A stretch of 64,000 nucleotides of DNA from Acetobacterium sp. KB-1 (GTDB lineage Bacteria; Bacillota; Clostridia; Eubacteriales; Eubacteriaceae), in NCBI RefSeq assembly GCF_003260995.1, contig NZ_CP030040.1, positions 62,001 through 126,000 of the forward strand. Direction: 5' to 3'. The position numbers and the translations under genes are program-made. The notes under the pieces are model-generated. The model ran no database searches, had not been told where the DNA came from, and saw nothing but the letters and a program-made list of their open reading frames with translations. Position 1 is the stretch's first letter; every line of letters starts with the position of its first letter. Positions 1-64,000 of the stretch are shown here, in pieces.

Positions 1-1
1 C

Positions 2-91
2 CATCCACATCCAACCCTGTCCGAAGCCATTATGGAAGCGCTGCATGATGTGCATGGAAAATCAATTAATAAGGTCTCGACGCGGTTTTAA
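2..91 (+). CDS. lpdA: Dihydrolipoamide dehydrogenase, C-terminal end only (partial)
   Basis: Frame 2 is open from the left edge to TAA at 89-91 and encodes 29 residues. They contain HPHPTLSEAIMEA followed by a short helix, which is the C-terminal signature of dihydrolipoamide dehydrogenases; the HPT-x-SE segment belongs to the dimer-interface active site. The enzyme reoxidises dihydrolipoyl groups with NAD+. The rest of the gene lies outside the window. A free lipoyl domain and lipB occur near 49.3-50.2 kb, but a functional link is only a guess. The arsenic promoter starts 29 bases downstream, so the two units are probably transcribed separately. Confidence 0.75.
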   Translation, partial: HPHPTLSEAIMEALHDVHGKSINKVSTRF

Positions 92-119
92 AGGGAGATC
101 TTAAATTACTAAAGAACAC

Positions 120-148
120 TTGACATGTTCACATGAAAGAGTTATCAT
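120..148 (+). promoter_or_regulatory. Sigma-70 type promoter of the ars genes
   Basis: TTGACA at 120-125, a 17-base spacer and TATCAT at 143-148 form a near-consensus vegetative promoter. It lies about 50 bases before arsA and overlaps the operator repeats. Confidence 0.75.
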
Positions 149-182
149 ATGAATATAAGAACATATGAATTCTTATTCATAT
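147..182 (+). promoter_or_regulatory. ArsR-type operator
   Basis: ATATGAAT occurs at 147-154 and 163-170, and its inverted form ATTCATAT at 175-182. The outer copies are part of a longer imperfect palindrome (AAGAA facing TTCTT). The first copy touches the -10 box, so repressor binding would block transcription. AT-rich inverted repeats of this kind are typical ArsR/SmtB sites, and an arsR gene with the arsenic-binding motif lies 2.7 kb downstream. Binding is inferred. Confidence 0.6.
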
Positions 183-199
183 AAGAAAGAAGGCCCTTC

Positions 200-1915
200 A
201 TGTATAAAAATTTTACACCTGATCATGTTAGCTTAACAAAATATTTATTTTACACTGGCAAAGGCGGTGTCGGCAAAACCTCCACCGCCTGCGCAACTGC
301 AGTGAGTCTTGCCGATCAAGGGAAAAAAGTATTTCTTGTCAGCACCGACCCGGCTTCTAATTTGCAGGATGTGTTTGAAACTGAACTATCCGGCCAAGGG
401 GTTCCCATTAAGAACGTTCCTAATTTAATGGTTGCCAACCTGGATCCCATCGAGGCCGCTGAAGAATATAAGGAATCTGTCGTCGGACCATACCGGGGTA
501 AATTGCCAGATGTAGCGATTGCCAGTATGGAAGAGCAACTGGCAGGATCTTGTACCGTTGAGATTGCCGCATTTAACGAATTTTCCCGATTCATCACTGA
601 TGAAAAAATGAGCAAAGACTATGATTATATTATCTTTGATACCGCCCCCACCGGTCACACCCTCAGAATGCTTCAATTACCATCAGCCTGGGACAGCTTT
701 ATTGATGACAGTACCCATGGTGCTTCCTGTCTGGGGCAGCTATCCGGTTTAACCGAACAAAAGAAAATGTATGAAAAAGCCGTGCGAACCCTCTCTGATG
801 GTGATATGACAACCTTGATTCTAGTTTCACGACCGGAACCATCGCCGCTGGCAGAAGCAGCCAGAGCGTCTAAGGAATTAAAAGAAATTGGCGTTGAGAA
901 TCAAATTCTGATTATCAACGGAGCGCTGGAAAATTTTGACAAAACCGATGAAATTGCGACAGCCTTTTATGGCAAACAAAAAGACGCCGTCAAAAATATT
1001 CCCAATAGTTTAAAGACTCTGGATATTTATACCTTACCGCTTCGTGCCTATAACGTTGCCGGGGTTGATAATATACGCCGACTATTCACCGAAGATGATG
1101 TGATTGATGTTGAAAAAGTTCAGGAAACAATTGACTTGCCTGGTTTGGAAAAACTGGTCAAAGATATGTACGATTCAAATAAAAAAGTGATCTTCACCAT
1201 GGGTAAAGGTGGCGTTGGTAAAACGACTATCGCAGCCGCTATAGCACTGGGACTCTCAAAAATGGGCAAGAAGGTCTATCTAACCACCACCGATCCAGCC
1301 GGGCATATCAGTGCATCAACTATGGGTGGTGAAAACATTAGTGTCAGTAATATTGATGAAGCCGAAGAATTGCAAAAATATCGTGATGAGGTCGTTGGAA
1401 AAGCCAAAGCAGCGAATATGAGTCAAGATGACATTGATTACATTATTGAAGATTTAGAATCTCCTTGTACCCAGGAAATTGCCGTATTTAGAGCTTTTGC
1501 AGAACAGGTAAAAAAAGCTGAAGATGGAGTAGTTGTGATTGATACGGCACCAACTGGTCATACCTTGCTGCTCCTTAACTCGACTGAGAGCTATCATAAA
1601 GAAATGGAACGATCCAATGCAGATATTCCGGATTCAGTTGTTAATCTTTTACCACGATTGCAAAATCAGGCCGAAACGGAAGTGGTGATTGTAGCTCTAC
1701 CAGAAGCAACACCAGTTTTTGAAGCACTGCGCTTAGAAGCAGATTTAAAACGTGCTGGTATTATGAATAAGTGGTGGGTTATGAACGCCAGTTTATTGGC
1801 CACCGACACCAAGGACCCATTCTTACGGGCACGCGCCAATAATGAAGAAAAATGGATCAAGCGAATTGCAAAAGATACTAAAGGAAACTATGTGGTTATT
1901 CCCTGGAAAAAATAA
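200..1915 (+). CDS. arsA: Arsenite-stimulated ATPase ArsA
   Basis: A 571-residue duplicated P-loop ATPase, the usual ArsA length. ArsA powers As(III)/Sb(III) extrusion through an ArsB-type channel at the cytoplasmic face. The N half has GKGGVGKTS at residues 20-28 and DTAPTGHT near 147-154. The C half has GKGGVGKTT at 335-343 and a second DTAPTGHT. Cys118, Cys177 and Cys423 match the three metalloid-binding cysteines of Escherichia coli ArsA (113, 172, 422), so both the allosteric and catalytic sites look intact. It is first in the unit with the HesB-like gene, arsD and arsR. No arsB or acr3 permease gene is seen in the window. The start is ATG behind AGAAAGAAGG. Confidence 0.93.
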   Translation: MYKNFTPDHVSLTKYLFYTGKGGVGKTSTACATAVSLADQGKKVFLVSTDPASNLQDVFETELSGQGVPIKNVPNLMVANLDPIEAAEEYKESVVGPYRGKLPDVAIASMEEQLAGSCTVEIAAFNEFSRFITDEKMSKDYDYIIFDTAPTGHTLRMLQLPSAWDSFIDDSTHGASCLGQLSGLTEQKKMYEKAVRTLSDGDMTTLILVSRPEPSPLAEAARASKELKEIGVENQILIINGALENFDKTDEIATAFYGKQKDAVKNIPNSLKTLDIYTLPLRAYNVAGVDNIRRLFTEDDVIDVEKVQETIDLPGLEKLVKDMYDSNKKVIFTMGKGGVGKTTIAAAIALGLSKMGKKVYLTTTDPAGHISASTMGGENISVSNIDEAEELQKYRDEVVGKAKAANMSQDDIDYIIEDLESPCTQEIAVFRAFAEQVKKAEDGVVVIDTAPTGHTLLLLNSTESYHKEMERSNADIPDSVVNLLPRLQNQAETEVVIVALPEATPVFEALRLEADLKRAGIMNKWWVMNASLLATDTKDPFLRARANNEEKWIKRIAKDTKGNYVVIPWKK

Positions 1916-1984
1916 ACAAGTCTGTTTCGACAGATCGACGAACAAGTTGAATTAATTAAAAATAAAACTAAGAGGAGAAACAAA

Positions 1985-2263
1985 ATGATTATTACAGATG
2001 AAGCAAAAGTGGTATTAGAAGAAATGTTAAAAGAAGGCGGTCAAGATTCACTCCAGGCATCCCTGCAACAGGGTTGTTGTGGAACATCCCTTTATTTTAC
2101 TTTTACCAATAAAAAAGCAGATGATCAACCAGTGGTCGTAAATGGCATTAATGTGTTAATGGAAGGTGAAGCTGTTATTAAAACGAACACAGTTACGTTA
2201 AAAACCGATGATGAAGGCAAGTTGATTGTTGAGGACTCAGCTCAGAAATCAGGTTGTTGTTAA
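1985..2263 (+). CDS. HesB/IscA-like small cysteine protein
   Basis: A 92-residue protein resembling the HesB/IscA-like A-type carrier fold. It has an N-terminal helix beginning IITDEAK, a GCCGTSLYF motif where A-type carriers place their first cysteine, and a C-terminal GCC. The family binds iron-sulfur clusters or metals. Here the CC pairs could bind As(III), since the gene sits between arsA and arsD, but that is inference. Some databases label such proteins adhesins without functional support. The ATG follows AGAGGAG. An ErpA-like cluster carrier is the main alternative. Confidence 0.7.
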   Translation: MIITDEAKVVLEEMLKEGGQDSLQASLQQGCCGTSLYFTFTNKKADDQPVVVNGINVLMEGEAVIKTNTVTLKTDDEGKLIVEDSAQKSGCC

Positions 2264-2320
2264 TTTAAATGATTAAGAGCAGAGCTTTTTAAAAGGCTCA
2301 TCTTTTAGAAGGAGAAGAAA

Positions 2321-2686
2321 ATGAATAAAGTAGAAATATATGATCCGGCCATGTGCTGCTCAACAGGGGTATGTGGACCAGGTGTAGACCCCGAGTTGTT
2401 ACGGGTTTCAGCCATATTAAATGTGCTAGAAGGTGAAGGAAAAAAAATTCTCAGATATGGTTTGTCTGAAGACCCAATGGCCTTTGTTGCTAGCAAGACA
2501 GTAAATGATTTAATTCTTAACGAAGGGGTTGAAGTGCTTCCGGTCACTATTGTCGATGGTGAAGTAAAAAGGAAAAAAGGATACCCTTCCAATACAGAAT
2601 TGGCAACCTGGGCAGGACTATCTGAAGAAGAATTAGTGAAGCTGGTTGCGAAGGCTCAAACAGCTACGATAATCAAGAATGATTAA
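2321..2686 (+). CDS. arsD: Arsenic metallochaperone ArsD
   Basis: A 121-residue ArsD family protein with a thioredoxin-like fold. ArsD carries As(III) to ArsA and is also a weak repressor. The metalloid site Cys12-Cys13-Cys18 is present (MCCSTGVC). The C-terminal vicinal Cys pairs of the plasmid R773 protein are absent, as in many chromosomal ArsD proteins. It has a strong ribosome site (AGAAGGAG) and lies 57 bases after the HesB-like gene. Pairing with arsA in one unit fits its chaperone role. Confidence 0.92.
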   Translation: MNKVEIYDPAMCCSTGVCGPGVDPELLRVSAILNVLEGEGKKILRYGLSEDPMAFVASKTVNDLILNEGVEVLPVTIVDGEVKRKKGYPSNTELATWAGLSEEELVKLVAKAQTATIIKND

Positions 2687-2771
2687 CGGGCGCGTACCAG
2701 GTCAGAAAACCAATGAAAAAGGTCTGAAAAGCTTACGTTCATAGAGATAATATTCAAGGTGCAAATTTTGC

Positions 2772-2822
2772 AAGGGTTGTTTGGGTGTTGCAGGCAACTT
2801 AACTAACAACCCTTTGCTTTGA
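2772..2822 (+). terminator. Hairpin between arsD and arsR (terminator or attenuator)
   Basis: AAGGGTTGTT at 2772-2781 pairs with AACAACCCTT at 2805-2814, with an inner GTTGC/GCAAC stem at 2787-2798. The T-rich tail is only moderate. It may end most arsA-arsD transcripts and let some read through to arsR. Confidence 0.5.
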
Positions 2823-2886
2823 TTTTTATAAATGAATCGTTGAAGTGGTGGCTTTAATAAAAGTTATAGATACAAGAGGTGAAAAA

Positions 2887-3246
2887 ATGACAGTTGTTGA
2901 AATACTTAAGGTTTTATCAGATACGAATCGCCTAAGAATTCTGAATTTATTATACGTTCAGGAGCTGTGTGTTTGCGAGTTGGAATACTTATTGGGAATC
3001 TCTCAATCTAATCTTTCAAAGCATCTCAGATTGATGAGTGATGCTGGTTTTTTGGAAAGTCGTCGGCAGAACAAATTTGCCTATTATAAAATAAAGGCGT
3101 CCGTTTTTTCTGAGCATCCCTTTCTGACAACTATTTTTGAGACGGAATTAAATAAAGAAGAATTTTTAATGGAAGAAATAAATAAATTAAGTCATTATCA
3201 GAAGAGTGAATTAACCTGCCATAGTATAACAGCGTTGATAGTATAA
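2887..3246 (+). CDS. arsR: ArsR family arsenic-responsive repressor
   Basis: A 119-residue winged-helix ArsR/SmtB repressor. The motif ELCVCEL (Cys28, Cys30) on the DNA-recognition region is the classic As(III) sensor site; binding releases the operator. The recognition helix reads SQSNLSKHLRLM. A longer reading from GTG 2845 is possible, but AAGAGGTG sits just before ATG 2887 and this N-terminus matches the family. It probably binds the repeats at 147-182, repressing arsA onward. The third As ligand of R773 ArsR (CXCX2C) is not present as such. Confidence 0.9.
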   Translation: MTVVEILKVLSDTNRLRILNLLYVQELCVCELEYLLGISQSNLSKHLRLMSDAGFLESRRQNKFAYYKIKASVFSEHPFLTTIFETELNKEEFLMEEINKLSHYQKSELTCHSITALIV

Positions 3247-3349
3247 AAAATGAGGTAACGCTAACTATTGTGTTTAGGAAAGTTAGACCTGTCCGGTGAC
3301 AGGTGTTGTGCTTGGGGGAGACTGTGGTTAACAAAAAGCGAGGTATAAT
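3247..3349 (+). promoter_or_regulatory. Structured leader before the radical SAM gene
   Basis: This 103-base gap holds a perfect 7-bp hairpin, ACCTGTC at 3287-3293 with CGGT loop and GACAGGT at 3298-3304, without a following T-run. CTAACT near 3261 can pair with AGTTAG near 3281. No clear promoter is seen. Two adjacent helices before a molybdenum/tungsten-type gene suggest an RNA control element, but the class cannot be assigned by eye. Confidence 0.3.
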
Positions 3350-4366
3350 ATGGAACTTAAACGGCTATATATTGAGCTCACAAATCGATGTAATCTGAAT
3401 TGTGAGATGTGTTTTAGGCATACCTGGGACACCATTGAAGGGGATATGGATTTGGAACTATTAAAGTCCATTCGTGAACAGGTAAAAGAGTTTGGGTCAC
3501 TTGAAGAAGTTTTTTTTGGCGGGATCGGTGAACCGACGGTGTACCCACATTTTAAAGAAGCCGTTGAGTTATTTGATGGTTATAAGCTTTTAATGACCAG
3601 TAATGGGATTATGACAGAAGAAAATGCGAAGTTGATCTGTGAAAAATTTAATGAGGTTTATTTTTCAGCAGACCAGTATCACGAAGATACCCAGGGCGTC
3701 AAGGATCAACTAATCAATACCTTTGAAACAATCTCAAAGTATCATAAACAAACCCATTCATCCACTCCAAAGGTTGGTGTTGCCTATGTGATGACAAAAA
3801 GTAATAAAGAAGCCTTGTTTGAGATCATGGATATGATGAGGCACTATGGTTTTCATCGGCTGTCGCTATCGCATCTGCTACCGATCAACGAAAAAGATAC
3901 AAATGATATTTTTTATAATCGATATGAAAATGCTGAAGGTAAGGCTTATTTAGAAAAAATATTTACCTATCGCGATATTAAAATAAATATTCCGGATATG
4001 GAATTAAAAACTGAACGACGCTGTACCTTCATTGACAAAGGTTATGTTTATATTGACACCAAGGGCGAAGTGATGTCCTGCTACCGTCTGGCCAACAGTT
4101 ATGATGAGTACGTCTTTGGGGACAAAAAAAGAGTGATTAAACATTCATTTGGAAATGTAAGTGAAAAATCCTTAAAAGCGATTATCGAAGGCAAAGAATA
4201 TCAGGATTTCTGGAACACAGTTTACAATAATCAATATCCATCCTGTATTGACTGTGATCTCCGCGGTGGATGTAGCCTGGTAGAAGACACCAAATACGAC
4301 TGCAATTTCAATACGCCATCCTGTGCCGACTGTCTATGGGTTCGAAATTTCGTACGCTGTCCATAG
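3350..4366 (+). CDS. Radical SAM/SPASM protein, probable tungsten-enzyme maturase
   Basis: A 338-residue radical SAM enzyme. CNLNCEMC at residues 14-21 binds the SAM [4Fe-4S] cluster, followed by FFGGIGEPT. The C-terminal third holds many cysteines (CIDCDLRGGC and CADC segments), a SPASM-type auxiliary-cluster domain. The combination resembles maturases that sit beside tungsten aldehyde:ferredoxin oxidoreductases and are thought to modify that enzyme or its cofactor. No such oxidoreductase is in the window, so the assignment is by resemblance. Other SPASM peptide maturases are possible, but no precursor peptide gene was seen nearby. The start is ATG behind GCGAGGT. Confidence 0.7.
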   Translation: MELKRLYIELTNRCNLNCEMCFRHTWDTIEGDMDLELLKSIREQVKEFGSLEEVFFGGIGEPTVYPHFKEAVELFDGYKLLMTSNGIMTEENAKLICEKFNEVYFSADQYHEDTQGVKDQLINTFETISKYHKQTHSSTPKVGVAYVMTKSNKEALFEIMDMMRHYGFHRLSLSHLLPINEKDTNDIFYNRYENAEGKAYLEKIFTYRDIKINIPDMELKTERRCTFIDKGYVYIDTKGEVMSCYRLANSYDEYVFGDKKRVIKHSFGNVSEKSLKAIIEGKEYQDFWNTVYNNQYPSCIDCDLRGGCSLVEDTKYDCNFNTPSCADCLWVRNFVRCP

Positions 4367-4391
4367 GAGTATAAAATCTAAATGAGTAAGG

Positions 4392-4433
4392 AAGTACTGT
4401 AAAAGCGAACTGAGCGCGATACAGTACTTTTCT
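4392..4433 (+). terminator. Intrinsic terminator
   Basis: AAGTACTGT at 4392-4400 pairs with ACAGTACTT at 4421-4429 around a 20-base loop with its own GC-rich pairing, then TTTCTG. It follows the radical SAM gene. Confidence 0.6.
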
Positions 4434-4462
4434 GTATTTAATAAAAATTTGTGTAAAAACTA

Positions 4463-4490
4463 TTGACATATAAAATAAATATTATACAAT
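4463..4490 (+). promoter_or_regulatory. Promoter for the PadR-type regulator
   Basis: TTGACA at 4463-4468 and TACAAT at 4485-4490 are 16 bases apart. About 180 bases of leader follow before the PadR-type gene; I see no clear structure in it. Confidence 0.5.
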
Positions 4491-4673
4491 TGCTTATATC
4501 GAAACGATATACTTAAAAAACCAGAATAATTATTGGTCTGGTGTACAGATTATTTTGAGATAATGGATTATTAAGAGGGTAATAGCAACTAAAAAGAAAG
4601 TGTGATGATGCACTAAAGGTATGATCAGGTGGATCGCATTGAAAAAGAAAGAGTGTGCTGAAAGAAGGGTGTT

Positions 4674-5195
4674 ATGTTAGAATTTGCAATCCTTGGTTTC
4701 TTGTTGGATCGGGATATGACCGGTTATGATATCAAACAAATGATGGTCTTGCGGACATCAAATTTTATTGATGCCAGTTTTGGTAGTATTTATCCAATGC
4801 TTAAACGATTGGAAAAGATTGGACTGATTACTTTTTCTGAAATTGTCGAAGGTAACCGGTTTAAAAAAATGTATACCATAACGCAAAAAGGACGCGAACA
4901 TTTTATCGAATGGCTGCAAACACCTTGTACATTTTCTCCTTTTAATCAGGAATATTTGGCAAAACTGTTTTTTTACAAACATTTAAAGAAAAATGATGCG
5001 ATTCTAAATATCGAACTTTTTAGAGGGACAGTACAGGATGCTATGGAAAAACTGTCGGAAATTGAAAGAACAATCGGTGATGGGATGGACCCTTTTGAAT
5101 ACGCCAGTCTTTCGTTTGGTCGGACCTATTATGAGATGGTTTTGAACTGGCATGAAAAACTCATTGATGATTTAAAAAATACCTCATTGGAATAA
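4674..5195 (+). CDS. PadR family transcriptional regulator
   Basis: A 173-residue protein with an N-terminal PadR winged helix: MTGYDIKQM, then GSIYPMLKRLEKIGLI, then the wing with YTITQKGREHF. A helical C-terminal dimerisation domain of about 80 residues follows, as in the longer PadR/AphA group. These proteins usually repress adjacent detoxification or transport genes in response to small molecules. Here no obvious target adjoins: a terminator follows and the next gene is convergent. The target is therefore unknown, possibly itself. Confidence 0.88.
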   Translation: MLEFAILGFLLDRDMTGYDIKQMMVLRTSNFIDASFGSIYPMLKRLEKIGLITFSEIVEGNRFKKMYTITQKGREHFIEWLQTPCTFSPFNQEYLAKLFFYKHLKKNDAILNIELFRGTVQDAMEKLSEIERTIGDGMDPFEYASLSFGRTYYEMVLNWHEKLIDDLKNTSLE

Positions 5196-5209
5196 ATGGG
5201 TAAAATTAA

Positions 5210-5240
5210 CCGTACATCTTCTAACGATGTACGGTTTTTA
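5210..5240. terminator. Bidirectional terminator
   Basis: CCGTACATC at 5210-5218 and GATGTACGG at 5226-5234 form a 9-bp perfect stem, with TTTTTAT on the + side. It lies between convergent genes. Confidence 0.8.
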
Positions 5241-7391
5241 TAATTCATTATTATTTTCTGAGACAATACGCAAAAAAACATCAGCGACTTCTGGATCAAA
5301 CTGGGTATGTTTGCCATTAATGATTTCTTGAATGGCGGCCTCAAGTGTTAGCGGTTCTTTATATGGTCGGCCATAAGTCATCGCATCAAAAGCATCGGCA
5401 ACAGCGATGATCCGGGCTTGCAAAGGGATTTGATCGCCGGATAAGCCTTTGGGATAACCTTTGCCATCATATCGCTCGTGATGAAAGAGAATAATATTGG
5501 CGAGCGGAGCGTAATCATTGAGCGAACTCAAGATGCTGTAACTGATTTCCGGATGCCTGTGAATTTCCATCCATTCAAAATTAGTTAGTTTATCAGACTT
5601 ATCCAAAATCTCGTTACCAATGGCAATTTTCCCAATATCGTGAAGAGTACCTGCCGTTTTCAACTCATTAATCTCTTCATTTGTCATTCCTAGCTCGGTT
5701 CCGATAAGGCCGCTAATTTTACTCACCCGCTCTGAATGTTCCTGTTCACGGGGAAGCTTTTCATAAAGGGTCTTCATAATAAATTGAATAGCTTCGTTAC
5801 GGGTGCTGCTGCGTTCGGAAATTTTGTATTGATACATCTTGTTTTCAGCAGCTTTAAAGACCTCGTCAATTTCCTCATCCGGAGTATTTTTAACACCCCA
5901 GCCGCTGGAAATAGAGATATGACCTGCTTCGAGATTTTCTTGGCTTAGCGCTGTATTGATCCGTTTCGCCAGTTCTTTGGCCTCCTTGATAGTCGTCTGG
6001 GGAAGTAGGATAACAAACTCATCACCGCCAACACGGGCGATAATATCGTCGCTTCTCGCTTTTTCTTGCATGATCTGGGAAACTTTTTGAAGTAGTCGAT
6101 CCCCAGCCAGATGTCCAAAGGCATCATTGGTTAGCTTTAATCCGTTGACATCAAAAATAAGCAGCGATAAAGGCAGATTTCGTGGGGTATTTAAGCGTCT
6201 TAGTTCTTCATCAAAAAAACGACGGTTGTATAAACCGGTAAGGTGATCGTGAAAGCTTAAGTATTCAATTTGCTCCTGCTTCTCTTTTTTATCAGAAAAG
6301 TCCCGAAAGACAATAACAACTCCGGTAATATGACCATCCTGATCTTTGATTGGGGCAGCACTATCCTCGATTGGAATCGTCAGGCCATCTTTAGACAAAA
6401 GCAAGGTATGATTGTTGAGTTCAATAATTGCTCCTGTTTCAAGAACCCGGGCGGCTGGGTTTTCACAGCTTTCTCGGGTATATTCATCAACAAGACAAAG
6501 AACCTGATCAAGGGGTAAACCATAAGCTTCTTGCAAAGACCAACCGGTAAGTTTTTCAGCAACTTTGTTGATTAAGGTAACATATCCCCGTGAATCGGTA
6601 GAAATAACACCATCGCCAATGGACAACAGAGTCGTTCGAAAACGTTCTTTTTCGATAAAGAGTGATTTCTCAATAACTTTACGCTGGGTGATATCCTGAA
6701 TACTGACCACAAATTTGAATGATTGATCGGTTTTAATACAAAAAAATTCGGCTAAAAACCAGCGTTCATCGGAAATCAGCGGAGATTTATATTCATAGTT
6801 TTGTTTTTTTTGAGTAGTATAAGTTTTTTTAAAAACAGATAAGATTTCATCAGAAATATCCTTTGAAAAAATAGTGGTGATATGACTTCCAATGATCTTA
6901 TTTTTGGGCATAAAAAGCGTGGTTTCGTCATGGACGATGACATTCGTGAAATAATAATCGTCGCTGACCTCAAACACAATATCGTGGAGGGTGGTAAGAA
7001 GCAGATTCTTCTCAGCCAAATCCTGCTTTTCTCTGGTGATATCATGAAATAAGGTGATGAAATAATTGGTTTCGGGAGAATAGACCTGAATCCGATACCA
7101 TCGCTTTAAAGGCTCTGAATACTGTTCGATTTCATCCGCTCCGTTGTTAAGAGCAATCTCACCGTAGAAACGTATCCAGTTAAAGTCTGAATCCTTGATC
7201 TCTGGTAATATTTGTGTTAATGTCTTTCCGATGATCATTTGGCTTTGCAGTCCAGTTGCGGTTTCAAAGGCTTTATTAACCTCAATAAATTCATAATCTA
7301 CAGGAACGCCTTGAGTATCACAAATAATTCGATGATACGCATAACCCACATGCAAATGCTTAATGGTTTCATGATAAAAATTATTTGCCAT
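5238..7391 (-). CDS. PAS-GGDEF-HD-GYP cyclic-di-GMP signalling protein
   Basis: A 717-residue cytoplasmic sensor. Three PAS-like domains fill roughly residues 1-370. A diguanylate cyclase domain follows with an intact RVGGDEF site. The C-terminal HD-GYP phosphodiesterase has HDIGKI and HHERYDGKGYP. It therefore carries both a c-di-GMP synthase motif and a hydrolase motif, and the PAS part probably decides which activity dominates. No membrane segment is seen. A strong ribosome site (AGGAGGT on the minus strand) precedes the ATG. The gene is monocistronic and convergent with the PadR-type gene. Confidence 0.93.
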   Translation of the reverse strand: MANNFYHETIKHLHVGYAYHRIICDTQGVPVDYEFIEVNKAFETATGLQSQMIIGKTLTQILPEIKDSDFNWIRFYGEIALNNGADEIEQYSEPLKRWYRIQVYSPETNYFITLFHDITREKQDLAEKNLLLTTLHDIVFEVSDDYYFTNVIVHDETTLFMPKNKIIGSHITTIFSKDISDEILSVFKKTYTTQKKQNYEYKSPLISDERWFLAEFFCIKTDQSFKFVVSIQDITQRKVIEKSLFIEKERFRTTLLSIGDGVISTDSRGYVTLINKVAEKLTGWSLQEAYGLPLDQVLCLVDEYTRESCENPAARVLETGAIIELNNHTLLLSKDGLTIPIEDSAAPIKDQDGHITGVVIVFRDFSDKKEKQEQIEYLSFHDHLTGLYNRRFFDEELRRLNTPRNLPLSLLIFDVNGLKLTNDAFGHLAGDRLLQKVSQIMQEKARSDDIIARVGGDEFVILLPQTTIKEAKELAKRINTALSQENLEAGHISISSGWGVKNTPDEEIDEVFKAAENKMYQYKISERSSTRNEAIQFIMKTLYEKLPREQEHSERVSKISGLIGTELGMTNEEINELKTAGTLHDIGKIAIGNEILDKSDKLTNFEWMEIHRHPEISYSILSSLNDYAPLANIILFHHERYDGKGYPKGLSGDQIPLQARIIAVADAFDAMTYGRPYKEPLTLEAAIQEIINGKHTQFDPEVADVFLRIVSENNNEL

Positions 7392-7604
7392 AATCCCCGA
7401 CCTCCTATCCCAAAATTCATAGTTTTATCTGAGATGCGATCGCATTTTTTGCTCAGATTTTTGCAGAATTGAATCGCATTTATTTATATTCCTATTATGC
7501 ATAATTTTAATAAAGAATACAATGATTTATTGATAAATTATGAACGATTTTAAGAATCGAAATACTTCATCGTGTTGTCTTTTAATCGGTGTCGGAGAAA
7601 TATA

Positions 7605-7877
7605 TTACGATTTGAATTGCTTCCATCGCTTTAAGGTTGGGAAGAAAGCTTCCATTTCTTGCCTGGCTTCATCGGCACTAATCCCTGGTTTCTCTTTTAA
7701 TAGGTAGGGAATACTCACCTCAATCATTCGTTCTTTTGTAATTTGCGACGTGAATTCACCGTTTTTATAACAATCGTCACAATAATCAAGGCTCCTGGTA
7801 CCGTTTTTTTCAGTGCCATACAGTTTATTGGTTTCGCCCATCGGTTTTCCACAGCTTTGACATAGTTTTTCATTCAT
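7605..7877 (-). CDS. Small zinc-ribbon protein
   Basis: A 90-residue protein with CQSCGKPM near the N-terminus and CDDCYKNGEF about 25 residues later, a four-cysteine zinc ribbon as in the putative zinc-ribbon family PF12674. The C-terminal half is helical. Its function is not established; such proteins are often annotated as regulators without proof. An upstream ATG exists at 7895, but GGAG sits about 10 bases before ATG 7877, so the shorter form is preferred. It stands alone. Confidence 0.75.
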   Translation of the reverse strand: MNEKLCQSCGKPMGETNKLYGTEKNGTRSLDYCDDCYKNGEFTSQITKERMIEVSIPYLLKEKPGISADEARQEMEAFFPTLKRWKQFKS

Positions 7878-7895
7878 TGTCGTATCTCCATTCAT

Positions 7896-8314
7896 TATTT
7901 AGAAATCTCGGTTTAGCTTTGTAGCACATTTGGTTCAGGAAGCAATGACGTGGTGATTGTTTGTCTCAAGGCAAAGAATCGCCACACCAAGACCTTTGAC
8001 TTGGATTTATTATACCCGGTGTTTCCATTTCAAAACAAGTGACGCGCTGGTGTGCATTAGAATACAGAGAAAATTAAGAAAACAAATTTACAAACCAACA
8101 ATAAATGTGTACGGAAAAAAGTGATTCGTCTTAGAATGATCTAAATTGTAAAAGTATGTGACATTATAATAAAATGAACTTAACAGTAAATTTAGAGCAA
8201 GAAGACAAAATAGCAGAAAAAACGAAATAATGATAAAAAAAACAGAAATCATGTCGTAATTTGGACTAGAATTAAGGTTGAAACAGTATATTAATTAAAA
8301 TATACTAAAAAATA
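7896..8314. other. Gene-free AT-rich intergenic stretch
   Basis: About 420 bases without a supported gene. Apart from possible promoter elements for the minus-strand zinc-ribbon gene, I see no repeat, RNA or strong hairpin here. Confidence 0.5.
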
Positions 8315-8343
8315 TTGACATTCATGTTGTATACGAGTACAAT
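8315..8343 (+). promoter_or_regulatory. Promoter of the corrinoid methyltransferase genes
   Basis: TTGACA at 8315-8320, a 17-base spacer and TACAAT at 8338-8343. It implies a leader of about 150 bases. Confidence 0.75.
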
Positions 8344-8425
8344 AAAGTTGGAAATAAAAAATAAATTACAATATTGATAATCGTTATGGCTGTAAATAAA
8401 AGATTCCATTTAGCGTATAATAAGG

Positions 8426-8469
8426 TAATTACGAAACGGACTGCGTTAAATGCAGCGGATTCGTAATTA
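8426..8469 (+). promoter_or_regulatory. Leader hairpin before the corrinoid protein gene
   Basis: TAATTACGAA at 8426-8435 pairs perfectly with TTCGTAATTA at 8460-8469. Inside, CTGC at 8441-8444 pairs with GCAG at 8452-8455. The internal loop has CGGA on both sides (8437-8440 and 8456-8459). No T-run follows. It ends about 20 bases before the ribosome site, so it may control translation or mRNA stability. Confidence 0.55.
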
Positions 8470-8498
8470 TCAATTATAAAAATTAAAGGAGAAGTAAT

Positions 8499-9128
8499 AT
8501 GTCAAAACTTGAAGAAGTTAAAGCAAAGGTCGAAGCAGGAAAGTCCAAATTGGTTCCCGGTCTGGTTCAGGAAGCCCTGGATGAAGGTAATGCAGCAGCA
8601 GAAATTCTCCAGGCTATGGTCGATTCCATGGGTGTTGTTGGGGACAAATTCTCATCAGGAGAAATTTTCGTACCGGAAATGTTAATCGCGGCTAAGGCCA
8701 TGTCAAAAGGCGTGGAAGTGTTAAAACCTCTGATGGCTGGCGACGGTTCCGCTTCTTTAGGTACTTGTGTAATCGGTACCGTAGCTGGGGATCTCCATGA
8801 TATCGGCAAGAATCTGGTTTCGATGATGATCGAAAGTGCCGGATTTGATATGATTGATTTAGGTGTTGATGTACCCGCGGACACCTTTGTTTCGGCAGTT
8901 AAAGATAATGATAATGTGAAAATCGTCGCGTGTTCTGGCCTGCTGACTACCACCATGCCAGCTTTAAAAGAAGCCGTAGCAACCGTTAAAGCGGCTTGTC
9001 CGGATGTAAAAGTTATTGTTGGGGGGGCCCCGGTTACACCGGAATATGCTGCTGAAGTTGGCGCCGACGGATATGCGCCGGATGCTGGTAGTGCGGCTGT
9101 CAAAGCGAAAGAACTGGCTACGGCTTAA
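8499..9128 (+). CDS. Corrinoid (B12-binding) methyl-carrier protein
   Basis: A 209-residue MtaC/MttC-like protein. An N-terminal four-helix cap of about 85 residues precedes a Rossmann B12 domain with GDLHDIGKN, in which His100 is the lower cobalt ligand. Further family motifs are CSGLLTTT and VGGAPVT. It carries a methyl group between a substrate-specific methyltransferase and a second methyltransferase that feeds tetrahydrofolate in acetogens. The next gene probably supplies one methyltransferase. No tetrahydrofolate-linked methyltransferase or reductive activator is adjacent. The ribosome site is AAAGGAGAAG. Confidence 0.92.
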   Translation: MSKLEEVKAKVEAGKSKLVPGLVQEALDEGNAAAEILQAMVDSMGVVGDKFSSGEIFVPEMLIAAKAMSKGVEVLKPLMAGDGSASLGTCVIGTVAGDLHDIGKNLVSMMIESAGFDMIDLGVDVPADTFVSAVKDNDNVKIVACSGLLTTTMPALKEAVATVKAACPDVKVIVGGAPVTPEYAAEVGADGYAPDAGSAAVKAKELATA

Positions 9129-9160
9129 TTTCATAAATATTTACAAGAGGAGAAATCAAA

Positions 9161-10141
9161 ATGCTGACAAAAAGACAGAATCTGGTAGAGGTCATGAAGG
9201 GTGGTAACCCGGATCGCTTTGTAAAACAATACGAAGCTTTCGCAATGATGATGAAAACGCCAATTACACGAATTAAGCCACCAGTAGGTGGAGAGATTGT
9301 GAATGAATGGGGAGTTACCATTCGCTGGCCAGAAGGTCAATTAGGTGCCTTTCCGGTACATGATGAAGAACATATTGTGGTCAAAGATGTTACCAAATGG
9401 AGGGACTATGTAAAAGCACCTTCGGTTGAACAACCCGAGGAAAAATGGGCTGTTGCCATTGCTGAAGCCGAGGCCGTTGACCGAAATGATCAATATGTCA
9501 CTGTTTTTGTGGCACCAGGAATTTTTGAGCAGGTTCATTATCTGATGAGCATGGAAGAAGCGTTAATGGCATATTACGAAGAGCCGGAAGCGATGCATGA
9601 GCTCATTGACTATATTGTGGAATTTGAACTTAAACTGGCGAAAGAGTTTATTGATCATCTTCATCCGGATGCCGTTTTCCATCATGATGACTGGGGCAGT
9701 CAGATCAATTCATTTATCTCTCCAGAGATGTTTGATGAATTCTTTGTTCCGGCCTATAAGAAAATCTATGGGTATTACAAAGACAATGGGGTAGAATTAG
9801 TCATACATCATAGTGATAGCTATGGTGCTAACCTGGTACCATCCATGATTGAAATGGGTATCGATATTTGGCAAGGCGTGATGACCACCAACAATGTCCC
9901 AGAACTGATTAAAGCGTATGGCGAAAAAATAACGTTTATGGGTGATATTGATAGCGGCGTTATTGATTTCCCGGGATGGACCCAGGAAAATATTGCAGAA
10001 AAAGTGGAAACAGCGTGTCGACGATGCGGAAAACTATATTTCATACCTGGTGCCAGCCAGGGCCTGAACGTTAGTTCATTCCCCGGTGTTTACGAAGCAA
10101 CGGATGAAGAAATTGATAAAATGACAAAAGAAATGTTTTAA
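9161..10141 (+). CDS. UroD-family corrinoid methyltransferase, substrate unknown
   Basis: A 326-residue protein of the uroporphyrinogen decarboxylase fold, used by MtaA-like enzymes and by some acetogen O-demethylases to move methyl groups to or from corrinoid proteins. Features include HHDDWGSQ, IHHSDSYG and a C-terminal GASQGLN loop. The His-X-Cys zinc motif typical of MtaA/MtbA is not seen; IHHSDS lies in its place. That points to substrate demethylation rather than coenzyme M or folate methylation. It is 32 bases from the corrinoid gene with its own AGAGGAG site. Methoxylated aromatics are a reasonable guess for substrate, given the type of organism. Confidence 0.85.
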   Translation: MLTKRQNLVEVMKGGNPDRFVKQYEAFAMMMKTPITRIKPPVGGEIVNEWGVTIRWPEGQLGAFPVHDEEHIVVKDVTKWRDYVKAPSVEQPEEKWAVAIAEAEAVDRNDQYVTVFVAPGIFEQVHYLMSMEEALMAYYEEPEAMHELIDYIVEFELKLAKEFIDHLHPDAVFHHDDWGSQINSFISPEMFDEFFVPAYKKIYGYYKDNGVELVIHHSDSYGANLVPSMIEMGIDIWQGVMTTNNVPELIKAYGEKITFMGDIDSGVIDFPGWTQENIAEKVETACRRCGKLYFIPGASQGLNVSSFPGVYEATDEEIDKMTKEMF

Positions 10142-10144
10142 TTT

Positions 10145-10192
10145 AAAGGAGGTTTCATCCCATTTTAAATCTGGGTTGAAACCTCCTTTTTA
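10145..10192. terminator. Strong bidirectional terminator
   Basis: AAAGGAGGTTTCA at 10145-10157 pairs with TGAAACCTCCTTT at 10177-10189, a perfect 13-bp stem ending in a T-run. It separates the methyltransferase from the convergent TetR-type gene. Confidence 0.9.
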
Positions 10193-10203
10193 GATGATAA
10201 CAA

Positions 10204-10854
10204 TTATTTATAGAGAAACTTAATTTGCCTGCAGTCAATGGTTTTAGCGATTTGGATACCCTTATAAAGAAGGGTGGTGACCGCATGTTGATCGATGCCA
10301 AGCAATCGGGGTAGAATTCCATTAAGTAAAAAGATCAATTCGTCAATCGAGTCATTTAAAGGTTTTTCAAAATAGTTCAGGAAATACTCGCGGCGTCCAC
10401 CAAAATCAATAAAAAGTAAGTTATCGAATTCTCTTTCGCTGACGACTAAATTGTATTCTTTTATATAACCAAGGTAGGTGTTGCGGATGAAATCACCAGC
10501 AACGCGATAGTTTGAGGCTTTTCTAAGAATTTCATAGTAAAACCGTCGATTGTTTTCATTGTTGAGAATCAGATCAAAATAGATATAACTCAAAGCCGCG
10601 TGATGAAGGATGGGATTTTCAAATCCATCAATTGTCAGTGCGTTTAGACATTTGTCAATTTGCTGGTAATAATCCAAATAGATCTCGTGGACAATCTTAT
10701 CTTTTGTTTTAAAATAATAGGTAAAAAGACCAATGGGTGTATCAGCTGTTGTTACGATGTCTTTAATCTTTGTTTTTTCATAACCATGTTCATAAAAGCA
10801 CTTTTTTGAAATTTCATAAAGATGGTTTCTTGTCTGGATACCTTTTTCGTACAT
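10204..10854 (-). CDS. TetR family transcriptional regulator
   Basis: A 216-residue regulator with an N-terminal TetR helix-turn-helix (residues about 8-55, ending FTYYFKTKDKIVHEIY) and a helical ligand-binding C-terminal domain. Its neighbours are the methyltransferase pair (convergent) and two flavodoxin-like genes (divergent). A 12-bp palindrome overlapping the divergent -10 box at 11036-11047 is a likely operator. GAGGAG precedes the ATG. The ligand is unknown. Confidence 0.85.
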   Translation of the reverse strand: MYEKGIQTRNHLYEISKKCFYEHGYEKTKIKDIVTTADTPIGLFTYYFKTKDKIVHEIYLDYYQQIDKCLNALTIDGFENPILHHAALSYIYFDLILNNENNRRFYYEILRKASNYRVAGDFIRNTYLGYIKEYNLVVSEREFDNLLFIDFGGRREYFLNYFEKPLNDSIDELIFLLNGILPRLLGIDQHAVTTLLYKGIQIAKTIDCRQIKFLYK

Positions 10855-11016
10855 TTTATACTCCTCGAGTCTTCAGGATTCAATCTGCTTACATCCTATC
10901 ATATTTCGGTATAGATTTAAATCCAAAAAATTATAAATCAGATAAATTTTATGATTTTAATTTAAGTGGAAAGAAATAAAACAATTCGTCCCTTTAACTG
11001 ATGACAATTGTTTCGG

Positions 11017-11047
11017 TTGACAATTTAAAATATATGTAATATATTAC
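11017..11047 (+). promoter_or_regulatory. Promoter with palindromic operator
   Basis: TTGACA at 11017-11022 and TATATT at 11040-11045 are spaced by 17 bases. GTAATATATTAC at 11036-11047 is a perfect 12-bp palindrome covering the -10 box, a suitable site for the divergently encoded TetR protein. Confidence 0.6.
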
Positions 11048-11105
11048 CTTTTAGAGAAGTGTGCTTTAACATCTGCTGTTATAAAATGAAGAAAAGAGGG
11101 CGATT

Positions 11106-11633
11106 ATGATTACAATCTTATCAGATCATACAGAAGTTGGCGAAAGACTCAATAAAAAACTGAGGGATGGAAAAATAGAAACTGAATTTATTTCTTTAAC
11201 TGATTTGGACGTGGGTCCATGTTACAGTTGTGGCGGATGTACTGATAAAACCTATGGACAGTGCATACATCGGGATGATGCCGATATTATTCTGCCAAAA
11301 TTGATGAAAACTGATGTGTTGGTCATGGTAAACCCGGTTAAATGGGGAAGCTATTCATTTAAAATGAAACGTGTTTTCGATAAATGTGCTGTTATTGGAG
11401 ATCGGCATTATTATTGTAAAAAGGGGGAGCTGGTTAAAGGAAAAATTGGTCGGGTTCACACTCTAGTAGCGATTGGTGTTAAGGATCAATGGAAGAATGA
11501 CGAAAAAAGTGCTTTTAAGAACCTGGTTGTGGAAAACATCAAGATTATGAACATCAAGGGTAGTGTATATATGGTTGATGACAGCAACCTTAACGTTTGC
11601 CTTGAATCGGTAGTGGAGGGTTTAAACCAATGA
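11106..11633 (+). CDS. Iron-sulfur flavoprotein-like flavodoxin-fold protein
   Basis: A 175-residue flavodoxin-fold protein of the NADPH-dependent FMN reductase group. Cys39, Cys42, Cys45 and Cys53 form CX2CX2CX7C, the compact motif that binds [4Fe-4S] in archaeal and clostridial iron-sulfur flavoproteins. The N-terminal phosphate loop is shorter than usual (LSDHTEVGERL). Such proteins pass electrons between ferredoxin and small acceptors. It overlaps the next gene by ATGA, so the two are coupled and may act as a pair. Confidence 0.75.
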   Translation: MITILSDHTEVGERLNKKLRDGKIETEFISLTDLDVGPCYSCGGCTDKTYGQCIHRDDADIILPKLMKTDVLVMVNPVKWGSYSFKMKRVFDKCAVIGDRHYYCKKGELVKGKIGRVHTLVAIGVKDQWKNDEKSAFKNLVVENIKIMNIKGSVYMVDDSNLNVCLESVVEGLNQ

Positions 11634-12283
11634 AAAAAGCAGTTATAATAAACCTGAGTCCCAGAAAAACAGGGACAAGTATGATGCTGGCTAATCGTTG
11701 CCAGACGTTTCTTTCTTCTCGGGATTATCAGGCAGAAATCCTGCATTTATATCCAAACTTAAAAAATTTAAATCCGTTATTGGTAGCTATTAATGACGCC
11801 CAGACGATTATCATGGTTGGTCCCTGCTACATTGATACTTATCCAGCCGATACAGTATACTTTTTAGAAGAGCTTGAAAAGAACCAGGACGTCCTCCATG
11901 GACAAGGTCTTTATGGGATTATTCAGGGCGGGATGCCCTATGTTCATACCCATGAATCAGGTCTGAACATGCTAGAACTGTTTGCCGGTGATTATGACCT
12001 CAGTTATAAGGGGGGATTTGTGATTGGCATGGGGGCAATGCTAAATGGTCAACCATTAGACAAACTATTAAATGGTAAAAAAGTTGAGCACGGGTTTGGA
12101 CTTTTTCTGGAAAACGTGGCAAAGCAAGAAATCTCTCCGCCGAACCTATATCATCATGCCCAGTTAAGGATGCCGGGGCTGGTTTATTATTTAATGGCAA
12201 AAATGATGAATCGAAGAATTGATAAACAGCGTCGGGAAAAGGGGATTGGGGATCAGGCAAAAAGCCCCTATGAGAATCTTTAA
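11630..12283 (+). CDS. Flavodoxin-fold oxidoreductase-like protein
   Basis: A 217-residue protein with an N-terminal flavodoxin/FMN-reductase beginning: VIINLSPRKTGTSMMLA resembles the FMN phosphate loop, and MVGPCYIDTYPAD the second flavin loop. It lacks the Cys cluster of its partner. The C-terminal part is basic and carries no membrane anchor. It probably works with the preceding flavoprotein, with which it shares a 4-base ATGA overlap. The substrate is unknown. Confidence 0.65.
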   Translation: MKKAVIINLSPRKTGTSMMLANRCQTFLSSRDYQAEILHLYPNLKNLNPLLVAINDAQTIIMVGPCYIDTYPADTVYFLEELEKNQDVLHGQGLYGIIQGGMPYVHTHESGLNMLELFAGDYDLSYKGGFVIGMGAMLNGQPLDKLLNGKKVEHGFGLFLENVAKQEISPPNLYHHAQLRMPGLVYYLMAKMMNRRIDKQRREKGIGDQAKSPYENL

Positions 12284-12429
12284 ATCAATGAGTCACAAAG
12301 AGAAGAGCAGGAGAATTAACGAACTGAAACGATAAAAAAAAGTTTATGCATTTTTAGCGAAAATAAGGGTAAAAAGTAAAAAATAGATTAAATGACAAAA
12401 TATCAGAAATTTATTTAGGAGGTGGATTC

Positions 12430-13467
12430 ATGATTCAGGAAAACCCGAAAAAGAATCCGGAAGAAGAAAAATTAGGATGTTTGAGCCAGGAAAAACGCAG
12501 ACGACTTAGTACCAAAAAAAATTACTTATGGGTTGTGGCGGTTAGTTTATGTTGTCTGGTGATGATCGTTGCAGGGGGGTGTTTTGGTGGCGCTATCCAG
12601 GAAAACAGTAAAACCGCAATCGATGAGTCCATGGTTTCTGATCAGACAAACGGTGAGATGGCAAGTGCGGTGGAGACAGTCGAGCCAGCGGCAAATGCCA
12701 GTGCACCTTTTGATGCATCAAAGATTATTTATAGCGGAAACATCAGTCTGAACACCGACGACTACCAAAGTACCTTTGAAAAAATTCGTAACTATGCGCA
12801 GGAATTGGGTGGATTTGTTCAGGATGCGGGATCGAACTATGCATCAGAACAGGCTGGCGTTCAAGCTAACTCGGGCTATCTTACCATTCGGGTGCCATCG
12901 GCGAAATTTTCAGAAGCGATGACCGAGATCCAGACATTAGGCAGTCCTATTAGTGCCAATGTCAGCAGCACCAATATTTCGCAGCAGTATCAGGACGTGC
13001 AGGCGCGTCTTAATAATCTGAAAATTGAAGAGGGACGACTGGTGGAGTATTTAAAACAGGCCATCAATATCACCGACTTGTTAGCGATTGAGAGTGAACT
13101 AAACCGTGTACGCACAGAAATTGACAGTCTGACCACCACGATAAAAAACTGGGATACCGATATGGCCTACTCAACGATTTATATTTCACTTTATGAAAAG
13201 AAATTATCCTCGTCAGTGGTAAGTTCCCCCTTTTCTGAAATATTTTCTAAAATAGCGGAAGGGTTTGTAACATCGATCAATTTAGTTCTTTATATCTTTG
13301 CCTTTCTGATCGTTTTAATTTTCAGGCTGATTCCATTTGCTGCCATTGCCGGATTAGGATTCTTTATTGGTATGATGATCAGAAAGAAAATGAAAGAAAA
13401 GAAGCGTCGTCTCAAAAAAATCGATACTATTGAACCGGAAGATACAAAAATAGAGGATAAAAAATAA
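12430..13467 (+). CDS. DUF4349 membrane-anchored protein
   Basis: A 345-residue protein. A cytoplasmic start of about 33 charged residues leads into a hydrophobic segment (about 34-55) ending near AGGCFGG, which is not a good lipobox. The extracellular region carries the DUF4349 pattern (IIYSGNISLNTDDY, then GYLTIRVPSAKF) with a coiled-coil centre around residues 190-245. A second membrane helix lies near 285-320, followed by a lysine-rich tail. The family is of unknown function and often sits near envelope-stress or signalling genes. It is followed 12 bases later by a zinc-ribbon membrane protein, so the pair is likely co-transcribed. Confidence 0.8.
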   Translation: MIQENPKKNPEEEKLGCLSQEKRRRLSTKKNYLWVVAVSLCCLVMIVAGGCFGGAIQENSKTAIDESMVSDQTNGEMASAVETVEPAANASAPFDASKIIYSGNISLNTDDYQSTFEKIRNYAQELGGFVQDAGSNYASEQAGVQANSGYLTIRVPSAKFSEAMTEIQTLGSPISANVSSTNISQQYQDVQARLNNLKIEEGRLVEYLKQAINITDLLAIESELNRVRTEIDSLTTTIKNWDTDMAYSTIYISLYEKKLSSSVVSSPFSEIFSKIAEGFVTSINLVLYIFAFLIVLIFRLIPFAAIAGLGFFIGMMIRKKMKEKKRRLKKIDTIEPEDTKIEDKK

Positions 13468-13479
13468 GGAGGAAAGACA

Positions 13480-13887
13480 ATGTTTTGTGAAAACTGTGGT
13501 AAACAAATTCCAGATGATGCAGCATTTTGTACCCATTGCGGAGCCAAACAATCAGGAGGTTCGGCACCATCCCAGACCGTAAGTACGATACCAAAGCCCC
13601 AACCAGTTAGAGCAAGTCCACCGACACAACCGGTCGGAGCTACCGCGGGAGTGGATTTGATTACGATGGGACAGTACCTGATTATGTTTTTGATCACAGC
13701 CATTCCCATTGCCGGGATTGTGATGCTCTTTATTTGGGGATTTGGCAGTGAAACAGGTCCTAATAAAAAGAATTTTGCCCGGGCATATTTGATAATGATG
13801 GCAATTGCCATCGCCTTGGGAATTCTCATCAGCATTGTGATGGGGGCAATTATGGCATCCATTATGGGTTCTATGTATTACTATTAA
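13480..13887 (+). CDS. Zinc-ribbon membrane protein
   Basis: A 135-residue protein with an N-terminal zinc ribbon (FCENCGKQIPDDAAFCTHCG, four Cys), a Pro/Ser-rich linker, then two hydrophobic segments (about 66-88 and 105-130). Such proteins are common in Firmicutes and their function is unknown. It is preceded by AAGGAGG and followed by a strong terminator, closing the two-gene unit. Confidence 0.8.
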   Translation: MFCENCGKQIPDDAAFCTHCGAKQSGGSAPSQTVSTIPKPQPVRASPPTQPVGATAGVDLITMGQYLIMFLITAIPIAGIVMLFIWGFGSETGPNKKNFARAYLIMMAIAIALGILISIVMGAIMASIMGSMYYY

Positions 13888-13906
13888 GCAGCTATAACAT
13901 ACAAAA

Positions 13907-13936
13907 GAGATGCCTACGAGTTGGCATCTTTTTTGT
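13907..13936 (+). terminator. Intrinsic terminator
   Basis: AGATGCC at 13908-13914 and GGCATCT at 13923-13929 form the stem, followed by a run of T. Confidence 0.85.
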
Positions 13937-14018
13937 GATTAGCACGTTATCGCGTGCGTTGTGTGAAGGATGGGTGAGAAGCGACTGTAAATTTATCAGG
14001 GCCATTAACAAATAGACA

Positions 14019-14047
14019 TTGACAATTAAAGGCAAAAAAAATATAAT
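14019..14047 (+). promoter_or_regulatory. Consensus sigma-70 promoter of the cofactor-uptake cluster
   Basis: TTGACA at 14019-14024 and TATAAT at 14042-14047 are separated by exactly 17 bases, a perfect consensus. Transcription would start near 14054, leaving a leader of about 260 bases. Confidence 0.85.
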
Positions 14048-14075
14048 AAAAATAATTAAATACGGAATGAAATTG

Positions 14076-14174
14076 CTTACTGATCTTAACTTCCTAAAAT
14101 ATTAGAATATTATGGAGGTTATGACGTTAGGGTTTTGTTGGAAACGACAGGGCCTCCCACATTGGAAAAGTAAG
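14076..14174 (+). promoter_or_regulatory. Candidate molybdenum-cofactor (Moco) riboswitch
   Basis: The closing stem is CTTACT (14076-14081) with AGTAAG (14169-14174). A second helix, AATAUU-type (14098-14103 with 14106-14111), is flanked by CCTAAA (14093-14098) and TATGG (14111-14115), almost exactly the 11-nt receptor for GNRA tetraloops. A third helix (14136-14140 with 14145-14149) is capped by GAAA (14141-14144), the matching tetraloop. GGCCTCCCA lies at 14151-14159. As I recall, the Moco RNA motif uses a tetraloop/receptor contact, and the downstream genes are molybdenum-related. The class is inferred, not tested; another structured RNA is possible. Confidence 0.6.
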
Positions 14175-14204
14175 AGAATTCATGTTTGCATCGAATTTTT
14201 TGTG

Positions 14205-14232
14205 GGTTTAGCTTTGCTGAGCCTTCTTTTTT
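14205..14232 (+). terminator. Leader terminator (riboswitch expression platform)
   Basis: GGTTTAGC at 14205-14212 and GCTGAGCC at 14216-14223 form an 8-bp stem with a 3-base loop, followed by TTCTTTTTTT. It lies between the structured leader and the first gene, where a ligand-controlled terminator would be. Confidence 0.65.
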
Positions 14233-14314
14233 GCAAAAATTGTTTTTTTTGTTTTTTCTGTTGGGATTCCTGACTCAGCATGCTTCCGTAAAAAAGAAAG
14301 CTCAGGAGGAAAAA

Positions 14315-14812
14315 ATGAAAAAGAAGTTGTTAACACTGGCATTGGTGATGGTTTTAGGGGTTGGTCTGCTTGGTTGCAGTTCACCTGCGGCAGATTCAAA
14401 AAAAGAAGAAAACGCTTCCAAAACGGAAAGCCAGGAGCAGGTGGCCGAGTTTAGCATTACCCTGGAAGGGGTTGATGGAAAAACCCAGTTGACCCAGGCA
14501 GATCTTGCGGCTCTTCCTTTGGTTGAAAAAACCATAAAAATGACTAAAAAAGATGGCTCAGAAACAGGTGGGATTTTTAAAGGGTATGCCTTAAAAGACG
14601 TAGCCGAAAAATTAGGAGTCACCGATTTTACCAGCATCACGATGGAAGCATCAGATGGTTATTCCAAGCCCTATGATCAGGCGACGGTGGAAGCAGAGGA
14701 TTCACTACTGACCATCTCACTTGACGGTGAAGAACTCGTCAGCGTAGTGGCAGGCAGTTTAGGTTCCAGCGCCTGGGTTCAAAACATCAGTAAAATGAGT
14801 GTTGTGAAATAA
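14315..14812 (+). CDS. Lipoprotein with sulfite-oxidase-like Moco-domain fold
   Basis: A 165-residue lipoprotein: signal peptide with lipobox LLGC, Cys21 being the lipid anchor. After a polar linker the domain (about 45-165) follows the oxidoreductase molybdopterin-binding pattern: LTQADLAALP, then FKGYALKDV, then ASDGYSKPY, ending with a conserved hydrophobic strand. The family's Moco-ligating Cys is absent, and the mature protein has no cysteine after the lipid anchor. It may bind a pterin or other ligand rather than do redox chemistry. ATG 14315 follows AGGAGG; a longer upstream reading would destroy the signal peptide. It is first behind the candidate riboswitch. Confidence 0.7.
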   Translation: MKKKLLTLALVMVLGVGLLGCSSPAADSKKEENASKTESQEQVAEFSITLEGVDGKTQLTQADLAALPLVEKTIKMTKKDGSETGGIFKGYALKDVAEKLGVTDFTSITMEASDGYSKPYDQATVEAEDSLLTISLDGEELVSVVAGSLGSSAWVQNISKMSVVK

Positions 14813-14826
14813 TAAGAGATTAAGTG

Positions 14827-14850
14827 GGCAAAGTCACCTTTGCCTGCTTT
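14827..14850 (+). terminator. Weak terminator or attenuator
   Basis: GGCAAAG at 14827-14833 and CTTTGCC at 14838-14844 with loop TCAC, then TGCTTTGTTTTG. The tail is imperfect, so partial read-through is likely. It could make the first lipoprotein more abundant than the genes after it. Confidence 0.55.
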
Positions 14851-14901
14851 GTTTTGTTTGGGGAGCGGTGCGGATTTTAGAATTAAAGGAGGGTTAAAAA
14901 G

Positions 14902-15483
14902 ATGAGCAGAGAAACGCGTGATGATGACACCTTGGTTAATTTGAGTAACAAAAATTCTAAACGCAAAGAGCGGCTCAAACGATGGATCCTGCCACTGGTG
15001 ATTCTCTCTTTAACCCTTTCTTCTGTTTTTCTGATTGCGATTAACAAAAGTCAGACGGAGCAGCGGTTGGGTGCTCTGGGGCAGGAAACTGTTAAAATAA
15101 TAGTCGGTGATGAAATGGTTGCCCAGTTTAATCTTGACGAGGTCAAAGTACTGCCAAAGGTTTTGATTGATGAGGGGCTAAATACCAGTAACGGCAGAGA
15201 AGAGGTGGTCTTTGGCGGTTTGCTGTTAAAAGATGTGCTCGACACCACTAACTTTGACTACCATCAGTATAATACCGTAACCTATAAAGCCATTGATGGT
15301 TATGCGTCCCCCGGGACGGTGGCTGAATTGGACGCGGGTGGGGTCTATCTAGTCTATGAACGAAACGGGATTCAAAATACCGATAAAACTCAGGGTGGAA
15401 CGGGTCCCATGGAAATTGTTATTACCGGTGAGACCTTTAGTTTGCGAAATTGCAAGTATTTAAGTGAAATATATTTCGAGTAA
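14902..15483 (+). CDS. Membrane-anchored protein with Moco-domain-like fold
   Basis: A 193-residue protein with a charged N-terminus of 24 residues and one membrane helix (about 26-46), no lipobox. The external domain repeats the pattern of the preceding lipoprotein: VKVLPKVLIDEG, GGLLLKDVL, KAIDGYASPG. Its only domain cysteine lies close to the C-terminus (RNCKYL), not at the Moco-ligand position. It has a clear AAAGGAGGG site. It is probably a sister ligand-binding protein in the same uptake or sensing system. The family assignment rests on motif spacing only. Confidence 0.6.
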   Translation: MSRETRDDDTLVNLSNKNSKRKERLKRWILPLVILSLTLSSVFLIAINKSQTEQRLGALGQETVKIIVGDEMVAQFNLDEVKVLPKVLIDEGLNTSNGREEVVFGGLLLKDVLDTTNFDYHQYNTVTYKAIDGYASPGTVAELDAGGVYLVYERNGIQNTDKTQGGTGPMEIVITGETFSLRNCKYLSEIYFE

Positions 15484-15509
15484 AATAATTACCATAAATG
15501 AGGTGCATG

Positions 15510-16271
15510 ATGAAAGTAATGTCGGTAAGGGGATTGACCCATTCGGGAAAAACAACAGTGATCGAAACCATTATCAGAGGCCTGAGAAGAAGAGGCTATT
15601 CGGTGGGATCGGTTAAGGAAATCCACTACGAAGCCTTTATGATGGATCAACCGGGCACCAACACCGATCGTCATAAAGAAGCCGGTGCACAACTGGTGAC
15701 GGCTCTGGGGATGTATGAAACGGATATTCTCTATCAGGAAAAATTGCCGATCCGAAAGCTGCTGGCTCACTACGACTATGATTATGTGATATTAGAGGGT
15801 GTTGACGATCCAACAATCCCTAAAATTATCACCGGACATGATTGCGAAGGTCTTGAGGAGCGCTTAGATGACACGGTTTTTGCATTTTCGGGAGTTATTG
15901 CCGACAAACGTAAAGAATATCGGGGAAAAGAAGTGGTTCACTGCCTGAAGGAACCGGACCGTCTGGTTGATCTGGTTCAGCACTATGCGTTTGAGTTGTT
16001 ACCTGGCTTTACAGAAAAGTGCTGTGGTTTATGTGGCACAGATTGTGTCGGTTTTTGTCGCCAGATTATTACAGGTGAGGTAAAAAGATCGGATTGTCCC
16101 CTTAAAGATGATGGGGTAACTCTAAAAATTAATGGACAAGCGATTGTAATGGTGCCCTTTGTTCAAAAACTCATTCAAAACGTCGTGCTCAGTGTGGTTT
16201 CAGAATTGGAAGGTTATGAAAAAGGAGCCGATATAAAAATACATATCGGCAGGCCGCAAGTGGATGAATGA
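15510..16271 (+). CDS. mobB: MobB-like molybdopterin-guanine dinucleotide adapter with Cys-rich C-terminus
   Basis: A 253-residue protein. Residues 1-165 form a MobB P-loop GTPase (RGLTHSGKTT, then a YDYVILEGVDDP segment). MobB assists nucleotide attachment or delivery of molybdopterin cofactor. The extra C-terminal domain holds CCGLCGTDCVGFC and a later DC, a likely iron-sulfur or metal site, making it longer than the typical MobB. ATG 15510 is chosen because GAGGTG at 15500-15505 lies directly upstream; ATG 15498 would overlap that site. The next gene starts inside its stop codon (ATGA). Confidence 0.8.
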   Translation: MKVMSVRGLTHSGKTTVIETIIRGLRRRGYSVGSVKEIHYEAFMMDQPGTNTDRHKEAGAQLVTALGMYETDILYQEKLPIRKLLAHYDYDYVILEGVDDPTIPKIITGHDCEGLEERLDDTVFAFSGVIADKRKEYRGKEVVHCLKEPDRLVDLVQHYAFELLPGFTEKCCGLCGTDCVGFCRQIITGEVKRSDCPLKDDGVTLKINGQAIVMVPFVQKLIQNVVLSVVSELEGYEKGADIKIHIGRPQVDE

Positions 16272-16948
16272 GACTAATAAAAAACTATGAAGCCGGCACC
16301 TATGAGGTGATCAGGCAATTTAAAAGTAAGAAAAACCGGGTTCGACTGATTAAGATTTCAGATGGTGAACAGGTACTCGAACTGATCGAAAAGAAATTTG
16401 CAAAAACAGAATCCCTTGAAAATGAGTTGGCGATGCTAAAACGGCTGAGTGATATGGATTTTAGCGTAGCGCCGTGTCGGGGCCGGTTTGATCGGGTGCT
16501 TCTTTATGAATATCTTGAAGGTGTCACCCTTTGTGAAAAACTAGAAGTTGCAGAAGCGCAAGAAACAAGTCGTAGTGGTGATACAGTTATGCCTGGCAAG
16601 GAAATAATTGATCTTTTTAAAAAGACCATTGATTGGCTTAATCGACTGCATCAAAAAACTGGCCTGGCTTTTTACGACATTAATCTCAGAAATTTCATTA
16701 TCCGTGATGGCACAGTTTATGCCATTGATTATGAAGATTTCCAGGCATTAACAGCGGCAGTTGATTATGGAAGACTGCTGGCCTTTACCCTAACCTACAG
16801 GCCCAGCTTTACCCAGTGGAAAAAAGCGCTAATCAGTGAACTGGAAGACTATCTAAAGAATCAGATCAAAGCGGATCTAGATGAAATTCGGCTGGAAAAA
16901 GAGAAAGAACTTGTGCGTATCAAGAAAAGGAGGGCTAAACTTGTTTGA
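16268..16948 (+). CDS. Small kinase-like protein (RIO/LPS-kinase type fold)
   Basis: A 226-residue protein with a eukaryotic-like kinase core: HQKTGLAFYDINLRNF contains His128, catalytic Asp137 and Asn142, and AIDYEDF carries the metal-binding Asp (154 or 157). The N-lobe is short, with a candidate lysine in ELIEKKF and VLLYEYLEG as the hinge. The basic C-terminal helix is rich in Lys/Glu. It resembles lipopolysaccharide-core or RIO-type small-molecule kinases more than protein kinases. It is coupled to mobB upstream (ATGA) and to the transporter S component downstream (8-base overlap), so its substrate is likely what that transporter imports. That is inference. Confidence 0.65.
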   Translation: MRLIKNYEAGTYEVIRQFKSKKNRVRLIKISDGEQVLELIEKKFAKTESLENELAMLKRLSDMDFSVAPCRGRFDRVLLYEYLEGVTLCEKLEVAEAQETSRSGDTVMPGKEIIDLFKKTIDWLNRLHQKTGLAFYDINLRNFIIRDGTVYAIDYEDFQALTAAVDYGRLLAFTLTYRPSFTQWKKALISELEDYLKNQIKADLDEIRLEKEKELVRIKKRRAKLV

Positions 16949-17573
16949 GAAAAAATTTGAAAAGATGACCCTTTTTGATCTGGTCACCATTGCCATGATG
17001 TCAGCTCTGGGTATCGCGGTTAAGGTTGTTCTGGTACCCCTGGTACACATTATTACCGGTCCTTTTTTTATCCCGGGGGGTTCAATTTCCGGGGGAATCT
17101 ATATGCTTTTTATTGTTTTAGGTGCCATGCTGGTAAAAAAAACCGGAGCGGCCTTTTTGGTTTGTCTGGTACAGGCCATTTTGGTAACCGTTACTGGCAC
17201 GATGGGTTCTCATGGCATCATGAGTATGATGACCTATTTAATGCCGGGGATGGGGGTGGAAATTCTTTACTTCGTTATCGGAAAATATAAATATACCAAA
17301 GGTGGCTGTTTTAGTGCCGGGGTGGTTGCCAATGTGCTCGGTAGCTTTGGGGTTAATTTTGTCTTCTTCCGACTGCCGTTGATTCCGTTACTTTTGACCC
17401 TGAGTTTATCAGCCTTGTCCGGGGGACTGGGCGGACTGCTGGCCTACGCTATTGCGAATCAAGTCAATCGTCTCGGTTCGTTCAAGGCGCACGAGGCGGA
17501 GGAATCGCTTGATATTCGTCTTAGCGGTGATCCGGGACGAATCGATAAAGAGGAGAAGACCAACTGTGAATAA
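16941..17573 (+). CDS. ECF transporter S component, YkoE-like, substrate unknown
   Basis: A 210-residue integral membrane protein with five or six hydrophobic segments. MTLFDLVTIAMMSALGIAVK is a typical ECF S-component beginning; GPFFIPGGSISGG and VKKTGAAFLVCLVQA resemble the YkoE group, whose known members are linked to thiamine or its precursor. No thiamine genes or TPP-type leader are nearby; the context is molybdenum cofactor. The start is TTG 16941, placed after AAAGGAGGG; longer readings overlap the kinase gene. ATPase and T-component genes follow directly. Confidence 0.75.
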   Translation: MFEKKFEKMTLFDLVTIAMMSALGIAVKVVLVPLVHIITGPFFIPGGSISGGIYMLFIVLGAMLVKKTGAAFLVCLVQAILVTVTGTMGSHGIMSMMTYLMPGMGVEILYFVIGKYKYTKGGCFSAGVVANVLGSFGVNFVFFRLPLIPLLLTLSLSALSGGLGGLLAYAIANQVNRLGSFKAHEAEESLDIRLSGDPGRIDKEEKTNCE

Positions 17574-17643
17574 GGGGAAGGTACAAAAAAAGATCAAATC
17601 GATCAAAGTTGGAGACGAGATAGAAAGAAAATGGGAGGCAGCG

Positions 17644-18327
17644 ATGAATCCGATTGAGGTCCACGATCTTTATTTTCGTTATCCTGGCTGTGATACCAAT
17701 ATTCTCCATGGACTGGATTTGAGTCTGAAAACAAATGAAATTTTAGCAGTCGCTGGTTATTCCGGCTGTGGTAAAAGCACCCTGTGTCATATCTTAGCTG
17801 GGATCATCCCCAAAACCATCCGGGGAAGAATTCAGGGTGAGGTGACCTTGTTTGGCGAATCGATTTTTGATATGCAAACACCCCGACTAGCCGAAAAGGT
17901 GGGAATTGTGTTTCAGGAACCGGATAATCAATTATTTTCTCCCACCATTGAGGCGGAGGTTGCCTTTGGACCCGAAAATCTCTGTGTCAAACGGGAGATT
18001 ATTGGAGAACGGATCGCGGCGATGCTTCAGTTGGTCGGTATGGAAGAGTTCCGGTTTGAAACGCCCAACAATCTTTCCGGCGGGCAAAAACAACTGATCG
18101 CTCTGGCTTCAGTTCTTAGTATGGAGCCGTCGGTACTGCTTTTTGATGAGGCCTTGTCGCAGATCGATACCCGCGGCCGGGAGATGATCAAAGCGGTGAT
18201 GTTACGCTTACGAGAAGCGGGGAAATCGATTATCATGGTCGAGCATGACTTTGACAATATGGACATTGCCGATCGCATCCTGGTGCTGAAGCATGGTCGG
18301 TTGATTCCTTACGAGGGCAGCTTGTAA
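17644..18327 (+). CDS. ECF transporter ATPase (EcfA1)
   Basis: A 227-residue ABC ATPase with Walker A GYSGCGKST, Q-loop VFQEPDNQLFS, signature LSGGQKQ, Walker B VLLFDEA and the H-loop VEHDF. The QEPDNQLFSPT pattern is typical of ECF ATPases. ATG 17644 follows GGGAGG and matches the family N-terminus. GTG 17566, overlapping the end of the S-component gene behind GAGGAG, would add 26 basic residues and cannot be excluded. It forms the energising heterodimer with the next ATPase. Confidence 0.9.
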   Translation: MNPIEVHDLYFRYPGCDTNILHGLDLSLKTNEILAVAGYSGCGKSTLCHILAGIIPKTIRGRIQGEVTLFGESIFDMQTPRLAEKVGIVFQEPDNQLFSPTIEAEVAFGPENLCVKREIIGERIAAMLQLVGMEEFRFETPNNLSGGQKQLIALASVLSMEPSVLLFDEALSQIDTRGREMIKAVMLRLREAGKSIIMVEHDFDNMDIADRILVLKHGRLIPYEGSL

Positions 18328-18386
18328 ATCGATCGATCGGTAAAAGTAAAACATATAAGTAAAGCATAACAATGAACGGAGCCAGT

Positions 18387-19052
18387 ATGGAGAGTTACAT
18401 CAAACTTGCGGGAATAACCTATGCTTATCCCCGCAGTCGGTTTGCATTAAAAAACATCGATTTGTCGCTGAATCGGGGTGAAATTACGGGGATCACCGGC
18501 GAAAACGGATCAGGTAAAACGACCCTGGGGAAAATTATCATGGGCATTCTAAAACCTGATTCCGGAAGCATTGAGATTGATGGGGTGGACGGTAAGGCAT
18601 TAAAGTTGTGTGAGCGGGGCGGAAAGATTGGTTATGCCTTTCAAAATCCGGATCGTCAGCTTTTTGCGGCCAGTGTCCAGGACGAAATCACGTTTCCCCT
18701 TGAAATTAAGGGACTCGATAAAAAAATCGCCCAAGAAAAGGCCGCTGTGCTGCTAAAACGGTTTGAGCTTAATCATCTCAAAGATCGGGTGCCGATGCGA
18801 CTCAGCCGCGGTGAAAAACAGCGTCTGGTGCTGGCGGCAACCCTGGCCCAGGAACCCGGGTTTCTGATTTTAGATGAACCCGCAACGGGGCTGGATCGGG
18901 ACCGCAAAAAAGCACTGTATCAATTAATGGAAGAACTCGCCGGGGAAGGCATTGGTCTGGCTGTGATTTCCCATGATCTGCAATTTATCAAGGATCATGC
19001 CAATCGCATTATCAAACTGGAAAATGGAGAGGTTGTGGATGATGGCTGCTAG
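18387..19052 (+). CDS. ECF transporter ATPase (EcfA2)
   Basis: A 221-residue ABC ATPase with Walker A GENGSGKTT, Q-loop AFQNPDRQLFA, Walker B FLILDEP and ISHD. The signature reads LSRGEKQ, where LSGGE is usual, an accepted variant in one partner of ECF heterodimers. ATG 18387 is preferred over 18372 because CGGAG lies 5 bases before it. It ends inside the T-component gene (14-base overlap), so the two are translationally coupled. Confidence 0.9.
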   Translation: MESYIKLAGITYAYPRSRFALKNIDLSLNRGEITGITGENGSGKTTLGKIIMGILKPDSGSIEIDGVDGKALKLCERGGKIGYAFQNPDRQLFAASVQDEITFPLEIKGLDKKIAQEKAAVLLKRFELNHLKDRVPMRLSRGEKQRLVLAATLAQEPGFLILDEPATGLDRDRKKALYQLMEELAGEGIGLAVISHDLQFIKDHANRIIKLENGEVVDDGC

Positions 19053-19776
19053 AATCGATCCCCGGACAAAAATAGTCCTGGTCCTCTGTCTGACCTCGAT
19101 GGTGCTGGTTGTCGAAAATCTGGCCTTTGTTGTGGGAATTGGTATCATTTCAATTGTCTGCGCCCTGCTTCTGGGGGTGGAGGTATTAATGCTGATCAAA
19201 CGGTATCGGCGGATTCTGATTCTGATTTTGACGCTCTCCATTGTCCAGAGTGTATTTACACCGGACACGGAGGTATTGTTTGAGATATTGGGAATCCCGC
19301 TGCTCACAGCAAAAGGAATTGCTATGGGGGTTAAGACATTTGTCCGGATGCTGGTGATTCTGACTTCAGGGATTATTATGTCGACATCAAACTATCGGGA
19401 GACCATTCAGGGTCTGATTCAGTGGAAGGTGCCCTATAAGATTGCTTTTATGACCGCTTTGTCATTGCGGTTTATCCCCATTTTTACAGAAGAATTTCAG
19501 GATTCGATGGTCGCACTTCAGTTAAAGGGCGTTGATTTTACAAAGGTTCCCTTTGGTAAAAAAACTCAGATTTATGTCTATCTGATTACTCCCATCATTC
19601 TTTCGTCCTTAAAACATGCCGAAGAGATTGCCATTGCCATGGAAAGCAGGGCCTTTGGGGCTTATCCCAATCGGGTGGAATATCTGGTTCTTAAACTAAA
19701 AGGCTATGATTATGGGGTGATGATTGCGGCTTTTCTGTTAAGCATCATTTATGTATGGGTAGCTTTAATTATATAA
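19039..19776 (+). CDS. ecfT: ECF transporter T component (EcfT)
   Basis: A 245-residue membrane protein with about five hydrophobic segments. The coupling motif AMESRAFGAYP near residue 200 is the conserved Ala-Arg signature by which EcfT contacts the ATPases. RIDPRTKIVLVL at the start is also typical. It starts at tandem ATG codons 19039/19042 behind GGAGAGG. With the S component and two ATPases it completes an uptake system in one locus. That arrangement suggests a dedicated transporter rather than a shared module. Confidence 0.9.
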   Translation: MMAARIDPRTKIVLVLCLTSMVLVVENLAFVVGIGIISIVCALLLGVEVLMLIKRYRRILILILTLSIVQSVFTPDTEVLFEILGIPLLTAKGIAMGVKTFVRMLVILTSGIIMSTSNYRETIQGLIQWKVPYKIAFMTALSLRFIPIFTEEFQDSMVALQLKGVDFTKVPFGKKTQIYVYLITPIILSSLKHAEEIAIAMESRAFGAYPNRVEYLVLKLKGYDYGVMIAAFLLSIIYVWVALII

Positions 19777-19829
19777 AGCAAAGAAGGAAATTGACGAATA
19801 AATAATAAAAAAGAATAAAGGAGAAAGCA

Positions 19830-20339
19830 ATGAAAAAGAGTATAAGTCTGCTTTTCGCTATGATGATGGTACTATTTCTGGCAGTGGGATGCAGTGGAAC
19901 GGGAGAGAAATCATCCCAGGATGAGACGACATTTTCGGGAACTGCCCAGGTGCGGGTTTTTACCGCTGCGGGTGAGCAATGGTTGATTGATGACCAATTG
20001 ATGTCGAGTGTGCCACTGGTGGCATTTGAAACGACCCAGGGGAAAAGTGGTGAAGAGTCAACAACCAATGACCATGTGGGAATCCTTTTAAAGGATATTC
20101 TAACAGAAGCCGGTGTGGATATAAGTTCGGTTAATCAGATCACCTGTACCTCACTGGACGGTTTTTCAAAGGTCTACAGTAAAACCGATTTGGAAGATCC
20201 GGAAAAACTGTTCTTGACCTTTGCAATGGATGGTGAAAATTTGACCTTTGAGAATCAGGATTGTTTTTTTATCGTTGCCAGGAATGAAAGTTTCAAACAA
20301 AACTGGACAAAGTTCTTAAAAGAAATAAAAATTAACTAA
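19830..20339 (+). CDS. Lipoprotein with Moco-domain-like fold
   Basis: A 169-residue lipoprotein with lipobox LAVGC (Cys21). The mature part repeats the pattern of the 14315 and 14902 proteins: MSSVPLVAFET, HVGILLKDIL, TSLDGFSKVY, and a terminal hydrophobic strand. The position where sulfite-oxidase-type domains hold the molybdenum Cys is Thr/Gln here, though two other cysteines (in ITCTSLD and NQDCFF) exist. It sits directly after ecfT with its own AAAGGAG site. A capture protein for the transporter is the natural guess. Confidence 0.6.
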   Translation: MKKSISLLFAMMMVLFLAVGCSGTGEKSSQDETTFSGTAQVRVFTAAGEQWLIDDQLMSSVPLVAFETTQGKSGEESTTNDHVGILLKDILTEAGVDISSVNQITCTSLDGFSKVYSKTDLEDPEKLFLTFAMDGENLTFENQDCFFIVARNESFKQNWTKFLKEIKIN

Positions 20340-20377
20340 TATAAGAAGAGTGCTTGATAAGAGAAAGAGAGGGAAAA

Positions 20378-21727
20378 ATGAAAAAGGGTTATATCGGGGT
20401 GCTTGCTTGTCTGATTGTGGTTATGTTAGCGGGCTGTACCAGTGGAGTTCATTATGAAGCAGGTAGTTATGTGGGGTCGGCTCAAGGGAAAGATGGTCCC
20501 ATCAAGGTAGAAGTGACCTTTTTAGAAAACAAGATAGAAGCAATTAAGGTCGTTTCTCACAAGGACGATCCGGAGTATGCAACCAGTGCGGTAGACGGGA
20601 TGCCGGAAATCATTATCAACAAACAACGTCTGGATGTGGATGCTGTTTCAGGGGCGACTCTGACCAGCCGTGGTATTATTGGTGCAGTGGCTCAATGTGT
20701 GACCGACGCCGGAGCTGACCCGCTAAAGTTGGGCTATGCATCCGTGGATAAGAAAACCGACGGCCAGGAAGTAGTGATTACCGGTCTGGCACAAGAACAG
20801 ATTATTACTGGCGATGAGATCAAGGCCATGACCCCTGTGTCCTTCGATGCGGTGGCTGTGGATGCCAGCGGGACCGAAACCCCCACCACCGGGATAGGCG
20901 TCAGATTAGAGGACATTCTGGCCCAATATGGGGCATCGCAAAAGAACTTTGATGCCATTGTATTAAATGCCACGGATGGTTACGCTATTGAAATCCCCCG
21001 TGATGTTTTGGCCATTCGGGATGTGATTATTGCTTATGAAATTAATGGTACCGCCACTGATCTACGAACCGTGGTGCCAGATGAACGGGCCATGTATTGG
21101 GTGAAATTCCTCAATAAAATTGAGCTTAAAGGTTTGGTAACCCAAATAGAAACTAAAAACCTGGCGATGATGGAAACGGCTCTGCTTTTGTGCACACCAG
21201 AAGAATATAAGTATTATGATGCCATCGATCAGGCTGTTCCCACGAGTCAACTGCTTGAAAAAACTGGCGGTCTTAAGACCGATACAGTGGAGGTAGCCGG
21301 AATAGATGGATGGGCCAGAACGGAGACCTATGATCTCTATAATAATCAGTATCTTAAAACGACCGGAGAGGATGCACCGATGTTTATCGGCCCGGATCTT
21401 CCTGAAGGGATGCGGATGAAGGACGTGCTCTATAATAAACTGGGTGAAGATTTGATTTTAAGTGTTACCAATGCCGAGCAAAAATATGGGACTATTACTA
21501 TCAATGGTCGGACCGGAGTCGCCATTGAAAAAATCTTTCAGGAGCTAAAAATAGCAGAAGCAGCCAGGTACAAGCTGATCGGTTCGGATGGCTATGAAGC
21601 AGAGATTTCTCTGCAAGATTTAAAGTCAGGAATGCTCACCCTTTCTGAGAGTGGTGTTGACACCGTTTTTGAAACACCGGAAGCAGCATCGGTAAAAGGT
21701 CTACTGTTTATTAAAGCACTTCAGTAG
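20378..21727 (+). CDS. Lipoprotein fusing an FMN-binding domain to Moco-fold domains
   Basis: A 449-residue lipoprotein with lipobox MLAGC (Cys20). Residues about 28-115 form an FMN-binding domain; DAVSGAT at 88-94 is the recognition motif for covalent FMN attachment by ApbE, with Thr94 as the likely site. Two domains with the Moco-fold pattern follow (GVRLEDIL with NATDGYAIEI; then GVAIEKIF with GSDGYEAEI). This implies extracellular redox chemistry. No apbE is in the window. ATG 20378 follows GAGAGGG and gives a clean signal peptide; the upstream ATG at 20354 would spoil it. Confidence 0.75.
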   Translation: MKKGYIGVLACLIVVMLAGCTSGVHYEAGSYVGSAQGKDGPIKVEVTFLENKIEAIKVVSHKDDPEYATSAVDGMPEIIINKQRLDVDAVSGATLTSRGIIGAVAQCVTDAGADPLKLGYASVDKKTDGQEVVITGLAQEQIITGDEIKAMTPVSFDAVAVDASGTETPTTGIGVRLEDILAQYGASQKNFDAIVLNATDGYAIEIPRDVLAIRDVIIAYEINGTATDLRTVVPDERAMYWVKFLNKIELKGLVTQIETKNLAMMETALLLCTPEEYKYYDAIDQAVPTSQLLEKTGGLKTDTVEVAGIDGWARTETYDLYNNQYLKTTGEDAPMFIGPDLPEGMRMKDVLYNKLGEDLILSVTNAEQKYGTITINGRTGVAIEKIFQELKIAEAARYKLIGSDGYEAEISLQDLKSGMLTLSESGVDTVFETPEAASVKGLLFIKALQ

Positions 21728-21735
21728 GTGACGGG

Positions 21736-23199
21736 ATGAAAACCCATGTAAGAAAAATTCAGATCATCGTTTTTTTGATTCTGTTCATGGTTATTCTTTC
21801 GGGATGTGATTATCAGGGATTGGGCGGTGAGTACCCTGAAAGCTTTAGAATCAGCGGGGATGTGGAGACCCCGCTGACTGTCAATACGATGATGGGATAT
21901 CCCATCATGCGAGTTACCCGAGATGAAAATAATTATACTGCCATTGCCTTAAAACAGGTGATTGACGAAGCAGTCCCCAGGTCAAAGAGCTATGATCTGC
22001 TGTTAATTGGCGAAGATGGTTTGTCCTCCAAAATAAGTGGCGCTAATCTTAGTGGTTGTCATTTGAGTTATTCAAGTCGTTATGACTGGGAACTGATCAA
22101 TACCCTCCATCCCATTTCCAGTCAGATTAAAAATCTGAGCACCATTATTGTTATTTCCACTGATTTAGCAGATGATAAACAGGCGATCGGAATTGATGAC
22201 CAGCAGGGATATCGACAAACAAGTGCCGGGAATCTTTTTCTTGAGGGCTTTACCGAAAAACGAATTTTTGAAGGTCAGTCTGAATTAAAGGGCAGAACCG
22301 TTACCGTGTATACGACCCACAAGCAGATTTTACCCGAGCAACTTCTTAATTACCAGACCGAATTTGCAGTGTTTGGACGGGATGGTAGCATCAAATTTGA
22401 TAAAAAAAGCGATAAGAACTATTTTGAAATCAGCGAAACCACGATCAGCTTTACCGCTTCGGATCTTACAACCATCGATGATGTTGCTGGTGTTTTAGCT
22501 GATCCGCCTCGGGTTTCAATTACAGATGTGGCTTCGGATACCATCCATCAGCTTGACAAAGGAAATAATGTGATGGTTATTGAACTCGACGGTCTGAGCT
22601 GGACGATGCTAAAAACAGCAGGTGAGCAGGGAAAAGCACCCTACTTGTCCAGTTTGACCGCCCAGCAGGCCTTATCTGTCTATCCGCCGATTTCTCCGGT
22701 CGGACTGGCGGCGATGATTACCGGAACGCTTCCAAGCAGCAATGGGATTAAAGACCGGGAAGTCATGGATTTTAACGGAATGGATATTTTTGAGAGAGCC
22801 CTGACTCTGGGTAAAACGGTGGCCTACATTGAAGGCGACATCAAAATGCTCAATACTTCCATCGAGCCGGTCCTTTCGGTTAACGAGGGCGATCAGGATA
22901 GCCAGGTTTTTAAAAATTCTCAAAAGGCGATTACAGAGAAAAACCAACTGATCTTCACGCATTTCCACAGCATTGATGATGATGCGACCACCTATGGCCC
23001 ATATTCTCAGGAGGCAATCGAGCAGATTTTCCAGGTGGATAGGATGGTTTTGGAACTGACCCGAGAATTTAAGGGAACGGTTATTATTACCGCTGACCAC
23101 GGGCTCCATCCTACCAGTTCAGGGGGAAGCCATGGCAGGATCTGTTATGAAGATATGCAAGTGCCCTATATCGTGATTAAAACCGAACCGGTATCATAA
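21736..23199 (+). CDS. Lipoprotein of the alkaline phosphatase/phosphodiesterase superfamily
   Basis: A 487-residue lipoprotein (lipobox ILSGC, Cys24). The N half (about 30-265) has weak similarity to the Moco-fold neighbours (AIALKQVIDE, LIGEDGLSSKI). The C half is an alkaline-phosphatase-superfamily hydrolase: IELDGLSW (metal Asp), a nucleophile region SPVGLAAMITG, HFHSIDDDATTYG, ITADHG and GSHGR supply the two-metal site. Related enzymes cleave phosphodiesters or pyrophosphates. Anchored outside the cell beside an importer, it could trim a phosphorylated or dinucleotide cofactor before uptake. It ends in a terminator. Confidence 0.75.
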   Translation: MKTHVRKIQIIVFLILFMVILSGCDYQGLGGEYPESFRISGDVETPLTVNTMMGYPIMRVTRDENNYTAIALKQVIDEAVPRSKSYDLLLIGEDGLSSKISGANLSGCHLSYSSRYDWELINTLHPISSQIKNLSTIIVISTDLADDKQAIGIDDQQGYRQTSAGNLFLEGFTEKRIFEGQSELKGRTVTVYTTHKQILPEQLLNYQTEFAVFGRDGSIKFDKKSDKNYFEISETTISFTASDLTTIDDVAGVLADPPRVSITDVASDTIHQLDKGNNVMVIELDGLSWTMLKTAGEQGKAPYLSSLTAQQALSVYPPISPVGLAAMITGTLPSSNGIKDREVMDFNGMDIFERALTLGKTVAYIEGDIKMLNTSIEPVLSVNEGDQDSQVFKNSQKAITEKNQLIFTHFHSIDDDATTYGPYSQEAIEQIFQVDRMVLELTREFKGTVIITADHGLHPTSSGGSHGRICYEDMQVPYIVIKTEPVS

Positions 23200-23300
23200 A
23201 AGAGATTGGTTCGCAGGCTAATCAATAATTGAGCAATAAGAAAAAAGAGATTTCGGTGTTGTTAGAATGAGCAAACAAGCCAACTTTTAATCGCTCTAAA

Positions 23301-23333
23301 AACGAACAAATGATCAAATAACGAACGTTAGTT
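23301..23333 (+). promoter_or_regulatory. Possible activator site for the sigma-54 promoter
   Basis: AACGAACGTTAGTT at 23320-23333 is an imperfect palindrome, and AACGAAC recurs at 23301-23307. It lies about 80 bases before the sigma-54 promoter, a normal distance for an enhancer-binding protein. Assignment is by position only. Confidence 0.4.
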
Positions 23334-23380
23334 AAAAAGTAAACGCTCAAAATAAGCACAAATACAAATCCATGATTTTT

Positions 23381-23407
23381 AAAAAGCCCATAAATTGGGC
23401 TTTTTTT
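23381..23407 (+). terminator. Intrinsic terminator
   Basis: AAGCCCA (23384-23390) and TGGGCTT (23396-23402) with loop TAAAT, followed by T residues. It ends the transporter cluster just before the sigma-54 promoter. Confidence 0.85.
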
Positions 23408-23411
23408 AATT

Positions 23412-23426
23412 TGGCACGATTATTGC
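23412..23426 (+). promoter_or_regulatory. Sigma-54 promoter of the aldehyde oxidoreductase operon
   Basis: TGGCACGATTATTGC matches the sigma-54 consensus TGGCAC-N5-TTGC perfectly at -24/-12. It is 61 bases before the MoeA-like gene. A sigma-54 activator is encoded far downstream in the same direction at 36912. Confidence 0.9.
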
Positions 23427-23486
23427 GTTATTAATTGGTGTCAGACTGACAACGAAGACAGATATCAAACAAATGGAGGAAATACA

Positions 23487-24509
23487 ATGAAGGTAGTACC
23501 TGTTCGGGAATCAGTGGGAATGTTTTTGGCTCATGATATGACCCAGATCATCCCCGGGGAGTTTAAAGGCGCAGCATTTAAAAAAGGGCACATTGTCAAA
23601 GAAGAAGACATTCCCCGATTAATGAACATGGGAAAAGAACATATTGCCATTATTGAGTATGGTGATGGAACAATCCATGAAGATGATGCGGCACTACGAT
23701 TGGGACAGGCAGCAGCGGGTAGCGGTGTGGAATATGTAGGTGCTTCTGAAGGTAAGGTGACGATGACAGCAACTCGAAATGGATTGCTTAAGATCAATGT
23801 TTCGGTACTTCAGGAAATAAACGAACTGGGTGAAATGATGATGGCCACGCTCCATACCGATACGATGGTGGCAAAGGGAACCCTGGTCGGATCGACCCGG
23901 ATCATTCCGCTTTCTATTGAAAATGAAAAACTGATTACGATGGAAAAGTTATGTGCAAGTAGTAAACCGATTGTAGAAGTGCTGCCACTGAAAAGATTTA
24001 AAGTGGGCGTTGTGACCACCGGTAATGAGATTTTTTATGGTCGGATTGAAGACAAGTTTGGAGATGTAATCAGAGAAAAGTTCGCGGAACTTGATTCCTA
24101 CGTATTTAAACAAGTGTTTTCCCGGGATGACTCGGATATGATTGCCCAATGTATCCTTGATTTAATCGAAGAAGGGGCAGACATTGTTACCGTAACCGGT
24201 GGAATGTCAGTGGATCCGGATGATGTAACACCAGAGGGGATTAGGAAAACAGGAGCCAAGTTTGTCTCCTATGGTGCACCAACCTTGCCCGGAGCCATGT
24301 TTTTGCTTTCATATCTGGGGGATATTCCCGTTTTGGGATTACCCGGATGTATTATGTACAGCCGCCGGACGGTGTTTGATCTGGTGGTACCTAAATTGAT
24401 GGTCGGCGAAAGATTAACTCCCAAAGACATCTCAAAGTTGGGACACGGCGGACTATGTTCCACCTGTCCGGACTGTCATTATCCCAATTGTGGATTTGGA
24501 AAAGGTTGA
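23487..24509 (+). CDS. Molybdopterin-binding (MoeA/MogA-like) protein
   Basis: A 340-residue protein. The C-terminal part has the molybdopterin-binding fold: GVVTTGNEIFYGRI near residue 170 and VTVTGGMSVDPDDVTPEG near 235. The N-terminal region resembles the MoeA-type entry domain only loosely. MoeA and MogA insert molybdate into molybdopterin; this shorter relative accompanies xanthine dehydrogenase-type hydroxylases. The last 17 residues are Cys-rich (CSTCPDC then CGFGKG), possibly a metal or Fe-S site, which is unusual. It is first behind the sigma-54 promoter, 47 bases before the aldehyde oxidoreductase. Confidence 0.8.
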   Translation: MKVVPVRESVGMFLAHDMTQIIPGEFKGAAFKKGHIVKEEDIPRLMNMGKEHIAIIEYGDGTIHEDDAALRLGQAAAGSGVEYVGASEGKVTMTATRNGLLKINVSVLQEINELGEMMMATLHTDTMVAKGTLVGSTRIIPLSIENEKLITMEKLCASSKPIVEVLPLKRFKVGVVTTGNEIFYGRIEDKFGDVIREKFAELDSYVFKQVFSRDDSDMIAQCILDLIEEGADIVTVTGGMSVDPDDVTPEGIRKTGAKFVSYGAPTLPGAMFLLSYLGDIPVLGLPGCIMYSRRTVFDLVVPKLMVGERLTPKDISKLGHGGLCSTCPDCHYPNCGFGKG

Positions 24510-24556
24510 TCTTTGCATCCATATAGTAACTTTTAATATTTTAAGGAGGATTTCAC

Positions 24557-27283
24557 GTGGAAAAAAAGACATTATTTATTAACGGGATTCAAAGGACGGT
24601 AATTGTCGATCCGGAAACAACATTGGCAAATTTAATCAGAAAACAGCAGGGGTTAACCGGAACAAAGGTAGGATGCGGAAAAGCTGAATGCGGCGCCTGC
24701 TCAGTTATTTTAAATGGCAAAGTGGTACGGTCTTGTGTAACAAAGATGAAGCGGGTTGACGATGAGTCTAAAATCATCACCATTGAGGGCGTTGGAACGC
24801 ACGATAATCTGCATCCGCTACAATTATCATGGATGGTAAATGGAGCAGCCCAATGTGGTTTCTGTTCACCTGGATTTATTGTTTCGGCAAAAGCATTGCT
24901 GGAAGAAAATGCCAGTCCTACCCGTGAAGAAGTGCGGGCATGGTTCCAAAAACATCGAAATGTTTGCCGTTGTACCGGTTATATCCCCATTATTGATGCG
25001 GTTATGGACGCAGCCAAACTGATGCGTGGCGAAATTAATAAAGAAGACCTGTGGTTCCAATTAAAAGAAGGTGCATCCATTATGGGGTCGAATATGGTTC
25101 GACCATCTGCTCTGGCAAAAGTTACCGGAACCTGGGACTTTGGTGCCGATTTAGGATTAAAAATGCCTGAAAACACCTTACATATAAAATTGGTTCAAGC
25201 TCAGGTTTCTCATGCCAATCTGATTTCTGTCGATACCTCAGAAGCTGAAAAAATGGAAGGTGTCTTTAAAGTCATCACCGCAAAAGATGTTCCTGGAACC
25301 AACCGTATTAACGGTCTGGCATTCCCAACGAACTTAGGCGATGGTCTGGAACGTCCGATTTTAAATGATAAGAAAATCTTCCAGTTTGGAGATGCCATCG
25401 CGATGGTTCTGGCCGATACCCCGGAACAGGCAGAAGCAGCAGCAGCAAAAGTCGTTGTTGAAGTTGAAGAATTATTACCATACATGAGTGCGCCGGCAGC
25501 GATGGCCGATGATGCCATTGAAATTCATCCGGGCACACCAAACATTTATTTTAAAACCAATATCGTTAAAGGTGATGAAACGGCGCCATTAATGGATAAA
25601 TTACCAAATATCATTGAAGACGACTTTTATGTTGGCCGTCAACCCCATTTACCATTAGAGCCAGATGTTGGGTTTGCCTATTTTGATGAAGAAGATAATC
25701 TGATGGTACATTCTAAGAGCATTGCCCTTCATTTCCACCAATTAATGACTGCCGAAGCGATTGGTGTTGATCCGACCAAATATTTCATCGTTCAGAACCC
25801 AACCGGGGGAACCTTTGGTTATAAATTCAGCCCAACCATTGAAGGCTTGCTGGGTGTAGCGGCACTGGTTACTAAAAGACCGGTTTACCTGGAATTCAAC
25901 ATGTACCAACAAATTACTTATACCGGAAAACGTTCACCATTCTTTATGAATGTAAAAATGGCGGCTGATGAAAAAGGAATTCTTAAAGCGATGGAAACCG
26001 ATTGGTCTTGTGATCATGGTCCATATTGCGAATTTGGAGATCTGGTAACGACCCGTGGTTCACAATTTATCGGTGCCGGCTACAACATTCCCAATATTCG
26101 CGGCGAAGGACGAACAGTTGCCACTAACCATGCATGGGGTTCAGCATTCCGAGGCTATGGCTCACCACAGAGTTTGTTCGCTTCTGAAACCTTAATTGAC
26201 ATGCTGGCTGATCAAATGGGCGAAGACCCATTGGAACTGCGATATAAAAATGTTTATCGTGAAGGTGATACTACCCCACAAGGTTGTCCACCAGACGTTA
26301 TTGCTTTACCACAGGCGATTGATACGATTCGACCGATTTATCAGGCTGCTAAAGCAAAAGCCGAGGACCTGAACGCAAAAGGCGGAGATACTAAACACGG
26401 CGTGGGAATTTCACTTAATATCTATGGTTGTGGTCTCGATGGTCCTGACTCTGCTGAAATGTGGATAGAGTTAACACCAAATGGCGTAACAGTAGGAGAT
26501 TCATGGGAAGATCATGGCCAGGGTGCTGACATGGGGACATTGACATTTGCTCACGAAACGTTAAAACCATTGGGGATCAAACCAGAACAAATCAAATTGA
26601 TCATGAATAACATGAAACTGACACCAAACAGTGGACCAGCCGGTGGAAGCCGTTCAAATGTTATGGTTGGTAATGCTATAAAAGTAGGCTGTGAAAACTT
26701 ACTGGCAGCCATGAAAAAAGCAGATGGCAGCTTTAGAACCTACGATGAAATGGTAGCAGAAGGTTTGCCATTACGTTATGAAGGCGTTTGGACGGCACCT
26801 TGTACGGCGCCATCGGTTGAAACCAGCCAGGGAAATCCATTCCCAGTTTATATGTATGGGGTATTATTATCAGAAGTTTCTGTTGATACCACAACCGGAA
26901 AAACGCATGTCGACAAATTGACCCTTGTATCTGACTGCGGAACCATTACCAATAAAACCGTACTTGAAGGTCAGTTGTGGGGCGGTTTAACTCAGGGGAT
27001 TGGCTTAGCCTTAAGCGAAGACTTTGAAGATCTAAAAAAACATACTACCCTGACCGGTTGCGGTATTCCTCAAGTGAAGGATGTTCCAGATGAAATTGTT
27101 CTGATTCATCAGGAAACGCATCGTCCATTGGGACCATACGGAGCTGCTGGTGCTGGTGAAATGCCATTATCTGCACCACATGCATCCATATGTAATGCGA
27201 TTTTTAATGCCTGTGGCGTTCGCATCAAACATTTACCAGCTTATCCAGAAAAAGTACTAGAAGGTTTAGAAGCCTTAAAATAA
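24557..27283 (+). CDS. mop: Molybdenum aldehyde oxidoreductase (MOP type)
   Basis: A 908-residue single-chain enzyme of the xanthine oxidase family, the same size as Desulfovibrio gigas MOP (907). It oxidises aldehydes to acids using molybdopterin cytosine dinucleotide, and has no FAD domain. Cys40, 45, 48 and 60 bind the plant-ferredoxin-type [2Fe-2S] cluster, and Cys100, 103, 137 and 139 the second; the numbering equals that of MOP. The Mo-site glutamate lies in GAGEMPLSAPH (Glu868, MOP Glu869). QPHLPLEPD and FGYKFSPT are further family motifs. Sigma-54 control suggests induction by a substrate. Electrons probably go to the next gene's product. AAGGAGG precedes GTG 24557. Confidence 0.93.
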   Translation: MEKKTLFINGIQRTVIVDPETTLANLIRKQQGLTGTKVGCGKAECGACSVILNGKVVRSCVTKMKRVDDESKIITIEGVGTHDNLHPLQLSWMVNGAAQCGFCSPGFIVSAKALLEENASPTREEVRAWFQKHRNVCRCTGYIPIIDAVMDAAKLMRGEINKEDLWFQLKEGASIMGSNMVRPSALAKVTGTWDFGADLGLKMPENTLHIKLVQAQVSHANLISVDTSEAEKMEGVFKVITAKDVPGTNRINGLAFPTNLGDGLERPILNDKKIFQFGDAIAMVLADTPEQAEAAAAKVVVEVEELLPYMSAPAAMADDAIEIHPGTPNIYFKTNIVKGDETAPLMDKLPNIIEDDFYVGRQPHLPLEPDVGFAYFDEEDNLMVHSKSIALHFHQLMTAEAIGVDPTKYFIVQNPTGGTFGYKFSPTIEGLLGVAALVTKRPVYLEFNMYQQITYTGKRSPFFMNVKMAADEKGILKAMETDWSCDHGPYCEFGDLVTTRGSQFIGAGYNIPNIRGEGRTVATNHAWGSAFRGYGSPQSLFASETLIDMLADQMGEDPLELRYKNVYREGDTTPQGCPPDVIALPQAIDTIRPIYQAAKAKAEDLNAKGGDTKHGVGISLNIYGCGLDGPDSAEMWIELTPNGVTVGDSWEDHGQGADMGTLTFAHETLKPLGIKPEQIKLIMNNMKLTPNSGPAGGSRSNVMVGNAIKVGCENLLAAMKKADGSFRTYDEMVAEGLPLRYEGVWTAPCTAPSVETSQGNPFPVYMYGVLLSEVSVDTTTGKTHVDKLTLVSDCGTITNKTVLEGQLWGGLTQGIGLALSEDFEDLKKHTTLTGCGIPQVKDVPDEIVLIHQETHRPLGPYGAAGAGEMPLSAPHASICNAIFNACGVRIKHLPAYPEKVLEGLEALK

Positions 27284-27305
27284 GTAGTCCAAGTCTCATT
27301 GCCAA

Positions 27306-27337
27306 AGGAATTGAAAGCTTCTAAGCTTTCAATTCCT
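27306..27337 (+). promoter_or_regulatory. Perfect 15-bp hairpin after mop
   Basis: AGGAATTGAAAGCTT at 27306-27320 pairs with AAGCTTTCAATTCCT at 27323-27337. No proper T-run follows, so it more likely stabilises the mop mRNA 3' end or acts as a partial terminator. The rest of the 267-base gap to 27550 holds a weaker AACGC/GCGTT hairpin near 27435-27460 and nothing else I can name. Confidence 0.6.
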
Positions 27338-27550
27338 ATTTCAAATTAATCGGTTAGTAACACCAAACTTTGGTGTTTGTTTCTATGATGCAATTGGGTT
27401 AAATTACGAGCTTAGCTTTAACGAAAGTGTCAAACGCTCATTATTATGGCGTTTTGTGAATTGTATATAGAAACAGACATCAGAACGCGTTATGGTGATG
27501 ATGTTTAATTATTAATGTATCGCTTGAATAATGAAAAGAGGAGACCAACT

Positions 27551-29941
27551 ATGAATTTAGATAAATTATTGGAAACTGGGGATCGTTGTATTCATAAAGA
27601 ACCCCCACCCTGTACAGCCCAGTGTCCGATTCATCTGGAAGTTATTGATTTTTTATCGGAAATAGAAAAAGGGAACTTTCAGAATGCCTATAAGTTGATG
27701 GAAAAAAAAATGCCTTTTCACAAAATTATCGGAAGAATCTGCGATCATCCCTGCGAAGCGCCCTGTGAAAGAAGCAAGGCTGGCGGTTCTATTCGGATAT
27801 CAGATCTTGAAAAAGCGGTGCTGGAATATGGTGGCTATAAACCTAAAAAAGTCTGGCCACTTCCCAAAAACAAAGGAAAGGTTGCCATTGTCGGGGGCGG
27901 TTTAAGTGGCTTAACTGCTGCGGTTGATCTGGACAAAAAAGGTTACATAGTTACAATCTTTGAAAAAACCAATCGACTGGGTGGACGGCTGTGGGATTTT
28001 GTGGGCAATTCATTGACTGAAGCATTACTAAACCAAGAATTAAAAGCAGTTGTTGATAAAAAAATCGCTATCCATTTAGAAAACAATGTCGATCAAAACA
28101 AACTAACACAGCTTCTAACTGAATATGACGCAGTTTATCTGGGAACATCTAACTGGGAAGAACCAATTAAATATCATCCAATTACCTTTCAGGTCGGCGA
28201 TTTCTCCCTCTTTGTCGGCGGGCAGCTGGTGAGTCAAACAGATTCAGTGATCTTCTCGGCCAGTTCCGGGAGACGGGCGGCCATTTCCATTGAGCGTTAC
28301 TTGTCAAAGGTGTCCCTCACCGATTCCAGAGACCGGGAAGGCGTCTTTGAAACGCCGCTTCAATTTGATATCAGCTCGAAAGAGCCACTCTCCCCGATTG
28401 CAAAATCTACTGCAATTTACAGCCAGGAAGAAGCCATGGAGGAGGCTAAGCGCTGTGTTAAATGTCAGTGTCGAAAATGTATTGAAGGCTGTGTTCATCT
28501 ACGAAAATTTGACATTTCGCCAGATGCCTATATCCGGCAGATCAATCACAATGAACGGATTATTTTAGGAACTCATTATGCCAATAAAATGATTAATTCC
28601 TGCGCCGAATGCGGTCTCTGCAAAGAAGCGTGTTTTCTGGACATTAGTATGAATGATGTGATTCACGAAACCCGGGAAAGTATGGTGGAACGGGGAAAGA
28701 TGCCAATCACGGCCCATGACTTTGCCTTAAAGGACATGGCCTTTTCAAATAGCTCTCGTTTTTCTCTGGTGCGCAAACAACCGAGCAAAGAAGAGTCCAA
28801 AGATCTGTTTTATTATCCGCTGATTTCCTTTTCTGATTATGTTAAAGGATTATATAAGGGCACCGGGAATACGGAGTATCTCTTTTATCCCGGTTGTCAG
28901 TTGCCGGCATCCTATCCGGATGATATTAAAAGTATCTATGAGTACCTGGTCGGCCATGTCAACGGCGATGTCGGTATTTATCTGGGCTGTTGCGGTGCCC
29001 CGGCTGATTGGGCTGGACAACAGGGTTTGATGAGCGAAAATATTGAAGCGATTAAAAAAGTCTGGGTAGATCTGGAACGACCAACCTTTATTTTGGCCTG
29101 TTCCAGTTGTATGCGTATTTTTAAAAAGTATTTACCGGAAATTAAAGTTGTGTCACTCTGGGATATTTATGTCCGCGAGGGTTTACCTAACAAAGATCAC
29201 ATTAAAATTCCGCAGACCTTGAGCGTTCACGATGCCTGTGGTACCCGCGAAAACAGTGATCTTCACGAGAGTGTCCGAAAGATTGTTTCTAAACTGGGAT
29301 ACGGGATAAAAGAATTGGAATACACCAAAGAAAAAACAAAATGCTGCGGATATGGCGGACTAGTTTATTACGCCAACCGGGAGCAGTCCGACGCTTTTGT
29401 TCATGAGCGCATCGGCGAAAGCGAGAATGACCTGCTGGTTTATTGTGCCATGTGCAAGGATCTTTTTGTTTCTGGTGGCAAACGAACTTATCATTTGCTG
29501 GATTTGATTTATCCTAAAGACGATGGCGACGCTGCTACCCGCAAAATGCCAACCTTGTCGGAGCGTCATCAGAACAGAAGTCGGGTCAAACAAATTCTTT
29601 TAAAAGAAATCTGGAGAGAGGAACCTATAGAAGACATAATGGAAGATAATCTTACCCTGATCATCCCCGAAGAGGTAAAAAAGAACATTGAGGATCGGTA
29701 TATCTTGATGGAAGATATCCAGGCAGTGCTTAAGAATGCCGAGGCGAAAAATGAACGTTTTTGCAACCCGGAAACCCATGAATATTTGGCTAAGTTAAGA
29801 CGGGATAGTGTCACCTTTTGGGTGAAATATCAAAAGGATGAAAAAAACTATCTGATTAAAAGTATTTACAGCCATCGTATGGAAATAGTGGAGGAGGATG
29901 GAAATAGTGGGTATGGAAATAGTGGAGGAGGATGGAAATAG
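27551..29941 (+). CDS. FAD/Fe-S oxidoreductase with GltD-like and CCG domains
   Basis: A 796-residue electron carrier. Residues 1-110 are Cys-rich (CTAQCPIH, CDHPCEAPCERSK), as in the N-terminus of glutamate synthase small chains. Residues 118-300 bind FAD (VAIVGGGLSGLTAA). Around 310-390, KCQCRKCIEGC and CAECGLCKEAC supply Fe-S ligands. Two CCG domains follow (GCCGAPADWAG; CCGYGGLVYYANRE), as in heterodisulfide reductase B. It probably accepts electrons from the aldehyde oxidoreductase; the acceptor is unknown. ATG 27551 follows GAGGAG; an upstream ATG at 27515 lacks a ribosome site. The last 20 codons lie within a 34-base tandem repeat. Confidence 0.8.
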   Translation: MNLDKLLETGDRCIHKEPPPCTAQCPIHLEVIDFLSEIEKGNFQNAYKLMEKKMPFHKIIGRICDHPCEAPCERSKAGGSIRISDLEKAVLEYGGYKPKKVWPLPKNKGKVAIVGGGLSGLTAAVDLDKKGYIVTIFEKTNRLGGRLWDFVGNSLTEALLNQELKAVVDKKIAIHLENNVDQNKLTQLLTEYDAVYLGTSNWEEPIKYHPITFQVGDFSLFVGGQLVSQTDSVIFSASSGRRAAISIERYLSKVSLTDSRDREGVFETPLQFDISSKEPLSPIAKSTAIYSQEEAMEEAKRCVKCQCRKCIEGCVHLRKFDISPDAYIRQINHNERIILGTHYANKMINSCAECGLCKEACFLDISMNDVIHETRESMVERGKMPITAHDFALKDMAFSNSSRFSLVRKQPSKEESKDLFYYPLISFSDYVKGLYKGTGNTEYLFYPGCQLPASYPDDIKSIYEYLVGHVNGDVGIYLGCCGAPADWAGQQGLMSENIEAIKKVWVDLERPTFILACSSCMRIFKKYLPEIKVVSLWDIYVREGLPNKDHIKIPQTLSVHDACGTRENSDLHESVRKIVSKLGYGIKELEYTKEKTKCCGYGGLVYYANREQSDAFVHERIGESENDLLVYCAMCKDLFVSGGKRTYHLLDLIYPKDDGDAATRKMPTLSERHQNRSRVKQILLKEIWREEPIEDIMEDNLTLIIPEEVKKNIEDRYILMEDIQAVLKNAEAKNERFCNPETHEYLAKLRRDSVTFWVKYQKDEKNYLIKSIYSHRMEIVEEDGNSGYGNSGGGWK

Positions 29942-29980
29942 TGGGTATGGAAATAGTGGAGGAGGATGGAAATAGTGGAG
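29879..29980 (+). repeat. 34-base tandem repeat, three copies, across stop codon and next leader
   Basis: The unit starts ATGGAAATAGTGG, then AGGAGG, then ATGGAAATAGTGG and GT. Copies begin at 29879, 29913 and 29947. Because 34 is not a multiple of 3, each copy is read in a different frame, giving the Gly-rich C-terminus and the stop at 29939. Each copy holds an AGGAGG ribosome-site-like core. The last copy ends 7 bases before the next gene. Confidence 0.95.
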
Positions 29981-29987
29981 AGCAAAA

Positions 29988-30194
29988 ATGAAACATGTAA
30001 GTGATGATAAAGTCAAATGGTTATGTGATAAATGCCAACGAGAACTGGTGCTGTCTAAGGTTAAGGTACGCTATCTGGAAGGTAATTTTGAAGTGGATCT
30101 GATGAAATGTCCGACGTGTAATCAGGTATTTATTGATGAAGCTTTGGCCCTGGGAAAGATGAAGGAAGTGGAAGAAGGTCTGGAGGATAAATAA
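29988..30194 (+). CDS. Small CxxC redox/zinc-ribbon protein (DVU_1557-like)
   Basis: A 68-residue protein with CDKC near residue 13 and CPTC near residue 41, a four-Cys rubredoxin or zinc-ribbon arrangement. It resembles the small redox protein found in this position in Desulfovibrio aldehyde oxidoreductase clusters (DVU_1557 family, from memory). It may shuttle electrons or hold a metal for the neighbours. The ribosome site (GTGGAGAG) lies at the border of the tandem repeat. The next gene follows after 1 base. Confidence 0.7.
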   Translation: MKHVSDDKVKWLCDKCQRELVLSKVKVRYLEGNFEVDLMKCPTCNQVFIDEALALGKMKEVEEGLEDK

Positions 30195-30195
30195 C

Positions 30196-30912
30196 ATGGT
30201 GGCTAAATGTGCTTATGAAACGCCGGAGATGAAAGCCCTCTTGGGAGAAACGTTGCGACCCGGCGGAACGCTTCTCACTGACAAGGGTGTTGCGTTTTGT
30301 CAGTGGAAAGAAACAGATCGATTGTTGGATTTGGGCTGCGGGCGGGGTGCTACCGTAGATTATCTAAAAAGGGTATACAATATCAGAGCCGTTGGGTTGG
30401 ACCCCTCTCAAAAGCTGCTGGCCATCGCTAAGAAAAATAATCCCAATGGATTATTCTATCAGGGAAGAGGCGAGCAAATTCCTTTTGAAAATGATAGTTT
30501 TGAAGGTGCCCTTTCAGAATGTACCCTTTCACTTATGACAAACCGGGAAGCGGCACTAAAAGAACTACACCGGGTGCTAAAAAAGGGTGGCCATTTATTT
30601 ATCACAGATGTATATGCCAGAAATCCAGATGCTTTAAAAGGACTCATTAGCGGTGACTTTGACAGCTGTATGCGCGGTTTATATGCGTTAAATCAGCTTG
30701 AGAATCAAATCCTAGAGACGGGTTTTATGATCGAACGGATGGAAGATCATAGCCACTTCTTAAAAACGCTGCTGGTCAAGACGGTATTTGAATACGGTTC
30801 GATGAATGTCTTCTGGAAAAAAGCAGCTGGGCGTTGTGCGGCAGGATTTCAGGATCAACTGAGAGCTTGTAAACCAGGTTACTATTTAATGGTTGCCAGA
30901 AAGGTGAAATAG
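30196..30912 (+). CDS. SAM-dependent methyltransferase (DVU_1556-like)
   Basis: A 238-residue class I methyltransferase. LLDLGCGRGATVDYL (about 44-58) binds SAM; GLDPSQKLL and ALSECTLSLM follow the class pattern, as does LKKGGHLFITDVY. The substrate is unknown. It sits in the same order as in the Desulfovibrio cluster between the small redox protein and the C-GCAxxG-C-C protein, suggesting a role in maturing the aldehyde oxidoreductase or its cofactor rather than in central metabolism. GGAGG lies 9 bases before ATG. Confidence 0.82.
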   Translation: MVAKCAYETPEMKALLGETLRPGGTLLTDKGVAFCQWKETDRLLDLGCGRGATVDYLKRVYNIRAVGLDPSQKLLAIAKKNNPNGLFYQGRGEQIPFENDSFEGALSECTLSLMTNREAALKELHRVLKKGGHLFITDVYARNPDALKGLISGDFDSCMRGLYALNQLENQILETGFMIERMEDHSHFLKTLLVKTVFEYGSMNVFWKKAAGRCAAGFQDQLRACKPGYYLMVARKVK

Positions 30913-31374
30913 GTGAGTTTTAAAATGGAAGAATTAAAATTTGAACTGTTTAAGCTGGCAGCGGAAGGATATTGTTGCAGCCAGATTATGCTCAAATTGG
31001 CTTTGGATATAGAAGAAAAAAACAATCCCGATCTGATCCGGGTTATGAATGGTCTTTGTAATGGCATTGGCGGGAATCAAAAAACGTGTGGGGTGTTAAC
31101 TGGCGGCATCGGGATCATTGGCTTGTATGCCGGGAAAGGGAATACTGAAGAATGGACAAAAGATAATTTTGGTACCATGGTCAGAGCTTACATGGACTGG
31201 TTTGAAGAACGATTTGAGAGTACCGAATGTCTTGATCTGATTGGGGTTTATCAGTTTTTAGATGATAAAAATCAACCTTATCCCGTCAAGTGCGGTGATA
31301 CCTTATCAGAGAGTTTTGGAAAAGTTATCGAGATCTTGCAGGAAAATGGTTATCTCTTTGGTGACCGGGAGTAA
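30913..31374 (+). CDS. C-GCAxxG-C-C family redox protein (DVU_1555-like)
   Basis: A 153-residue protein of the C-GCAxxG-C-C (split-Soret-related) family: EGYCCSQI near residue 19, CGVLTGGIG near 59, ECLDLI near 97 and a final KCGD cysteine. The family is thought to bind a metal or Fe-S centre, with no established reaction. GTG 30913 follows AAAGGTG at a good distance and directly abuts the methyltransferase stop; ATG 30925 has no ribosome site. It overlaps the radical SAM gene by TAATG. Confidence 0.8.
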   Translation: MSFKMEELKFELFKLAAEGYCCSQIMLKLALDIEEKNNPDLIRVMNGLCNGIGGNQKTCGVLTGGIGIIGLYAGKGNTEEWTKDNFGTMVRAYMDWFEERFESTECLDLIGVYQFLDDKNQPYPVKCGDTLSESFGKVIEILQENGYLFGDRE

Positions 31375-32741
31375 TGGGAAGCGGGAGTAAACGAATTATT
31401 TCAACAACTGAAAGCCTGTGTCCAGTTTGTCTGAGAAAAGTGAAGGCGATAATCTGGACAGCGCGAGATAAAACCTATCTGGAAAAATCCTGCCAGGAAC
31501 ATGGTCGTTTTAAGTCACTGATCTGGCGCGGGCGTATACCCATGGAAAAGTGGGTGCGCAATAAAATACCAGCTCATATTAAGAATCCGAGTACCCTGGT
31601 GGAAAAAGGTTGCCCCTTTGATTGCGGTCTTTGCTCAGACCATCGTCAGCACACCTGCACCGCCTTGATCGAAGTAACAAGCCGCTGCAATCTTAGCTGT
31701 TCTTTCTGCTTTGCTGACGCCAATAAAAGCCAGGAAGACCTGTCGATGGAAACCATCAGATGGATGTACCAATGTGTTATGAAGGCATCCGGAAATTGTA
31801 ACATCCAGCTTTCCGGCGGCGAGCCCACCCTCCGGGATGATCTGCCTGAGATTGTCAGGGTTGGTCATGAAATGGGTTTTTCGTTTATTCAGATCAATAC
31901 CAACGGTATTCGATTGGGTGAAGACGAGGCTTATGTAAAAGCCTTAAAAGACGCTGGACTAAACTCTGTATTTTTGCAGTTTGATGGAACCAATGACGAT
32001 ATTTATAAAAAAATGCGGGGCAAAAAACTGTTGGACATCAAAACAAAGGCTCTTGAGAACTGTCAGAAATACCATATTGGGGTGGTGTTGGTGCCTACCC
32101 TGGTTGATGGGGTTAATGAAAATGATCTTGGGAACATCATCGACTTTGCACTTTCATGGTTACCTACCGTCAAGGGTATTCACCTGCAGCCAGCCAGCTA
32201 TTTTGGGCGGATCCCCAATCTGCCGGTGGAAGAAAAACGATTGACACTGGGAGATCTCATGGATAAAATTGAATTTCAGACGAACCGGCGTATTTTAGCA
32301 AGCAGCTTTAGTCCACCAGGATGTGAAAACGCCAAGTGTTCGTTTCACGGCAATTTTATGGTGGAAACGGATGGAGTGATTCGGGCATTAAATAAGCCGT
32401 CCTCTTGCTGTGGCGTTGAAACGGCAGAGGCGGGAGCAAATAAAACCAAGGCCCAGGTCGCCAGGAAATGGTCTGGTAATAATCGGGATCGATTGCTAAA
32501 TAAACAGCCTGGTGACGATCAAACGAATCAGGCTAAAGACAGTTGGGATGAAATACTTGATGCCATCAACACGAAAACTTTCAGCCTATCGGCGATGGCC
32601 TTTCAGGATGTCTGGAATGTGGATCTCAATCGGGTGAAGGATTGCTGTATCCACGTTGTCAATAAAAAGGGGCAGTTGATTCCCTTTTGTCTATATAATT
32701 TGACCAGTATAAGCGGTCAATCCATTTATCGAAACCAGTGA
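31374..32741 (+). CDS. Radical SAM protein (TrsS/DVU_1554-like)
   Basis: A 455-residue radical SAM enzyme. The N-terminal zinc-ribbon-like region (CPVCLRKV, CQEHGRF) precedes GCPFDCGLC, then the SAM-cluster motif CNLSCSFC and QLSGGEPT. The C-terminal region has more cysteines (CSFHG, SCCG, CCIHV, PFCLYN). The domain order resembles the radical SAM enzymes acting on lipids or cofactors. Relatives in this conserved cluster are, as I recall, named TrsS and sometimes contain selenocysteine; here the corresponding codons are Cys and no in-frame TGA is read through. Its product is unknown; maturation of the molybdenum enzyme is a guess. Confidence 0.75.
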   Translation: MGSGSKRIISTTESLCPVCLRKVKAIIWTARDKTYLEKSCQEHGRFKSLIWRGRIPMEKWVRNKIPAHIKNPSTLVEKGCPFDCGLCSDHRQHTCTALIEVTSRCNLSCSFCFADANKSQEDLSMETIRWMYQCVMKASGNCNIQLSGGEPTLRDDLPEIVRVGHEMGFSFIQINTNGIRLGEDEAYVKALKDAGLNSVFLQFDGTNDDIYKKMRGKKLLDIKTKALENCQKYHIGVVLVPTLVDGVNENDLGNIIDFALSWLPTVKGIHLQPASYFGRIPNLPVEEKRLTLGDLMDKIEFQTNRRILASSFSPPGCENAKCSFHGNFMVETDGVIRALNKPSSCCGVETAEAGANKTKAQVARKWSGNNRDRLLNKQPGDDQTNQAKDSWDEILDAINTKTFSLSAMAFQDVWNVDLNRVKDCCIHVVNKKGQLIPFCLYNLTSISGQSIYRNQ

Positions 32742-32747
32742 GGGAAA

Positions 32748-34070
32748 ATGAAAAAAAACAAAACACCAATGGAAGACTGGATAGTAAAAAGAACCGGTTT
32801 GACATCAGCCAATCAGAAATCGCTTAGCACCTATCAATTTAAAAAACTGGTGGAAGTATTTGAATACGCTAAAGCCAATGGTGCCTTCTATCAAAAACAA
32901 TTCGTTGATCAGGATTTGCGGGAGATTAAATCCTGGGATGATTTTAAACTGCTGCCGTTTACGACTGGCGCCGATATAAAAAAAAATCCCTTTTCCTTTT
33001 TATGTATTCCTCAACAGCAGGTGGATCGAATTGTAACCCTGAATACATCGGGTACCAGTGGCAAGAAAAAACGGCTGTTTTTTACCGAGGAGGATTTACT
33101 AAAAACGGTAGATTTTTTCGATTATGGGATGCGATCCCTAACTGATTCGTCCGACCGGGTTTTGGTTTTGTTACCGGGGCAGGCTTATGGGACGATTGGC
33201 GATCTTTTAAAGAAAGCCCTGGCCCGGTCCAACACAACCTGTATCGTGTTTGGTCTGCTGACAGATTTAGATGCTGTGGCGCAAGTAATTTTAAGGAATC
33301 GGATTAACTGTATTGTGGGAATTCCGATTCAGGTGTTATACTTAAGTCGCAGCAAGGCAGAATGCTTTAAGCAAATTGAGAAAGTGCTCTTAAGTACTGA
33401 CTATGTTCCTAAATCCATGGTTGCGGAACTAAGTCATAAATTTAGGTGTCGGGTGTTTAATCATTATGGCATGACTGAAATGGGCTATGGTGGCGGTGTT
33501 GAATGTGAGGCTTTAAATGGCTATCACTTAAGGGAAGGGGATCTCTATCTTGAAATCATCGATCCTGATTCCGGCTCGCCCATAGAAGATGGAAAATATG
33601 GGGAGATTGTCTTTACTAGTCTTAATCGAATTGCGATGCCCTTGATTCGTTATCGAACCGGCGATATTGGCGCTTTTTCCACTGATCTCTGCCCCTGTGG
33701 CACCTTTTTAAGAACCCTTAAAAAGGTAGCGGGACGGTATGCAAATCGGATTCGTCTGGATCATGATAACTATATTGATCTTAGTACGTTTGAAGAAAGC
33801 CTGCTGGGTGATGAAAATATTTTAGATTATCAGGTTTTGATAAAAAATAATAGCGTTTTGAGTATCATGGTGAATTTCTACAATCAAAACCGGCTGGATC
33901 AAAAAATCAGCCGAGTCAAAGAAATACTGGTCGCTCATCTATCGGTAAATAAAAAAGATAATGTGAGAATTGAAGTTGAGCAGGGAAACTTGTGTAAACC
34001 AGACCAGATGGTCAATAGCATGGTCAAGCGTAGAATTATTGACCTGCGAAAGGAAGAGTGTAATGGATGA
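32748..34070 (+). CDS. Phenylacetate-CoA ligase-like AMP-forming enzyme (DVU_1553-like)
   Basis: A 440-residue adenylate-forming protein of the PaaK type. The ATP loop is TLNTSGTSGKKK, HYGMTEMGYGG is the adenine/active-site region, and RYRTGDIG the hinge. These enzymes activate aryl or acyl acids to AMP esters and thioesters. An acid made by the aldehyde oxidoreductase could be its substrate, or it may act in maturation, as its fixed place in the accessory cluster suggests. The end overlaps xdhC by 8 bases. Confidence 0.8.
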   Translation: MKKNKTPMEDWIVKRTGLTSANQKSLSTYQFKKLVEVFEYAKANGAFYQKQFVDQDLREIKSWDDFKLLPFTTGADIKKNPFSFLCIPQQQVDRIVTLNTSGTSGKKKRLFFTEEDLLKTVDFFDYGMRSLTDSSDRVLVLLPGQAYGTIGDLLKKALARSNTTCIVFGLLTDLDAVAQVILRNRINCIVGIPIQVLYLSRSKAECFKQIEKVLLSTDYVPKSMVAELSHKFRCRVFNHYGMTEMGYGGGVECEALNGYHLREGDLYLEIIDPDSGSPIEDGKYGEIVFTSLNRIAMPLIRYRTGDIGAFSTDLCPCGTFLRTLKKVAGRYANRIRLDHDNYIDLSTFEESLLGDENILDYQVLIKNNSVLSIMVNFYNQNRLDQKISRVKEILVAHLSVNKKDNVRIEVEQGNLCKPDQMVNSMVKRRIIDLRKEECNG

Positions 34071-35109
34071 TTTTTTTAAAATGATTGCTGAGTCCTATGC
34101 CCAAAAAGAGAATCTGGTTCTGGCAACCATCCTGGAAAAATCCGGCTCAGCGCCTTGCAGTGGTGGAACAAAAATGCTGATTCGACCAGATCTCACCACC
34201 TTTGGTACTATTGGCGGAGGACTTATCGAGGCCATGGTCATTCAGACGGCAGCCAGGGTCTATAAAAACCACGCTGATCACATTGAATCATTTGATTTAA
34301 AAAGTAAGGATAAAAAATCCCAGGGCTTGATATGTGGGGGGACTTTAAAAATTATTTTTGAATATATTGATTGGTGGAAAAATCAAAATCAAAGCTTCTA
34401 TGAGGAAATCTTCCGACTGCAGGAAGCTAAGCAAGATTTTATTACAATCACAAGAATTAATCATCACTTAAATAACATAAGCTTGCCGGAGAAATGGGTT
34501 TGTACGGAAACGGGCTTTTATGGTCCTGAAAGCGAGGCGAGTCAAAACCTGGTTGAAGAGGTCTGTACTAATTTTGAACAGTATAAGTATCGTGCCGCGT
34601 TTCTGGAGCCATCCGGATTCTATGTGGAACCTTTTTTCTGTAATGAAAATGTCGTCATTATCGGATGTGGGAAAATTGGTGGGGTTCTGGCCGAGTTATC
34701 AAAGCTAGTCGGATTTTATGTGACAATGGTGGATGATCGGGAGGAGTTTGCAAATTGGAGCCGCTTCAAAAAAGTAGATGATGTTTTGGTTGTTCCGGGA
34801 TTAAAAAACATTGAAAACAACGTAATTATTAATCAATACTCCTTTGTCGTGATTGTCACCAGGGGTCATTCGGATGATAAAGAGGTGTTGGCCCAGATGC
34901 TTGAAACGGATGCAAAATACATTGGCATGATCGGGAGCCATAATAAATGCAATTATATTTACCAGAGTCTTTTAAATCAGGGGTTTAACATTAATGATTG
35001 GGAACGGGTGCATTGTCCCATTGGCATTAATATTTCGGCGGATACCCCAGAAGAAATTGCCGTTAGTATCGTTGCTGAGATGATTGAGATTAGACGGAGT
35101 CAAGAATGA
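34063..35109 (+). CDS. XdhC family maturation protein (CoxI N-terminal, Rossmann C-terminal)
   Basis: A 348-residue XdhC/CoxI family protein. The N-terminal CoxI part has LEKSGSAPCSGGTKM, GTIGGGLIEA and CGGTLKI. The C-terminal Rossmann part has IIGCGKIGGVLAEL, VVIVTRGHSDD and GMIGSHNK. XdhC binds molybdenum cofactor, promotes its sulfuration and delivers it to xanthine dehydrogenase-type enzymes. This one presumably serves the aldehyde oxidoreductase. ATG 34063 is chosen because AGGAAGAG precedes it. It overlaps the CoA-ligase-like gene by 8 bases and the NTP transferase by ATGA. Confidence 0.85.
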   Translation: MDDFFKMIAESYAQKENLVLATILEKSGSAPCSGGTKMLIRPDLTTFGTIGGGLIEAMVIQTAARVYKNHADHIESFDLKSKDKKSQGLICGGTLKIIFEYIDWWKNQNQSFYEEIFRLQEAKQDFITITRINHHLNNISLPEKWVCTETGFYGPESEASQNLVEEVCTNFEQYKYRAAFLEPSGFYVEPFFCNENVVIIGCGKIGGVLAELSKLVGFYVTMVDDREEFANWSRFKKVDDVLVVPGLKNIENNVIINQYSFVVIVTRGHSDDKEVLAQMLETDAKYIGMIGSHNKCNYIYQSLLNQGFNINDWERVHCPIGINISADTPEEIAVSIVAEMIEIRRSQE

Positions 35110-36221
35110 ATGAGATAAAAAAGATGAAGATCGCAACCATTGTGATTGCAGCGGGGTACTCATCGCGGATGCAGGCGTTCAAACCGTTACTGAAATTTGG
35201 CGACCAAACGGCGGTTGAACGCGTGTTGATGACACATCAAAAGGCAGGGGTGGATCAGATCATTCTGGTTGCGGGTCATCGGGCTGCTGAAATCAAACCT
35301 TATTTTAAGGAACAGGCCATTAATGGCGTCGTCAATGAACGTTATGATGAAGGGATGTACACATCGATTCAAAAAGGAATTGATCAATTGGATGACGACG
35401 TGGCGGCTTTTTTTGTCCATCCAGTGGATATTCCCTTGATCGGAGTCGCAACCATTAAAGCATTAATAATGGCTTTTCGGCCACTTAGTCAAGGAATCCT
35501 TTATCCTTGTTTTTTGGGAGAACGGGGACATCCACCGCTTATTCATGAAAAATATCGCGAGGCCATTTTGAGAAATAAGCAGGATGGGGGACTAAGACGT
35601 TTTCTTGAATGTCATGAAACAGATGCGACAAGTTTTGCATTGGCCGATGAAGCCATCCTTATGGATATGGATACCCAAGCGGATTATCAGAGATTACTTG
35701 ACTATGATGGCTTAATGGCTCCAAATCTCTGCGAGTGTTATGCCTTAATGGATCTTTATCAGCTGCCGCTAGAAATCAGAAAGCATTGTGAAATGGTTTA
35801 CCGCGTCGTTAGGAACCTAGAAAGCCGATTGGCTGACAAGGGTATAAAGCTTAATAGCGGGGTGCTTCGGGCGGCTGCGCTTCTTCACGATCTTCTGAAA
35901 ACGCAAAAAGATCATGCCCAGGCGGCGGGAACGCTATTAAAACAAATGGGGTATGATCAGGTGGGAAGTTTGATCGCTACTCACATGGATATTGAAGTAG
36001 AACCGGAGGTGGCCATTCGTGAGAATGAAATTCTATATCTGGCCGATAAGCTGGTAGAAAATGATCAGCAGATTGACTTAAGCTACCGAAAAAAGAAAAT
36101 GCTGGAGCGGCATAAAGACAATCCCGAAGTTCAGGAAAAAATTGAACAGCGTTTTATAAACGCCGAAACAATTATTAAGAAAATAGAGAATTTAGAGAAC
36201 AAAGATAAAAATAAAGATTAG
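35106..36221 (+). CDS. MocA-like molybdopterin cytidylyltransferase fused to HD domain (DVU_1551-like)
   Basis: A 371-residue fusion. Residues 1-200 are a nucleotidyltransferase: AAGYSSRMQAFKPLLKF binds NTP and HPVDIPLIG the metal. That is the MocA/MobA group, and MocA makes molybdopterin cytosine dinucleotide, the cofactor form of MOP-type aldehyde oxidoreductases. Residues about 205-355 form an HD phosphohydrolase (AAALLHDLLK; IATHMD), which could hydrolyse a nucleotide or phosphorylated pterin. The fusion suggests coupled making and remodelling of the cofactor. The CDP or GDP preference cannot be read from sequence. Confidence 0.8.
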   Translation: MNEIKKMKIATIVIAAGYSSRMQAFKPLLKFGDQTAVERVLMTHQKAGVDQIILVAGHRAAEIKPYFKEQAINGVVNERYDEGMYTSIQKGIDQLDDDVAAFFVHPVDIPLIGVATIKALIMAFRPLSQGILYPCFLGERGHPPLIHEKYREAILRNKQDGGLRRFLECHETDATSFALADEAILMDMDTQADYQRLLDYDGLMAPNLCECYALMDLYQLPLEIRKHCEMVYRVVRNLESRLADKGIKLNSGVLRAAALLHDLLKTQKDHAQAAGTLLKQMGYDQVGSLIATHMDIEVEPEVAIRENEILYLADKLVENDQQIDLSYRKKKMLERHKDNPEVQEKIEQRFINAETIIKKIENLENKDKNKD

Positions 36222-36313
36222 TAAAAACTTAAAAAGGTACGATGGCAGCAGTTAATAATCAGAAGATCATTTTAATTAAATAAAAAAAGTTTTAGAAAGA
36301 TTCAAGGTTGGTA

Positions 36314-36901
36314 ATGAAGATTTTTTTGGTCAGACATGGTAAAATAAAGTGGCTTAAGGGCAAGGCCTATATCGGGCAGATTGATCTCCCGCTATCGCAG
36401 GAGGGAATAATCCAGTCTCAAGAGTTACGGAAGACGTTTGCAGAAATTTCACTTACTAAGGTGTATACCAGCCCTCTTAAACGTTGTGTGCAGACTCTGG
36501 ACATTCTTCTTGCTAAACGGAATGTGCCAACGGTTTTAGTGGATGCGCTTAAAGAGATTAATATGGGTGACTGGGATGGTAGAACCATTGATGAGATAAA
36601 AATAAATCACCCTGAAGACTATCAAAAAAGAGGTCGGCTGATTAATACCTTTGTTCCCCCGGGAGGGGAGAGTTTTGAAGCATTGACGAAGCGGGTGATG
36701 CCCGAGTTTAATAAAATGATAAAAGAAAATTACCAAGGTGCTATTCTAATTTCAACCCATGCTGGTGTCATACGGGTCATACTTGGTGAGGTTATGGGAC
36801 TATCCATTAACGAACTGTTTAAATGGAAGCTTCTCTATGGGACAGTCTTTGAACTGGACTATGATGAAAGAAACGATAAATGGGTCGTTGTTAATCGATG
36901 A
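36314..36901 (+). CDS. Histidine phosphatase (CobC/phosphoglycerate mutase-like)
   Basis: A 195-residue histidine phosphatase: LVRHGKIKW gives the phosphohistidine loop, SPLKRCVQT the second basic site, EINMGDWDG the acid, and ISTHAGVIR the second histidine. It resembles alpha-ribazole phosphatases, but no cobalamin genes are nearby; a phosphorylated cofactor precursor is another possible substrate. ATG 36314 follows AAGG; TTG 36308 is a weaker alternative. It lies in the operon just before the sigma-54 activator. Confidence 0.8.
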   Translation: MKIFLVRHGKIKWLKGKAYIGQIDLPLSQEGIIQSQELRKTFAEISLTKVYTSPLKRCVQTLDILLAKRNVPTVLVDALKEINMGDWDGRTIDEIKINHPEDYQKRGRLINTFVPPGGESFEALTKRVMPEFNKMIKENYQGAILISTHAGVIRVILGEVMGLSINELFKWKLLYGTVFELDYDERNDKWVVVNR

Positions 36902-36911
36902 AAGGGGAAAC

Positions 36912-38906
36912 ATGAATAAGAATATCTATGGAGCAATCATCAAAGAATCAAAGCAGCGATGTATCGGATATGGGATTACTGAGGATCAGGTTTTCAGTAA
37001 AAAAATGATTGACCACGGTGAGCTGCAGACTAAGTTTTCAGAGAATCGTGATCTAATCCTGACAGCGGCTCCCTACATGGAGCATCTGATGAGCATTGTC
37101 CGGGGTAACAATTTTTTCGTTTTGTTAACCGATAGGGATGGCTGTATTCTCAACGCTATTGGTGATGAGAAAATTCTAACAGAAGCCTTTGAACTAAAAA
37201 TGGTGGCTGGTGCCTATATGAGTGAAGAATACATTGGAACGAACGCCATGTCATTGGTAATCAAATCGGGGCAGCCAATTCAAATGTCAGGAACAGACCA
37301 TCTGGTAAAAGCTTATCATCGCTGGACCTGTTCGGGTGCACCCATTCGGGATCCTAATGGCAATTTGATTGCAGCACTGGATCTTACTGGTTATTCTGAT
37401 TCGGTACATCCCCATACCCTGGGAATGGTGATTGCAGCATCGAATGCGATTGAGGAGATGCTTAAGGCCAAAGAATATAACAGACTTCAGAATATGACCA
37501 ACAAACATATTAAAACGATCTTTAATTCGATGCCGGTAGCGATTCTTACCTCCAATTTGGATGGGATGATTAAAATCTATAATCAAAAAGCCATGGATCT
37601 TTTTGGTAATAAATACAAACAATTGTCAGCGACCAATGTTTCTGAAATCATTGAAGATTGGGAAAACATTAAGGACGCGATCCACTCTGAAAAACATGTT
37701 AACCGGATTATTAATATCAAGGCGCTACGCAATCATTTTCATTGTCAAATGACGGCCAGTCCCATTTATAATCCCCAGGACGACAGTATTGAAATTGTCT
37801 TTGTATTAAAAGAAGATCAGTCCCGAAAAATCCAGAAGTGTGAGCAACCCTATTACACCTTTGATAAAATCATGGGGCAGGACTCTCAGTTTGTCAGTAC
37901 GATTGAATATGCAAAGAAAATCTCTAATAACCGTTCAACGATTCTTATTTTGGGTGAGAGTGGCTGTGGTAAGGAAGTTTTTGCCCAGTCCATTCATAAT
38001 CATAGTAAACGAATGGAGGAACCCTTTGTGGCCCTTAATTGCGGAGCGATTCCCAACCAGTTGATTGAATCAGAGCTCTTTGGCTATGAAGACGGTGCCT
38101 ATACGGGTGCAAAAAAAGGGGGAAACATTGGAAAATTTGAGCAGGCCAATAATGGCACCATTATGTTGGACGAAATCGGTGAAATGCCCCTGGATATGCA
38201 AACCCGATTGTTGCGGGTACTTCAGGAAAACGTCATCACAAAAATTGGTAGTCAACAATCCATTCCCATCGATGTACGGATTATCGCTGCTACCAACAAA
38301 GATCTAAAAAAGGAAGTGGAGCTGGGACGTTTCAGAAAAGATCTCTTTTACCGGCTTAATGTTCTGCCCCTCTATCTGCCGCCACTACGGGAACGAAGAA
38401 GTGACATTGCCATCCTTTTTCATTATTTTATGAAAAACCTGTCATCGAAATATGAGAAAAAAGAAGTTCAGATTACTGAAAAAAATATGCAGATGCTAGA
38501 AACCTATAATTGGCCGGGAAATGTAAGAGAAGTGGAAAATGTTGTCGAACTGATGATCAATACCGAATCCTTTCCGGATCAATATTTTTTGAAAAATTCG
38601 GAACAAACAGACTTATCGAAAAAGTTCACCGGTTATGTTGATAAAACACCGCTCGAATTGCGGGAAGAGCGCCTGGAAGATCTGGATCCCGCGCTACTCG
38701 ATATGAACTATATTGAAAAGGAACATATTAAACGGGTTTTGAAGATTTACAAGGGAAACATCAGTCAAGCGGCGCAAGCCCTGGGGATTCAGAGAAATAC
38801 GTTGTACAGTAAAATCAGTAAATATGAAATTAAACTTGAAATCGGTAATAAACCACGAGAATTTTGGTTTGAAGATCGATATGGAAAGGGACATAAACAT
38901 GGTTAA
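36912..38906 (+). CDS. Sigma-54-dependent activator of the aldehyde oxidoreductase operon
   Basis: A 664-residue enhancer-binding protein of AcoR-like layout: N-terminal GAF-like sensor (about 60-200), PAS (about 225-330), AAA+ domain (about 365-600) and a C-terminal Fis-type helix-turn-helix (ISQAAQALGIQRNTLYSK). Walker A is GESGCGKE and Walker B LDEIGE. The sigma-54-contacting loop reads GAYTGA, with Tyr for the Phe of GAFTGA. It probably activates the promoter at 23412, feeding back on its own operon. The signal is unknown, perhaps an aldehyde or aromatic compound. AAAGGGG precedes ATG 36912. Confidence 0.9.
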   Translation: MNKNIYGAIIKESKQRCIGYGITEDQVFSKKMIDHGELQTKFSENRDLILTAAPYMEHLMSIVRGNNFFVLLTDRDGCILNAIGDEKILTEAFELKMVAGAYMSEEYIGTNAMSLVIKSGQPIQMSGTDHLVKAYHRWTCSGAPIRDPNGNLIAALDLTGYSDSVHPHTLGMVIAASNAIEEMLKAKEYNRLQNMTNKHIKTIFNSMPVAILTSNLDGMIKIYNQKAMDLFGNKYKQLSATNVSEIIEDWENIKDAIHSEKHVNRIINIKALRNHFHCQMTASPIYNPQDDSIEIVFVLKEDQSRKIQKCEQPYYTFDKIMGQDSQFVSTIEYAKKISNNRSTILILGESGCGKEVFAQSIHNHSKRMEEPFVALNCGAIPNQLIESELFGYEDGAYTGAKKGGNIGKFEQANNGTIMLDEIGEMPLDMQTRLLRVLQENVITKIGSQQSIPIDVRIIAATNKDLKKEVELGRFRKDLFYRLNVLPLYLPPLRERRSDIAILFHYFMKNLSSKYEKKEVQITEKNMQMLETYNWPGNVREVENVVELMINTESFPDQYFLKNSEQTDLSKKFTGYVDKTPLELREERLEDLDPALLDMNYIEKEHIKRVLKIYKGNISQAAQALGIQRNTLYSKISKYEIKLEIGNKPREFWFEDRYGKGHKHG

Positions 38907-39963
38907 TCAATACGAGAAGCTAATTACAGAGCTCGATCAAAAAGATCAGGTAGTTATGGTCACCCAATTTAGAACCCTGGGAGAAACGGGAAAAAAAGTG
39001 ATTGAAAAAAAACTCCTCAGCAAAGAAGATCGGGGTAACGGTAAGGAAAAAACGGATGAGATTCTGGAAGTGGTTATTAATAAAGGACTGCCGGAATTTT
39101 TAGCCTCAGAAGACGGTATTGAGGAGCTTTATGAACCTTTTTATTCTGAAGGTCGTTTGATTATTCTCGGCGGCGGGCACATTGCTAAACCTCTGGCTCA
39201 ATATGGTGCCGACATTGGCTTTAAGGTGACGGTGGTTGATGATCGGCCATCCTTTGCCAACACCCAGCGGTTTCCCCAAGCCAATCAGGTACTCTGCGAA
39301 AGTTTTGATACCTGTTTTGAAAAACTAAAGGTTAAGCGGTCGGATTTCGTGGTGATTGTTACCCGGGGTCATCGACATGACGCCCTTTGCCTGCGGCAGG
39401 CACTATCAGTCAATCCGGAGTACTTAGGGATGATCGGTTCCCGGCGCCGGGTTAAAGGTTTGATGGCACAGTTTCTTGAAGACGGATTTCGTCAGGAACA
39501 ACTAAGTGGGGTGTATTCGCCCATCGGCTTGCGAATTGGGGCCGTGACGCCAGAAGAAATTGCTATTTCGATCATCGCTGAAATTATCAGCGTCAAGCGT
39601 GTAAGTCATCAGCATGAAAAAGCTGATCTGAAAAATAAAACCAATCATTCCGATTTTGATTTTGATGTGATTAAAAATCTGGCAAAAAACGAGTCGGAAA
39701 AGCGGGCCATTGTAACGGTGATTTCGAAAAAAGGTTCAGTTCCCCGCGGACCAGGTGCCAAGATGATCATCTGGGCTGATGGACGCAGTCTGGGGAGTAT
39801 TGGTGGCGGATGTAGTGAAGGGGAAGTAATTGTAGCGGCTCGGGATCTAATCCGTGAAGATGGTGGATTTTTGATGATGAAAGTCGATATGACCGGTTCC
39901 GTCGCCGAAGATGAGGGCATGGCCTGTGGTGGGATTATGGATGTGGTTATTGAAATATTTTAG
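38899..39963 (+). CDS. Circularly permuted XdhC family protein (Rossmann first, CoxI last)
   Basis: A 354-residue XdhC-type protein with domains in reverse order: the Rossmann part (LIILGGGHIAKPLAQ, VVIVTRGHRHD, GMIGSRRR) at about 95-250, then the CoxI part (VISKKGSVPRGPGAKM, GSIGGGCSEGE, MACGGIMDV) at about 285-354. A helical N-terminal cap of 90 residues precedes. It is thus permuted relative to the XdhC at 34063. Related proteins assist selenium-dependent molybdenum hydroxylases in clostridia, as I recall. ATG 38899 overlaps the activator's stop and is the last gene before a strong terminator. Confidence 0.82.
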   Translation: MVNQYEKLITELDQKDQVVMVTQFRTLGETGKKVIEKKLLSKEDRGNGKEKTDEILEVVINKGLPEFLASEDGIEELYEPFYSEGRLIILGGGHIAKPLAQYGADIGFKVTVVDDRPSFANTQRFPQANQVLCESFDTCFEKLKVKRSDFVVIVTRGHRHDALCLRQALSVNPEYLGMIGSRRRVKGLMAQFLEDGFRQEQLSGVYSPIGLRIGAVTPEEIAISIIAEIISVKRVSHQHEKADLKNKTNHSDFDFDVIKNLAKNESEKRAIVTVISKKGSVPRGPGAKMIIWADGRSLGSIGGGCSEGEVIVAARDLIREDGGFLMMKVDMTGSVAEDEGMACGGIMDVVIEIF

Positions 39964-39975
39964 TGATCAATTAAT

Positions 39976-40011
39976 AAGGGTACCTGATGGATCTACCAGG
40001 TGCCCTTATTA
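39976..40011. terminator. Terminator between convergent units
   Basis: AAGGGTACCTG (39976-39986) pairs with CAGGTGCCCTT (39997-40007) with one G-T pair, then TTATTATTT. It closes the long sigma-54 operon. Confidence 0.8.
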
Positions 40012-40035
40012 TTTAGATTATTTTGCATGTATAGG

Positions 40036-40866
40036 CTAGTTATCATATTCATCTAAAAAATGATGTTTAACCTTATCTTGCTTGTATGAAATAATGGTAT
40101 TCAGATTAACGTTCTCTACGCTTTTGAAAATATTGCTTTCGATGTAAGGGCTGGTTTGCCGGAATTTTTTTAGCAGAGTTTTCATTTCCTGGCGCTTTGA
40201 AGTCCCACCTTCATTGTCTGAAAGCATAAAATTTTCGGTAAATCGGCAAGCACACTGAATAAATTGCAGGTCGTTATGTAATTTCCAACTGATGATGGCC
40301 TCCTCCCGGATCAGGTACATCGGCCGGATCAACTCCATATTTTCAAAATTACAGCTTTTTAGCTTGGGCATCATCGTCTGAATCTGTCCGCCGTAAAGCA
40401 TCCCCATCAGGATGGTCTCGATGACATCGTCATAATGATGACCAAGGGCGATTTTATTGCATCCCAATTCTTTAGCATGATGATACAGGTGGCCCCGACG
40501 CATCCGGGCACAGAGATAGCAGGGTGATTTTTCAATATCGGCGACTGAGTCAAAAATCTGAGACTCAAAAACAGTTGCTTCGATATTTAACAGCTTCAGA
40601 TTTTTTTTGATCATATCCCGGTTCATCGGGTTATAGCCCGGGTCCATCACCAGAAAAACTAATTCAAATTCAAATTTATTATGTTTCTTCAGTTCCTGAA
40701 ATAGCTTTGCCATCAGCATGGAGTCTTTTCCTCCAGAGATACACACTGCTATTTTATCACCTTCCTTGACCAGCTCATACTCATTGATGCCGCTGGTAAA
40801 GCGGCACCAGATACTGCTACGATACTTTTTCTTTAAACTTTTTTCTATTTCTTCATAGCGTTCCAT
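40036..40866 (-). CDS. TtcA-like ATP-pyrophosphatase (tRNA thiolation type)
   Basis: A 276-residue PP-loop protein: SGGKDSM (44-50) binds ATP, CYLCARMRRG gives two Cys and QCACRF more, the cysteines that hold the [4Fe-4S] cluster in TtcA, which thiolates cytidine 32 of tRNAs. Relatives outside the true TtcA group have other thiolation targets, so the substrate is open. The gene is convergent with the xdh operon. LarE, the sulfur donor of the nickel-pincer pathway, is also a PP-loop enzyme, but this protein's CxxC pattern fits TtcA better. Confidence 0.8.
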   Translation of the reverse strand: MERYEEIEKSLKKKYRSSIWCRFTSGINEYELVKEGDKIAVCISGGKDSMLMAKLFQELKKHNKFEFELVFLVMDPGYNPMNRDMIKKNLKLLNIEATVFESQIFDSVADIEKSPCYLCARMRRGHLYHHAKELGCNKIALGHHYDDVIETILMGMLYGGQIQTMMPKLKSCNFENMELIRPMYLIREEAIISWKLHNDLQFIQCACRFTENFMLSDNEGGTSKRQEMKTLLKKFRQTSPYIESNIFKSVENVNLNTIISYKQDKVKHHFLDEYDN

Positions 40867-41164
40867 GATAACTCCTATTTTTTAGTCTAACTTTTATAAC
40901 AGAATCAAAAATTTCCATAATACATCGATTCAAAAAAAACCCAGGAGATCATTTAGAAGTCGCCAGGCTGATTTTTAATTATACTATAAAAATACTTGTA
41001 ATCAAATGAAGATTTTACTTTTTAGAATTGTGGTGTAAGGCTTGTCCAAATTTATTTAGACCAGGCCTTCTATTTACTTAACAAGGCCGCCTTCAATCAC
41101 AAGGCTTTCTTGATAATCAGTACTGTATACCGATAATTGTGATAGCATAAAAAAGAGAATCAGC
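40867..41164. other. Intergenic stretch without a gene
   Basis: About 300 bases, AT-rich, between the divergent TtcA-like gene and the lyase remnant. No gene, repeat or clear structure was seen. Confidence 0.5.
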
Positions 41165-41193
41165 TTGACAAAAATACGAGAATCGGATAATAT
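41165..41193 (+). promoter_or_regulatory. Promoter before lyase remnant and patB
   Basis: TTGACA at 41165-41170 and TAATAT at 41188-41193 with a 17-base spacer. It now probably drives patB, reading through the remnant. Confidence 0.6.
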
Positions 41194-41226
41194 TTATTAA
41201 ACATACTGAGATACTATGAATTAGAT

Positions 41227-41578
41227 GTGAGAACGGAGAAAATCACTGCCGTCCACTATGTCGGACTTCCGACTCATGAAGGCTATGAAATCTCTAAACG
41301 TCAGTCCACTGGTTTTGGTGGGATGATTTCGTTTGAGGTCGACAGTAAAGAAACCGCTAAACACATTTTAGAAGGGGTTTCAATTATTCAATATGCTGAA
41401 AGTCTTGGTGGGGTGGAAACGCTGATTACCTATCCGATGCTGCAGACCCATGGGGATATTCCAGAACAGGAACGGGAAGCAAAGGGGATTAACAACTTGA
41501 TTATTGAGATTGTCGGTAGGAATTGAAAGTGCCCAGGATTTAATTGCTGAATTAACCAGGATGATAAAGGGGGAATAA
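41227..41578 (+). pseudogene. Remnant of a cystathionine gamma-synthase/lyase type gene
   Basis: The 99 codons from 41227 match only the C-terminal quarter of PLP-dependent Cys/Met-metabolism lyases: VHYVGLPTHEGYEI, STGFGGMISFEV, AESLGGVETLITYP, THGDIP-x-QER. The PLP lysine and N-terminal three quarters are missing. Near 41500 the frame shifts: the expected SVGIESAQDLIAELTRMI continues in the next frame to TAA at 41576-41578. So the gene is truncated and frameshifted. It sits directly before patB, an enzyme with a related cystathionine-cleaving role. Confidence 0.85.
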
Positions 41579-41581
41579 GAC

Positions 41582-42757
41582 TTGAAATATAATTTTAATG
41601 AAATTGTTCAAAGGGATAACACTAATTCCATCAAATACGATTTTGCCCATCGACGGGGAAAACCCGAGGGGCTATTGCCGCTGTGGGTGGCTGATATGGA
41701 TTTTAAAACTCCGGCACCAGTGGTGGAGGCCCTGGTGGAAAAAAGTAAGCATGGTATTTTTGGTTATTCGGAAGGCGGACAGGATTATTTTTTCATCCTG
41801 AAGGATTGGTTTAAAACGAGGTTTGATTGGAATATCCAGCCAGAATGGCTGATCACCACGCCGGGTGTGGTCTATGCCATTGCCACAGCAATCCGCGGTT
41901 TGACCCAGATCGGTGATAGTATTATTATTCAACAGCCGGTTTATTATCCATTTGCCGAGACAATCAAAATCAACGACCGTAAGCTGGTGGTGAACAAGCT
42001 GGAGCATAAAAACGGAAAATACTTTATGGATTTTGATGATTTTGAAAGTAAAATTATCGAAAACAATGCGAAGTTGTTTATTCTCTGCAATCCTCATAAC
42101 CCGGTTGGTCGGGTTTGGACACGAGAAGAACTGGTTCACTTAGGTGATATTTGTCTCAAACATGGGGTAATGGTCATTTCTGACGAGATTCATCAGGATT
42201 TTATCTATCCGGGCCATAAACACCTGGTATTTGCAGATTTGAAGCCAGAGTTTTTAGCGATCACCATTACTTGTACGGCCCCCAGTAAAACCTTTAACCT
42301 GGCCGGACTTCAGGTTTCTAATATTTTCATTGAAAACAAAGAAATAAAAAGAAAGTTCAAAAAAGAAATGCAAAAAGGCGGCTATAATGAGATTAATATT
42401 ATGGGCATTGTCGCTTGTACAGCAGCCTATTCAAAAGGCCGAAAATGGTTGGAAGAACTAAAAATCTATCTCGGTGAGAATCTGGATTTTCTCAGAGACT
42501 TTTTAAGCGAACAGCTTCCCCAAGTTAAGCTTATTGAGCCGGAAGGAACCTATCTGATCTGGCTGGACTTTAACGAACTGGGATTAAATGAGGAAGCTTT
42601 AGAAGATTTAATTATTAACAAAGCAGGTCTCTGGCTAGATGCCGGCAGCATGTTTGGTGCCGGTGGGGAAGGCTTTCAACGGATAAATATTGCTACCCCA
42701 AGACTTATATTGGAGCAGGCGTTGACCCAACTGGAACGGGCGATCCATAACAAGTAA
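41582..42757 (+). CDS. patB: PatB/MalY-type cystathionine beta-lyase (aminotransferase fold)
   Basis: A 391-residue PLP enzyme of aminotransferase class I/II. The PLP lysine is in APSKTFNLAGLQ, NPHNPVGRVW is the ring-stacking loop, and SDEIHQDF the PLP-pyridine Asp region; the C-terminal arginine motif is RINIATPR. PatB/MalY proteins cleave the C-S bond of cystathionine or cysteine, giving homocysteine or sulfide plus pyruvate. The start is TTG 41582 behind AAAGGGGG, only 3 bases after the lyase remnant, so it may once have been coupled to it. A terminator follows. Confidence 0.88.
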   Translation: MKYNFNEIVQRDNTNSIKYDFAHRRGKPEGLLPLWVADMDFKTPAPVVEALVEKSKHGIFGYSEGGQDYFFILKDWFKTRFDWNIQPEWLITTPGVVYAIATAIRGLTQIGDSIIIQQPVYYPFAETIKINDRKLVVNKLEHKNGKYFMDFDDFESKIIENNAKLFILCNPHNPVGRVWTREELVHLGDICLKHGVMVISDEIHQDFIYPGHKHLVFADLKPEFLAITITCTAPSKTFNLAGLQVSNIFIENKEIKRKFKKEMQKGGYNEINIMGIVACTAAYSKGRKWLEELKIYLGENLDFLRDFLSEQLPQVKLIEPEGTYLIWLDFNELGLNEEALEDLIINKAGLWLDAGSMFGAGGEGFQRINIATPRLILEQALTQLERAIHNK

Positions 42758-42789
42758 GATATTTCTTTAAAACGCATCTTACCTTTTTT
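42754..42789 (+). terminator. Intrinsic terminator after patB
   Basis: GTAAGAT at 42754-42760 and ATCTTAC at 42776-42782 with a T-run. The stem overlaps the patB stop codon. Confidence 0.75.
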
Positions 42790-42955
42790 GTTAATCTTTG
42801 CTGCTATGGTCGATAAAAAACGAACTTCGTTCTTGACAGTTTAAGACTTACCAAATAAAATAGAGATATAGAGTAAAGTGATATTTAATTAAGATATATT
42901 CTATATTAAAATGTTTGTTTTTGACAAAAACAGAAAGTTCATAAAGAGGAAGAAA

Positions 42956-43642
42956 ATGGAAGCCAATATAAAAGATCGAATCAAAAAACTGCTAGCTCTT
43001 GGCAAAAGTCCCAATCCCAATGAAGCAAATTTTGCGATTCTAAAAGCAAAAAAGTTGATGGTTGAATATAAATTGACAGATCGGGATTTATTAAGATATG
43101 ATGAAAAACCCATAAAGGTTGACACGGACATTTATTATACCACTCGCAGTGAACACTGGATGACCGGTTTGGCTGATGTCATTTCAGAAAATAATTGTTG
43201 CGTTTTCTATATGATCACACCGCCCGGGACCCAACGGCACTATATTATTTTTTACGGTTATGAAGAAGACGCCCAAATCTGTAGCAGTATTTTTGCTTAT
43301 GCGGTTGATTGCGTCCGTTCTCAGCTTAAAGCAATCAAGAAGGCGATGAAACTTGATGAAAAACCAAGCGCCATCATAAACGAAGCCTGTGAAACCTACG
43401 GAAAGGGTTTTTACGAGGGTTTGGATGACGCATATACGGTTCAGGATTTTGAACATCAGGAATGGGGTCTGGTGATGACAGTACCGCCGGAAGTGAAAGA
43501 AATTCTCAGACCAATGGAGCATGCCCAGCATAAAGTCGAAAATCACGAAGACCACTATTCTTTTTATGCGCAGGGTTATCGGGAGGGAAAAGAATTCACG
43601 ACCCAGAATAAATTGGATGAAGTTAAAGAAGATGTTGTGTAA
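42956..43642 (+). CDS. DUF2786 domain protein
   Basis: A 228-residue protein. Residues 1-40 fit DUF2786 (IKKLLALGKSPNPNEANFAILKAKKLM). The remainder includes a mixed alpha/beta region of the type often attached to this domain (YGYEEDAQICSSIFAYAVDCVRSQ is characteristic in pattern) and a C-terminal acidic tail. Homologues occur in phages and bacterial chromosomes with no known role. ATG 42956 follows AAGAGG; an upstream ATG lies at 42911 without a site. It stands alone between terminators. Confidence 0.78.
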   Translation: MEANIKDRIKKLLALGKSPNPNEANFAILKAKKLMVEYKLTDRDLLRYDEKPIKVDTDIYYTTRSEHWMTGLADVISENNCCVFYMITPPGTQRHYIIFYGYEEDAQICSSIFAYAVDCVRSQLKAIKKAMKLDEKPSAIINEACETYGKGFYEGLDDAYTVQDFEHQEWGLVMTVPPEVKEILRPMEHAQHKVENHEDHYSFYAQGYREGKEFTTQNKLDEVKEDVV

Positions 43643-43656
43643 TGATGCCAGCAGTT

Positions 43657-43697
43657 AAAAACCAGTTACATACTGAAAATATGTCGCTGGTTTTTTT
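43657..43697 (+). terminator. Intrinsic terminator
   Basis: AAAAACCAG at 43657-43665 and CTGGTTTTT at 43687-43695, then more T residues, around a 21-base loop. Confidence 0.7.
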
Positions 43698-43839
43698 CAT
43701 TTTGATGCACTATCAGGATATGTTAAAATAGATAATAGATTGGTAGTATCGAGATGAGCCGGTATCCTGAGATCGTTGCGCTGAAAGACGATCAGAATAA
43801 AATCGATTAAAGTTAGAAAAGACAGAATGGGAGTCAACG

Positions 43840-44523
43840 ATGATGAAAAATAAGCAGGACAGAGATGTTTTCAAAAAGACACGACTCTCCAATATCCAGG
43901 AAACCCTGGTTATCCTATTTGGCGAAATCAGAGGTCGTCACTATTTTGGTAAAGCTGAGGCGGTTCTGGAGAATGAATTGAAAAATGTGGATGATCGTGG
44001 CAGCAAGGCCATTGGCAGGCATTTAAGAACATCGATATTACCGGGCTATGCCTGTTATCGGGCACTAGTGGAGTGCGGTGTTTACTGGGAGGTGGCCTAT
44101 GCCGTTGTTGAAGAAGAAATTTCAGCAGCTGCCCTTCGCATGGCAACCATTTCCGAACTGCTCAGAAGCCTGCCATTTGCTTACCCCTTATTTAAACTTC
44201 TGATTATACCCGCCCTGAAACGGGGTTACCCAAAGGAGGGATGGACCATCAAGTGGCGGGAATGCAGCGGGAAACGCATCTATTTTCATATTACCAGCTG
44301 TTTGTACTGCGAGGAGCTGTTAAAAAGGGATGCCCTAGAGCTGTGCCCGGCTTTTTGTCATTCAGATCATGTCGCCTACGATCCTTTAGCCCCCCGGATT
44401 TTATTTTGCCGGAAATGGACTCTGGCAGCAGGGAATGAAATATGTGATTTTTATTTTAAGAACGGGAAAACAGCCAATAAAAAGATAAAAAATTCTGAGG
44501 TTAAAGGTTATCGTTTAATGTGA
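43840..44523 (+). CDS. L-2-amino-thiazoline-4-carboxylate hydrolase-like protein
   Basis: A 227-residue protein matching the ATC hydrolase-type domain: TSILPGYACYRALVE near 50-65, then the metal-binding end FHITSCLYCEELLKR, ELCPAFCHSDH and RKWTLAAGNEICDFYF. The founding member opens a thiazoline ring on the way to cysteine, but most relatives are untested. Nearby patB also concerns sulfur amino acids, which may be a coincidence. Several cysteines and histidines in the C-terminal half suggest a zinc site. GGGAG precedes ATG. Confidence 0.75.
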   Translation: MMKNKQDRDVFKKTRLSNIQETLVILFGEIRGRHYFGKAEAVLENELKNVDDRGSKAIGRHLRTSILPGYACYRALVECGVYWEVAYAVVEEEISAAALRMATISELLRSLPFAYPLFKLLIIPALKRGYPKEGWTIKWRECSGKRIYFHITSCLYCEELLKRDALELCPAFCHSDHVAYDPLAPRILFCRKWTLAAGNEICDFYFKNGKTANKKIKNSEVKGYRLM

Positions 44524-44605
44524 TAAAGAACAGATTAGTCAATTTTAGTGCTAATATAAATTTGTTTAATGAGATGTTTAGTGAAATGATCACAGAAATC
44601 ATAAT

Positions 44606-44640
44606 AAAAGACTCAGATTTTTAATCCTCCAAGTCTTTTG
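44606..44640. terminator. Terminator between convergent units
   Basis: AAAAGACT at 44606-44613 pairs with AGTCTTTT at 44632-44639. It closes the minus-strand operon and the ATC-hydrolase-like gene. Confidence 0.7.
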
Positions 44641-44661
44641 TATTTTTATCACTTTAAAATA

Positions 44662-45813
44662 CTATTTTAATTTTTCGACCATTTCCAGAACTTCCCAAAG
44701 GGATTTGCCGGATTCCCGGGCGATTTTCTTGACATCCTCATATTCCGGAGTAGCCCGGGTAATATCGCCCTGTTGGGATATTTTGATGGTGACCTCACCT
44801 AAAGGGGTAGTAATTTTTTTAAAATGCCGGTGCATGCAGGTGCGTTCCACCGGATATTTGCGAATGCCGATGGTGGAAGTTTCTTTTAAAACAATGGATT
44901 CAATTAGTTCAAGCTTAGCTTCAACACACAAAACCGTTAAATGGATGCCCGGACGGTTTTTTTTCATATAAACGGGTGTGTAGAAGGCATCCAGGGCACC
45001 GCTTTGCAGTAATACCTCCAGCACATAGCCGGCCATTTCACCGGTCATATCATCCACATTGGTTTCCACCACCATGATGGTATTAGATTCGGATTTGCGG
45101 CCCTGAATAATTCGCAGTGCATTTAAAATACCAAAATCCTTGCCGCCAAAGCCATATCCAGTTTTTTCCGGAATAAAACTGGGTGTTGTGGGGGAATAGG
45201 TGGCCAGTTCAGCCAGAATGGCAACCCCGGTGGGGGTTGCTGATTCGCCATCAATGGCTTTGGAGTACATTTCAAAATTAGACTCACAGAGAATTTCGGC
45301 AGTGGCCGGAGCAGGCACCGGTAGTAGTCCATGGGCACAGCGCACCCAGCCGCTACCAACATTTATTCTGGAACCATAAACCAGATCCGGTTTCAGAGCA
45401 TGGTAACAGATAGCAGCACCAACGATATCAACAATCGAATCCAGAGCACCGACTTCATGAAAATGAACCCGTTCAACCGGAACACAGTGAACCTTGCCTT
45501 CAGCCACCGCCACCCGCATAAAAATGGCCAAAGCAGTATTTTTTACCTCATCCGAAAGGGTTGAATTTTCGATGATTTCTTTAATATCGTTAAAGTGTCG
45601 ATGATGGTGATGATCAGCTTCTAATACCACATGACAGCGGGTCCCGGAGATTCCTTTTTTCATGGTTGATTCGGCTTCGATGCGAAACCCGCTAAGATTG
45701 AGCTTTTTCAGCTCGGCGTAAAGGTAAGCCGGATCAATACCCAAATCAATAAAAGCACCCAAAACCATATCGCCACTAATACCAGAAAAACAATCGAAAA
45801 ATAAAACCTTCAT
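44662..45813 (-). CDS. larC: LarC, nickel-pincer cofactor nickel insertase
   Basis: A 383-residue LarC. It uses CTP to insert nickel into the pyridinium dithiocarboxylate precursor. The N-terminal FFDCFSGISGDM is the family hallmark, with a His-rich loop (DHHHHRHF) typical of nickel handling, HFHEVGALDSIVD, and the C-terminal NVDDMTGE domain. The gene is one continuous frame, unlike the Lactobacillus plantarum gene, which needs a ribosomal frameshift. ATG 45813 follows AAGGAG; the in-frame TTG 45819 is too close to the site. It is last in the sigma-54 operon, behind larB. LarA and LarE genes are not in the window. Confidence 0.92.
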   Translation of the reverse strand: MKVLFFDCFSGISGDMVLGAFIDLGIDPAYLYAELKKLNLSGFRIEAESTMKKGISGTRCHVVLEADHHHHRHFNDIKEIIENSTLSDEVKNTALAIFMRVAVAEGKVHCVPVERVHFHEVGALDSIVDIVGAAICYHALKPDLVYGSRINVGSGWVRCAHGLLPVPAPATAEILCESNFEMYSKAIDGESATPTGVAILAELATYSPTTPSFIPEKTGYGFGGKDFGILNALRIIQGRKSESNTIMVVETNVDDMTGEMAGYVLEVLLQSGALDAFYTPVYMKKNRPGIHLTVLCVEAKLELIESIVLKETSTIGIRKYPVERTCMHRHFKKITTPLGEVTIKISQQGDITRATPEYEDVKKIARESGKSLWEVLEMVEKLK

Positions 45814-45861
45814 GGACAATTCTCCTTCTTCGGGCCACGCCCTGATGAAATACTATTTAAT

Positions 45862-46611
45862 TTATAGTTTGTTAATTTTTGATGCCATACAGGCAGCCCC
45901 AAAACCATTGTCAATATTGACAACCCCAATGCCGCTGGCGCAGGAGGTCAGCATCCCCAGCAAAGCGGAGATGCCGCCAAAGCTGGCGCCGTAACCGATA
46001 CTGGTGGGAACGGCGACGATGGGCTTATCGGTGAGCCCACCCACCACTGAGGCCAGCGCTCCTTCCATGCCGGCAACCACAATAATTACTTTGGCATGAT
46101 TGATAATCGGGACGTTGCCAAGAAGTCGATGGATGCCGGCCACCCCGACATCATAAAGTCTTTTAACCTGATTACCCATAACCATGGCAGTAACAGCGGC
46201 TTCTTCAGCGACCGGGATGTCAGAGGTTCCGGCAGTAACCACGAGAATATAATCATCAGTGGTTTTATATTCTTCCCGTTTGACAACAACCGAACGGGCT
46301 TCCTCGTAATAAATGGCATCAGGGGTAATGGATTTAATCGTATCAAAGACATCCCGTTCAGCCCGTGAAGCCAGAATATTTCCGGTGGATCGTGCCAGCA
46401 TGTTTTCAACAATCCCTTTTATCTGGTTGAGTGTTTTACCGGGACTATAAATCACCTCGGGATAACCGTTTCGCAGTTCCCGATGATGGTCTACTTTGGC
46501 ATAGGAAAGATCTTCATAGGGTAGGGTTTTAAGCAGCTCCAGTGCTGCAGGTACTTCGCATTGCTGGTTCTTGACGTCTTCTAATAGTTTTGTTAATTGA
46601 TCTACATTCAT
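45862..46611 (-). CDS. larB: LarB, nickel-pincer cofactor carboxylase
   Basis: A 249-residue protein with a C-terminal PurE-like domain (VVTAGTSDIPVAEEAAVTA, VVAGMEGALASVVGGL, PTSIGYGASFGG). LarB carboxylates and hydrolyses nicotinic acid adenine dinucleotide in the first step of the nickel-pincer cofactor. ATG 46611 is chosen because TGGAGAC lies before it; ATG 46623 has no ribosome site. It is followed by larC after 48 bases. Its place at the end of a lipoyl/ACP operon suggests a pincer-dependent racemase or epimerase among the pathway's enzymes, encoded elsewhere. Confidence 0.92.
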   Translation of the reverse strand: MNVDQLTKLLEDVKNQQCEVPAALELLKTLPYEDLSYAKVDHHRELRNGYPEVIYSPGKTLNQIKGIVENMLARSTGNILASRAERDVFDTIKSITPDAIYYEEARSVVVKREEYKTTDDYILVVTAGTSDIPVAEEAAVTAMVMGNQVKRLYDVGVAGIHRLLGNVPIINHAKVIIVVAGMEGALASVVGGLTDKPIVAVPTSIGYGASFGGISALLGMLTSCASGIGVVNIDNGFGAACMASKINKL

Positions 46612-46655
46612 AATTGTCTCCATGACTGCTGATGCGTCAGCATATATTAAAATTA

Positions 46656-48515
46656 CTAAAGGGCTTTGAGATAATCGGTCATTTCTTTGAGCGTCAGGTG
46701 ATTTCTAATCTGATCGGTGTTCATTTTAAGAGCATAGGCCTTTTCAAGCTGCTGAATCAGGTCAATAAGACCCAGAGAGTCGCCACCAAGATCATAGACA
46801 AAATGACTACTGAGTCCAATCAGAGCAGGCGAAATTTTTAGAATTCCGGCCCAGTAGTTGGCCATCTCTTGATAGGCGCCTTTTAGGGTTGATTCAGATA
46901 TGTTGCCTAACGGGATGGCCTGATCATAATCTTGGTAGTCGCCGTTTTCCCAGGCAATGGTTAGGGCCAGTCGGTTAATTTTGCCCGAGGTGGTTTTGGG
47001 AATTTCATCAATTATTATACCCCAGGAGGTGGGAATCTGCCAAGTGGCTGAAATGGCCTGGCCGGCAAGGGTTAGGGTTTGCGGATCTTTAGAATCACTA
47101 AAGAGAATCAGACAGTTTTTTTGAGTGATTCGATCTTTTCCCTGGACAACAATCAGGTTGATAGTGTCAGACAAGGCCTGTTTACCGGTTTTTTCTAAAT
47201 CTGAGACCAGATAATTCTCGCCGTTAACGATAATAATATCCTTATAGCGACCAAAAATATTTAGCCAGTCGTTTCTAAAAAAGCCCAGATCGCCAGTGTT
47301 AAACCAGCCGTTTTCATCTAGTCCGGTGGGCGCATTTTTGTCTTTTGAATAGTAGCGCTGCATCACATTGGTGCCCCGAATATGGATCAGGCCCAGATAT
47401 TCCGGTTCCAAAACATTACCGTCAAGATCTTTGATAACTACTTCGTTGCATGCATCTAAGACACCCACCGACATGCGGCCGAGGGTATCATCATCAGGAT
47501 CACAGAAGAATAGTTTTTCACCAATACTGATGCCGCTGCCCAAAAAATAATCCATTCGGAAAGAGGAACCATAAGGGGTGTAGGCAACACCCATGGTTGT
47601 TTCGCTAAGACCGTAGGCTGGCTTCAAGGTATCTTTGGTCCAACCCATCGAGGCTGTTTGAGCCTCAAAAGCCGTTAGTGAGAGCGGATTGACGTCCTCA
47701 CCGCCGCAAAAACAGATATATACAGTTGATAGATCGACTGCTCGCTGCTGTTTAATGCCGACCTTGAGTAGCAGTTCAATCCCAAAGAGGGCAGCTCCGG
47801 TAACGGTGGCAGAAAACTGGGCCAATTTTTCCAGCCAGCGGTTGGGGCTTTTTACAAACTGCATGGGGCTCATTAAATACTGAGGGAAGTTATTAACAAT
47901 CGGAACCAGGTGATAGCCGACAAAGCCGAAACAGTGGGAGAGCGGCAGCCAGCTTAAATAACGTTCCTGGACATTTTTCCGGACAATGATGCTACTGGCA
48001 ATTCCGCCTTCTAGCAGGTTTTTGGTGGTGAGAACCGCCCCCTTGGGGTCAGAAGAGGTACCCGAGGTGAATTGAATCATTCCGGGATCAGTATCAATTA
48101 CAGAGGCGATGGTTCCCGGGGGGGATTCTACCAAAGTCCGAAACATCACCAGGTTGTTTTCGAAAAGGGTGGTGATCCCTTCAAGGTCACTAATGATGAC
48201 GGGATTATCCAGTACAGTCAGCACACTTTTAAGGTAAGTCCGGGATTTTTCATCCTGGGCAATGGGCAGGATAGAAGGAACCATCCCCCCCAGAATAGCG
48301 GCCCAGAAACAGGTGATCTGAGCCTGAATGCTGGTTAATTGGAAAACAAGAAGGGAACCCTTTTTTAGCCCACAGGACTGGTAACCGCCAAGGACTTTGA
48401 TAGCATTCTCAAAAAGCGTGGCGTAGGTCTGTGTAAACTCCTGGCCATCCGCTTCCAGATAAGTGATCGTTACATTACTAGTTTTCAGCTTTTTAAACGC
48501 TTCTTGTATATTCAT
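46656..48515 (-). CDS. Acyl-AMP ligase fused to acyl carrier domain
   Basis: A 619-residue fusion. Residues 1-530 form an adenylate-forming ligase of the fatty acyl-AMP ligase/NRPS type: FTSGTSSDPKGA (ATP loop), LKPAYGLSETTMG, NTGDLGFF and the C-terminal lysine in IPKTTSGKINR. Residues about 545-619 form a carrier domain; DLGGDSLGLIDL has Ser580 for phosphopantetheine. It would activate an acid and load it onto its own carrier. The substrate is unknown; the N-terminal subdomain resembles fatty acyl-type enzymes. The SDR upstream could reduce the carrier-bound product. GAGGAG precedes ATG. Confidence 0.85.
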   Translation of the reverse strand: MNIQEAFKKLKTSNVTITYLEADGQEFTQTYATLFENAIKVLGGYQSCGLKKGSLLVFQLTSIQAQITCFWAAILGGMVPSILPIAQDEKSRTYLKSVLTVLDNPVIISDLEGITTLFENNLVMFRTLVESPPGTIASVIDTDPGMIQFTSGTSSDPKGAVLTTKNLLEGGIASSIIVRKNVQERYLSWLPLSHCFGFVGYHLVPIVNNFPQYLMSPMQFVKSPNRWLEKLAQFSATVTGAALFGIELLLKVGIKQQRAVDLSTVYICFCGGEDVNPLSLTAFEAQTASMGWTKDTLKPAYGLSETTMGVAYTPYGSSFRMDYFLGSGISIGEKLFFCDPDDDTLGRMSVGVLDACNEVVIKDLDGNVLEPEYLGLIHIRGTNVMQRYYSKDKNAPTGLDENGWFNTGDLGFFRNDWLNIFGRYKDIIIVNGENYLVSDLEKTGKQALSDTINLIVVQGKDRITQKNCLILFSDSKDPQTLTLAGQAISATWQIPTSWGIIIDEIPKTTSGKINRLALTIAWENGDYQDYDQAIPLGNISESTLKGAYQEMANYWAGILKISPALIGLSSHFVYDLGGDSLGLIDLIQQLEKAYALKMNTDQIRNHLTLKEMTDYLKAL

Positions 48516-48548
48516 GGGCGTCTCCTCAACAATTTTGTCAGATTTGCA

Positions 48549-49292
48549 TTAGATCATGGTATAGCCGCCATCGATGGCAATGGTCTGTCCGATGATGTAA
48601 TCACTTCCGGATGAACAGAGGAAGGAAATAACTCCAAAAAGGTCTTCTTCGGTGCCTAATCGTCCAGCTGGGGTGTTTTTGATATGTTCGGTGAGGGCAT
48701 ATTTAGGGAAATTTGATTTGGCCATATCGGTTTCAATAACACCGGGGGCAATGGCGTTGACTTGGATGTTGAGACGGGCGGCTTCACGAGCCAGGGCTTT
48801 AGTAAAAGCAATGACCCCGCCTTTAGCGGCAGAATAATGGGTAAAACCCAGTCCCCCAACCCGACCGGCAATGGAGGCAACATTAATAATCTTGCCCCGT
48901 TTCTGTTTTTCCAGTACCTTATAAACCGCATGGGTAGCGATAAAGGTTCCGGTTAAATCAATGTCAATCACTGCTTTCCAGTCTTCCAGAGTCATCGCAC
49001 TAAAAGTTTTAACCGGGAAGATGCCAGCATTGTTGATTAACACATCAATTTTTCCGTAGGTTTCCATAACCAGATCAACCATTCTAATGGCATCTTCTTC
49101 GGATGATATATCGCACTGGATAGCAATACAGTTAGTGGGCAGTTTTTCGGCTGCAGCTTTAGCCGTGTCAATATTACGACCGATAATGACAATATTGGCA
49201 CCCTCATTGCTGAGATATTCGGCAAATGAGTAACCAATTCCCCGGGATGAGCCAGTGATAATAATAACCTTATCCTGATGAATTCCAGCCAT
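48549..49292 (-). CDS. Short-chain dehydrogenase/reductase (FabG-like)
   Basis: A 247-residue SDR. TGSSRGIG binds NAD(P), NNAGIF and the catalytic Ser-Tyr-Lys set (NVASIAG, YSAAKGG) are present, and the C-terminal IAIDGGY is typical of FabG-like enzymes. It could act on a ketone or hydroxyl of an ACP-bound intermediate. The gene overlaps nothing, but starts 3 bases after the lipoyl-domain stop with GAGGGT as ribosome site, so it is in the same operon. The substrate is unknown. Confidence 0.88.
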   Translation of the reverse strand: MAGIHQDKVIIITGSSRGIGYSFAEYLSNEGANIVIIGRNIDTAKAAAEKLPTNCIAIQCDISSEEDAIRMVDLVMETYGKIDVLINNAGIFPVKTFSAMTLEDWKAVIDIDLTGTFIATHAVYKVLEKQKRGKIINVASIAGRVGGLGFTHYSAAKGGVIAFTKALAREAARLNIQVNAIAPGVIETDMAKSNFPKYALTEHIKNTPAGRLGTEEDLFGVISFLCSSGSDYIIGQTIAIDGGYTMI

Positions 49293-49295
49293 GAT

Positions 49296-49532
49296 CTAAC
49301 CCTCAATTTCGCCGATGATCTGGCCAACCAGAACCCGGTCATCTTCTGATGATAACATGGTAGAAAGAACCCCATCAGCGGGAGATTCAATATAAATGGA
49401 GATTTTATCGGTGGCAGCTTCAGCAATGTTGTCGCCTTTCTTGACAGTATCTCCTATAGCTACAAGCCATTGTCTTAAATTTATTTCTTCAGCGCCTTCG
49501 GCAAATTCAGGAATTGCAATTTCGTATTTCAT
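49296..49532 (-). CDS. Free-standing lipoyl domain protein
   Basis: A 78-residue protein consisting of one lipoyl/biotinyl domain. The swinging lysine is Lys43 in ATDKISIYIES, the E2-type sequence, rather than the biotin EAMKM. IGDTVKKGD and PADGV are the conserved turns. Full-length E2 and E1 subunits are not encoded nearby, nor are glycine cleavage genes; lipB is directly upstream, so it can be modified by its own partner. It resembles carriers used to shuttle acyl or reducing groups between separate enzymes. Function unknown; AAGGAGA precedes ATG. Confidence 0.85.
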   Translation of the reverse strand: MKYEIAIPEFAEGAEEINLRQWLVAIGDTVKKGDNIAEAATDKISIYIESPADGVLSTMLSSEDDRVLVGQIIGEIEG

Positions 49533-49559
49533 TTTTAGTTCTCCTTAATCGTATTTATT

Positions 49560-50246
49560 TTATAACTCTGCAATTGTTTTTTTTGTCGTTCGAGTGCCAA
49601 ACATCCCATCAAAGGCGAGGATAAACTGATCTCGGAGATCGCCCAGGGTAACGGGGGAGCAGCCACAGGCTGCCATCGAAGTAACACCCTTATCTTCGAT
49701 GCCGCAGGGAATGATGGTCTTAAAATGTTCGAGGTTGGGGTTGACATTAATGGACATCCCATGGAGGGTAACACCATGGGACACGGCGATGCCTAAAGCG
49801 GATATTTTTTTTTCCTCGCCAGTTCCGGGTTCGGAAACCCAGACTCCGCTTCGCCCTTTGACGCGTTTACCATTAAGATTGTAATGGACCAGCAGATTAA
49901 TCACGACCTGTTCCAGACACCGTACATATTGGTGGGCCCCTTTCACATATTGATCAAAATGAAGAATCGGCGAAACGATGAATTGTCCGTTCCCATGATA
50001 GGAAATATCCCCGCCCCGGCTGACTGCGGTCACAGTAATACCCATTGCGTCCAGTTCTTCAGCAGTGTAAAGCAGGTTCTTTTCCTGGGTTCCCCGACCC
50101 AGCGTAATAACGGGATAATTTTCCTGAAAAAGCAGGGTGTCCGGTCTGAATCCATCGACGCATTGCTGGTGGAGCTGTTCCTGGATGATAAAGGCCTCCT
50201 CATAGGAAATCAGTCCCAGGTCAAGCCAGGTAAGATTGTTCTTCAT
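49560..50246 (-). CDS. lipB: Octanoyl-[ACP]:protein octanoyltransferase LipB
   Basis: A 228-residue LipB. It moves octanoyl from ACP to lipoyl-domain lysines. RGGDISYHGNGQ holds the acyl-binding loop, KISALGIAVSHGVTLHG contributes the catalytic Lys, and IPCGIEDKGVTSM the catalytic Cys. Length is usual. A lipoyl synthase gene is not in the window. It lies 3 bases from the activator's stop and just before the free lipoyl domain, implying dedicated modification of that domain rather than housekeeping only. GGAGG precedes ATG. Confidence 0.92.
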   Translation of the reverse strand: MKNNLTWLDLGLISYEEAFIIQEQLHQQCVDGFRPDTLLFQENYPVITLGRGTQEKNLLYTAEELDAMGITVTAVSRGGDISYHGNGQFIVSPILHFDQYVKGAHQYVRCLEQVVINLLVHYNLNGKRVKGRSGVWVSEPGTGEEKKISALGIAVSHGVTLHGMSINVNPNLEHFKTIIPCGIEDKGVTSMAACGCSPVTLGDLRDQFILAFDGMFGTRTTKKTIAEL

Positions 50247-50249
50247 GGT

Positions 50250-52235
50250 CTAATCCTCCAGGTGATACTGTTTCATTTTGCGGTACAGAGTACTGCGGGA
50301 AATTCCCAGATATTCAGCAGCTTTCTTGCGTTCTGAGAAAAGCGCCAACGCATTTTTAATAGCAGAGAGTTCCATTTTTTTTAAATCCACATCAGGTTGT
50401 AAAACCTTTGTCTCGATGGCTCGTGGTTCTTCTCTTAGGGTCAGCTCGGCGTCAAGGTTGGGTAAATAACTGGAAATAAAATAATCGTCAATGCGATTGG
50501 TTTCAGTGAAATTTACGGCTTGTTCGATGGCATTTTTAAACTGTCGCACGTTTCCCGGCCACTCGTACTCCTGCATTGTTGCGAGGGTAGAGGGGTGAAG
50601 CGGTTCAATGAATTTACCACAGGTCCGGGTAATATCATTGAGAAAAAAAGCAGCTAGGGTTGGAATGTCTTTTTTTCGTTTCCGTAGTGGCGGAATGTTA
50701 ATTTGTAGTACATTTAATCGATAGTAAAGATCTTGTCGAAACCGCCCCATTTTTACTTCTTCGGCAAGATTCTTATTGGTGGCAGCAATCACCCGCACAT
50801 CAATGGCAATGTCCTTGTTGCCACCAATGCGTTGAATATAACGCTCCTGTAAGACCCGAAGCAGAATGGTCTGGGTGTTTAGAGGCATTTCTCCGATTTC
50901 ATCCAGAAAAATAGTGCCGCCCCTGGCTAGTTCAAATTTTCCGATTTTTCCGTGTTTGCTGGCTCCGGTAAAAGAGCCTTCTTCGTAGCCAAAGAGGACA
51001 CTTTCAATCAGGCTTTCAGGAATACCGGCACAATTAATCGCAATAAATGGTTGATCAGATTGATAAGCGTTATGAATCGCCTGGGCAAACATTTCTTTGC
51101 CGGTTCCGCTTTCACCTTCTAACAGGACCGTTGCACTGCCTTTAGCGGCAATTTGAGAAAGGTGAACGGATCGTAGTAACGCAGAACTGTCACCGATGAT
51201 GTCATCAAAGGTAAAGCGGGTGCCTTTTCGTTTGGCTTTATCAGAAATCGGGGTTTTTTTATCCATATCCTTCAGCGTTGCAACAGCTCCGGCGATGGTC
51301 CCATTGTCGTGAAGGATCAGCTTACTGTTAATTAAACAGTTTATTTTTTTGCTTTTGGTAATAATGTGTTTATCTTTTTCTTCAAGAGAAGGCGGTACAT
51401 TTCCGTTATGATCCAGAATGGTTTCACCGTCCATAATCTCCAGAATGTTTTTTCCATAGGAATCAAAGGTGGTCGTTTTTAAAATTTTGGCACCATGAGA
51501 ATTAATACCAATTATTTTACCATTGACATCCACCGCAACCACACCATCCGTCATGGAGTCGATAACCGTGCTCAAATAGTGGTTGGTTAAATCGACCTGA
51601 CGATTAGATTCGGCAATACAAAGCTGCCGCGAGATAGCTTTTGTTGCAGCAACGACCATTCCCAGCGTATGGGGATAAGCCATTTCTTTAGGCCCAGCCA
51701 TATCCATAACTCCCAGCAGTTTGCCATGGGCGTCAAGAATGGGTGCAGCAGAGCAGGTTAGTTCGTGATAACATTCATAGTAGTGCTCGGCCCCGATCAC
51801 TTGAATAGGTTGGAGGAGATCGATGGCTAAACCGGTGGCATTGGTGCCGGCCATGTGTTCATTCCAGATACTGCCCCGGACCAGATTCTTAGTGAAGGCT
51901 TCCTTCAAAATGGATTGGTCACAAATTAGTTCCAGAATAACGCCATTTGGATCGGTGAGCGTGGTTGAAAAGCCGGATTTGTTAACAAATTCTTGTAATT
52001 CCACCATAAAGGGGATGCTGACGTCCAGGAGCACCTTATTTTGTTCCAGGCGTTTTCTAAAATTTGTTTCACTAACAGTAGGAGTGCGATTTAAGGCATG
52101 GGGATCAAGCCCAGCCTTTTGACAGCGTAGCCAGGAATCAATAATCGGCTTGCGGATATGGCTACCGATTTTTCCAGATAACACAAAATCGTCCCAGGTA
52201 TTTTTGATTGCATCAAAGTCAGCAGTAAGTTTCAA
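50250..52235 (-). CDS. Sigma-54-dependent activator of the lipoyl/ACP operon
   Basis: A 661-residue AcoR-like enhancer-binding protein: N-terminal GAF-like sensor, PAS region around 210-310, AAA+ domain (GESGTGKE, FLDEIGE) and a Fis-type helix-turn-helix (KAAEYLGISRSTLYRK). The sigma-54 contact loop is GSFTGA, with Ser for Ala. TTG 52235 is chosen because AAGGAG lies 10 bases before it and the protein starts KLTADFDAI; TTG 52274 has no ribosome site. It likely binds the GTGTC/GACAC repeats at 53786-53837 and activates the promoter at 53705. It lies inside its own regulon. Confidence 0.88.
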   Translation of the reverse strand: MKLTADFDAIKNTWDDFVLSGKIGSHIRKPIIDSWLRCQKAGLDPHALNRTPTVSETNFRKRLEQNKVLLDVSIPFMVELQEFVNKSGFSTTLTDPNGVILELICDQSILKEAFTKNLVRGSIWNEHMAGTNATGLAIDLLQPIQVIGAEHYYECYHELTCSAAPILDAHGKLLGVMDMAGPKEMAYPHTLGMVVAATKAISRQLCIAESNRQVDLTNHYLSTVIDSMTDGVVAVDVNGKIIGINSHGAKILKTTTFDSYGKNILEIMDGETILDHNGNVPPSLEEKDKHIITKSKKINCLINSKLILHDNGTIAGAVATLKDMDKKTPISDKAKRKGTRFTFDDIIGDSSALLRSVHLSQIAAKGSATVLLEGESGTGKEMFAQAIHNAYQSDQPFIAINCAGIPESLIESVLFGYEEGSFTGASKHGKIGKFELARGGTIFLDEIGEMPLNTQTILLRVLQERYIQRIGGNKDIAIDVRVIAATNKNLAEEVKMGRFRQDLYYRLNVLQINIPPLRKRKKDIPTLAAFFLNDITRTCGKFIEPLHPSTLATMQEYEWPGNVRQFKNAIEQAVNFTETNRIDDYFISSYLPNLDAELTLREEPRAIETKVLQPDVDLKKMELSAIKNALALFSERKKAAEYLGISRSTLYRKMKQYHLED

Positions 52236-52342
52236 AGCGTTCACGCTCCTTTTTGATGTTTTTTTATCATTCAAGGTGATTGCTCGCTGCTGAAAAGATA
52301 GTAAATTGGTATCAGGGAGTCCCCTGATACCAATTAGAATAA

Positions 52343-53644
52343 TTATTTAGCAGCAGCTAATTTCTGAAGATCGGCATTGAGTTGTGCAAAAATATAGACA
52401 GGCGCACATCCGGGATAATAAGTAACGGATTTTGCCAGCTCAGCCCCTTCTTTTACCTTGTCAACAGATGGGAAAAGTTCCCAGCAGTCGCCGCAAATAA
52501 AGACGTTTTTATCAACACATATTTGCGGATCGAAATCTGGCACACCGCCGGCAATAACAACAACCTCTCCAGATTTTTCGAGGAATTTATTCATATCAAT
52601 ACCGCTTAATGCAAAAGAATCGAGCGCACCACGAACATTAACAAAACAGCCGGGACAGGTTTGTTGCATCACGCAGGTTAAACCGGCGTACATACCAATG
52701 GGATCACCACCGGGGCGTCGAAAGTGTTTCATGACCGATTCAATCGAGTTGCCGACAACATCAATTTTGGCTAAATCGATTTCGCCCTGACCTTCGGTTC
52801 CGGCACAGCGGATAGCTGGAATTTCCATGGGTTCAAAGCCCATGATGGAACAGGCCACCGAGTCAACAGCAACGGTATCGGCTCCGGCAACGATCAAGTT
52901 CATTTCAATAGGAGAACCGGCGTGAGGTCCCTGGCCTTCCATTCCAATTACGGAGTCAACAATGGTCAGATTGGCATGACGGATTCGATACATATCAGCC
53001 ATTTTCTGGCCCAATTCAATACGATGAGCCCCTTGCTGCTGATCATTTGGATGACAGTTGGGGATGATCCCATTCCAGTTTTTAAGCCCTAAGGTTACGG
53101 TTCCGGCTAAATGCACCTTCATTTTGGGAAGGTTAATAATGACATCCGCATCCAGAAAAGGTTTGAAAACAGTGGCGTGTTTGAATAGTTTTGCGCCTTC
53201 AATTTCGACCGCAACAACATCATGTTCGTCAAAATAGATAACTTCATCCGCACCGCCAAGCTTGGCTGCTTCTTCCATTTTTGAATCTTTAAATGCCGGT
53301 TTAGCGCGACCAACATGCATCCCTAATGATGGGTTGTCACCAATGACAACTTTTCCGGCTTTGGAGTTTTTCTTAACATAAGAAACAACGGCTTCAATGG
53401 TTCGGGGATCGACAACCGCATGGCTTTCAGGAGGAGCCTGGAAAGCGAGGTTTGGTTTGATTAAAACAGTGTCACCTTCTTTGATGATGGTGTCAAGGGA
53501 ACCTATCGCCAGTTCAACTGCTTCGGCAACAGCGGCTTCGATTTTTCTTACATCCTCTTCAATGCGAATGTATTTTCCACCCATGAATGAGGCATTGCCT
53601 TCAGGTTGTGCAACCTTTACAACAGATACTTTTGTTTTGCTCAT
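52343..53644 (-). CDS. DUF362 family protein
   Basis: A 433-residue DUF362 protein: GDTVLIKPNLAF near 58-69, VVIGDNPSL, DADVIINLPKMKVHLAGTVTLGLKNW and a metal-like tail with CPGCFVN, CGDCW and YPGCAP. The cysteine-rich end suggests an iron-sulfur site; related proteins are often annotated as Fe-S cluster or ferredoxin-like, with no established reaction. It is first behind the sigma-54 promoter and so probably the most abundant product of the operon. AAAGGAGACG precedes ATG. Confidence 0.8.
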   Translation of the reverse strand: MSKTKVSVVKVAQPEGNASFMGGKYIRIEEDVRKIEAAVAEAVELAIGSLDTIIKEGDTVLIKPNLAFQAPPESHAVVDPRTIEAVVSYVKKNSKAGKVVIGDNPSLGMHVGRAKPAFKDSKMEEAAKLGGADEVIYFDEHDVVAVEIEGAKLFKHATVFKPFLDADVIINLPKMKVHLAGTVTLGLKNWNGIIPNCHPNDQQQGAHRIELGQKMADMYRIRHANLTIVDSVIGMEGQGPHAGSPIEMNLIVAGADTVAVDSVACSIMGFEPMEIPAIRCAGTEGQGEIDLAKIDVVGNSIESVMKHFRRPGGDPIGMYAGLTCVMQQTCPGCFVNVRGALDSFALSGIDMNKFLEKSGEVVVIAGGVPDFDPQICVDKNVFICGDCWELFPSVDKVKEGAELAKSVTYYPGCAPVYIFAQLNADLQKLAAAK

Positions 53645-53704
53645 GATCGTCTCCTTTAAGTAGTTTATATTTATCCAAACTTATGGACATATACAAATAT
53701 ACCC

Positions 53705-53720
53705 GCAAAGATCATGCCAA
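53705..53720 (-). promoter_or_regulatory. Sigma-54 promoter of the DUF362-lipoyl operon
   Basis: Read on the minus strand, TTGGCATGATCTTTGC: TGGCAT, 5 bases, TTGC, close to the sigma-54 consensus. It is about 60 bases before the DUF362 gene. Confidence 0.85.
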
Positions 53721-53785
53721 ATCAGAATAGTGCGAAAATCCAGTTAGATCTGGGATTGCGAAGGAAAGTTTGATTATCCGAGGTG

Positions 53786-53837
53786 TGTCATGTGTCAGAA
53801 TAAGACACGTATATGTGTCATTATAACACGTGACACA
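53786..53837. promoter_or_regulatory. Clustered GTGTC/GACAC inverted repeats (activator site)
   Basis: GTGTC at 53786, 53793 and 53816 and GACAC at 53805 and 53833. The clearest palindrome is GTGTCAGAATAAGACAC (53793-53809). The cluster lies 70-130 bases upstream of the minus-strand sigma-54 promoter, the expected place for an enhancer. A possible -10 box for the plus-strand gene (TATAAT, 53916-53921) has no good -35. The rest of the 385-base gap shows nothing. Confidence 0.7.
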
Positions 53838-54029
53838 CCTTGGATGTCTTAATCTAAAAATATCAGTTAAGCGATTAGTTTGAAATTAGTGGTATTCGAT
53901 GAGAATATTTTTTGTTATAATCATAGGATATGAGGTATTATATAGAAGGTAAGATTATCAATATGAAAGTTAATCGTTTGGTTCATAATACTTTCGTAAT
54001 TTGAATTTAGAAAAGAAAGTGAGGATAAA

Positions 54030-55685
54030 ATGCGTAAAGTTTTATTATTAAACGGTAGTCATAAATCAGGTAAGAGTTTTACCATGATCATAGCTGAGCA
54101 ATTTGTTTCCGGTCTGTTGGAATTTGATCCGGATACGGTAATTCAAACCGTTGATTTAATTCAGAAAAATATTAACGCCTGTACGGGATGCCATACCTGC
54201 TGGACTACCACTCCGGGGGAATGTATTTTTCAGGACGACATGACAGAACTTTTCCATCAATATGAAGAGGCTGACATTGTGATCTGGGCCACCCCGCTTT
54301 ACCACTACGGGATCTCAAGTGCCATGAAAAAATTTATGGAGCGGACCCAACCGGCACTGCTGCCATTTATTGACAATGAAGGTGGCGGAACCTATGGCCA
54401 TCCCTTCCGAAATCCTGAAAAAATGAACAAGAAAAAGCATGTGCTCATCAGCACCTGTGGCTTTCCATCAACAAAGAATAATTATGAAGGGGTCGAAGAA
54501 CAGTTTAATAATCTTTTCGGAAAAGATAAGTGGGAAAAAATAATCTGTGTTGAAGGTGAGCTCCTGGGAATTCACCAGCTCGATAACCTGACCGGGCCTT
54601 ATCTGGATTTAGTTAAAATTGCGGGTAAAGAATACGGCGAAAATCTGAGTATTTCGCCAACGGTCAAGGAAGGCCTCTCAAAGCCTTTTGTCGAAACCCC
54701 CACCTATCTCCAAACCACTAACCTGAGTTGGGGGGTGGACGATACCCGGATGAAGGATTCTGATGGTGGACTCATTGCCTGGAATTATATGAAAGAAGTG
54801 CAGACGGCTTTTAATCCCAAGGTGCGACCCAAAATGAATGCGGTGCTTCAGATCGATTTTACTGACATTAAGGAGCGCTACCAGTTTGTCATAAAGGACG
54901 AGACCTGCACCCTGTTACGCAATGATTTTGCCCGAGAAACAGCTGCAATCAGTATTAATCTCACCACCCTTGAACGGATTTTAGAAGGAAAAATTGATGC
55001 TGCCCAGTCATTGTTAGAAAAAAAGTATGCGGTTACTGGCGATATGCGGGTGTTCAACGCCTTTTTGGATGGGCTGTTTGGCCCGGTTAATCTGAGTGCT
55101 GATAAGAAAAAAAGGCTGGTTCCGATCAGTTTTAAAAATACCCCGTATTGGTTTTTTCTAGCCTTGTGTCCGTGGCTTTTCTGCTTTCTTTTTGCTGAGT
55201 ACAGCCCCTTAATTGGGGTGGTGGTTCCACTTATGATCAGTGGTGTATTATGCAGTATCAAGCGAGGGCCCGATCTGGTTTACTTTGAACGCGCCACGCT
55301 ATTGACGTTTTCTTTGCTCGGTTTAGCGGTGGTGACCTTTGGATCGGATTATCAGGGAAACACCTTTGCCATTATCGGGTATTTTGCACTCGCTTTAATC
55401 TGGGCGATCTCGACGCTAAAAACGATTCCGCTAACGGCCGACTATACCCACTATTTCAATGGTCGCAATGCTCTTAAAAACGTATTGTTTTTGAGAACCA
55501 ATCGGTTGTTATGCTATGTCTGGTCACTGGTTTTCCTGGCTCAGGCCGGCATTACACTTTGGCTAAATACGACGGTACTGATTAATTTTGCAGCGATTAT
55601 TCCGATCCTTTTAAGCGTTCCAACCTTTGTGTTTTCACTCTGGTTTCTAAAATGGTATCCTACTGATGCGGCTAAACCAAAATAA
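54030..55685 (+). CDS. Flavodoxin-SCP2-membrane fusion protein
   Basis: A 551-residue three-part protein. Residues 1-200 are a flavodoxin-fold FMN reductase (LLLNGSHKSGKSFTM phosphate loop) with CTGCHTCWTTTPGEC, a CX2CX2CX7C motif like that of iron-sulfur flavoproteins. Residues about 270-355 resemble a small SCP2-type lipid-binding domain (KMNAVLQIDFTDI, then LEKKYAVTGDM). From 375 to 545 there are six or seven hydrophobic helices. An Fe-S flavoprotein linked to a lipid-binding domain and a membrane region suggests reduction of a hydrophobic substrate. Function unknown. AGAAAGTGAGG precedes ATG. Confidence 0.7.
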   Translation: MRKVLLLNGSHKSGKSFTMIIAEQFVSGLLEFDPDTVIQTVDLIQKNINACTGCHTCWTTTPGECIFQDDMTELFHQYEEADIVIWATPLYHYGISSAMKKFMERTQPALLPFIDNEGGGTYGHPFRNPEKMNKKKHVLISTCGFPSTKNNYEGVEEQFNNLFGKDKWEKIICVEGELLGIHQLDNLTGPYLDLVKIAGKEYGENLSISPTVKEGLSKPFVETPTYLQTTNLSWGVDDTRMKDSDGGLIAWNYMKEVQTAFNPKVRPKMNAVLQIDFTDIKERYQFVIKDETCTLLRNDFARETAAISINLTTLERILEGKIDAAQSLLEKKYAVTGDMRVFNAFLDGLFGPVNLSADKKKRLVPISFKNTPYWFFLALCPWLFCFLFAEYSPLIGVVVPLMISGVLCSIKRGPDLVYFERATLLTFSLLGLAVVTFGSDYQGNTFAIIGYFALALIWAISTLKTIPLTADYTHYFNGRNALKNVLFLRTNRLLCYVWSLVFLAQAGITLWLNTTVLINFAAIIPILLSVPTFVFSLWFLKWYPTDAAKPK

Positions 55686-55738
55686 ATGCGGAAAAGAATT
55701 TTGCCGCGATACCCATGAATATAAAAAGAGGAGTTTAA

Positions 55739-56935
55739 ATGCTAACACTGGATAAAATATACCACGCATCATTTACCCTAAAAAAATATATTCGGCCGAC
55801 TGATTTGATTCATGCCCCTAAAATATGTCCCGACAGCGATATTTATTTAAAAACCGAAAATTTGCAGATCACCGGGTCTTTTAAGGTTCGGGGCGCCTGC
55901 TATAAGATATCTCAGCTTAGTGACGAAGAACGGGCGAAGGGCGTGATTGCCTGCTCGGCTGGCAATCACGCCCAGGGGGTGGCTATGGCCGCCGCGATTA
56001 ACCATATCAAAGCCCTGATCTGTCTGCCAGATGGAGCCCCGATTTCCAAGGTGGAAGCGACAAAAGCCTATGGCGCCCAGGTCTGCCTGGTGGAAGGCGG
56101 CTATGATGAGGCCTATGCAAAAGCATTGGAACTTCAGGCTGAGAAAGGTTATACCTTTATTCATCCCTTCGATGATGAGTTTGTCATCGCTGGTCAGGGA
56201 ACCATCGGTCTGGAACTGCTAGAAAGTCTGCCGGATCTGGATGCGGTAATCGTTCCGATAGGCGGTGGCGGACTGATTTCCGGCATTGCCTACGTGCTCA
56301 AGGCCTTAAAGCCCGAGGTAAAGGTTTATGGGGTTCAAGCCTGCGGCGCACCCAGCATGCACGAGTCCATCAAAAACTGTAAAATTTGTCGGTTGCCCCA
56401 GGTATCAACCATTGCCGATGGAATTGCCGTAAAAGAACCAGGAGATTTAACATTTAGTCTGTGCAGAGATTTTGTGGATGAAATAGTCACCGTTACCGAG
56501 GATGAAATATCGACCGCGATCCTGACCCTGATCGAGCAACAAAAGCTCATTGCCGAAGGGGCCGGGGCAGTAGCGGTGGCCGCCGCCATGTTTGGTAAGT
56601 TGCCAATAAAAGGGAAAAAGACGGTTTGTATTGTGTCGGGTGGCAATATTGATGTGACAATCCTATCCCGAATCATCAAACGGGGTCTATTAACCTCTGG
56701 TCGCACCTGCTCGTTTAACATCGAATTGATTGATAAACCAGGACAGCTAAAAAAAGTGTCACAGATTATTGCAGATTTGGGCGGAAATGTTATCTCAATT
56801 CATCATGAGAGAAGCAATGAAGGCTCTGATATCAATGGCTGTTTCTTGCGAATTGAGTTAGAAACAAGAAATTATGATCATATTGGTGAAATCCGTGAAG
56901 GTCTGGTCCAGGGCGGATTTAAATTGCAGAAATAA
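55739..56935 (+). CDS. ilvA: Threonine ammonia-lyase
   Basis: A 398-residue PLP enzyme converting threonine to 2-oxobutyrate and ammonia. GSFKVRGA has the PLP lysine (Lys49), SAGNHAQGVA and GGGGLISG bind substrate and phosphate. The C-terminal region (about 325-398) is one ACT domain (NIELIDKPGQLKKVS), the layout of the shorter TdcB/clostridial enzymes rather than the 500-residue biosynthetic IlvA. It could serve either isoleucine synthesis or threonine degradation. GAGGAG precedes ATG. It stands apart from its neighbours. Confidence 0.88.
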   Translation: MLTLDKIYHASFTLKKYIRPTDLIHAPKICPDSDIYLKTENLQITGSFKVRGACYKISQLSDEERAKGVIACSAGNHAQGVAMAAAINHIKALICLPDGAPISKVEATKAYGAQVCLVEGGYDEAYAKALELQAEKGYTFIHPFDDEFVIAGQGTIGLELLESLPDLDAVIVPIGGGGLISGIAYVLKALKPEVKVYGVQACGAPSMHESIKNCKICRLPQVSTIADGIAVKEPGDLTFSLCRDFVDEIVTVTEDEISTAILTLIEQQKLIAEGAGAVAVAAAMFGKLPIKGKKTVCIVSGGNIDVTILSRIIKRGLLTSGRTCSFNIELIDKPGQLKKVSQIIADLGGNVISIHHERSNEGSDINGCFLRIELETRNYDHIGEIREGLVQGGFKLQK

Positions 56936-57019
56936 AGCTAAAAATTGTTTTTCTCAATTGATTGGCGATGGGAAAAAGGGGTATAATTCAACTGATAAGT
57001 TGTTTAACATCTGTTATCG

Positions 57020-57069
57020 TTGGTGTGCTTTTTTAAAAAAGGGCGACCCCTCTAAAAAGAGCACACCAA
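57020..57069. other. Long inverted repeat in the gap before the phasin-like gene
   Basis: TTGGTGTGCT at 57020-57029 pairs perfectly with AGCACACCAA at 57060-57069, with inner TTTTTT/AAAAAA potential. No T-run follows. It might end the ilvA transcript or be a protein site. Confidence 0.45.
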
Positions 57070-57179
57070 GATAATGAGTGGGAGCTGATAAAAGAACATT
57101 TAATGGCTTTGATTAACCATTCTAAAGGGAGTGTATAGCTTTTCTTTAAAAAATATAGTTTTAACACAGGAGGAGAAAA

Positions 57180-57575
57180 ATGTTAGCCGATATTAGCGAC
57201 GATTTAAAGAAGATTTTTTTATTTGGCGTAGGCGCGGTGGCTGTTACAGCCGAGAAATCAAAGGTTCTCATTGATGAGTTGGTGGAAAAGGGTGATCTCA
57301 CGGTCCAGCAGGGAAAGATTCTCAACGAAGAATTAAAACACAATATCAAAGAAACCATAAAAGACACGGTGACGGTTAATGTGGTTAAATCAGAAACACC
57401 ACCTTCCGCCGATTCCGTTATAGAAGGCCTGGATACGATGACTCCTGATGAGATAAAGAAGATTCAAGATAAGTTAGAGACGATTATTTCAACGCAACAA
57501 GTGGAGAAAGAAATCATCGAGGTGTCTGATTTAGCAGAAAATGTCAGTGAAAAGGAAATCGATGAATTTAAGTGA
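57180..57575 (+). CDS. Phasin-like/coiled-coil protein linked to UbiB
   Basis: A 131-residue, mostly helical protein. It starts with a short amphipathic stretch (ISDDLKKIFLFGVGAVAVTAEK) as in phasin-type proteins, then a heptad-rich region with LVEKGDLTVQQGKILNEEL, and an acidic tail. No enzymatic motif is seen. The end overlaps the UbiB-like gene by 14 bases. Small helical partners next to UbiB-type kinases occur in clostridia and are thought to help regulate the kinase or bind membrane lipids; this is by analogy only. AGGAGGAG precedes ATG. Confidence 0.6.
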   Translation: MLADISDDLKKIFLFGVGAVAVTAEKSKVLIDELVEKGDLTVQQGKILNEELKHNIKETIKDTVTVNVVKSETPPSADSVIEGLDTMTPDEIKKIQDKLETIISTQQVEKEIIEVSDLAENVSEKEIDEFK

Positions 57576-59193
57576 TTCCGGTCTAAGCGTAAAAGATATA
57601 CCGAAAGGACCAATGGATACAAATGGAAAACGGTTAAAAAAAATTGTATCCATTCTGGTAAAACACGAAATTACCAAAGGGTTGACCCCGGAAAAACTTC
57701 GACTTATCATTGAAGATTTGGGGCCAACCTTTATTAAGATTGGTCAGATTATGTCAATGCGCCGGGATATTTTCCCTAATGACTATTGTATCGAACTTGA
57801 AAAATTGCGCTCACAAGTGACGCCGATGCCCTTTGATGAATTCATTCGAATTATTGAAGAAGAGTATCAGTGTCCGGTGGATGATGTGTTTAGCAACATT
57901 AATCAAGACCCCCTCGGATCGGCCTCTATTGCTCAGGTTCATGCTGCCGATTTAAGCGATGGGGCGAAGGTTGTGATTAAGGTCCAGCGCCCGGGGATCT
58001 ATAAGGTCATGGCTCAGGATGTGGTGTTACTAAACCGGGCCACCGGTATTCTCAATATCGCCAGTGGTATTGGCGATGTAGTCGATTTTAAAATGATTGT
58101 TGACGAAATGTGGAGTACGGCCCAACAGGAAATGGATTTTCTTTTTGAGGCTAAAAATGCTCAGTTATTTAATGAACTTAATGCAGAGATCAAATATATC
58201 GGTTGTCCTAAAATTTACAATCAATACACCACCTCCAAGGTTCTGGTCATGGAAGACATCGTCGGCATTGCAATTGATGAAACAAGAACGTTACAGGATG
58301 CCGGCTATGATCTTGAAGAAATTGGCGTGAAGCTGGCTGAAAACTATGTCAAGCAGATCATTGATGATGGCTTTTTTCATGCTGATCCTCACCCGGGAAA
58401 TATTTTTATCAGAAATGGACAGATTGTCTGGATTGATTTAGGTATGATGGGAAGACTGTCCAAGCGGGAAATGGGACTCTTAAGAAGAAGTGTCAAAGCT
58501 GTGGCGACACGGGATGTCGAAAGTCTCGAAGGGGCGATCCTTTCGCTGGGAGTCCATAAGGGCCGGCGAATTAATCATTCGCTTTTATATGAAGCGATTG
58601 ATCGGATGCTGGATGTCTATGGTACCGAGGAACTCAGCAACATCAACATGGGGCGATTTCTGGAAGAAATATTGCGAATAGCCGCCGAGAATCATATTGG
58701 TATGCCCAGAGGTATCAGTATGCTCAGTCGCGGCATGATCACCATTGAAGGCGTGATTGCCAAAATATCCCCCGACGCCAATTTTGTTCGTATCATGGCC
58801 AACCATATGGCCGGTCAGCAGATCACAAATTTCGATTTGAATAATTTTATGGAGTCGAACAGACAAAAAATCCTAACTTCGGGAGAAAAGGCAATTAGTG
58901 TACCTGGACAAGTCTCTGATTTCTTGAGTCTGACGAATAAGGGACAGTTGAAAGTGAATCTTGAGATTCTCGGATCAGATGAACCCCTGGCGGAAATCGA
59001 TCAGATGGTAAATAAGATCGTGATCTGCATCATTCTGGCGGCGCTTTTAATGAGTTCCAGTTTCATCGCAACCACCAACATGACCCCCCAATTTATGGGA
59101 ATCCCGGCTTTGGGCGCGTTGGGTTATTTTACCGCTATTATTTTAAGCCTGGCGTTGATGATTTCCATCCACCGAAAAAAGCGAAAACGTTGA
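57562..59193 (+). CDS. UbiB/ABC1 family atypical kinase
   Basis: A 543-residue UbiB/ADCK-type protein. PTFIKIGQIMSMRRD is the KxGQ region, GSASIAQVHAA replaces the usual P-loop with the family's Ala-rich loop, DPHPGNIF and IDLGMMG are the catalytic and metal loops, and two C-terminal helices anchor it in the membrane. UbiB proteins are ATPases or kinases supporting isoprenoid quinone synthesis, but many anaerobes lacking ubiquinone have them too, so its role here is open. ATG 57562 follows AAAAGGA and overlaps the preceding gene. Confidence 0.88.
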   Translation: MNLSDSGLSVKDIPKGPMDTNGKRLKKIVSILVKHEITKGLTPEKLRLIIEDLGPTFIKIGQIMSMRRDIFPNDYCIELEKLRSQVTPMPFDEFIRIIEEEYQCPVDDVFSNINQDPLGSASIAQVHAADLSDGAKVVIKVQRPGIYKVMAQDVVLLNRATGILNIASGIGDVVDFKMIVDEMWSTAQQEMDFLFEAKNAQLFNELNAEIKYIGCPKIYNQYTTSKVLVMEDIVGIAIDETRTLQDAGYDLEEIGVKLAENYVKQIIDDGFFHADPHPGNIFIRNGQIVWIDLGMMGRLSKREMGLLRRSVKAVATRDVESLEGAILSLGVHKGRRINHSLLYEAIDRMLDVYGTEELSNINMGRFLEEILRIAAENHIGMPRGISMLSRGMITIEGVIAKISPDANFVRIMANHMAGQQITNFDLNNFMESNRQKILTSGEKAISVPGQVSDFLSLTNKGQLKVNLEILGSDEPLAEIDQMVNKIVICIILAALLMSSSFIATTNMTPQFMGIPALGALGYFTAIILSLALMISIHRKKRKR

Positions 59194-59415
59194 AAACAGA
59201 CTACTATAATGTCTTTTGATCCATTTCAATTGAAGTCATTCTGGGGTAAATTAACAGACTCTTAATGTAATCTTTCCAAACCGTTAACATATGATGCTGC
59301 CGTGCATGTTAGACTTTAACAGCGACGAAGATAATCGGGAAACCGGAATCTTTTGCGCTGTTATTTTTTTAGTGCATCAATCGAATAAATATGCAGCAGA
59401 TGGGGAGATGAGTAG
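59194..59415. other. Gap between the UbiB-like gene and the chemoreceptor gene
   Basis: No gene and no strong hairpin. A promoter must lie here for the chemoreceptor gene, but I cannot pick a clear -35/-10 pair. Confidence 0.4.
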
Positions 59416-62040
59416 ATGAAATGGTTTTACAACTTAAAAATAGGAAGCAAGGTAATTTTGGGGTATTTAGTCATTGCGATTATCGCCGGAGGGATCGGCA
59501 TGATGGGACTGGCAGGTATCCAAAAAATCAGTGAACAGGATGTGTACCTTTATGAGAAAATGGCAAAACCGCTGGGAGAACTTATCTATATTGTTGACGC
59601 TTTTCAAGGTCTTGTAGGAAACACCCAGGATTTGTTAGGTGCAACCAGCCCCGAAGAAATTGATGCCATTGAGCTTGAAATTCTAAAACGAAATTCCCGA
59701 TTTGATGCAAATCTCAAAACCTTTCAAACAACTTTAAGTTCACCGGAAGCAATCGAAATTGCGGACGAAACCTACCTGCTAAAAGATGATTTTGATCTGA
59801 TCGTAACCAATGTCATCGATCTGGTTCGACAAGGAAACCAGGGAGAAGCCCTGGGGCTGATTAATAGCAGTGATTTTGAAGTGGTAAAACAAAAAATCGA
59901 AGAAAATTACCGGGCAATGATGGACTTAAAGTTAGAAGCTGTTAAAGGTACCGCAAAAAGTAATCATGATATCGCCACAGAAACCACTCGAATGACGATT
60001 GCCCTGTTGGTGATCGGGGTAGTGATTTCTTTACTGTTAGGTCTTTTTATTGCGTCAACAATTACCAGACCGATTGCAAAAATTAGGGATATGATTAAAG
60101 AAATGAGTCTGGGACACCTGGGCATGCGGCTTTATATGGACAGTCTCGACGAGGTAGGTGAAATGGCTACCGCCATGGATCATTTTGCCGATGATCTTCA
60201 AAACGTGGTGATAAAAACCATCCAACAGATTTCTGATGGGGATTTATCGGCGGAAATTGAGCAAAAGGATGAAGCTGATGAAATTATACCGGCACTTAAA
60301 CAAACAATAAAGACCGTGCGCGATCTGATTGCTGAGTCAACCATGCTCGCTCAGGCAGCAGTTGATGGAAAACTCCAGATCAGGGGCGATGCCAATGCGT
60401 TTAAAGGCGGTTTCCGAGAGATTCTAGTGGGATTTAACGACACCTTGGATGCACTTGTAACCCCTTTAAATGTGGCAGCCAGCTATGTGGAACAAATCGG
60501 CAACGGCGTTATTCCGGAGAAAATCGATGAGACTTATTATGGCGACTTTGATACCTTTAAAAACAATATCAATGCCTGTATTGACGGTCTGGCAGCCCTG
60601 GAAGAAGGCAACCGGGTGTTGGGACTGATGAACCGCAACGATTTTTCCCAGGCAATCGTAGGTAATTATCTGGGGATTTACGCAGAAATTGCCGAATCCA
60701 TCAATGGTATCCGGCAGCTTCTTTTGACGATCACGCGGATTGCCGGCAATATTAGAGAAGGAAATCTTTCTGATTTGCCAAAGCTTAAGCAGGATGGCAA
60801 ACGCAGCGAAAATGATCGACTGATGCCCACCTTGGCCGGGATGATGGAAAATATTTTTATGCTGGTAGAAGAAACCGAAACCATGGCTCAAATTGCGGTG
60901 CAAGGAAATCTTAGTTTTCGAGGTGACAGCAGTAAATTCAGGGGTGAATATGCCCAAGTTATTGAAGGATTCAACCAGACCCTGGATGCAGTGATTGAAC
61001 CAGTTAAAGAAGCTTCAGATGTCCTGCGTGAATTAGCACAGGGAAATCTTCATGCCATGGTAAGGGGTGATTATCAGGGTGATCATGCAAAGATTAAGGA
61101 CGATCTCAATGAAAGCATCATGTCATTGGCAATCTATGTCGGTGAAATCACAAGTGTCCTTGAAGCAATGGGGCAGGGAAATCTTAAACAGGAAATTGAA
61201 GCGGAGTTTAAAGGTGACTTTAAAGAAATAGAAAATTCCCTTAACACGATTAATACCCGACTTAGTACCACCCTTTCGGATATTGACAGTGTTTCGGCCC
61301 AGGTGGAAATGGGAGCGATTCAAATATCAGATAGTGGCCAGGCGCTGGCCCAGGGAACAACAGAACAGGCCAGTTCGATTGAGGTTCTAACCACTTCGAT
61401 TGAACAAGTCGCCGACAAAACAAAGCACAATGCGATCAGGGCCAATGAAGCCAATGAAGGGGCGATCGCGGTGCGAAAAAATGCCGAGATCGGCAATCAT
61501 CAAATGAAAAAAATGGTTGCCGCCATGGATGAAATAGATGAATCAGCCAACAGTATTTTTAAAATTATCAAAGTAATTGATGATATTGCGTTTCAAACCA
61601 ATATTCTGGCACTTAATGCTGCTGTCGAAGCAGCCAGAGCCGGTCAGCACGGCAGAGGATTTGCCGTGGTTGCCCAGGAAGTAAGAAGTCTGGCCATTCG
61701 TTGCAGTGATGCTGCCAAAGAGACAACCGCTCTCATTGAAGGTTCGATCGATAAGGTGGAAGTTGGTACTCGGGTAGCAGATGAAACCGCCAGTAGCCTG
61801 AAAGAAATATCCAGTGAGATAAAAAAAGTCACCCATTTAGTTGGAAATATTGCGCAGGCTTCCAGTGATCAAGCCGCAGAAATCGAGCAAATTAATCAGG
61901 GGATTGAGCAAGTTTCACTGGTTATTCAAACCAATGCGGCCACAGCAGAACAAAGCGCGGCAGCCAGTGAAGAACTCTCTGGCCAGGCGCAACTGCTTAA
62001 GCAGATGGTTGGTACCTTTGAAATTAAAACGATCGGTTAA
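59416..62040 (+). CDS. Methyl-accepting chemotaxis protein
   Basis: An 874-residue chemoreceptor. TM1 (about 13-32), an external four-helix-bundle-type sensor domain (about 33-190), TM2 (about 193-213) and a first HAMP follow. An unusually long middle (about 265-600) has repeated HAMP-like or helical modules (segments with QGNLSFRGD, QGNLHAMVRGDYQGD and QGNLKQEIEAEFKGD), so it is probably a poly-HAMP receptor. The C-terminal signalling domain has the conserved hairpin tip (FQTNILALNAAVEAARAG). No che genes are nearby. ATG follows a weak site (GGGGAG). Confidence 0.92.
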   Translation: MKWFYNLKIGSKVILGYLVIAIIAGGIGMMGLAGIQKISEQDVYLYEKMAKPLGELIYIVDAFQGLVGNTQDLLGATSPEEIDAIELEILKRNSRFDANLKTFQTTLSSPEAIEIADETYLLKDDFDLIVTNVIDLVRQGNQGEALGLINSSDFEVVKQKIEENYRAMMDLKLEAVKGTAKSNHDIATETTRMTIALLVIGVVISLLLGLFIASTITRPIAKIRDMIKEMSLGHLGMRLYMDSLDEVGEMATAMDHFADDLQNVVIKTIQQISDGDLSAEIEQKDEADEIIPALKQTIKTVRDLIAESTMLAQAAVDGKLQIRGDANAFKGGFREILVGFNDTLDALVTPLNVAASYVEQIGNGVIPEKIDETYYGDFDTFKNNINACIDGLAALEEGNRVLGLMNRNDFSQAIVGNYLGIYAEIAESINGIRQLLLTITRIAGNIREGNLSDLPKLKQDGKRSENDRLMPTLAGMMENIFMLVEETETMAQIAVQGNLSFRGDSSKFRGEYAQVIEGFNQTLDAVIEPVKEASDVLRELAQGNLHAMVRGDYQGDHAKIKDDLNESIMSLAIYVGEITSVLEAMGQGNLKQEIEAEFKGDFKEIENSLNTINTRLSTTLSDIDSVSAQVEMGAIQISDSGQALAQGTTEQASSIEVLTTSIEQVADKTKHNAIRANEANEGAIAVRKNAEIGNHQMKKMVAAMDEIDESANSIFKIIKVIDDIAFQTNILALNAAVEAARAGQHGRGFAVVAQEVRSLAIRCSDAAKETTALIEGSIDKVEVGTRVADETASSLKEISSEIKKVTHLVGNIAQASSDQAAEIEQINQGIEQVSLVIQTNAATAEQSAAASEELSGQAQLLKQMVGTFEIKTIG

Positions 62041-62106
62041 GCCAAAGCCATCGATTAGTAAAAAGTGTCTTTAATCTTGGTATTACATTAATAATCGAGT
62101 AAAAAC

Positions 62107-62129
62107 TCCGTCTTTTGGGCGGAATTTTT
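62107..62129 (+). terminator. Intrinsic terminator after the chemoreceptor gene
   Basis: TCCGTC at 62107-62112 pairs with GGCGGA at 62118-62123 (one G-T), then ATTTTTT. Confidence 0.7.
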
Positions 62130-62229
62130 TGTGTTGTTAAAAAATTTAGATTAGAATGATTAATTTTGGGTAGAAATAATTATAGCTGTTAAAAGCGAAT
62201 CTAAGTAACAAAAAAAGGAGAAGAAAAAA

Positions 62230-62781
62230 ATGAAAAGAAAATTATTTCTCGGAATGATTATCGGCCTTGTTCTATTGATTGCAGGTTGCGCCCAAGCTCC
62301 AGCAACAACAGATGATAAAGATACTGGGTCGGAAACTGATGTCGTAACAACTGCTTCAATTGTTGATACGGAGGAAGCCTTTATTAAAGCCATCAGCAAA
62401 GATGGGACCTGGATCATTGCCACCATTGATGATTTGGAAATTAGCTCGGACCTGGTCTTAGACGGCGATTTTGTTAATGGCAAGAAAGATGATGGCGGAA
62501 ATGATATCGTTCAGCGCAAGATAGGCCTTTATACGCAAGATGAGGACCGAAATGTTACCGCCAGATTTACACTGACGGCACCAAAACTAACCATTAATAG
62601 TCCCAAAGCAAGCATTGAACACGGAACCTTTGTTGGTGATGTTTATGTAAATGCCAATGACTTTCAGCTTAAAGACCAAAAAATCGAGGGAAATTTGTAT
62701 TTTACAACACCCGAAGCTCAATCAACATTTATGATGGACGCGACCAGTTCAGTAACCGGTGTTCAGGAGTTAAAACAGTAA
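62230..62781 (+). CDS. Lipoprotein of unknown function
   Basis: A 183-residue lipoprotein (lipobox LIAGC, Cys20). An acidic, Thr-rich linker is followed by a domain with DDLEISSDLVLDGDF and LTINSPKASIEHGTFVGDVYV, a repeating beta pattern suggestive of a right-handed beta-helix or adhesin-like fold. Closest known resemblance is to cell-surface polymer-like clostridial lipoproteins; I cannot assign a function. AAAGGAG precedes ATG, and a strong terminator follows. Confidence 0.7.
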   Translation: MKRKLFLGMIIGLVLLIAGCAQAPATTDDKDTGSETDVVTTASIVDTEEAFIKAISKDGTWIIATIDDLEISSDLVLDGDFVNGKKDDGGNDIVQRKIGLYTQDEDRNVTARFTLTAPKLTINSPKASIEHGTFVGDVYVNANDFQLKDQKIEGNLYFTTPEAQSTFMMDATSSVTGVQELKQ

Positions 62782-62812
62782 TGGTTTGACATTTCACAAT
62801 TAAAATTTTGGG

Positions 62813-62857
62813 AACCTCTAAATTGAAGCGTGAAATACATCAATTTAGAGGTTTTCC
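62813..62857 (+). terminator. Intrinsic terminator
   Basis: AACCTCTAAATTG at 62813-62825 pairs with CAATTTAGAGGTT at 62841-62853, a perfect 13-bp stem, then TTCC. Confidence 0.85.
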
Positions 62858-62978
62858 TTTTAGAAAATTTAAAAAGAATGATAATTGACTGGCGTAATGT
62901 GTTACTCGTTTAAATAAAATTGTAATGTTTAAGCGTCTGGGCAATAGTCAAAATTCAGTTAAAATTCGGAGGTGCATT

Positions 62979-64000
62979 ATGGAAAAAAATATTATTATAT
63001 TAGGCGCCGGATACGCGGGAATTCTAACGGCAAAAAAGCTTGCCAAACGTTTAAAAGATCACCAGGATATTAAAATCACCGTAATCGATAAAAAAAGTTA
63101 TCATACCATGCTTACTGAGCTTCATGAGGTAGCTGCGAATCGTGTTGAGGAAGATAGTATCCGAATCAGCTTAAACCGTATTTTTGAGGGACGAAATGTC
63201 GCTGTACAGGTTGATACGATCACTGATATCGATTATGAAAAAAAACAATTAACCGGGAAATTAAAAACCTATCCTTACGATTATCTGGTCTTAGCTTCCG
63301 GTTCTCAACCGACTTTTTTTGGGGTTGAAGGGGCCAAAGAATTTGCTTATAAACTATGGTCTTATGAAGATGCCGTAAAGCTTAAGGGACATATTCTTAA
63401 TATGTTCACAAAGGCGTTACAAGAAACGAATCAGCAGGAAAAACAGCGGTTGCTCAGTTTCTATGTGCTAGGAGCAGGCTTTACGGGTGTCGAAATGGCT
63501 GGGGAACTTGCTGAATGGGTACCGGTACTTTGTAAAGAATTTGAAATTGACCGTGAACTGGTAAAGATTACCCTAGTTGATATGATGGACAGAGTGGTAC
63601 CAAATCTATCAGAGCCGCTATCAGAAAAAGCAAAAAGGCGATTGGAAAAAATGGGCGTCACGGTCATGCTAAACACGTCGTTTAATAAAGTTGGTGAAAA
63701 TTTTATCGAGCTTAAACAGGGGAATCAGTATCAAGAATTCCCGACAAACAGCGTTGTTTGGGCAGCCGGCATCGAAAGCTCAGATATAGCTAATAAGGCA
63801 GTTGCGCTTAATCAAATTGGGCGGGGGCGGATTAAAACTGATGAATTTCTGCGGGCAGAAGGAAAAAACGACGTTTTTATTGCGGGAGATAATATTTTCT
63901 TTATTCCGGATGGTGAAACAGTGCCAGTGCCCCAGATGGTCGAAAACTGTGAACAATCAGCAGATACAGTTGCCCATAATTTAACCAGGGCAATCACAGA
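62979..64000 (+). CDS. Type II NADH dehydrogenase-like flavoprotein, partial at window end
   Basis: Open from ATG 62979 (behind GGAGGTG) to the right edge; the 340 visible residues include IILGAGYAGILTA (FAD Rossmann), KSYHTMLTELHEVAA, LASGSQPTFFG, a second VLGAGFTGVEMAG (NADH Rossmann) and FIAGDNIFF. This is the NDH-2/Ndh type, which oxidises NADH to a quinone or other acceptor at the membrane. In an acetogen lacking an obvious respiratory quinone the acceptor is unclear. The C-terminus, which carries the membrane-binding part, lies outside the window. Confidence 0.85.
   Translation, partial: MEKNIIILGAGYAGILTAKKLAKRLKDHQDIKITVIDKKSYHTMLTELHEVAANRVEEDSIRISLNRIFEGRNVAVQVDTITDIDYEKKQLTGKLKTYPYDYLVLASGSQPTFFGVEGAKEFAYKLWSYEDAVKLKGHILNMFTKALQETNQQEKQRLLSFYVLGAGFTGVEMAGELAEWVPVLCKEFEIDRELVKITLVDMMDRVVPNLSEPLSEKAKRRLEKMGVTVMLNTSFNKVGENFIELKQGNQYQEFPTNSVVWAAGIESSDIANKAVALNQIGRGRIKTDEFLRAEGKNDVFIAGDNIFFIPDGETVPVPQMVENCEQSADTVAHNLTRAIT

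Follow-up and report, generated by a model that had tools for sequence, protein, structure and literature searches.

A gene cluster in Acetobacterium sp. KB-1 is a probable ECF-type salvage importer for the molybdenum/tungsten pterin cofactor

The molybdenum cofactor (Moco) is generally held to be home-made and too fragile for sharing, and to our knowledge no transporter for it has been described, so that a bacterial importer would be the first. Surface relays for another cofactor are familiar from the Isd and Shr heme systems of Gram-positive bacteria, in which layered surface and lipoprotein binders pass heme to a transporter. Among the RNAs of the Moco family, the form without stem P3 is the type associated with tungsten-cofactor users, and no importer cluster came up as a target of Moco RNA in the part of Regulski 2008 available to us. 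YkoE, the S component of the group I ECF thiamine transporter YkoEDC, makes polar contacts with its substrate through E77, Q95 and D131 (PMC5037267). PruR, as described in the accessible part of its report, works in pterin signalling, prefers tetrahydromonapterin and has a site judged too small for Moco (PMC13259868), while ECF-type flavin export with EetB/FmnA is described in the available portion of a further study (PMC9973259). C. elegans takes Moco from its bacterial food, with the crossing of membranes left unexplained in the part of the account at hand; what it shares with the system described here is that the cofactor of one organism would be used by another, but the recipient is an animal, and we claim no homology (PMC9793310).

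The cluster described here lies in a 64,000-nucleotide window (the whole stretch of DNA analysed) of the genome of the acetogenic anaerobe Acetobacterium sp. KB-1, and we consider it, with a probability of about 0.7, to serve the salvage of the molybdenum/tungsten pterin cofactor by import. A sequence-only reading had named a series of elements running in one direction through 14019..24509, and all of them were found on the plus strand; its model of import and salvage is largely supported, with corrections to the leader, the binders, the MoeA-like gene and the FMN part given below. The order is promoter, P3-less Moco RNA, terminator and then the genes themselves, and the unit comprises four sulfite-oxidase-fold proteins, MobB, a kinase, ECF components S-A-A'-T and a phosphodiesterase lipoprotein.

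14019..14047, +, predicted promoter-like site TTGACA-17-TATAAT (12/12 match to the sigma-70 consensus)
14066..14188, +, Moco/Tuco RNA RF01055, P3-less type (76.3 bits, E 1.1e-16; Rfam gathering score 36 bits)
14204..14233, +, intrinsic-terminator-like hairpin (14204-14224) and T tract (9-pair stem + TCTTTTTT)
14315..14812, +, lipoprotein 1 (lipo1), sulfite-oxidase (PruR-like) fold (Oxidored_molyb 22.5 bits, below the Pfam cut-off of 24; lipobox LLGC)
14822..14849, +, terminator-like hairpin between genes 1 and 2 (12 pairs + TGTTTTGTTT)
14902..15483, +, lipo2, membrane-anchored PruR-like protein (AlphaFold and Foldseek)
15498..16271, +, MobB with a C-terminal Cys-rich (Fe-S-like) domain (PF03205 69.7 bits)
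16268..16948, +, small APH/RIO-type kinase (PF01636, APH, 25.1 bits; cut-off 23.2)
16941..17573, +, ECF S component (PF09819 53.8 bits)
17644..18327, +, ECF A ATPase (ABC_tran 89 bits; ECF_ATPase_1 207 bits, below its cut-off of 315)
18372..19052, +, ECF A' ATPase (ABC_tran 115.9 bits; ECF_ATPase_1 172 bits, below its cut-off of 315)
19042..19776, +, ECF T component (CbiQ PF02361 97.1 bits)
19830..20339, +, lipoprotein 3 (lipo3), PruR-like fold (Oxidored_molyb 21.6 bits, also sub-threshold; lipobox AVGC)
20378..21727, +, lipoprotein with FMN_bind (SGATLT motif; PF04205 57.2 bits) and sulfite-oxidase fold (PF00174, Oxidored_molyb, 35.8 bits)
21736..23199, +, lipoprotein phosphodiesterase, alkaline-phosphatase superfamily (PF01663 62.8 bits; lipobox LSGC)
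23381..23405, +, terminator-like hairpin 3' of the last gene (10-pair stem and T run)
23487..24509, +, MoeA-like gene (MoCF_biosynth only, PF00994 72.2 bits), a neighbour outside the unit

Rfam matches nothing in the window apart from the Moco RNA. The columns of P3, a stem of the molybdenum-sensing type, are deleted in the window and in four relatives, so that the Moco-type leader proposed earlier is present but is of the P3-less form seen in tungsten-cofactor users, standing here before a putative importer cluster. The hairpin and T tract behind it are, judging by their sequence, the probable expression platform of this leader. The hairpin at 14822..14849 may reduce or halt read-through from gene 1 to gene 2, and despite it the whole unit is likely a single transcript; our finder returned 21 terminator-like sites against 9.6 expected. 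Across loci, a finder of our own without a null model placed a terminator-like hairpin downstream of 33 of 57 aptamers, a count that we do not use as evidence. The MoeA-like gene, next in line as the earlier reading had it, lies 3' of the hairpin at 23381 and is thus separated from the unit by a terminator. It gave no match to MoeA_N, and it goes with an XDH gene: both adjoin the cluster in loci L008 and L009 and neither does in L011 (the L010 stretch ends too soon to show this), for which reasons we do not count it as part of the unit.

The block from Moco RNA to phosphodiesterase recurs in the same order in four other genomes of the genus, S being present in 5 of its 19 genomes (this one included), and in Clostridia and beyond S co-occurs with A-A'-T, lipoproteins, MobB, kinase, phosphodiesterase and Moco RNAs. 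A Moco RNA was found in 14 of 18 class neighbourhoods. The 80 named loci are those of the best-scoring among 207 relatives, and 55 of them have a Moco RNA, although 7 of these 55 supplied the RNA model itself; Rfam was run on 7 of the 80, all of them also matches of that model. We tabulated the 49 loci whose sequence extends 3 kb or more before S and 7 kb or more beyond it, labelling genes by their best same-strand HMM matches in the span between 6 kb before S and 8 kb after it. T accompanied S in 44 of these, A and A' in 42 each, a sulfite-oxidase-fold lipoprotein in 45, MobB in 35, the phosphodiesterase in 29, the kinase in 27 and a Moco RNA in 36, with S-A-A'-T and the lipoproteins the most constant parts. 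The co-occurrence of S with lipoproteins, kinase and mobB, which had been suggested as a check on the model, is therefore borne out at these frequencies. One S subclade (11 rows) had no Moco RNA or MobB within the stretches covered. The conserved Moco RNA, MobB or MobA, the proteins of pterin-binding fold and the nearby Mo/W enzymes support the substrate class proposed from the sequence, a molybdopterin cofactor.

The direction of transport is indicated by genomes that carry S without genes for cofactor synthesis. MoaC was not found in 4 of 23 S-bearing genomes (present in 19; weak or partial S matches in G004, G098 and G231 are left out) or in 18 of 49 genomes taken from 50 of the 80 loci (present in 31; L087 left out), and MoaA was found in none of these 22. 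All 22 encode a PF00384 or AFOR enzyme, compared with 2 of 12 genomes lacking S, MoaA and MoaC that were hand-picked from the S search lists (Fisher p 5e-7, uncorrected for kinship); graded genomes alone give 4/4 versus 2/12 (p 0.008, likewise uncorrected). The Mo/W enzymes counted are PF00384 and AFOR, with xanthine-dehydrogenase-type and sulfite-oxidase-type enzymes left out; in the 49-genome set PF00384 was searched in the 18 MoaC-less genomes alone, and MoaA and AFOR in these and 7 controls, namely G461, which has part of MoaC, and 6 genomes in which MoaC is full. Absence of S in G050, G052, G053, G054 and G063 was checked with the single window protein. That S-bearing genomes without MoaA and MoaC still encode Mo/W enzymes supports import, the direction proposed earlier. 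A Moco RNA stands at the S locus in 15 of the 18 MoaC-less genomes of the larger set. The enzyme itself can lie close by: the lone PF00384 enzyme of G176 (100% complete, 0% contamination) is encoded two genes away from S-lipoprotein-MobA, on the opposite strand, and a Moco RNA precedes S there; the sole AFOR of G235 lies 1.1 kb past the kinase; and in L076 (the Anaerosalibacter sp. ND1 assembly, where MoaA, MoaC and MoeA_N were not found) a PF00384 enzyme sits between T and MobB.

Against import stands that MoaC is kept by the majority of S-bearing genomes. Part of the losses can be attributed to assembly gaps, since MoaC is missing more often from assemblies labelled as MAGs (15 of 33) than from others (3 of 16), and moaA and moaC, being often adjacent, can be lost in one gap. 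Fifteen of the 22 genomes are labelled MAGs of unstated completeness, while 4 are graded 88-100% complete; G297 and G414 (82% and 77% complete), with MoaC and without MoaA, are excluded from the 22. We dropped MoaE absence as evidence because PF02391 was missed as well in G086, G088, G196 and G258, which have MoaA and MoaC. S is not the sole route, as G063 and G066 have AFOR without MoaA, MoaC, MoeA_N or S. MoeA_N is absent from 18 of the 22 genomes and kept in 4 (in G439, where MoaA and MoaC are present, it was missed as well), and for this reason the cargo is most likely the finished cofactor, already loaded with metal.

We hypothesize that PruR-like proteins at the surface pick up cofactor released from other cells and hand it over to S, that the phosphodiesterase would trim it from dinucleotide to mononucleotide or remove its terminal phosphate, that S-A-A'-T would bring it in with ATP, and that inside the cell the kinase would put the phosphate back and MobB (MobA in one genome) would help to rebuild the dinucleotide. 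The exact cargo, the two enzyme reactions and the transport are what we infer from the parts of the cluster. Export signals are predicted on the sulfite-oxidase-fold proteins and on the phosphodiesterase. The latter retains its catalytic site in most homologues: the nucleophile position holds T in 39, S in 6 and a gap in 1 of 46, D285 is kept in 46/46, and D414, D454, H455 and H466 in 42/46 (the rest gaps), with H418 in 35/46 and Thr there in the window protein, a layout of Thr/Ser nucleophile and two-metal site that we take to be that of nucleotide pyrophosphatase/phosphodiesterases. Its N-terminus gave no lipoprotein-family match, and we claim no binding domain there. K42, E53, D137, N142 and D154 of the kinase are kept in 38/38 and fill the catalytic Lys, Glu, Asp, Asn and Asp roles of the protein-kinase-like/APH pattern, so that the enzyme is catalytically complete. 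In MobB, the P-loop residues G12, G17, K18 and T19 are present in 50/50 homologues and the Cys are conserved too; a PRK14494-type MobB/FeS match reaches 126 bits, below its own cut-off of 418. These conservation counts leave out proteins outside length and score limits. The ECF set is complete, with PF09819, two ABC_tran and CbiQ in consecutive genes, and is predicted to be a dedicated transporter driving uptake with ATP.

The KB-1 genome has MoaA, MoaC and MoeA_N, and with its own moa genes the importer would supplement synthesis. The odds seem to us slightly better than even that metal-loaded Mo/W cofactor serves anaerobic bacteria as a public vitamin, caught from neighbours by a dedicated surface relay of PruR-fold proteins and an ECF transporter, so that whole lineages could lose MoaA, MoaC and MoeA while retaining formate dehydrogenases and tungsten aldehyde oxidoreductases. 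Layered binders feeding a transporter would resemble the Isd/Shr relays, with a different cofactor and with a relay that is proposed here. If true, a cofactor thought to be home-made may pass between bacteria like a vitamin; the importer would account for genomes that have Mo/W enzymes without the genes for making the cofactor. Acetogens and syntrophs would then be expected to depend on outside cofactor and to cross-feed one another, and the importer would offer a tool for supplying the cofactor to cells. No earlier report of it turned up in our literature searches.

The binders bear on what the cargo is. Lipo1, lipo2 and lipo3 are tied to one another by BLAST (lipo1 to lipo3 with E 1e-6 to 6e-9 across relatives), and lipo2, without a Pfam match, has an AlphaFold model (pLDDT 87.5) of sulfite-oxidase fold whose best Foldseek matches are PruR (7kom, 2.2e-6). 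A family HMM matches the FMN_bind lipoprotein, which was not used in building it, at E 2.5e-16; its E-values for lipo1, lipo2 and lipo3, all in the building alignment, are set aside. The secreted proteins thus have the fold that the earlier reading assigned to them, but their nearest solved relatives by sequence and fold are PruR pterin-binding proteins (7kom, 7kos, 7rkb) and not enzymes. Among 40 proteins of the family the metal-coordinating cysteine of sulfite-oxidase-type molybdoenzymes is not kept, a lack shared with PruR, and the sole column with at least 6 Cys is C184 (21/40), near the C-terminus; the Tyr of a D-G-Y motif (34 Y, 6 F) pairs with that of Asn-Asp-Tyr in 7kom. They differ from PruR in being lipid- or membrane-anchored, in Gram-positive-type bacteria, and in sitting with a transporter, whereas PruR sits with a c-di-GMP enzyme. 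The size of the PruR site counts against the binding of whole Moco by such proteins. A cargo less complete than the finished cofactor, either a simpler pterin or a late precursor (tetrahydromonapterin, cPMP or metal-free molybdopterin), would suit the pterin preference of PruR, as given in the accessible part of its report (PMC13259868), and the 4 genomes that keep MoeA_N, but we regard it as unlikely: a simple pterin leaves unexplained why a Moco RNA and MobB are there and why moa genes are absent, and MoeA_N is missing from the other 18.

More doubtful still is export, in which the ECF transporter would deliver molybdopterin cofactor to the secreted sulfite-oxidase-fold proteins outside the cell, much as FAD for flavinylation is exported by EetB/FmnA in Listeria. 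The reported flavin export is a precedent, to judge from the available portion of that study (PMC9973259), ECF parts stand beside flavoprotein lipoproteins there as FMN_bind and cofactor-fold lipoproteins adjoin the transporter here, and the window genome presumably makes the cofactor. However, the 22 S-bearing genomes without MoaA and MoaC should have nothing to send out, the lipoproteins lack the conserved metal cysteine and resemble binders, the kinase would have no clear role, and the ApbE flavin transferase colocated in Listeria was not found among 19 window proteins scanned. We rejected export as the main function because genomes without synthesis genes keep the cluster, and the direction proposed for salvage is the opposite of that in Listeria.

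We give little credence to the idea of a surface system that responds to pterin or Moco and works in redox chemistry or signalling, with the transporter as a bystander. PruR acts in pterin signalling, according to the part of the report available (PMC13259868), and FMN_bind is found in the Acetobacterium lipoprotein and in 2 of the 6 others tested; but the unit proteins scanned have no c-di-GMP or sensor-kinase domain, no DcpA or DTB-type regulator (the PruR partner) was found among the 19 window proteins scanned, S-A-A'-T and lipoproteins are the most constant parts, and FMN_bind is absent from 4/7 proteins tested. The FMN/Moco-fold lipoprotein described earlier does carry both domains, with the FMN part optional (3/7 homologues), and we dropped it as a core part. 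A regex for the FMN motif (3/63 found) was too strict, missing L130 and L074, and the HMM class 'FMNlipo' consists largely of sulfite-oxidase-fold repeats. One locus encodes a Shr-like_HID domain, a point in common with the surface heme relays.

The salvage importer proposed here is like YkoEDC in its PF09819 S component, shared fold and possession of its own A and T genes clustered with S, and differs in the residues of S and in its setting of Moco RNA and Moco genes. S probably starts at TTG 16941 behind GGAGGG (the frame is open from ATG 16881), and the start of A, ATG 17644, was taken from the translation. The S model (pLDDT 89.5) has one fold match with E <0.001, YkoE 5edl (E 1.3e-4, TM 0.67/0.72); against PDB sequences the smaller profile, A1, matches YkoE at 8e-4, and profile A5 gave nothing at E up to 1. 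Viral and plasmid collections held no S relative, and the S tree, with a single thiamine carrier on a very long branch, says little on grouping. A YkoE-like thiamine/HMP transporter that merely happened to lie beside Moco genes would account for the family and fold match but is scarcely credible, as E77 and Q95 are replaced by V and P in all three alignments (HMMER, MAFFT and hhalign), D131 pairs with V142 in HMMER and MAFFT and with N143 in hhalign, the window's sole Rfam match is a Moco RNA, and the neighbours of S are conserved across genera. Family membership alone was accordingly rejected as a ground for calling S a thiamine carrier. The sequence-only reading would have been refuted by an S that groups with thiamine or other vitamin carriers amid unconserved neighbours; the polar contacts are not kept and the neighbours are. 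Conserved aromatics do lie near the positions of the YkoE aromatic contacts Y46 and W49, in a pairing that varies between alignments, and K32, Q82, Y103 and N135 are invariant in S.

The sequence-only reading had described a one-directional cluster joining a Moco RNA, exported Moco-fold proteins and ECF transporter genes, and this observation was confirmed by Pfam and Rfam matches and by the conservation of the block in other genomes. The source genome is a single contig of 3.99 Mb, and all cluster genes lie on the same strand, up to 23199, encoding MobB, an APH-type kinase, a PF09819 S component, two ABC ATPases (A and A'), a CbiQ-type T component, a lipoprotein with FMN_bind and Oxidored_molyb domains and a lipoprotein with a Phosphodiest domain. 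The elements around these genes in the window are:

From 14019, + strand: promoter-like TTGACA-17-TATAAT, a perfect consensus match
14066-14188, + strand: Moco RNA (RF01055), 76.3 bits
14204, + strand: hairpin of 9 pairs plus T tract, between Moco RNA and first gene
14315, + strand: start of the first gene of the cluster
14822-14849, + strand: terminator-like hairpin separating genes 1 and 2
23381-23405, + strand: hairpin of 10 pairs plus T run, 3' of the last cluster gene

Because of the terminator-like hairpin between genes 1 and 2, a single transcript for the whole cluster is likely rather than certain. The S gene most likely starts at TTG 16941, preceded by GGAGGG and lying within the 3' end of the kinase frame. 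A MoeA-like gene with MoCF_biosynth as its sole domain lies 3' of the 23381 hairpin and is followed by a xanthine-dehydrogenase-type (XDH) gene. More Mo-enzyme genes lie at 24557-36221 (an XDH-type protein of 908 aa, XdhC and a MobA-like transferase with an HD domain). Elsewhere in the window are a LarC-type nickel-insertion protein (494.6 bits) adjoining an AIRC-domain gene that we read as LarB-type (44662-46623), and an ArsA-type ATPase with ArsD (200-2686).

Five of the 19 genomes of the genus, the window's own among them, carry S, and in the other four the entire block stands in identical order behind a Moco RNA; the MoeA-like and XDH genes adjoin it in two of these (L008 and L009) and not in L011, the stretch of L010 being too short. 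A profile search recovered S in 23 of 391 class genomes, two matches being weak. In 13 of the 18 class neighbourhoods fetched, S is accompanied by A, A', T and MobB, and BLAST adds the kinase in 12 of the 13, the exception (L043) ending there; a Moco RNA scores above the gathering threshold in 14 of the 18. At L046, L047 and L050 the gene that follows the Moco RNA is not S but one for a large surface or lipoprotein-like product. A contig scan yielded 207 S relatives, the best 80 of which were analyzed as named loci; these include Acetobacterium, Alkaliphilus, Anaerovirgula, Sedimentibacter, Pelotomaculum, Desulfoscipio, Syntrophomonas and Halanaerobiales, as well as assemblies labelled Dehalococcoidia, Actinomycetota and Thermoleophilia. 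Our own covariance model placed a Moco RNA at 55 of these best 80 loci (7 of the 55 hits had been used to build it), and Rfam found the RNA at all seven loci of the set on which it was tried. Counts among the 49 S loci with enough flank are 45 for the lipoprotein, 44 for T, 42 each for A and A', 36 for the Moco RNA, 35 for MobB, 31 for repeat lipoproteins, 29 for the phosphodiesterase and 27 for the kinase. As side observations, a FecCD-type ABC transporter and a Peripla_BP_2 lipoprotein sit between the lipoproteins and S at L040 (4958-7891), similar-looking genes occur at L069 (4645-7614), and an S-matching fragment (L056, genome G106) shares its contig with a lipo2-like gene and an FMN riboswitch.

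Stem P3 is absent from the aligned Moco RNAs of the window and its four genus-mates. P3-less Moco RNAs were associated with tungsten-cofactor organisms and genes, and P3-containing ones with molybdenum, in the available text of Regulski et al. 2008 (PMC2408646); the window leader is, as judged from its alignment, of the tungsten type. The genome has five AFOR_C and two PF00384 matches, which makes tungsten use plausible. Tandem Moco RNAs lie 5' of the cluster at L069 (3441/3605), L077 (530/767), L092 (6096/6261) and L131 (7191/7358), and such pairs could be Mo/W or two-step switches.

The window encodes three small proteins of the sulfite-oxidase fold with export signals, and we aligned 40 proteins of the lipo2 family, lipo1 and lipo3 included. 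Their profile is nearest to the PruR pterin-binding proteins 7kom (2.6e-5) and 7kos (7.1e-5), followed by sulfite dehydrogenases, and Foldseek with the AlphaFold model of lipo2 (mean pLDDT 87.5) returned PruR structures as its first four matches (best, 2.2e-6), then sulfite dehydrogenases or oxidases. D132 is present in 40/40 and position 134 is Tyr in 34 and Phe in 6, this Tyr aligning by profile with that of the Asn-Asp-Tyr motif of 7kom; no column of the 40 proteins is Cys-rich except position 184 (21/40). A 2026 review (PMC13259868), in its available portion, describes PruR as a binder of reduced pterins that has no metal cysteine and probably cannot accommodate Moco. Kinship to PruR thus supports a predicted pterin-binding role, with Moco itself a possible ligand. 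Giant surface proteins with S-layer repeats occur at L045 (10783-18000), L047 (237-4772) and L053 (3586-6204); Oxidored_molyb domains are found in two of the three, including that of L053, which also has a Shr-like_HID (Shr-like heme-protein) domain, and in a fourth giant surface protein at L044. A cell-wall relay of binders is suggested.

Kinase catalytic residues are intact in 38/38 and the MobB P-loop in 50/50 sequences. The phosphodiesterase family retains its Thr/Ser nucleophile and metal ligands, the window enzyme having Ser in place of Thr and Thr in place of one His. In the route that we infer, cargo included, the cofactor would be cleaved outside the cell and the cargo phosphorylated inside it. 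The earlier proposal of external Moco capture, cleavage, ECF import, rephosphorylation and completion by MobB/MoeA is largely supported in the form of a cofactor salvage importer, now sharpened by tungsten-type regulation in this genome and PruR-like binders. A partial survey of open-licence literature, by titles and abstract openings, found no earlier report of a bacterial Moco importer; in the parts available, PMC13119186 concerns a cobalt ECF transporter, PMC9607355 mentions Moco uptake by nematodes, and PMC9793310 describes C. elegans acquiring Moco from bacterial food by an unexplained route.

Export of the cofactor remains the rival reading, its best precedent being the Listeria flavin exporter (PMC9973259, in its accessible portion). 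The decisive computation on direction comes from S-bearing genomes without MoaA and MoaC that have Mo/W enzymes. Both proteins are absent from 4 of a set of 23 S-bearing genomes (completeness: G121, 98%; G176, 100%; G235, 92%; G295, 88%), and MoaC is absent from 18 of the 49 named S-bearing genomes searched, MoaA being found in 0/18 of these and in 7/7 controls. Mo/W-pterin enzyme genes are present in 22/22 S-bearing genomes lacking MoaA and MoaC; among the 18, PF00384 occurs in 17, AFOR in 14 and at least one of them in each, and the S locus of 15 includes a Moco RNA. The only PF00384 enzyme of G176 is encoded on the strand opposite to S-lipoprotein-MobA, two genes away, and a Moco RNA lies 5' of S. 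MoeA_N was not found in 18/22, and is likewise missing from G439 despite its MoaA and MoaC. Among comparison genomes without S, MoaA or MoaC, only 2/12 have a Mo/W enzyme (Fisher p 5e-7, or 0.008 with the four graded genomes alone, neither corrected for kinship). These two, G063 and G066, have one AFOR each and no detected MoaA, MoaC, MoeA_N or S, and the stretches around AFOR (L137 and L138) contain no S, lipoprotein or Moco RNA, nor anything else accounting for it. Since a cell unable to make the cofactor has none to send out, import is favoured. Assembly completeness is the weak point of this argument: 15 of the 18 MoaC-less genomes are MAG-labelled, and MoaC is missing from 15/33 MAG-labelled versus 3/16 other assemblies, namely those of Anaerosalibacter sp. 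ND1 and Clostridiaceae bacterium HSG29 plus a 1.2-Mb one from Dehalococcoidia.

The AlphaFold model of S (pLDDT 89.5) has a single match under E 0.001, YkoE (5edl, 1.3e-4), whose thiamine contacts are given as Y46, W49, E77, Q95 and D131 in the available text of PMC5037267. All three alignments place V at E77 and P at Q95; D131 corresponds to V142 in two and to a conserved N143 in the third, and the residues facing Y46 and W49 vary with the alignment. Invariant in 73/73 S proteins are K32, Q82, G93, G96, Y103, P106 and N135. Judged by S, the nearest named relatives of the window genome are Acetobacterium dehalogenans and A. wieringae. In a tree of 79 rows YkoE forms a very long branch, so that the tree is no test of grouping. 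An 11-row clade (Pelotomaculum, Desulfoscipio and kin) shows no Moco RNA or MobB in the stretches covered. At its member L073 (6943-13408), S lies by a solute-binding protein and a LysR-type HTH protein, which we read as ModA and ModE, an NTPase_1 protein and a methyltransferase; these ModA/ModE-like neighbours indicate that this member also remains near molybdenum genes. A distant S in genome G060 likewise neighbours HTH, NTPase_1 and methyltransferase genes. An S homologue at L012 (5465-7711) lies near a LysR-type, ModE-like HTH protein, NTPase_1 and a methyltransferase, so that L073 and L012 share a second Mo-linked context without MobB, and in the subclade without Moco RNA, MotA/ExbB-like and DUF2149 proteins lie immediately 5' of S at L053 (8325-9267).
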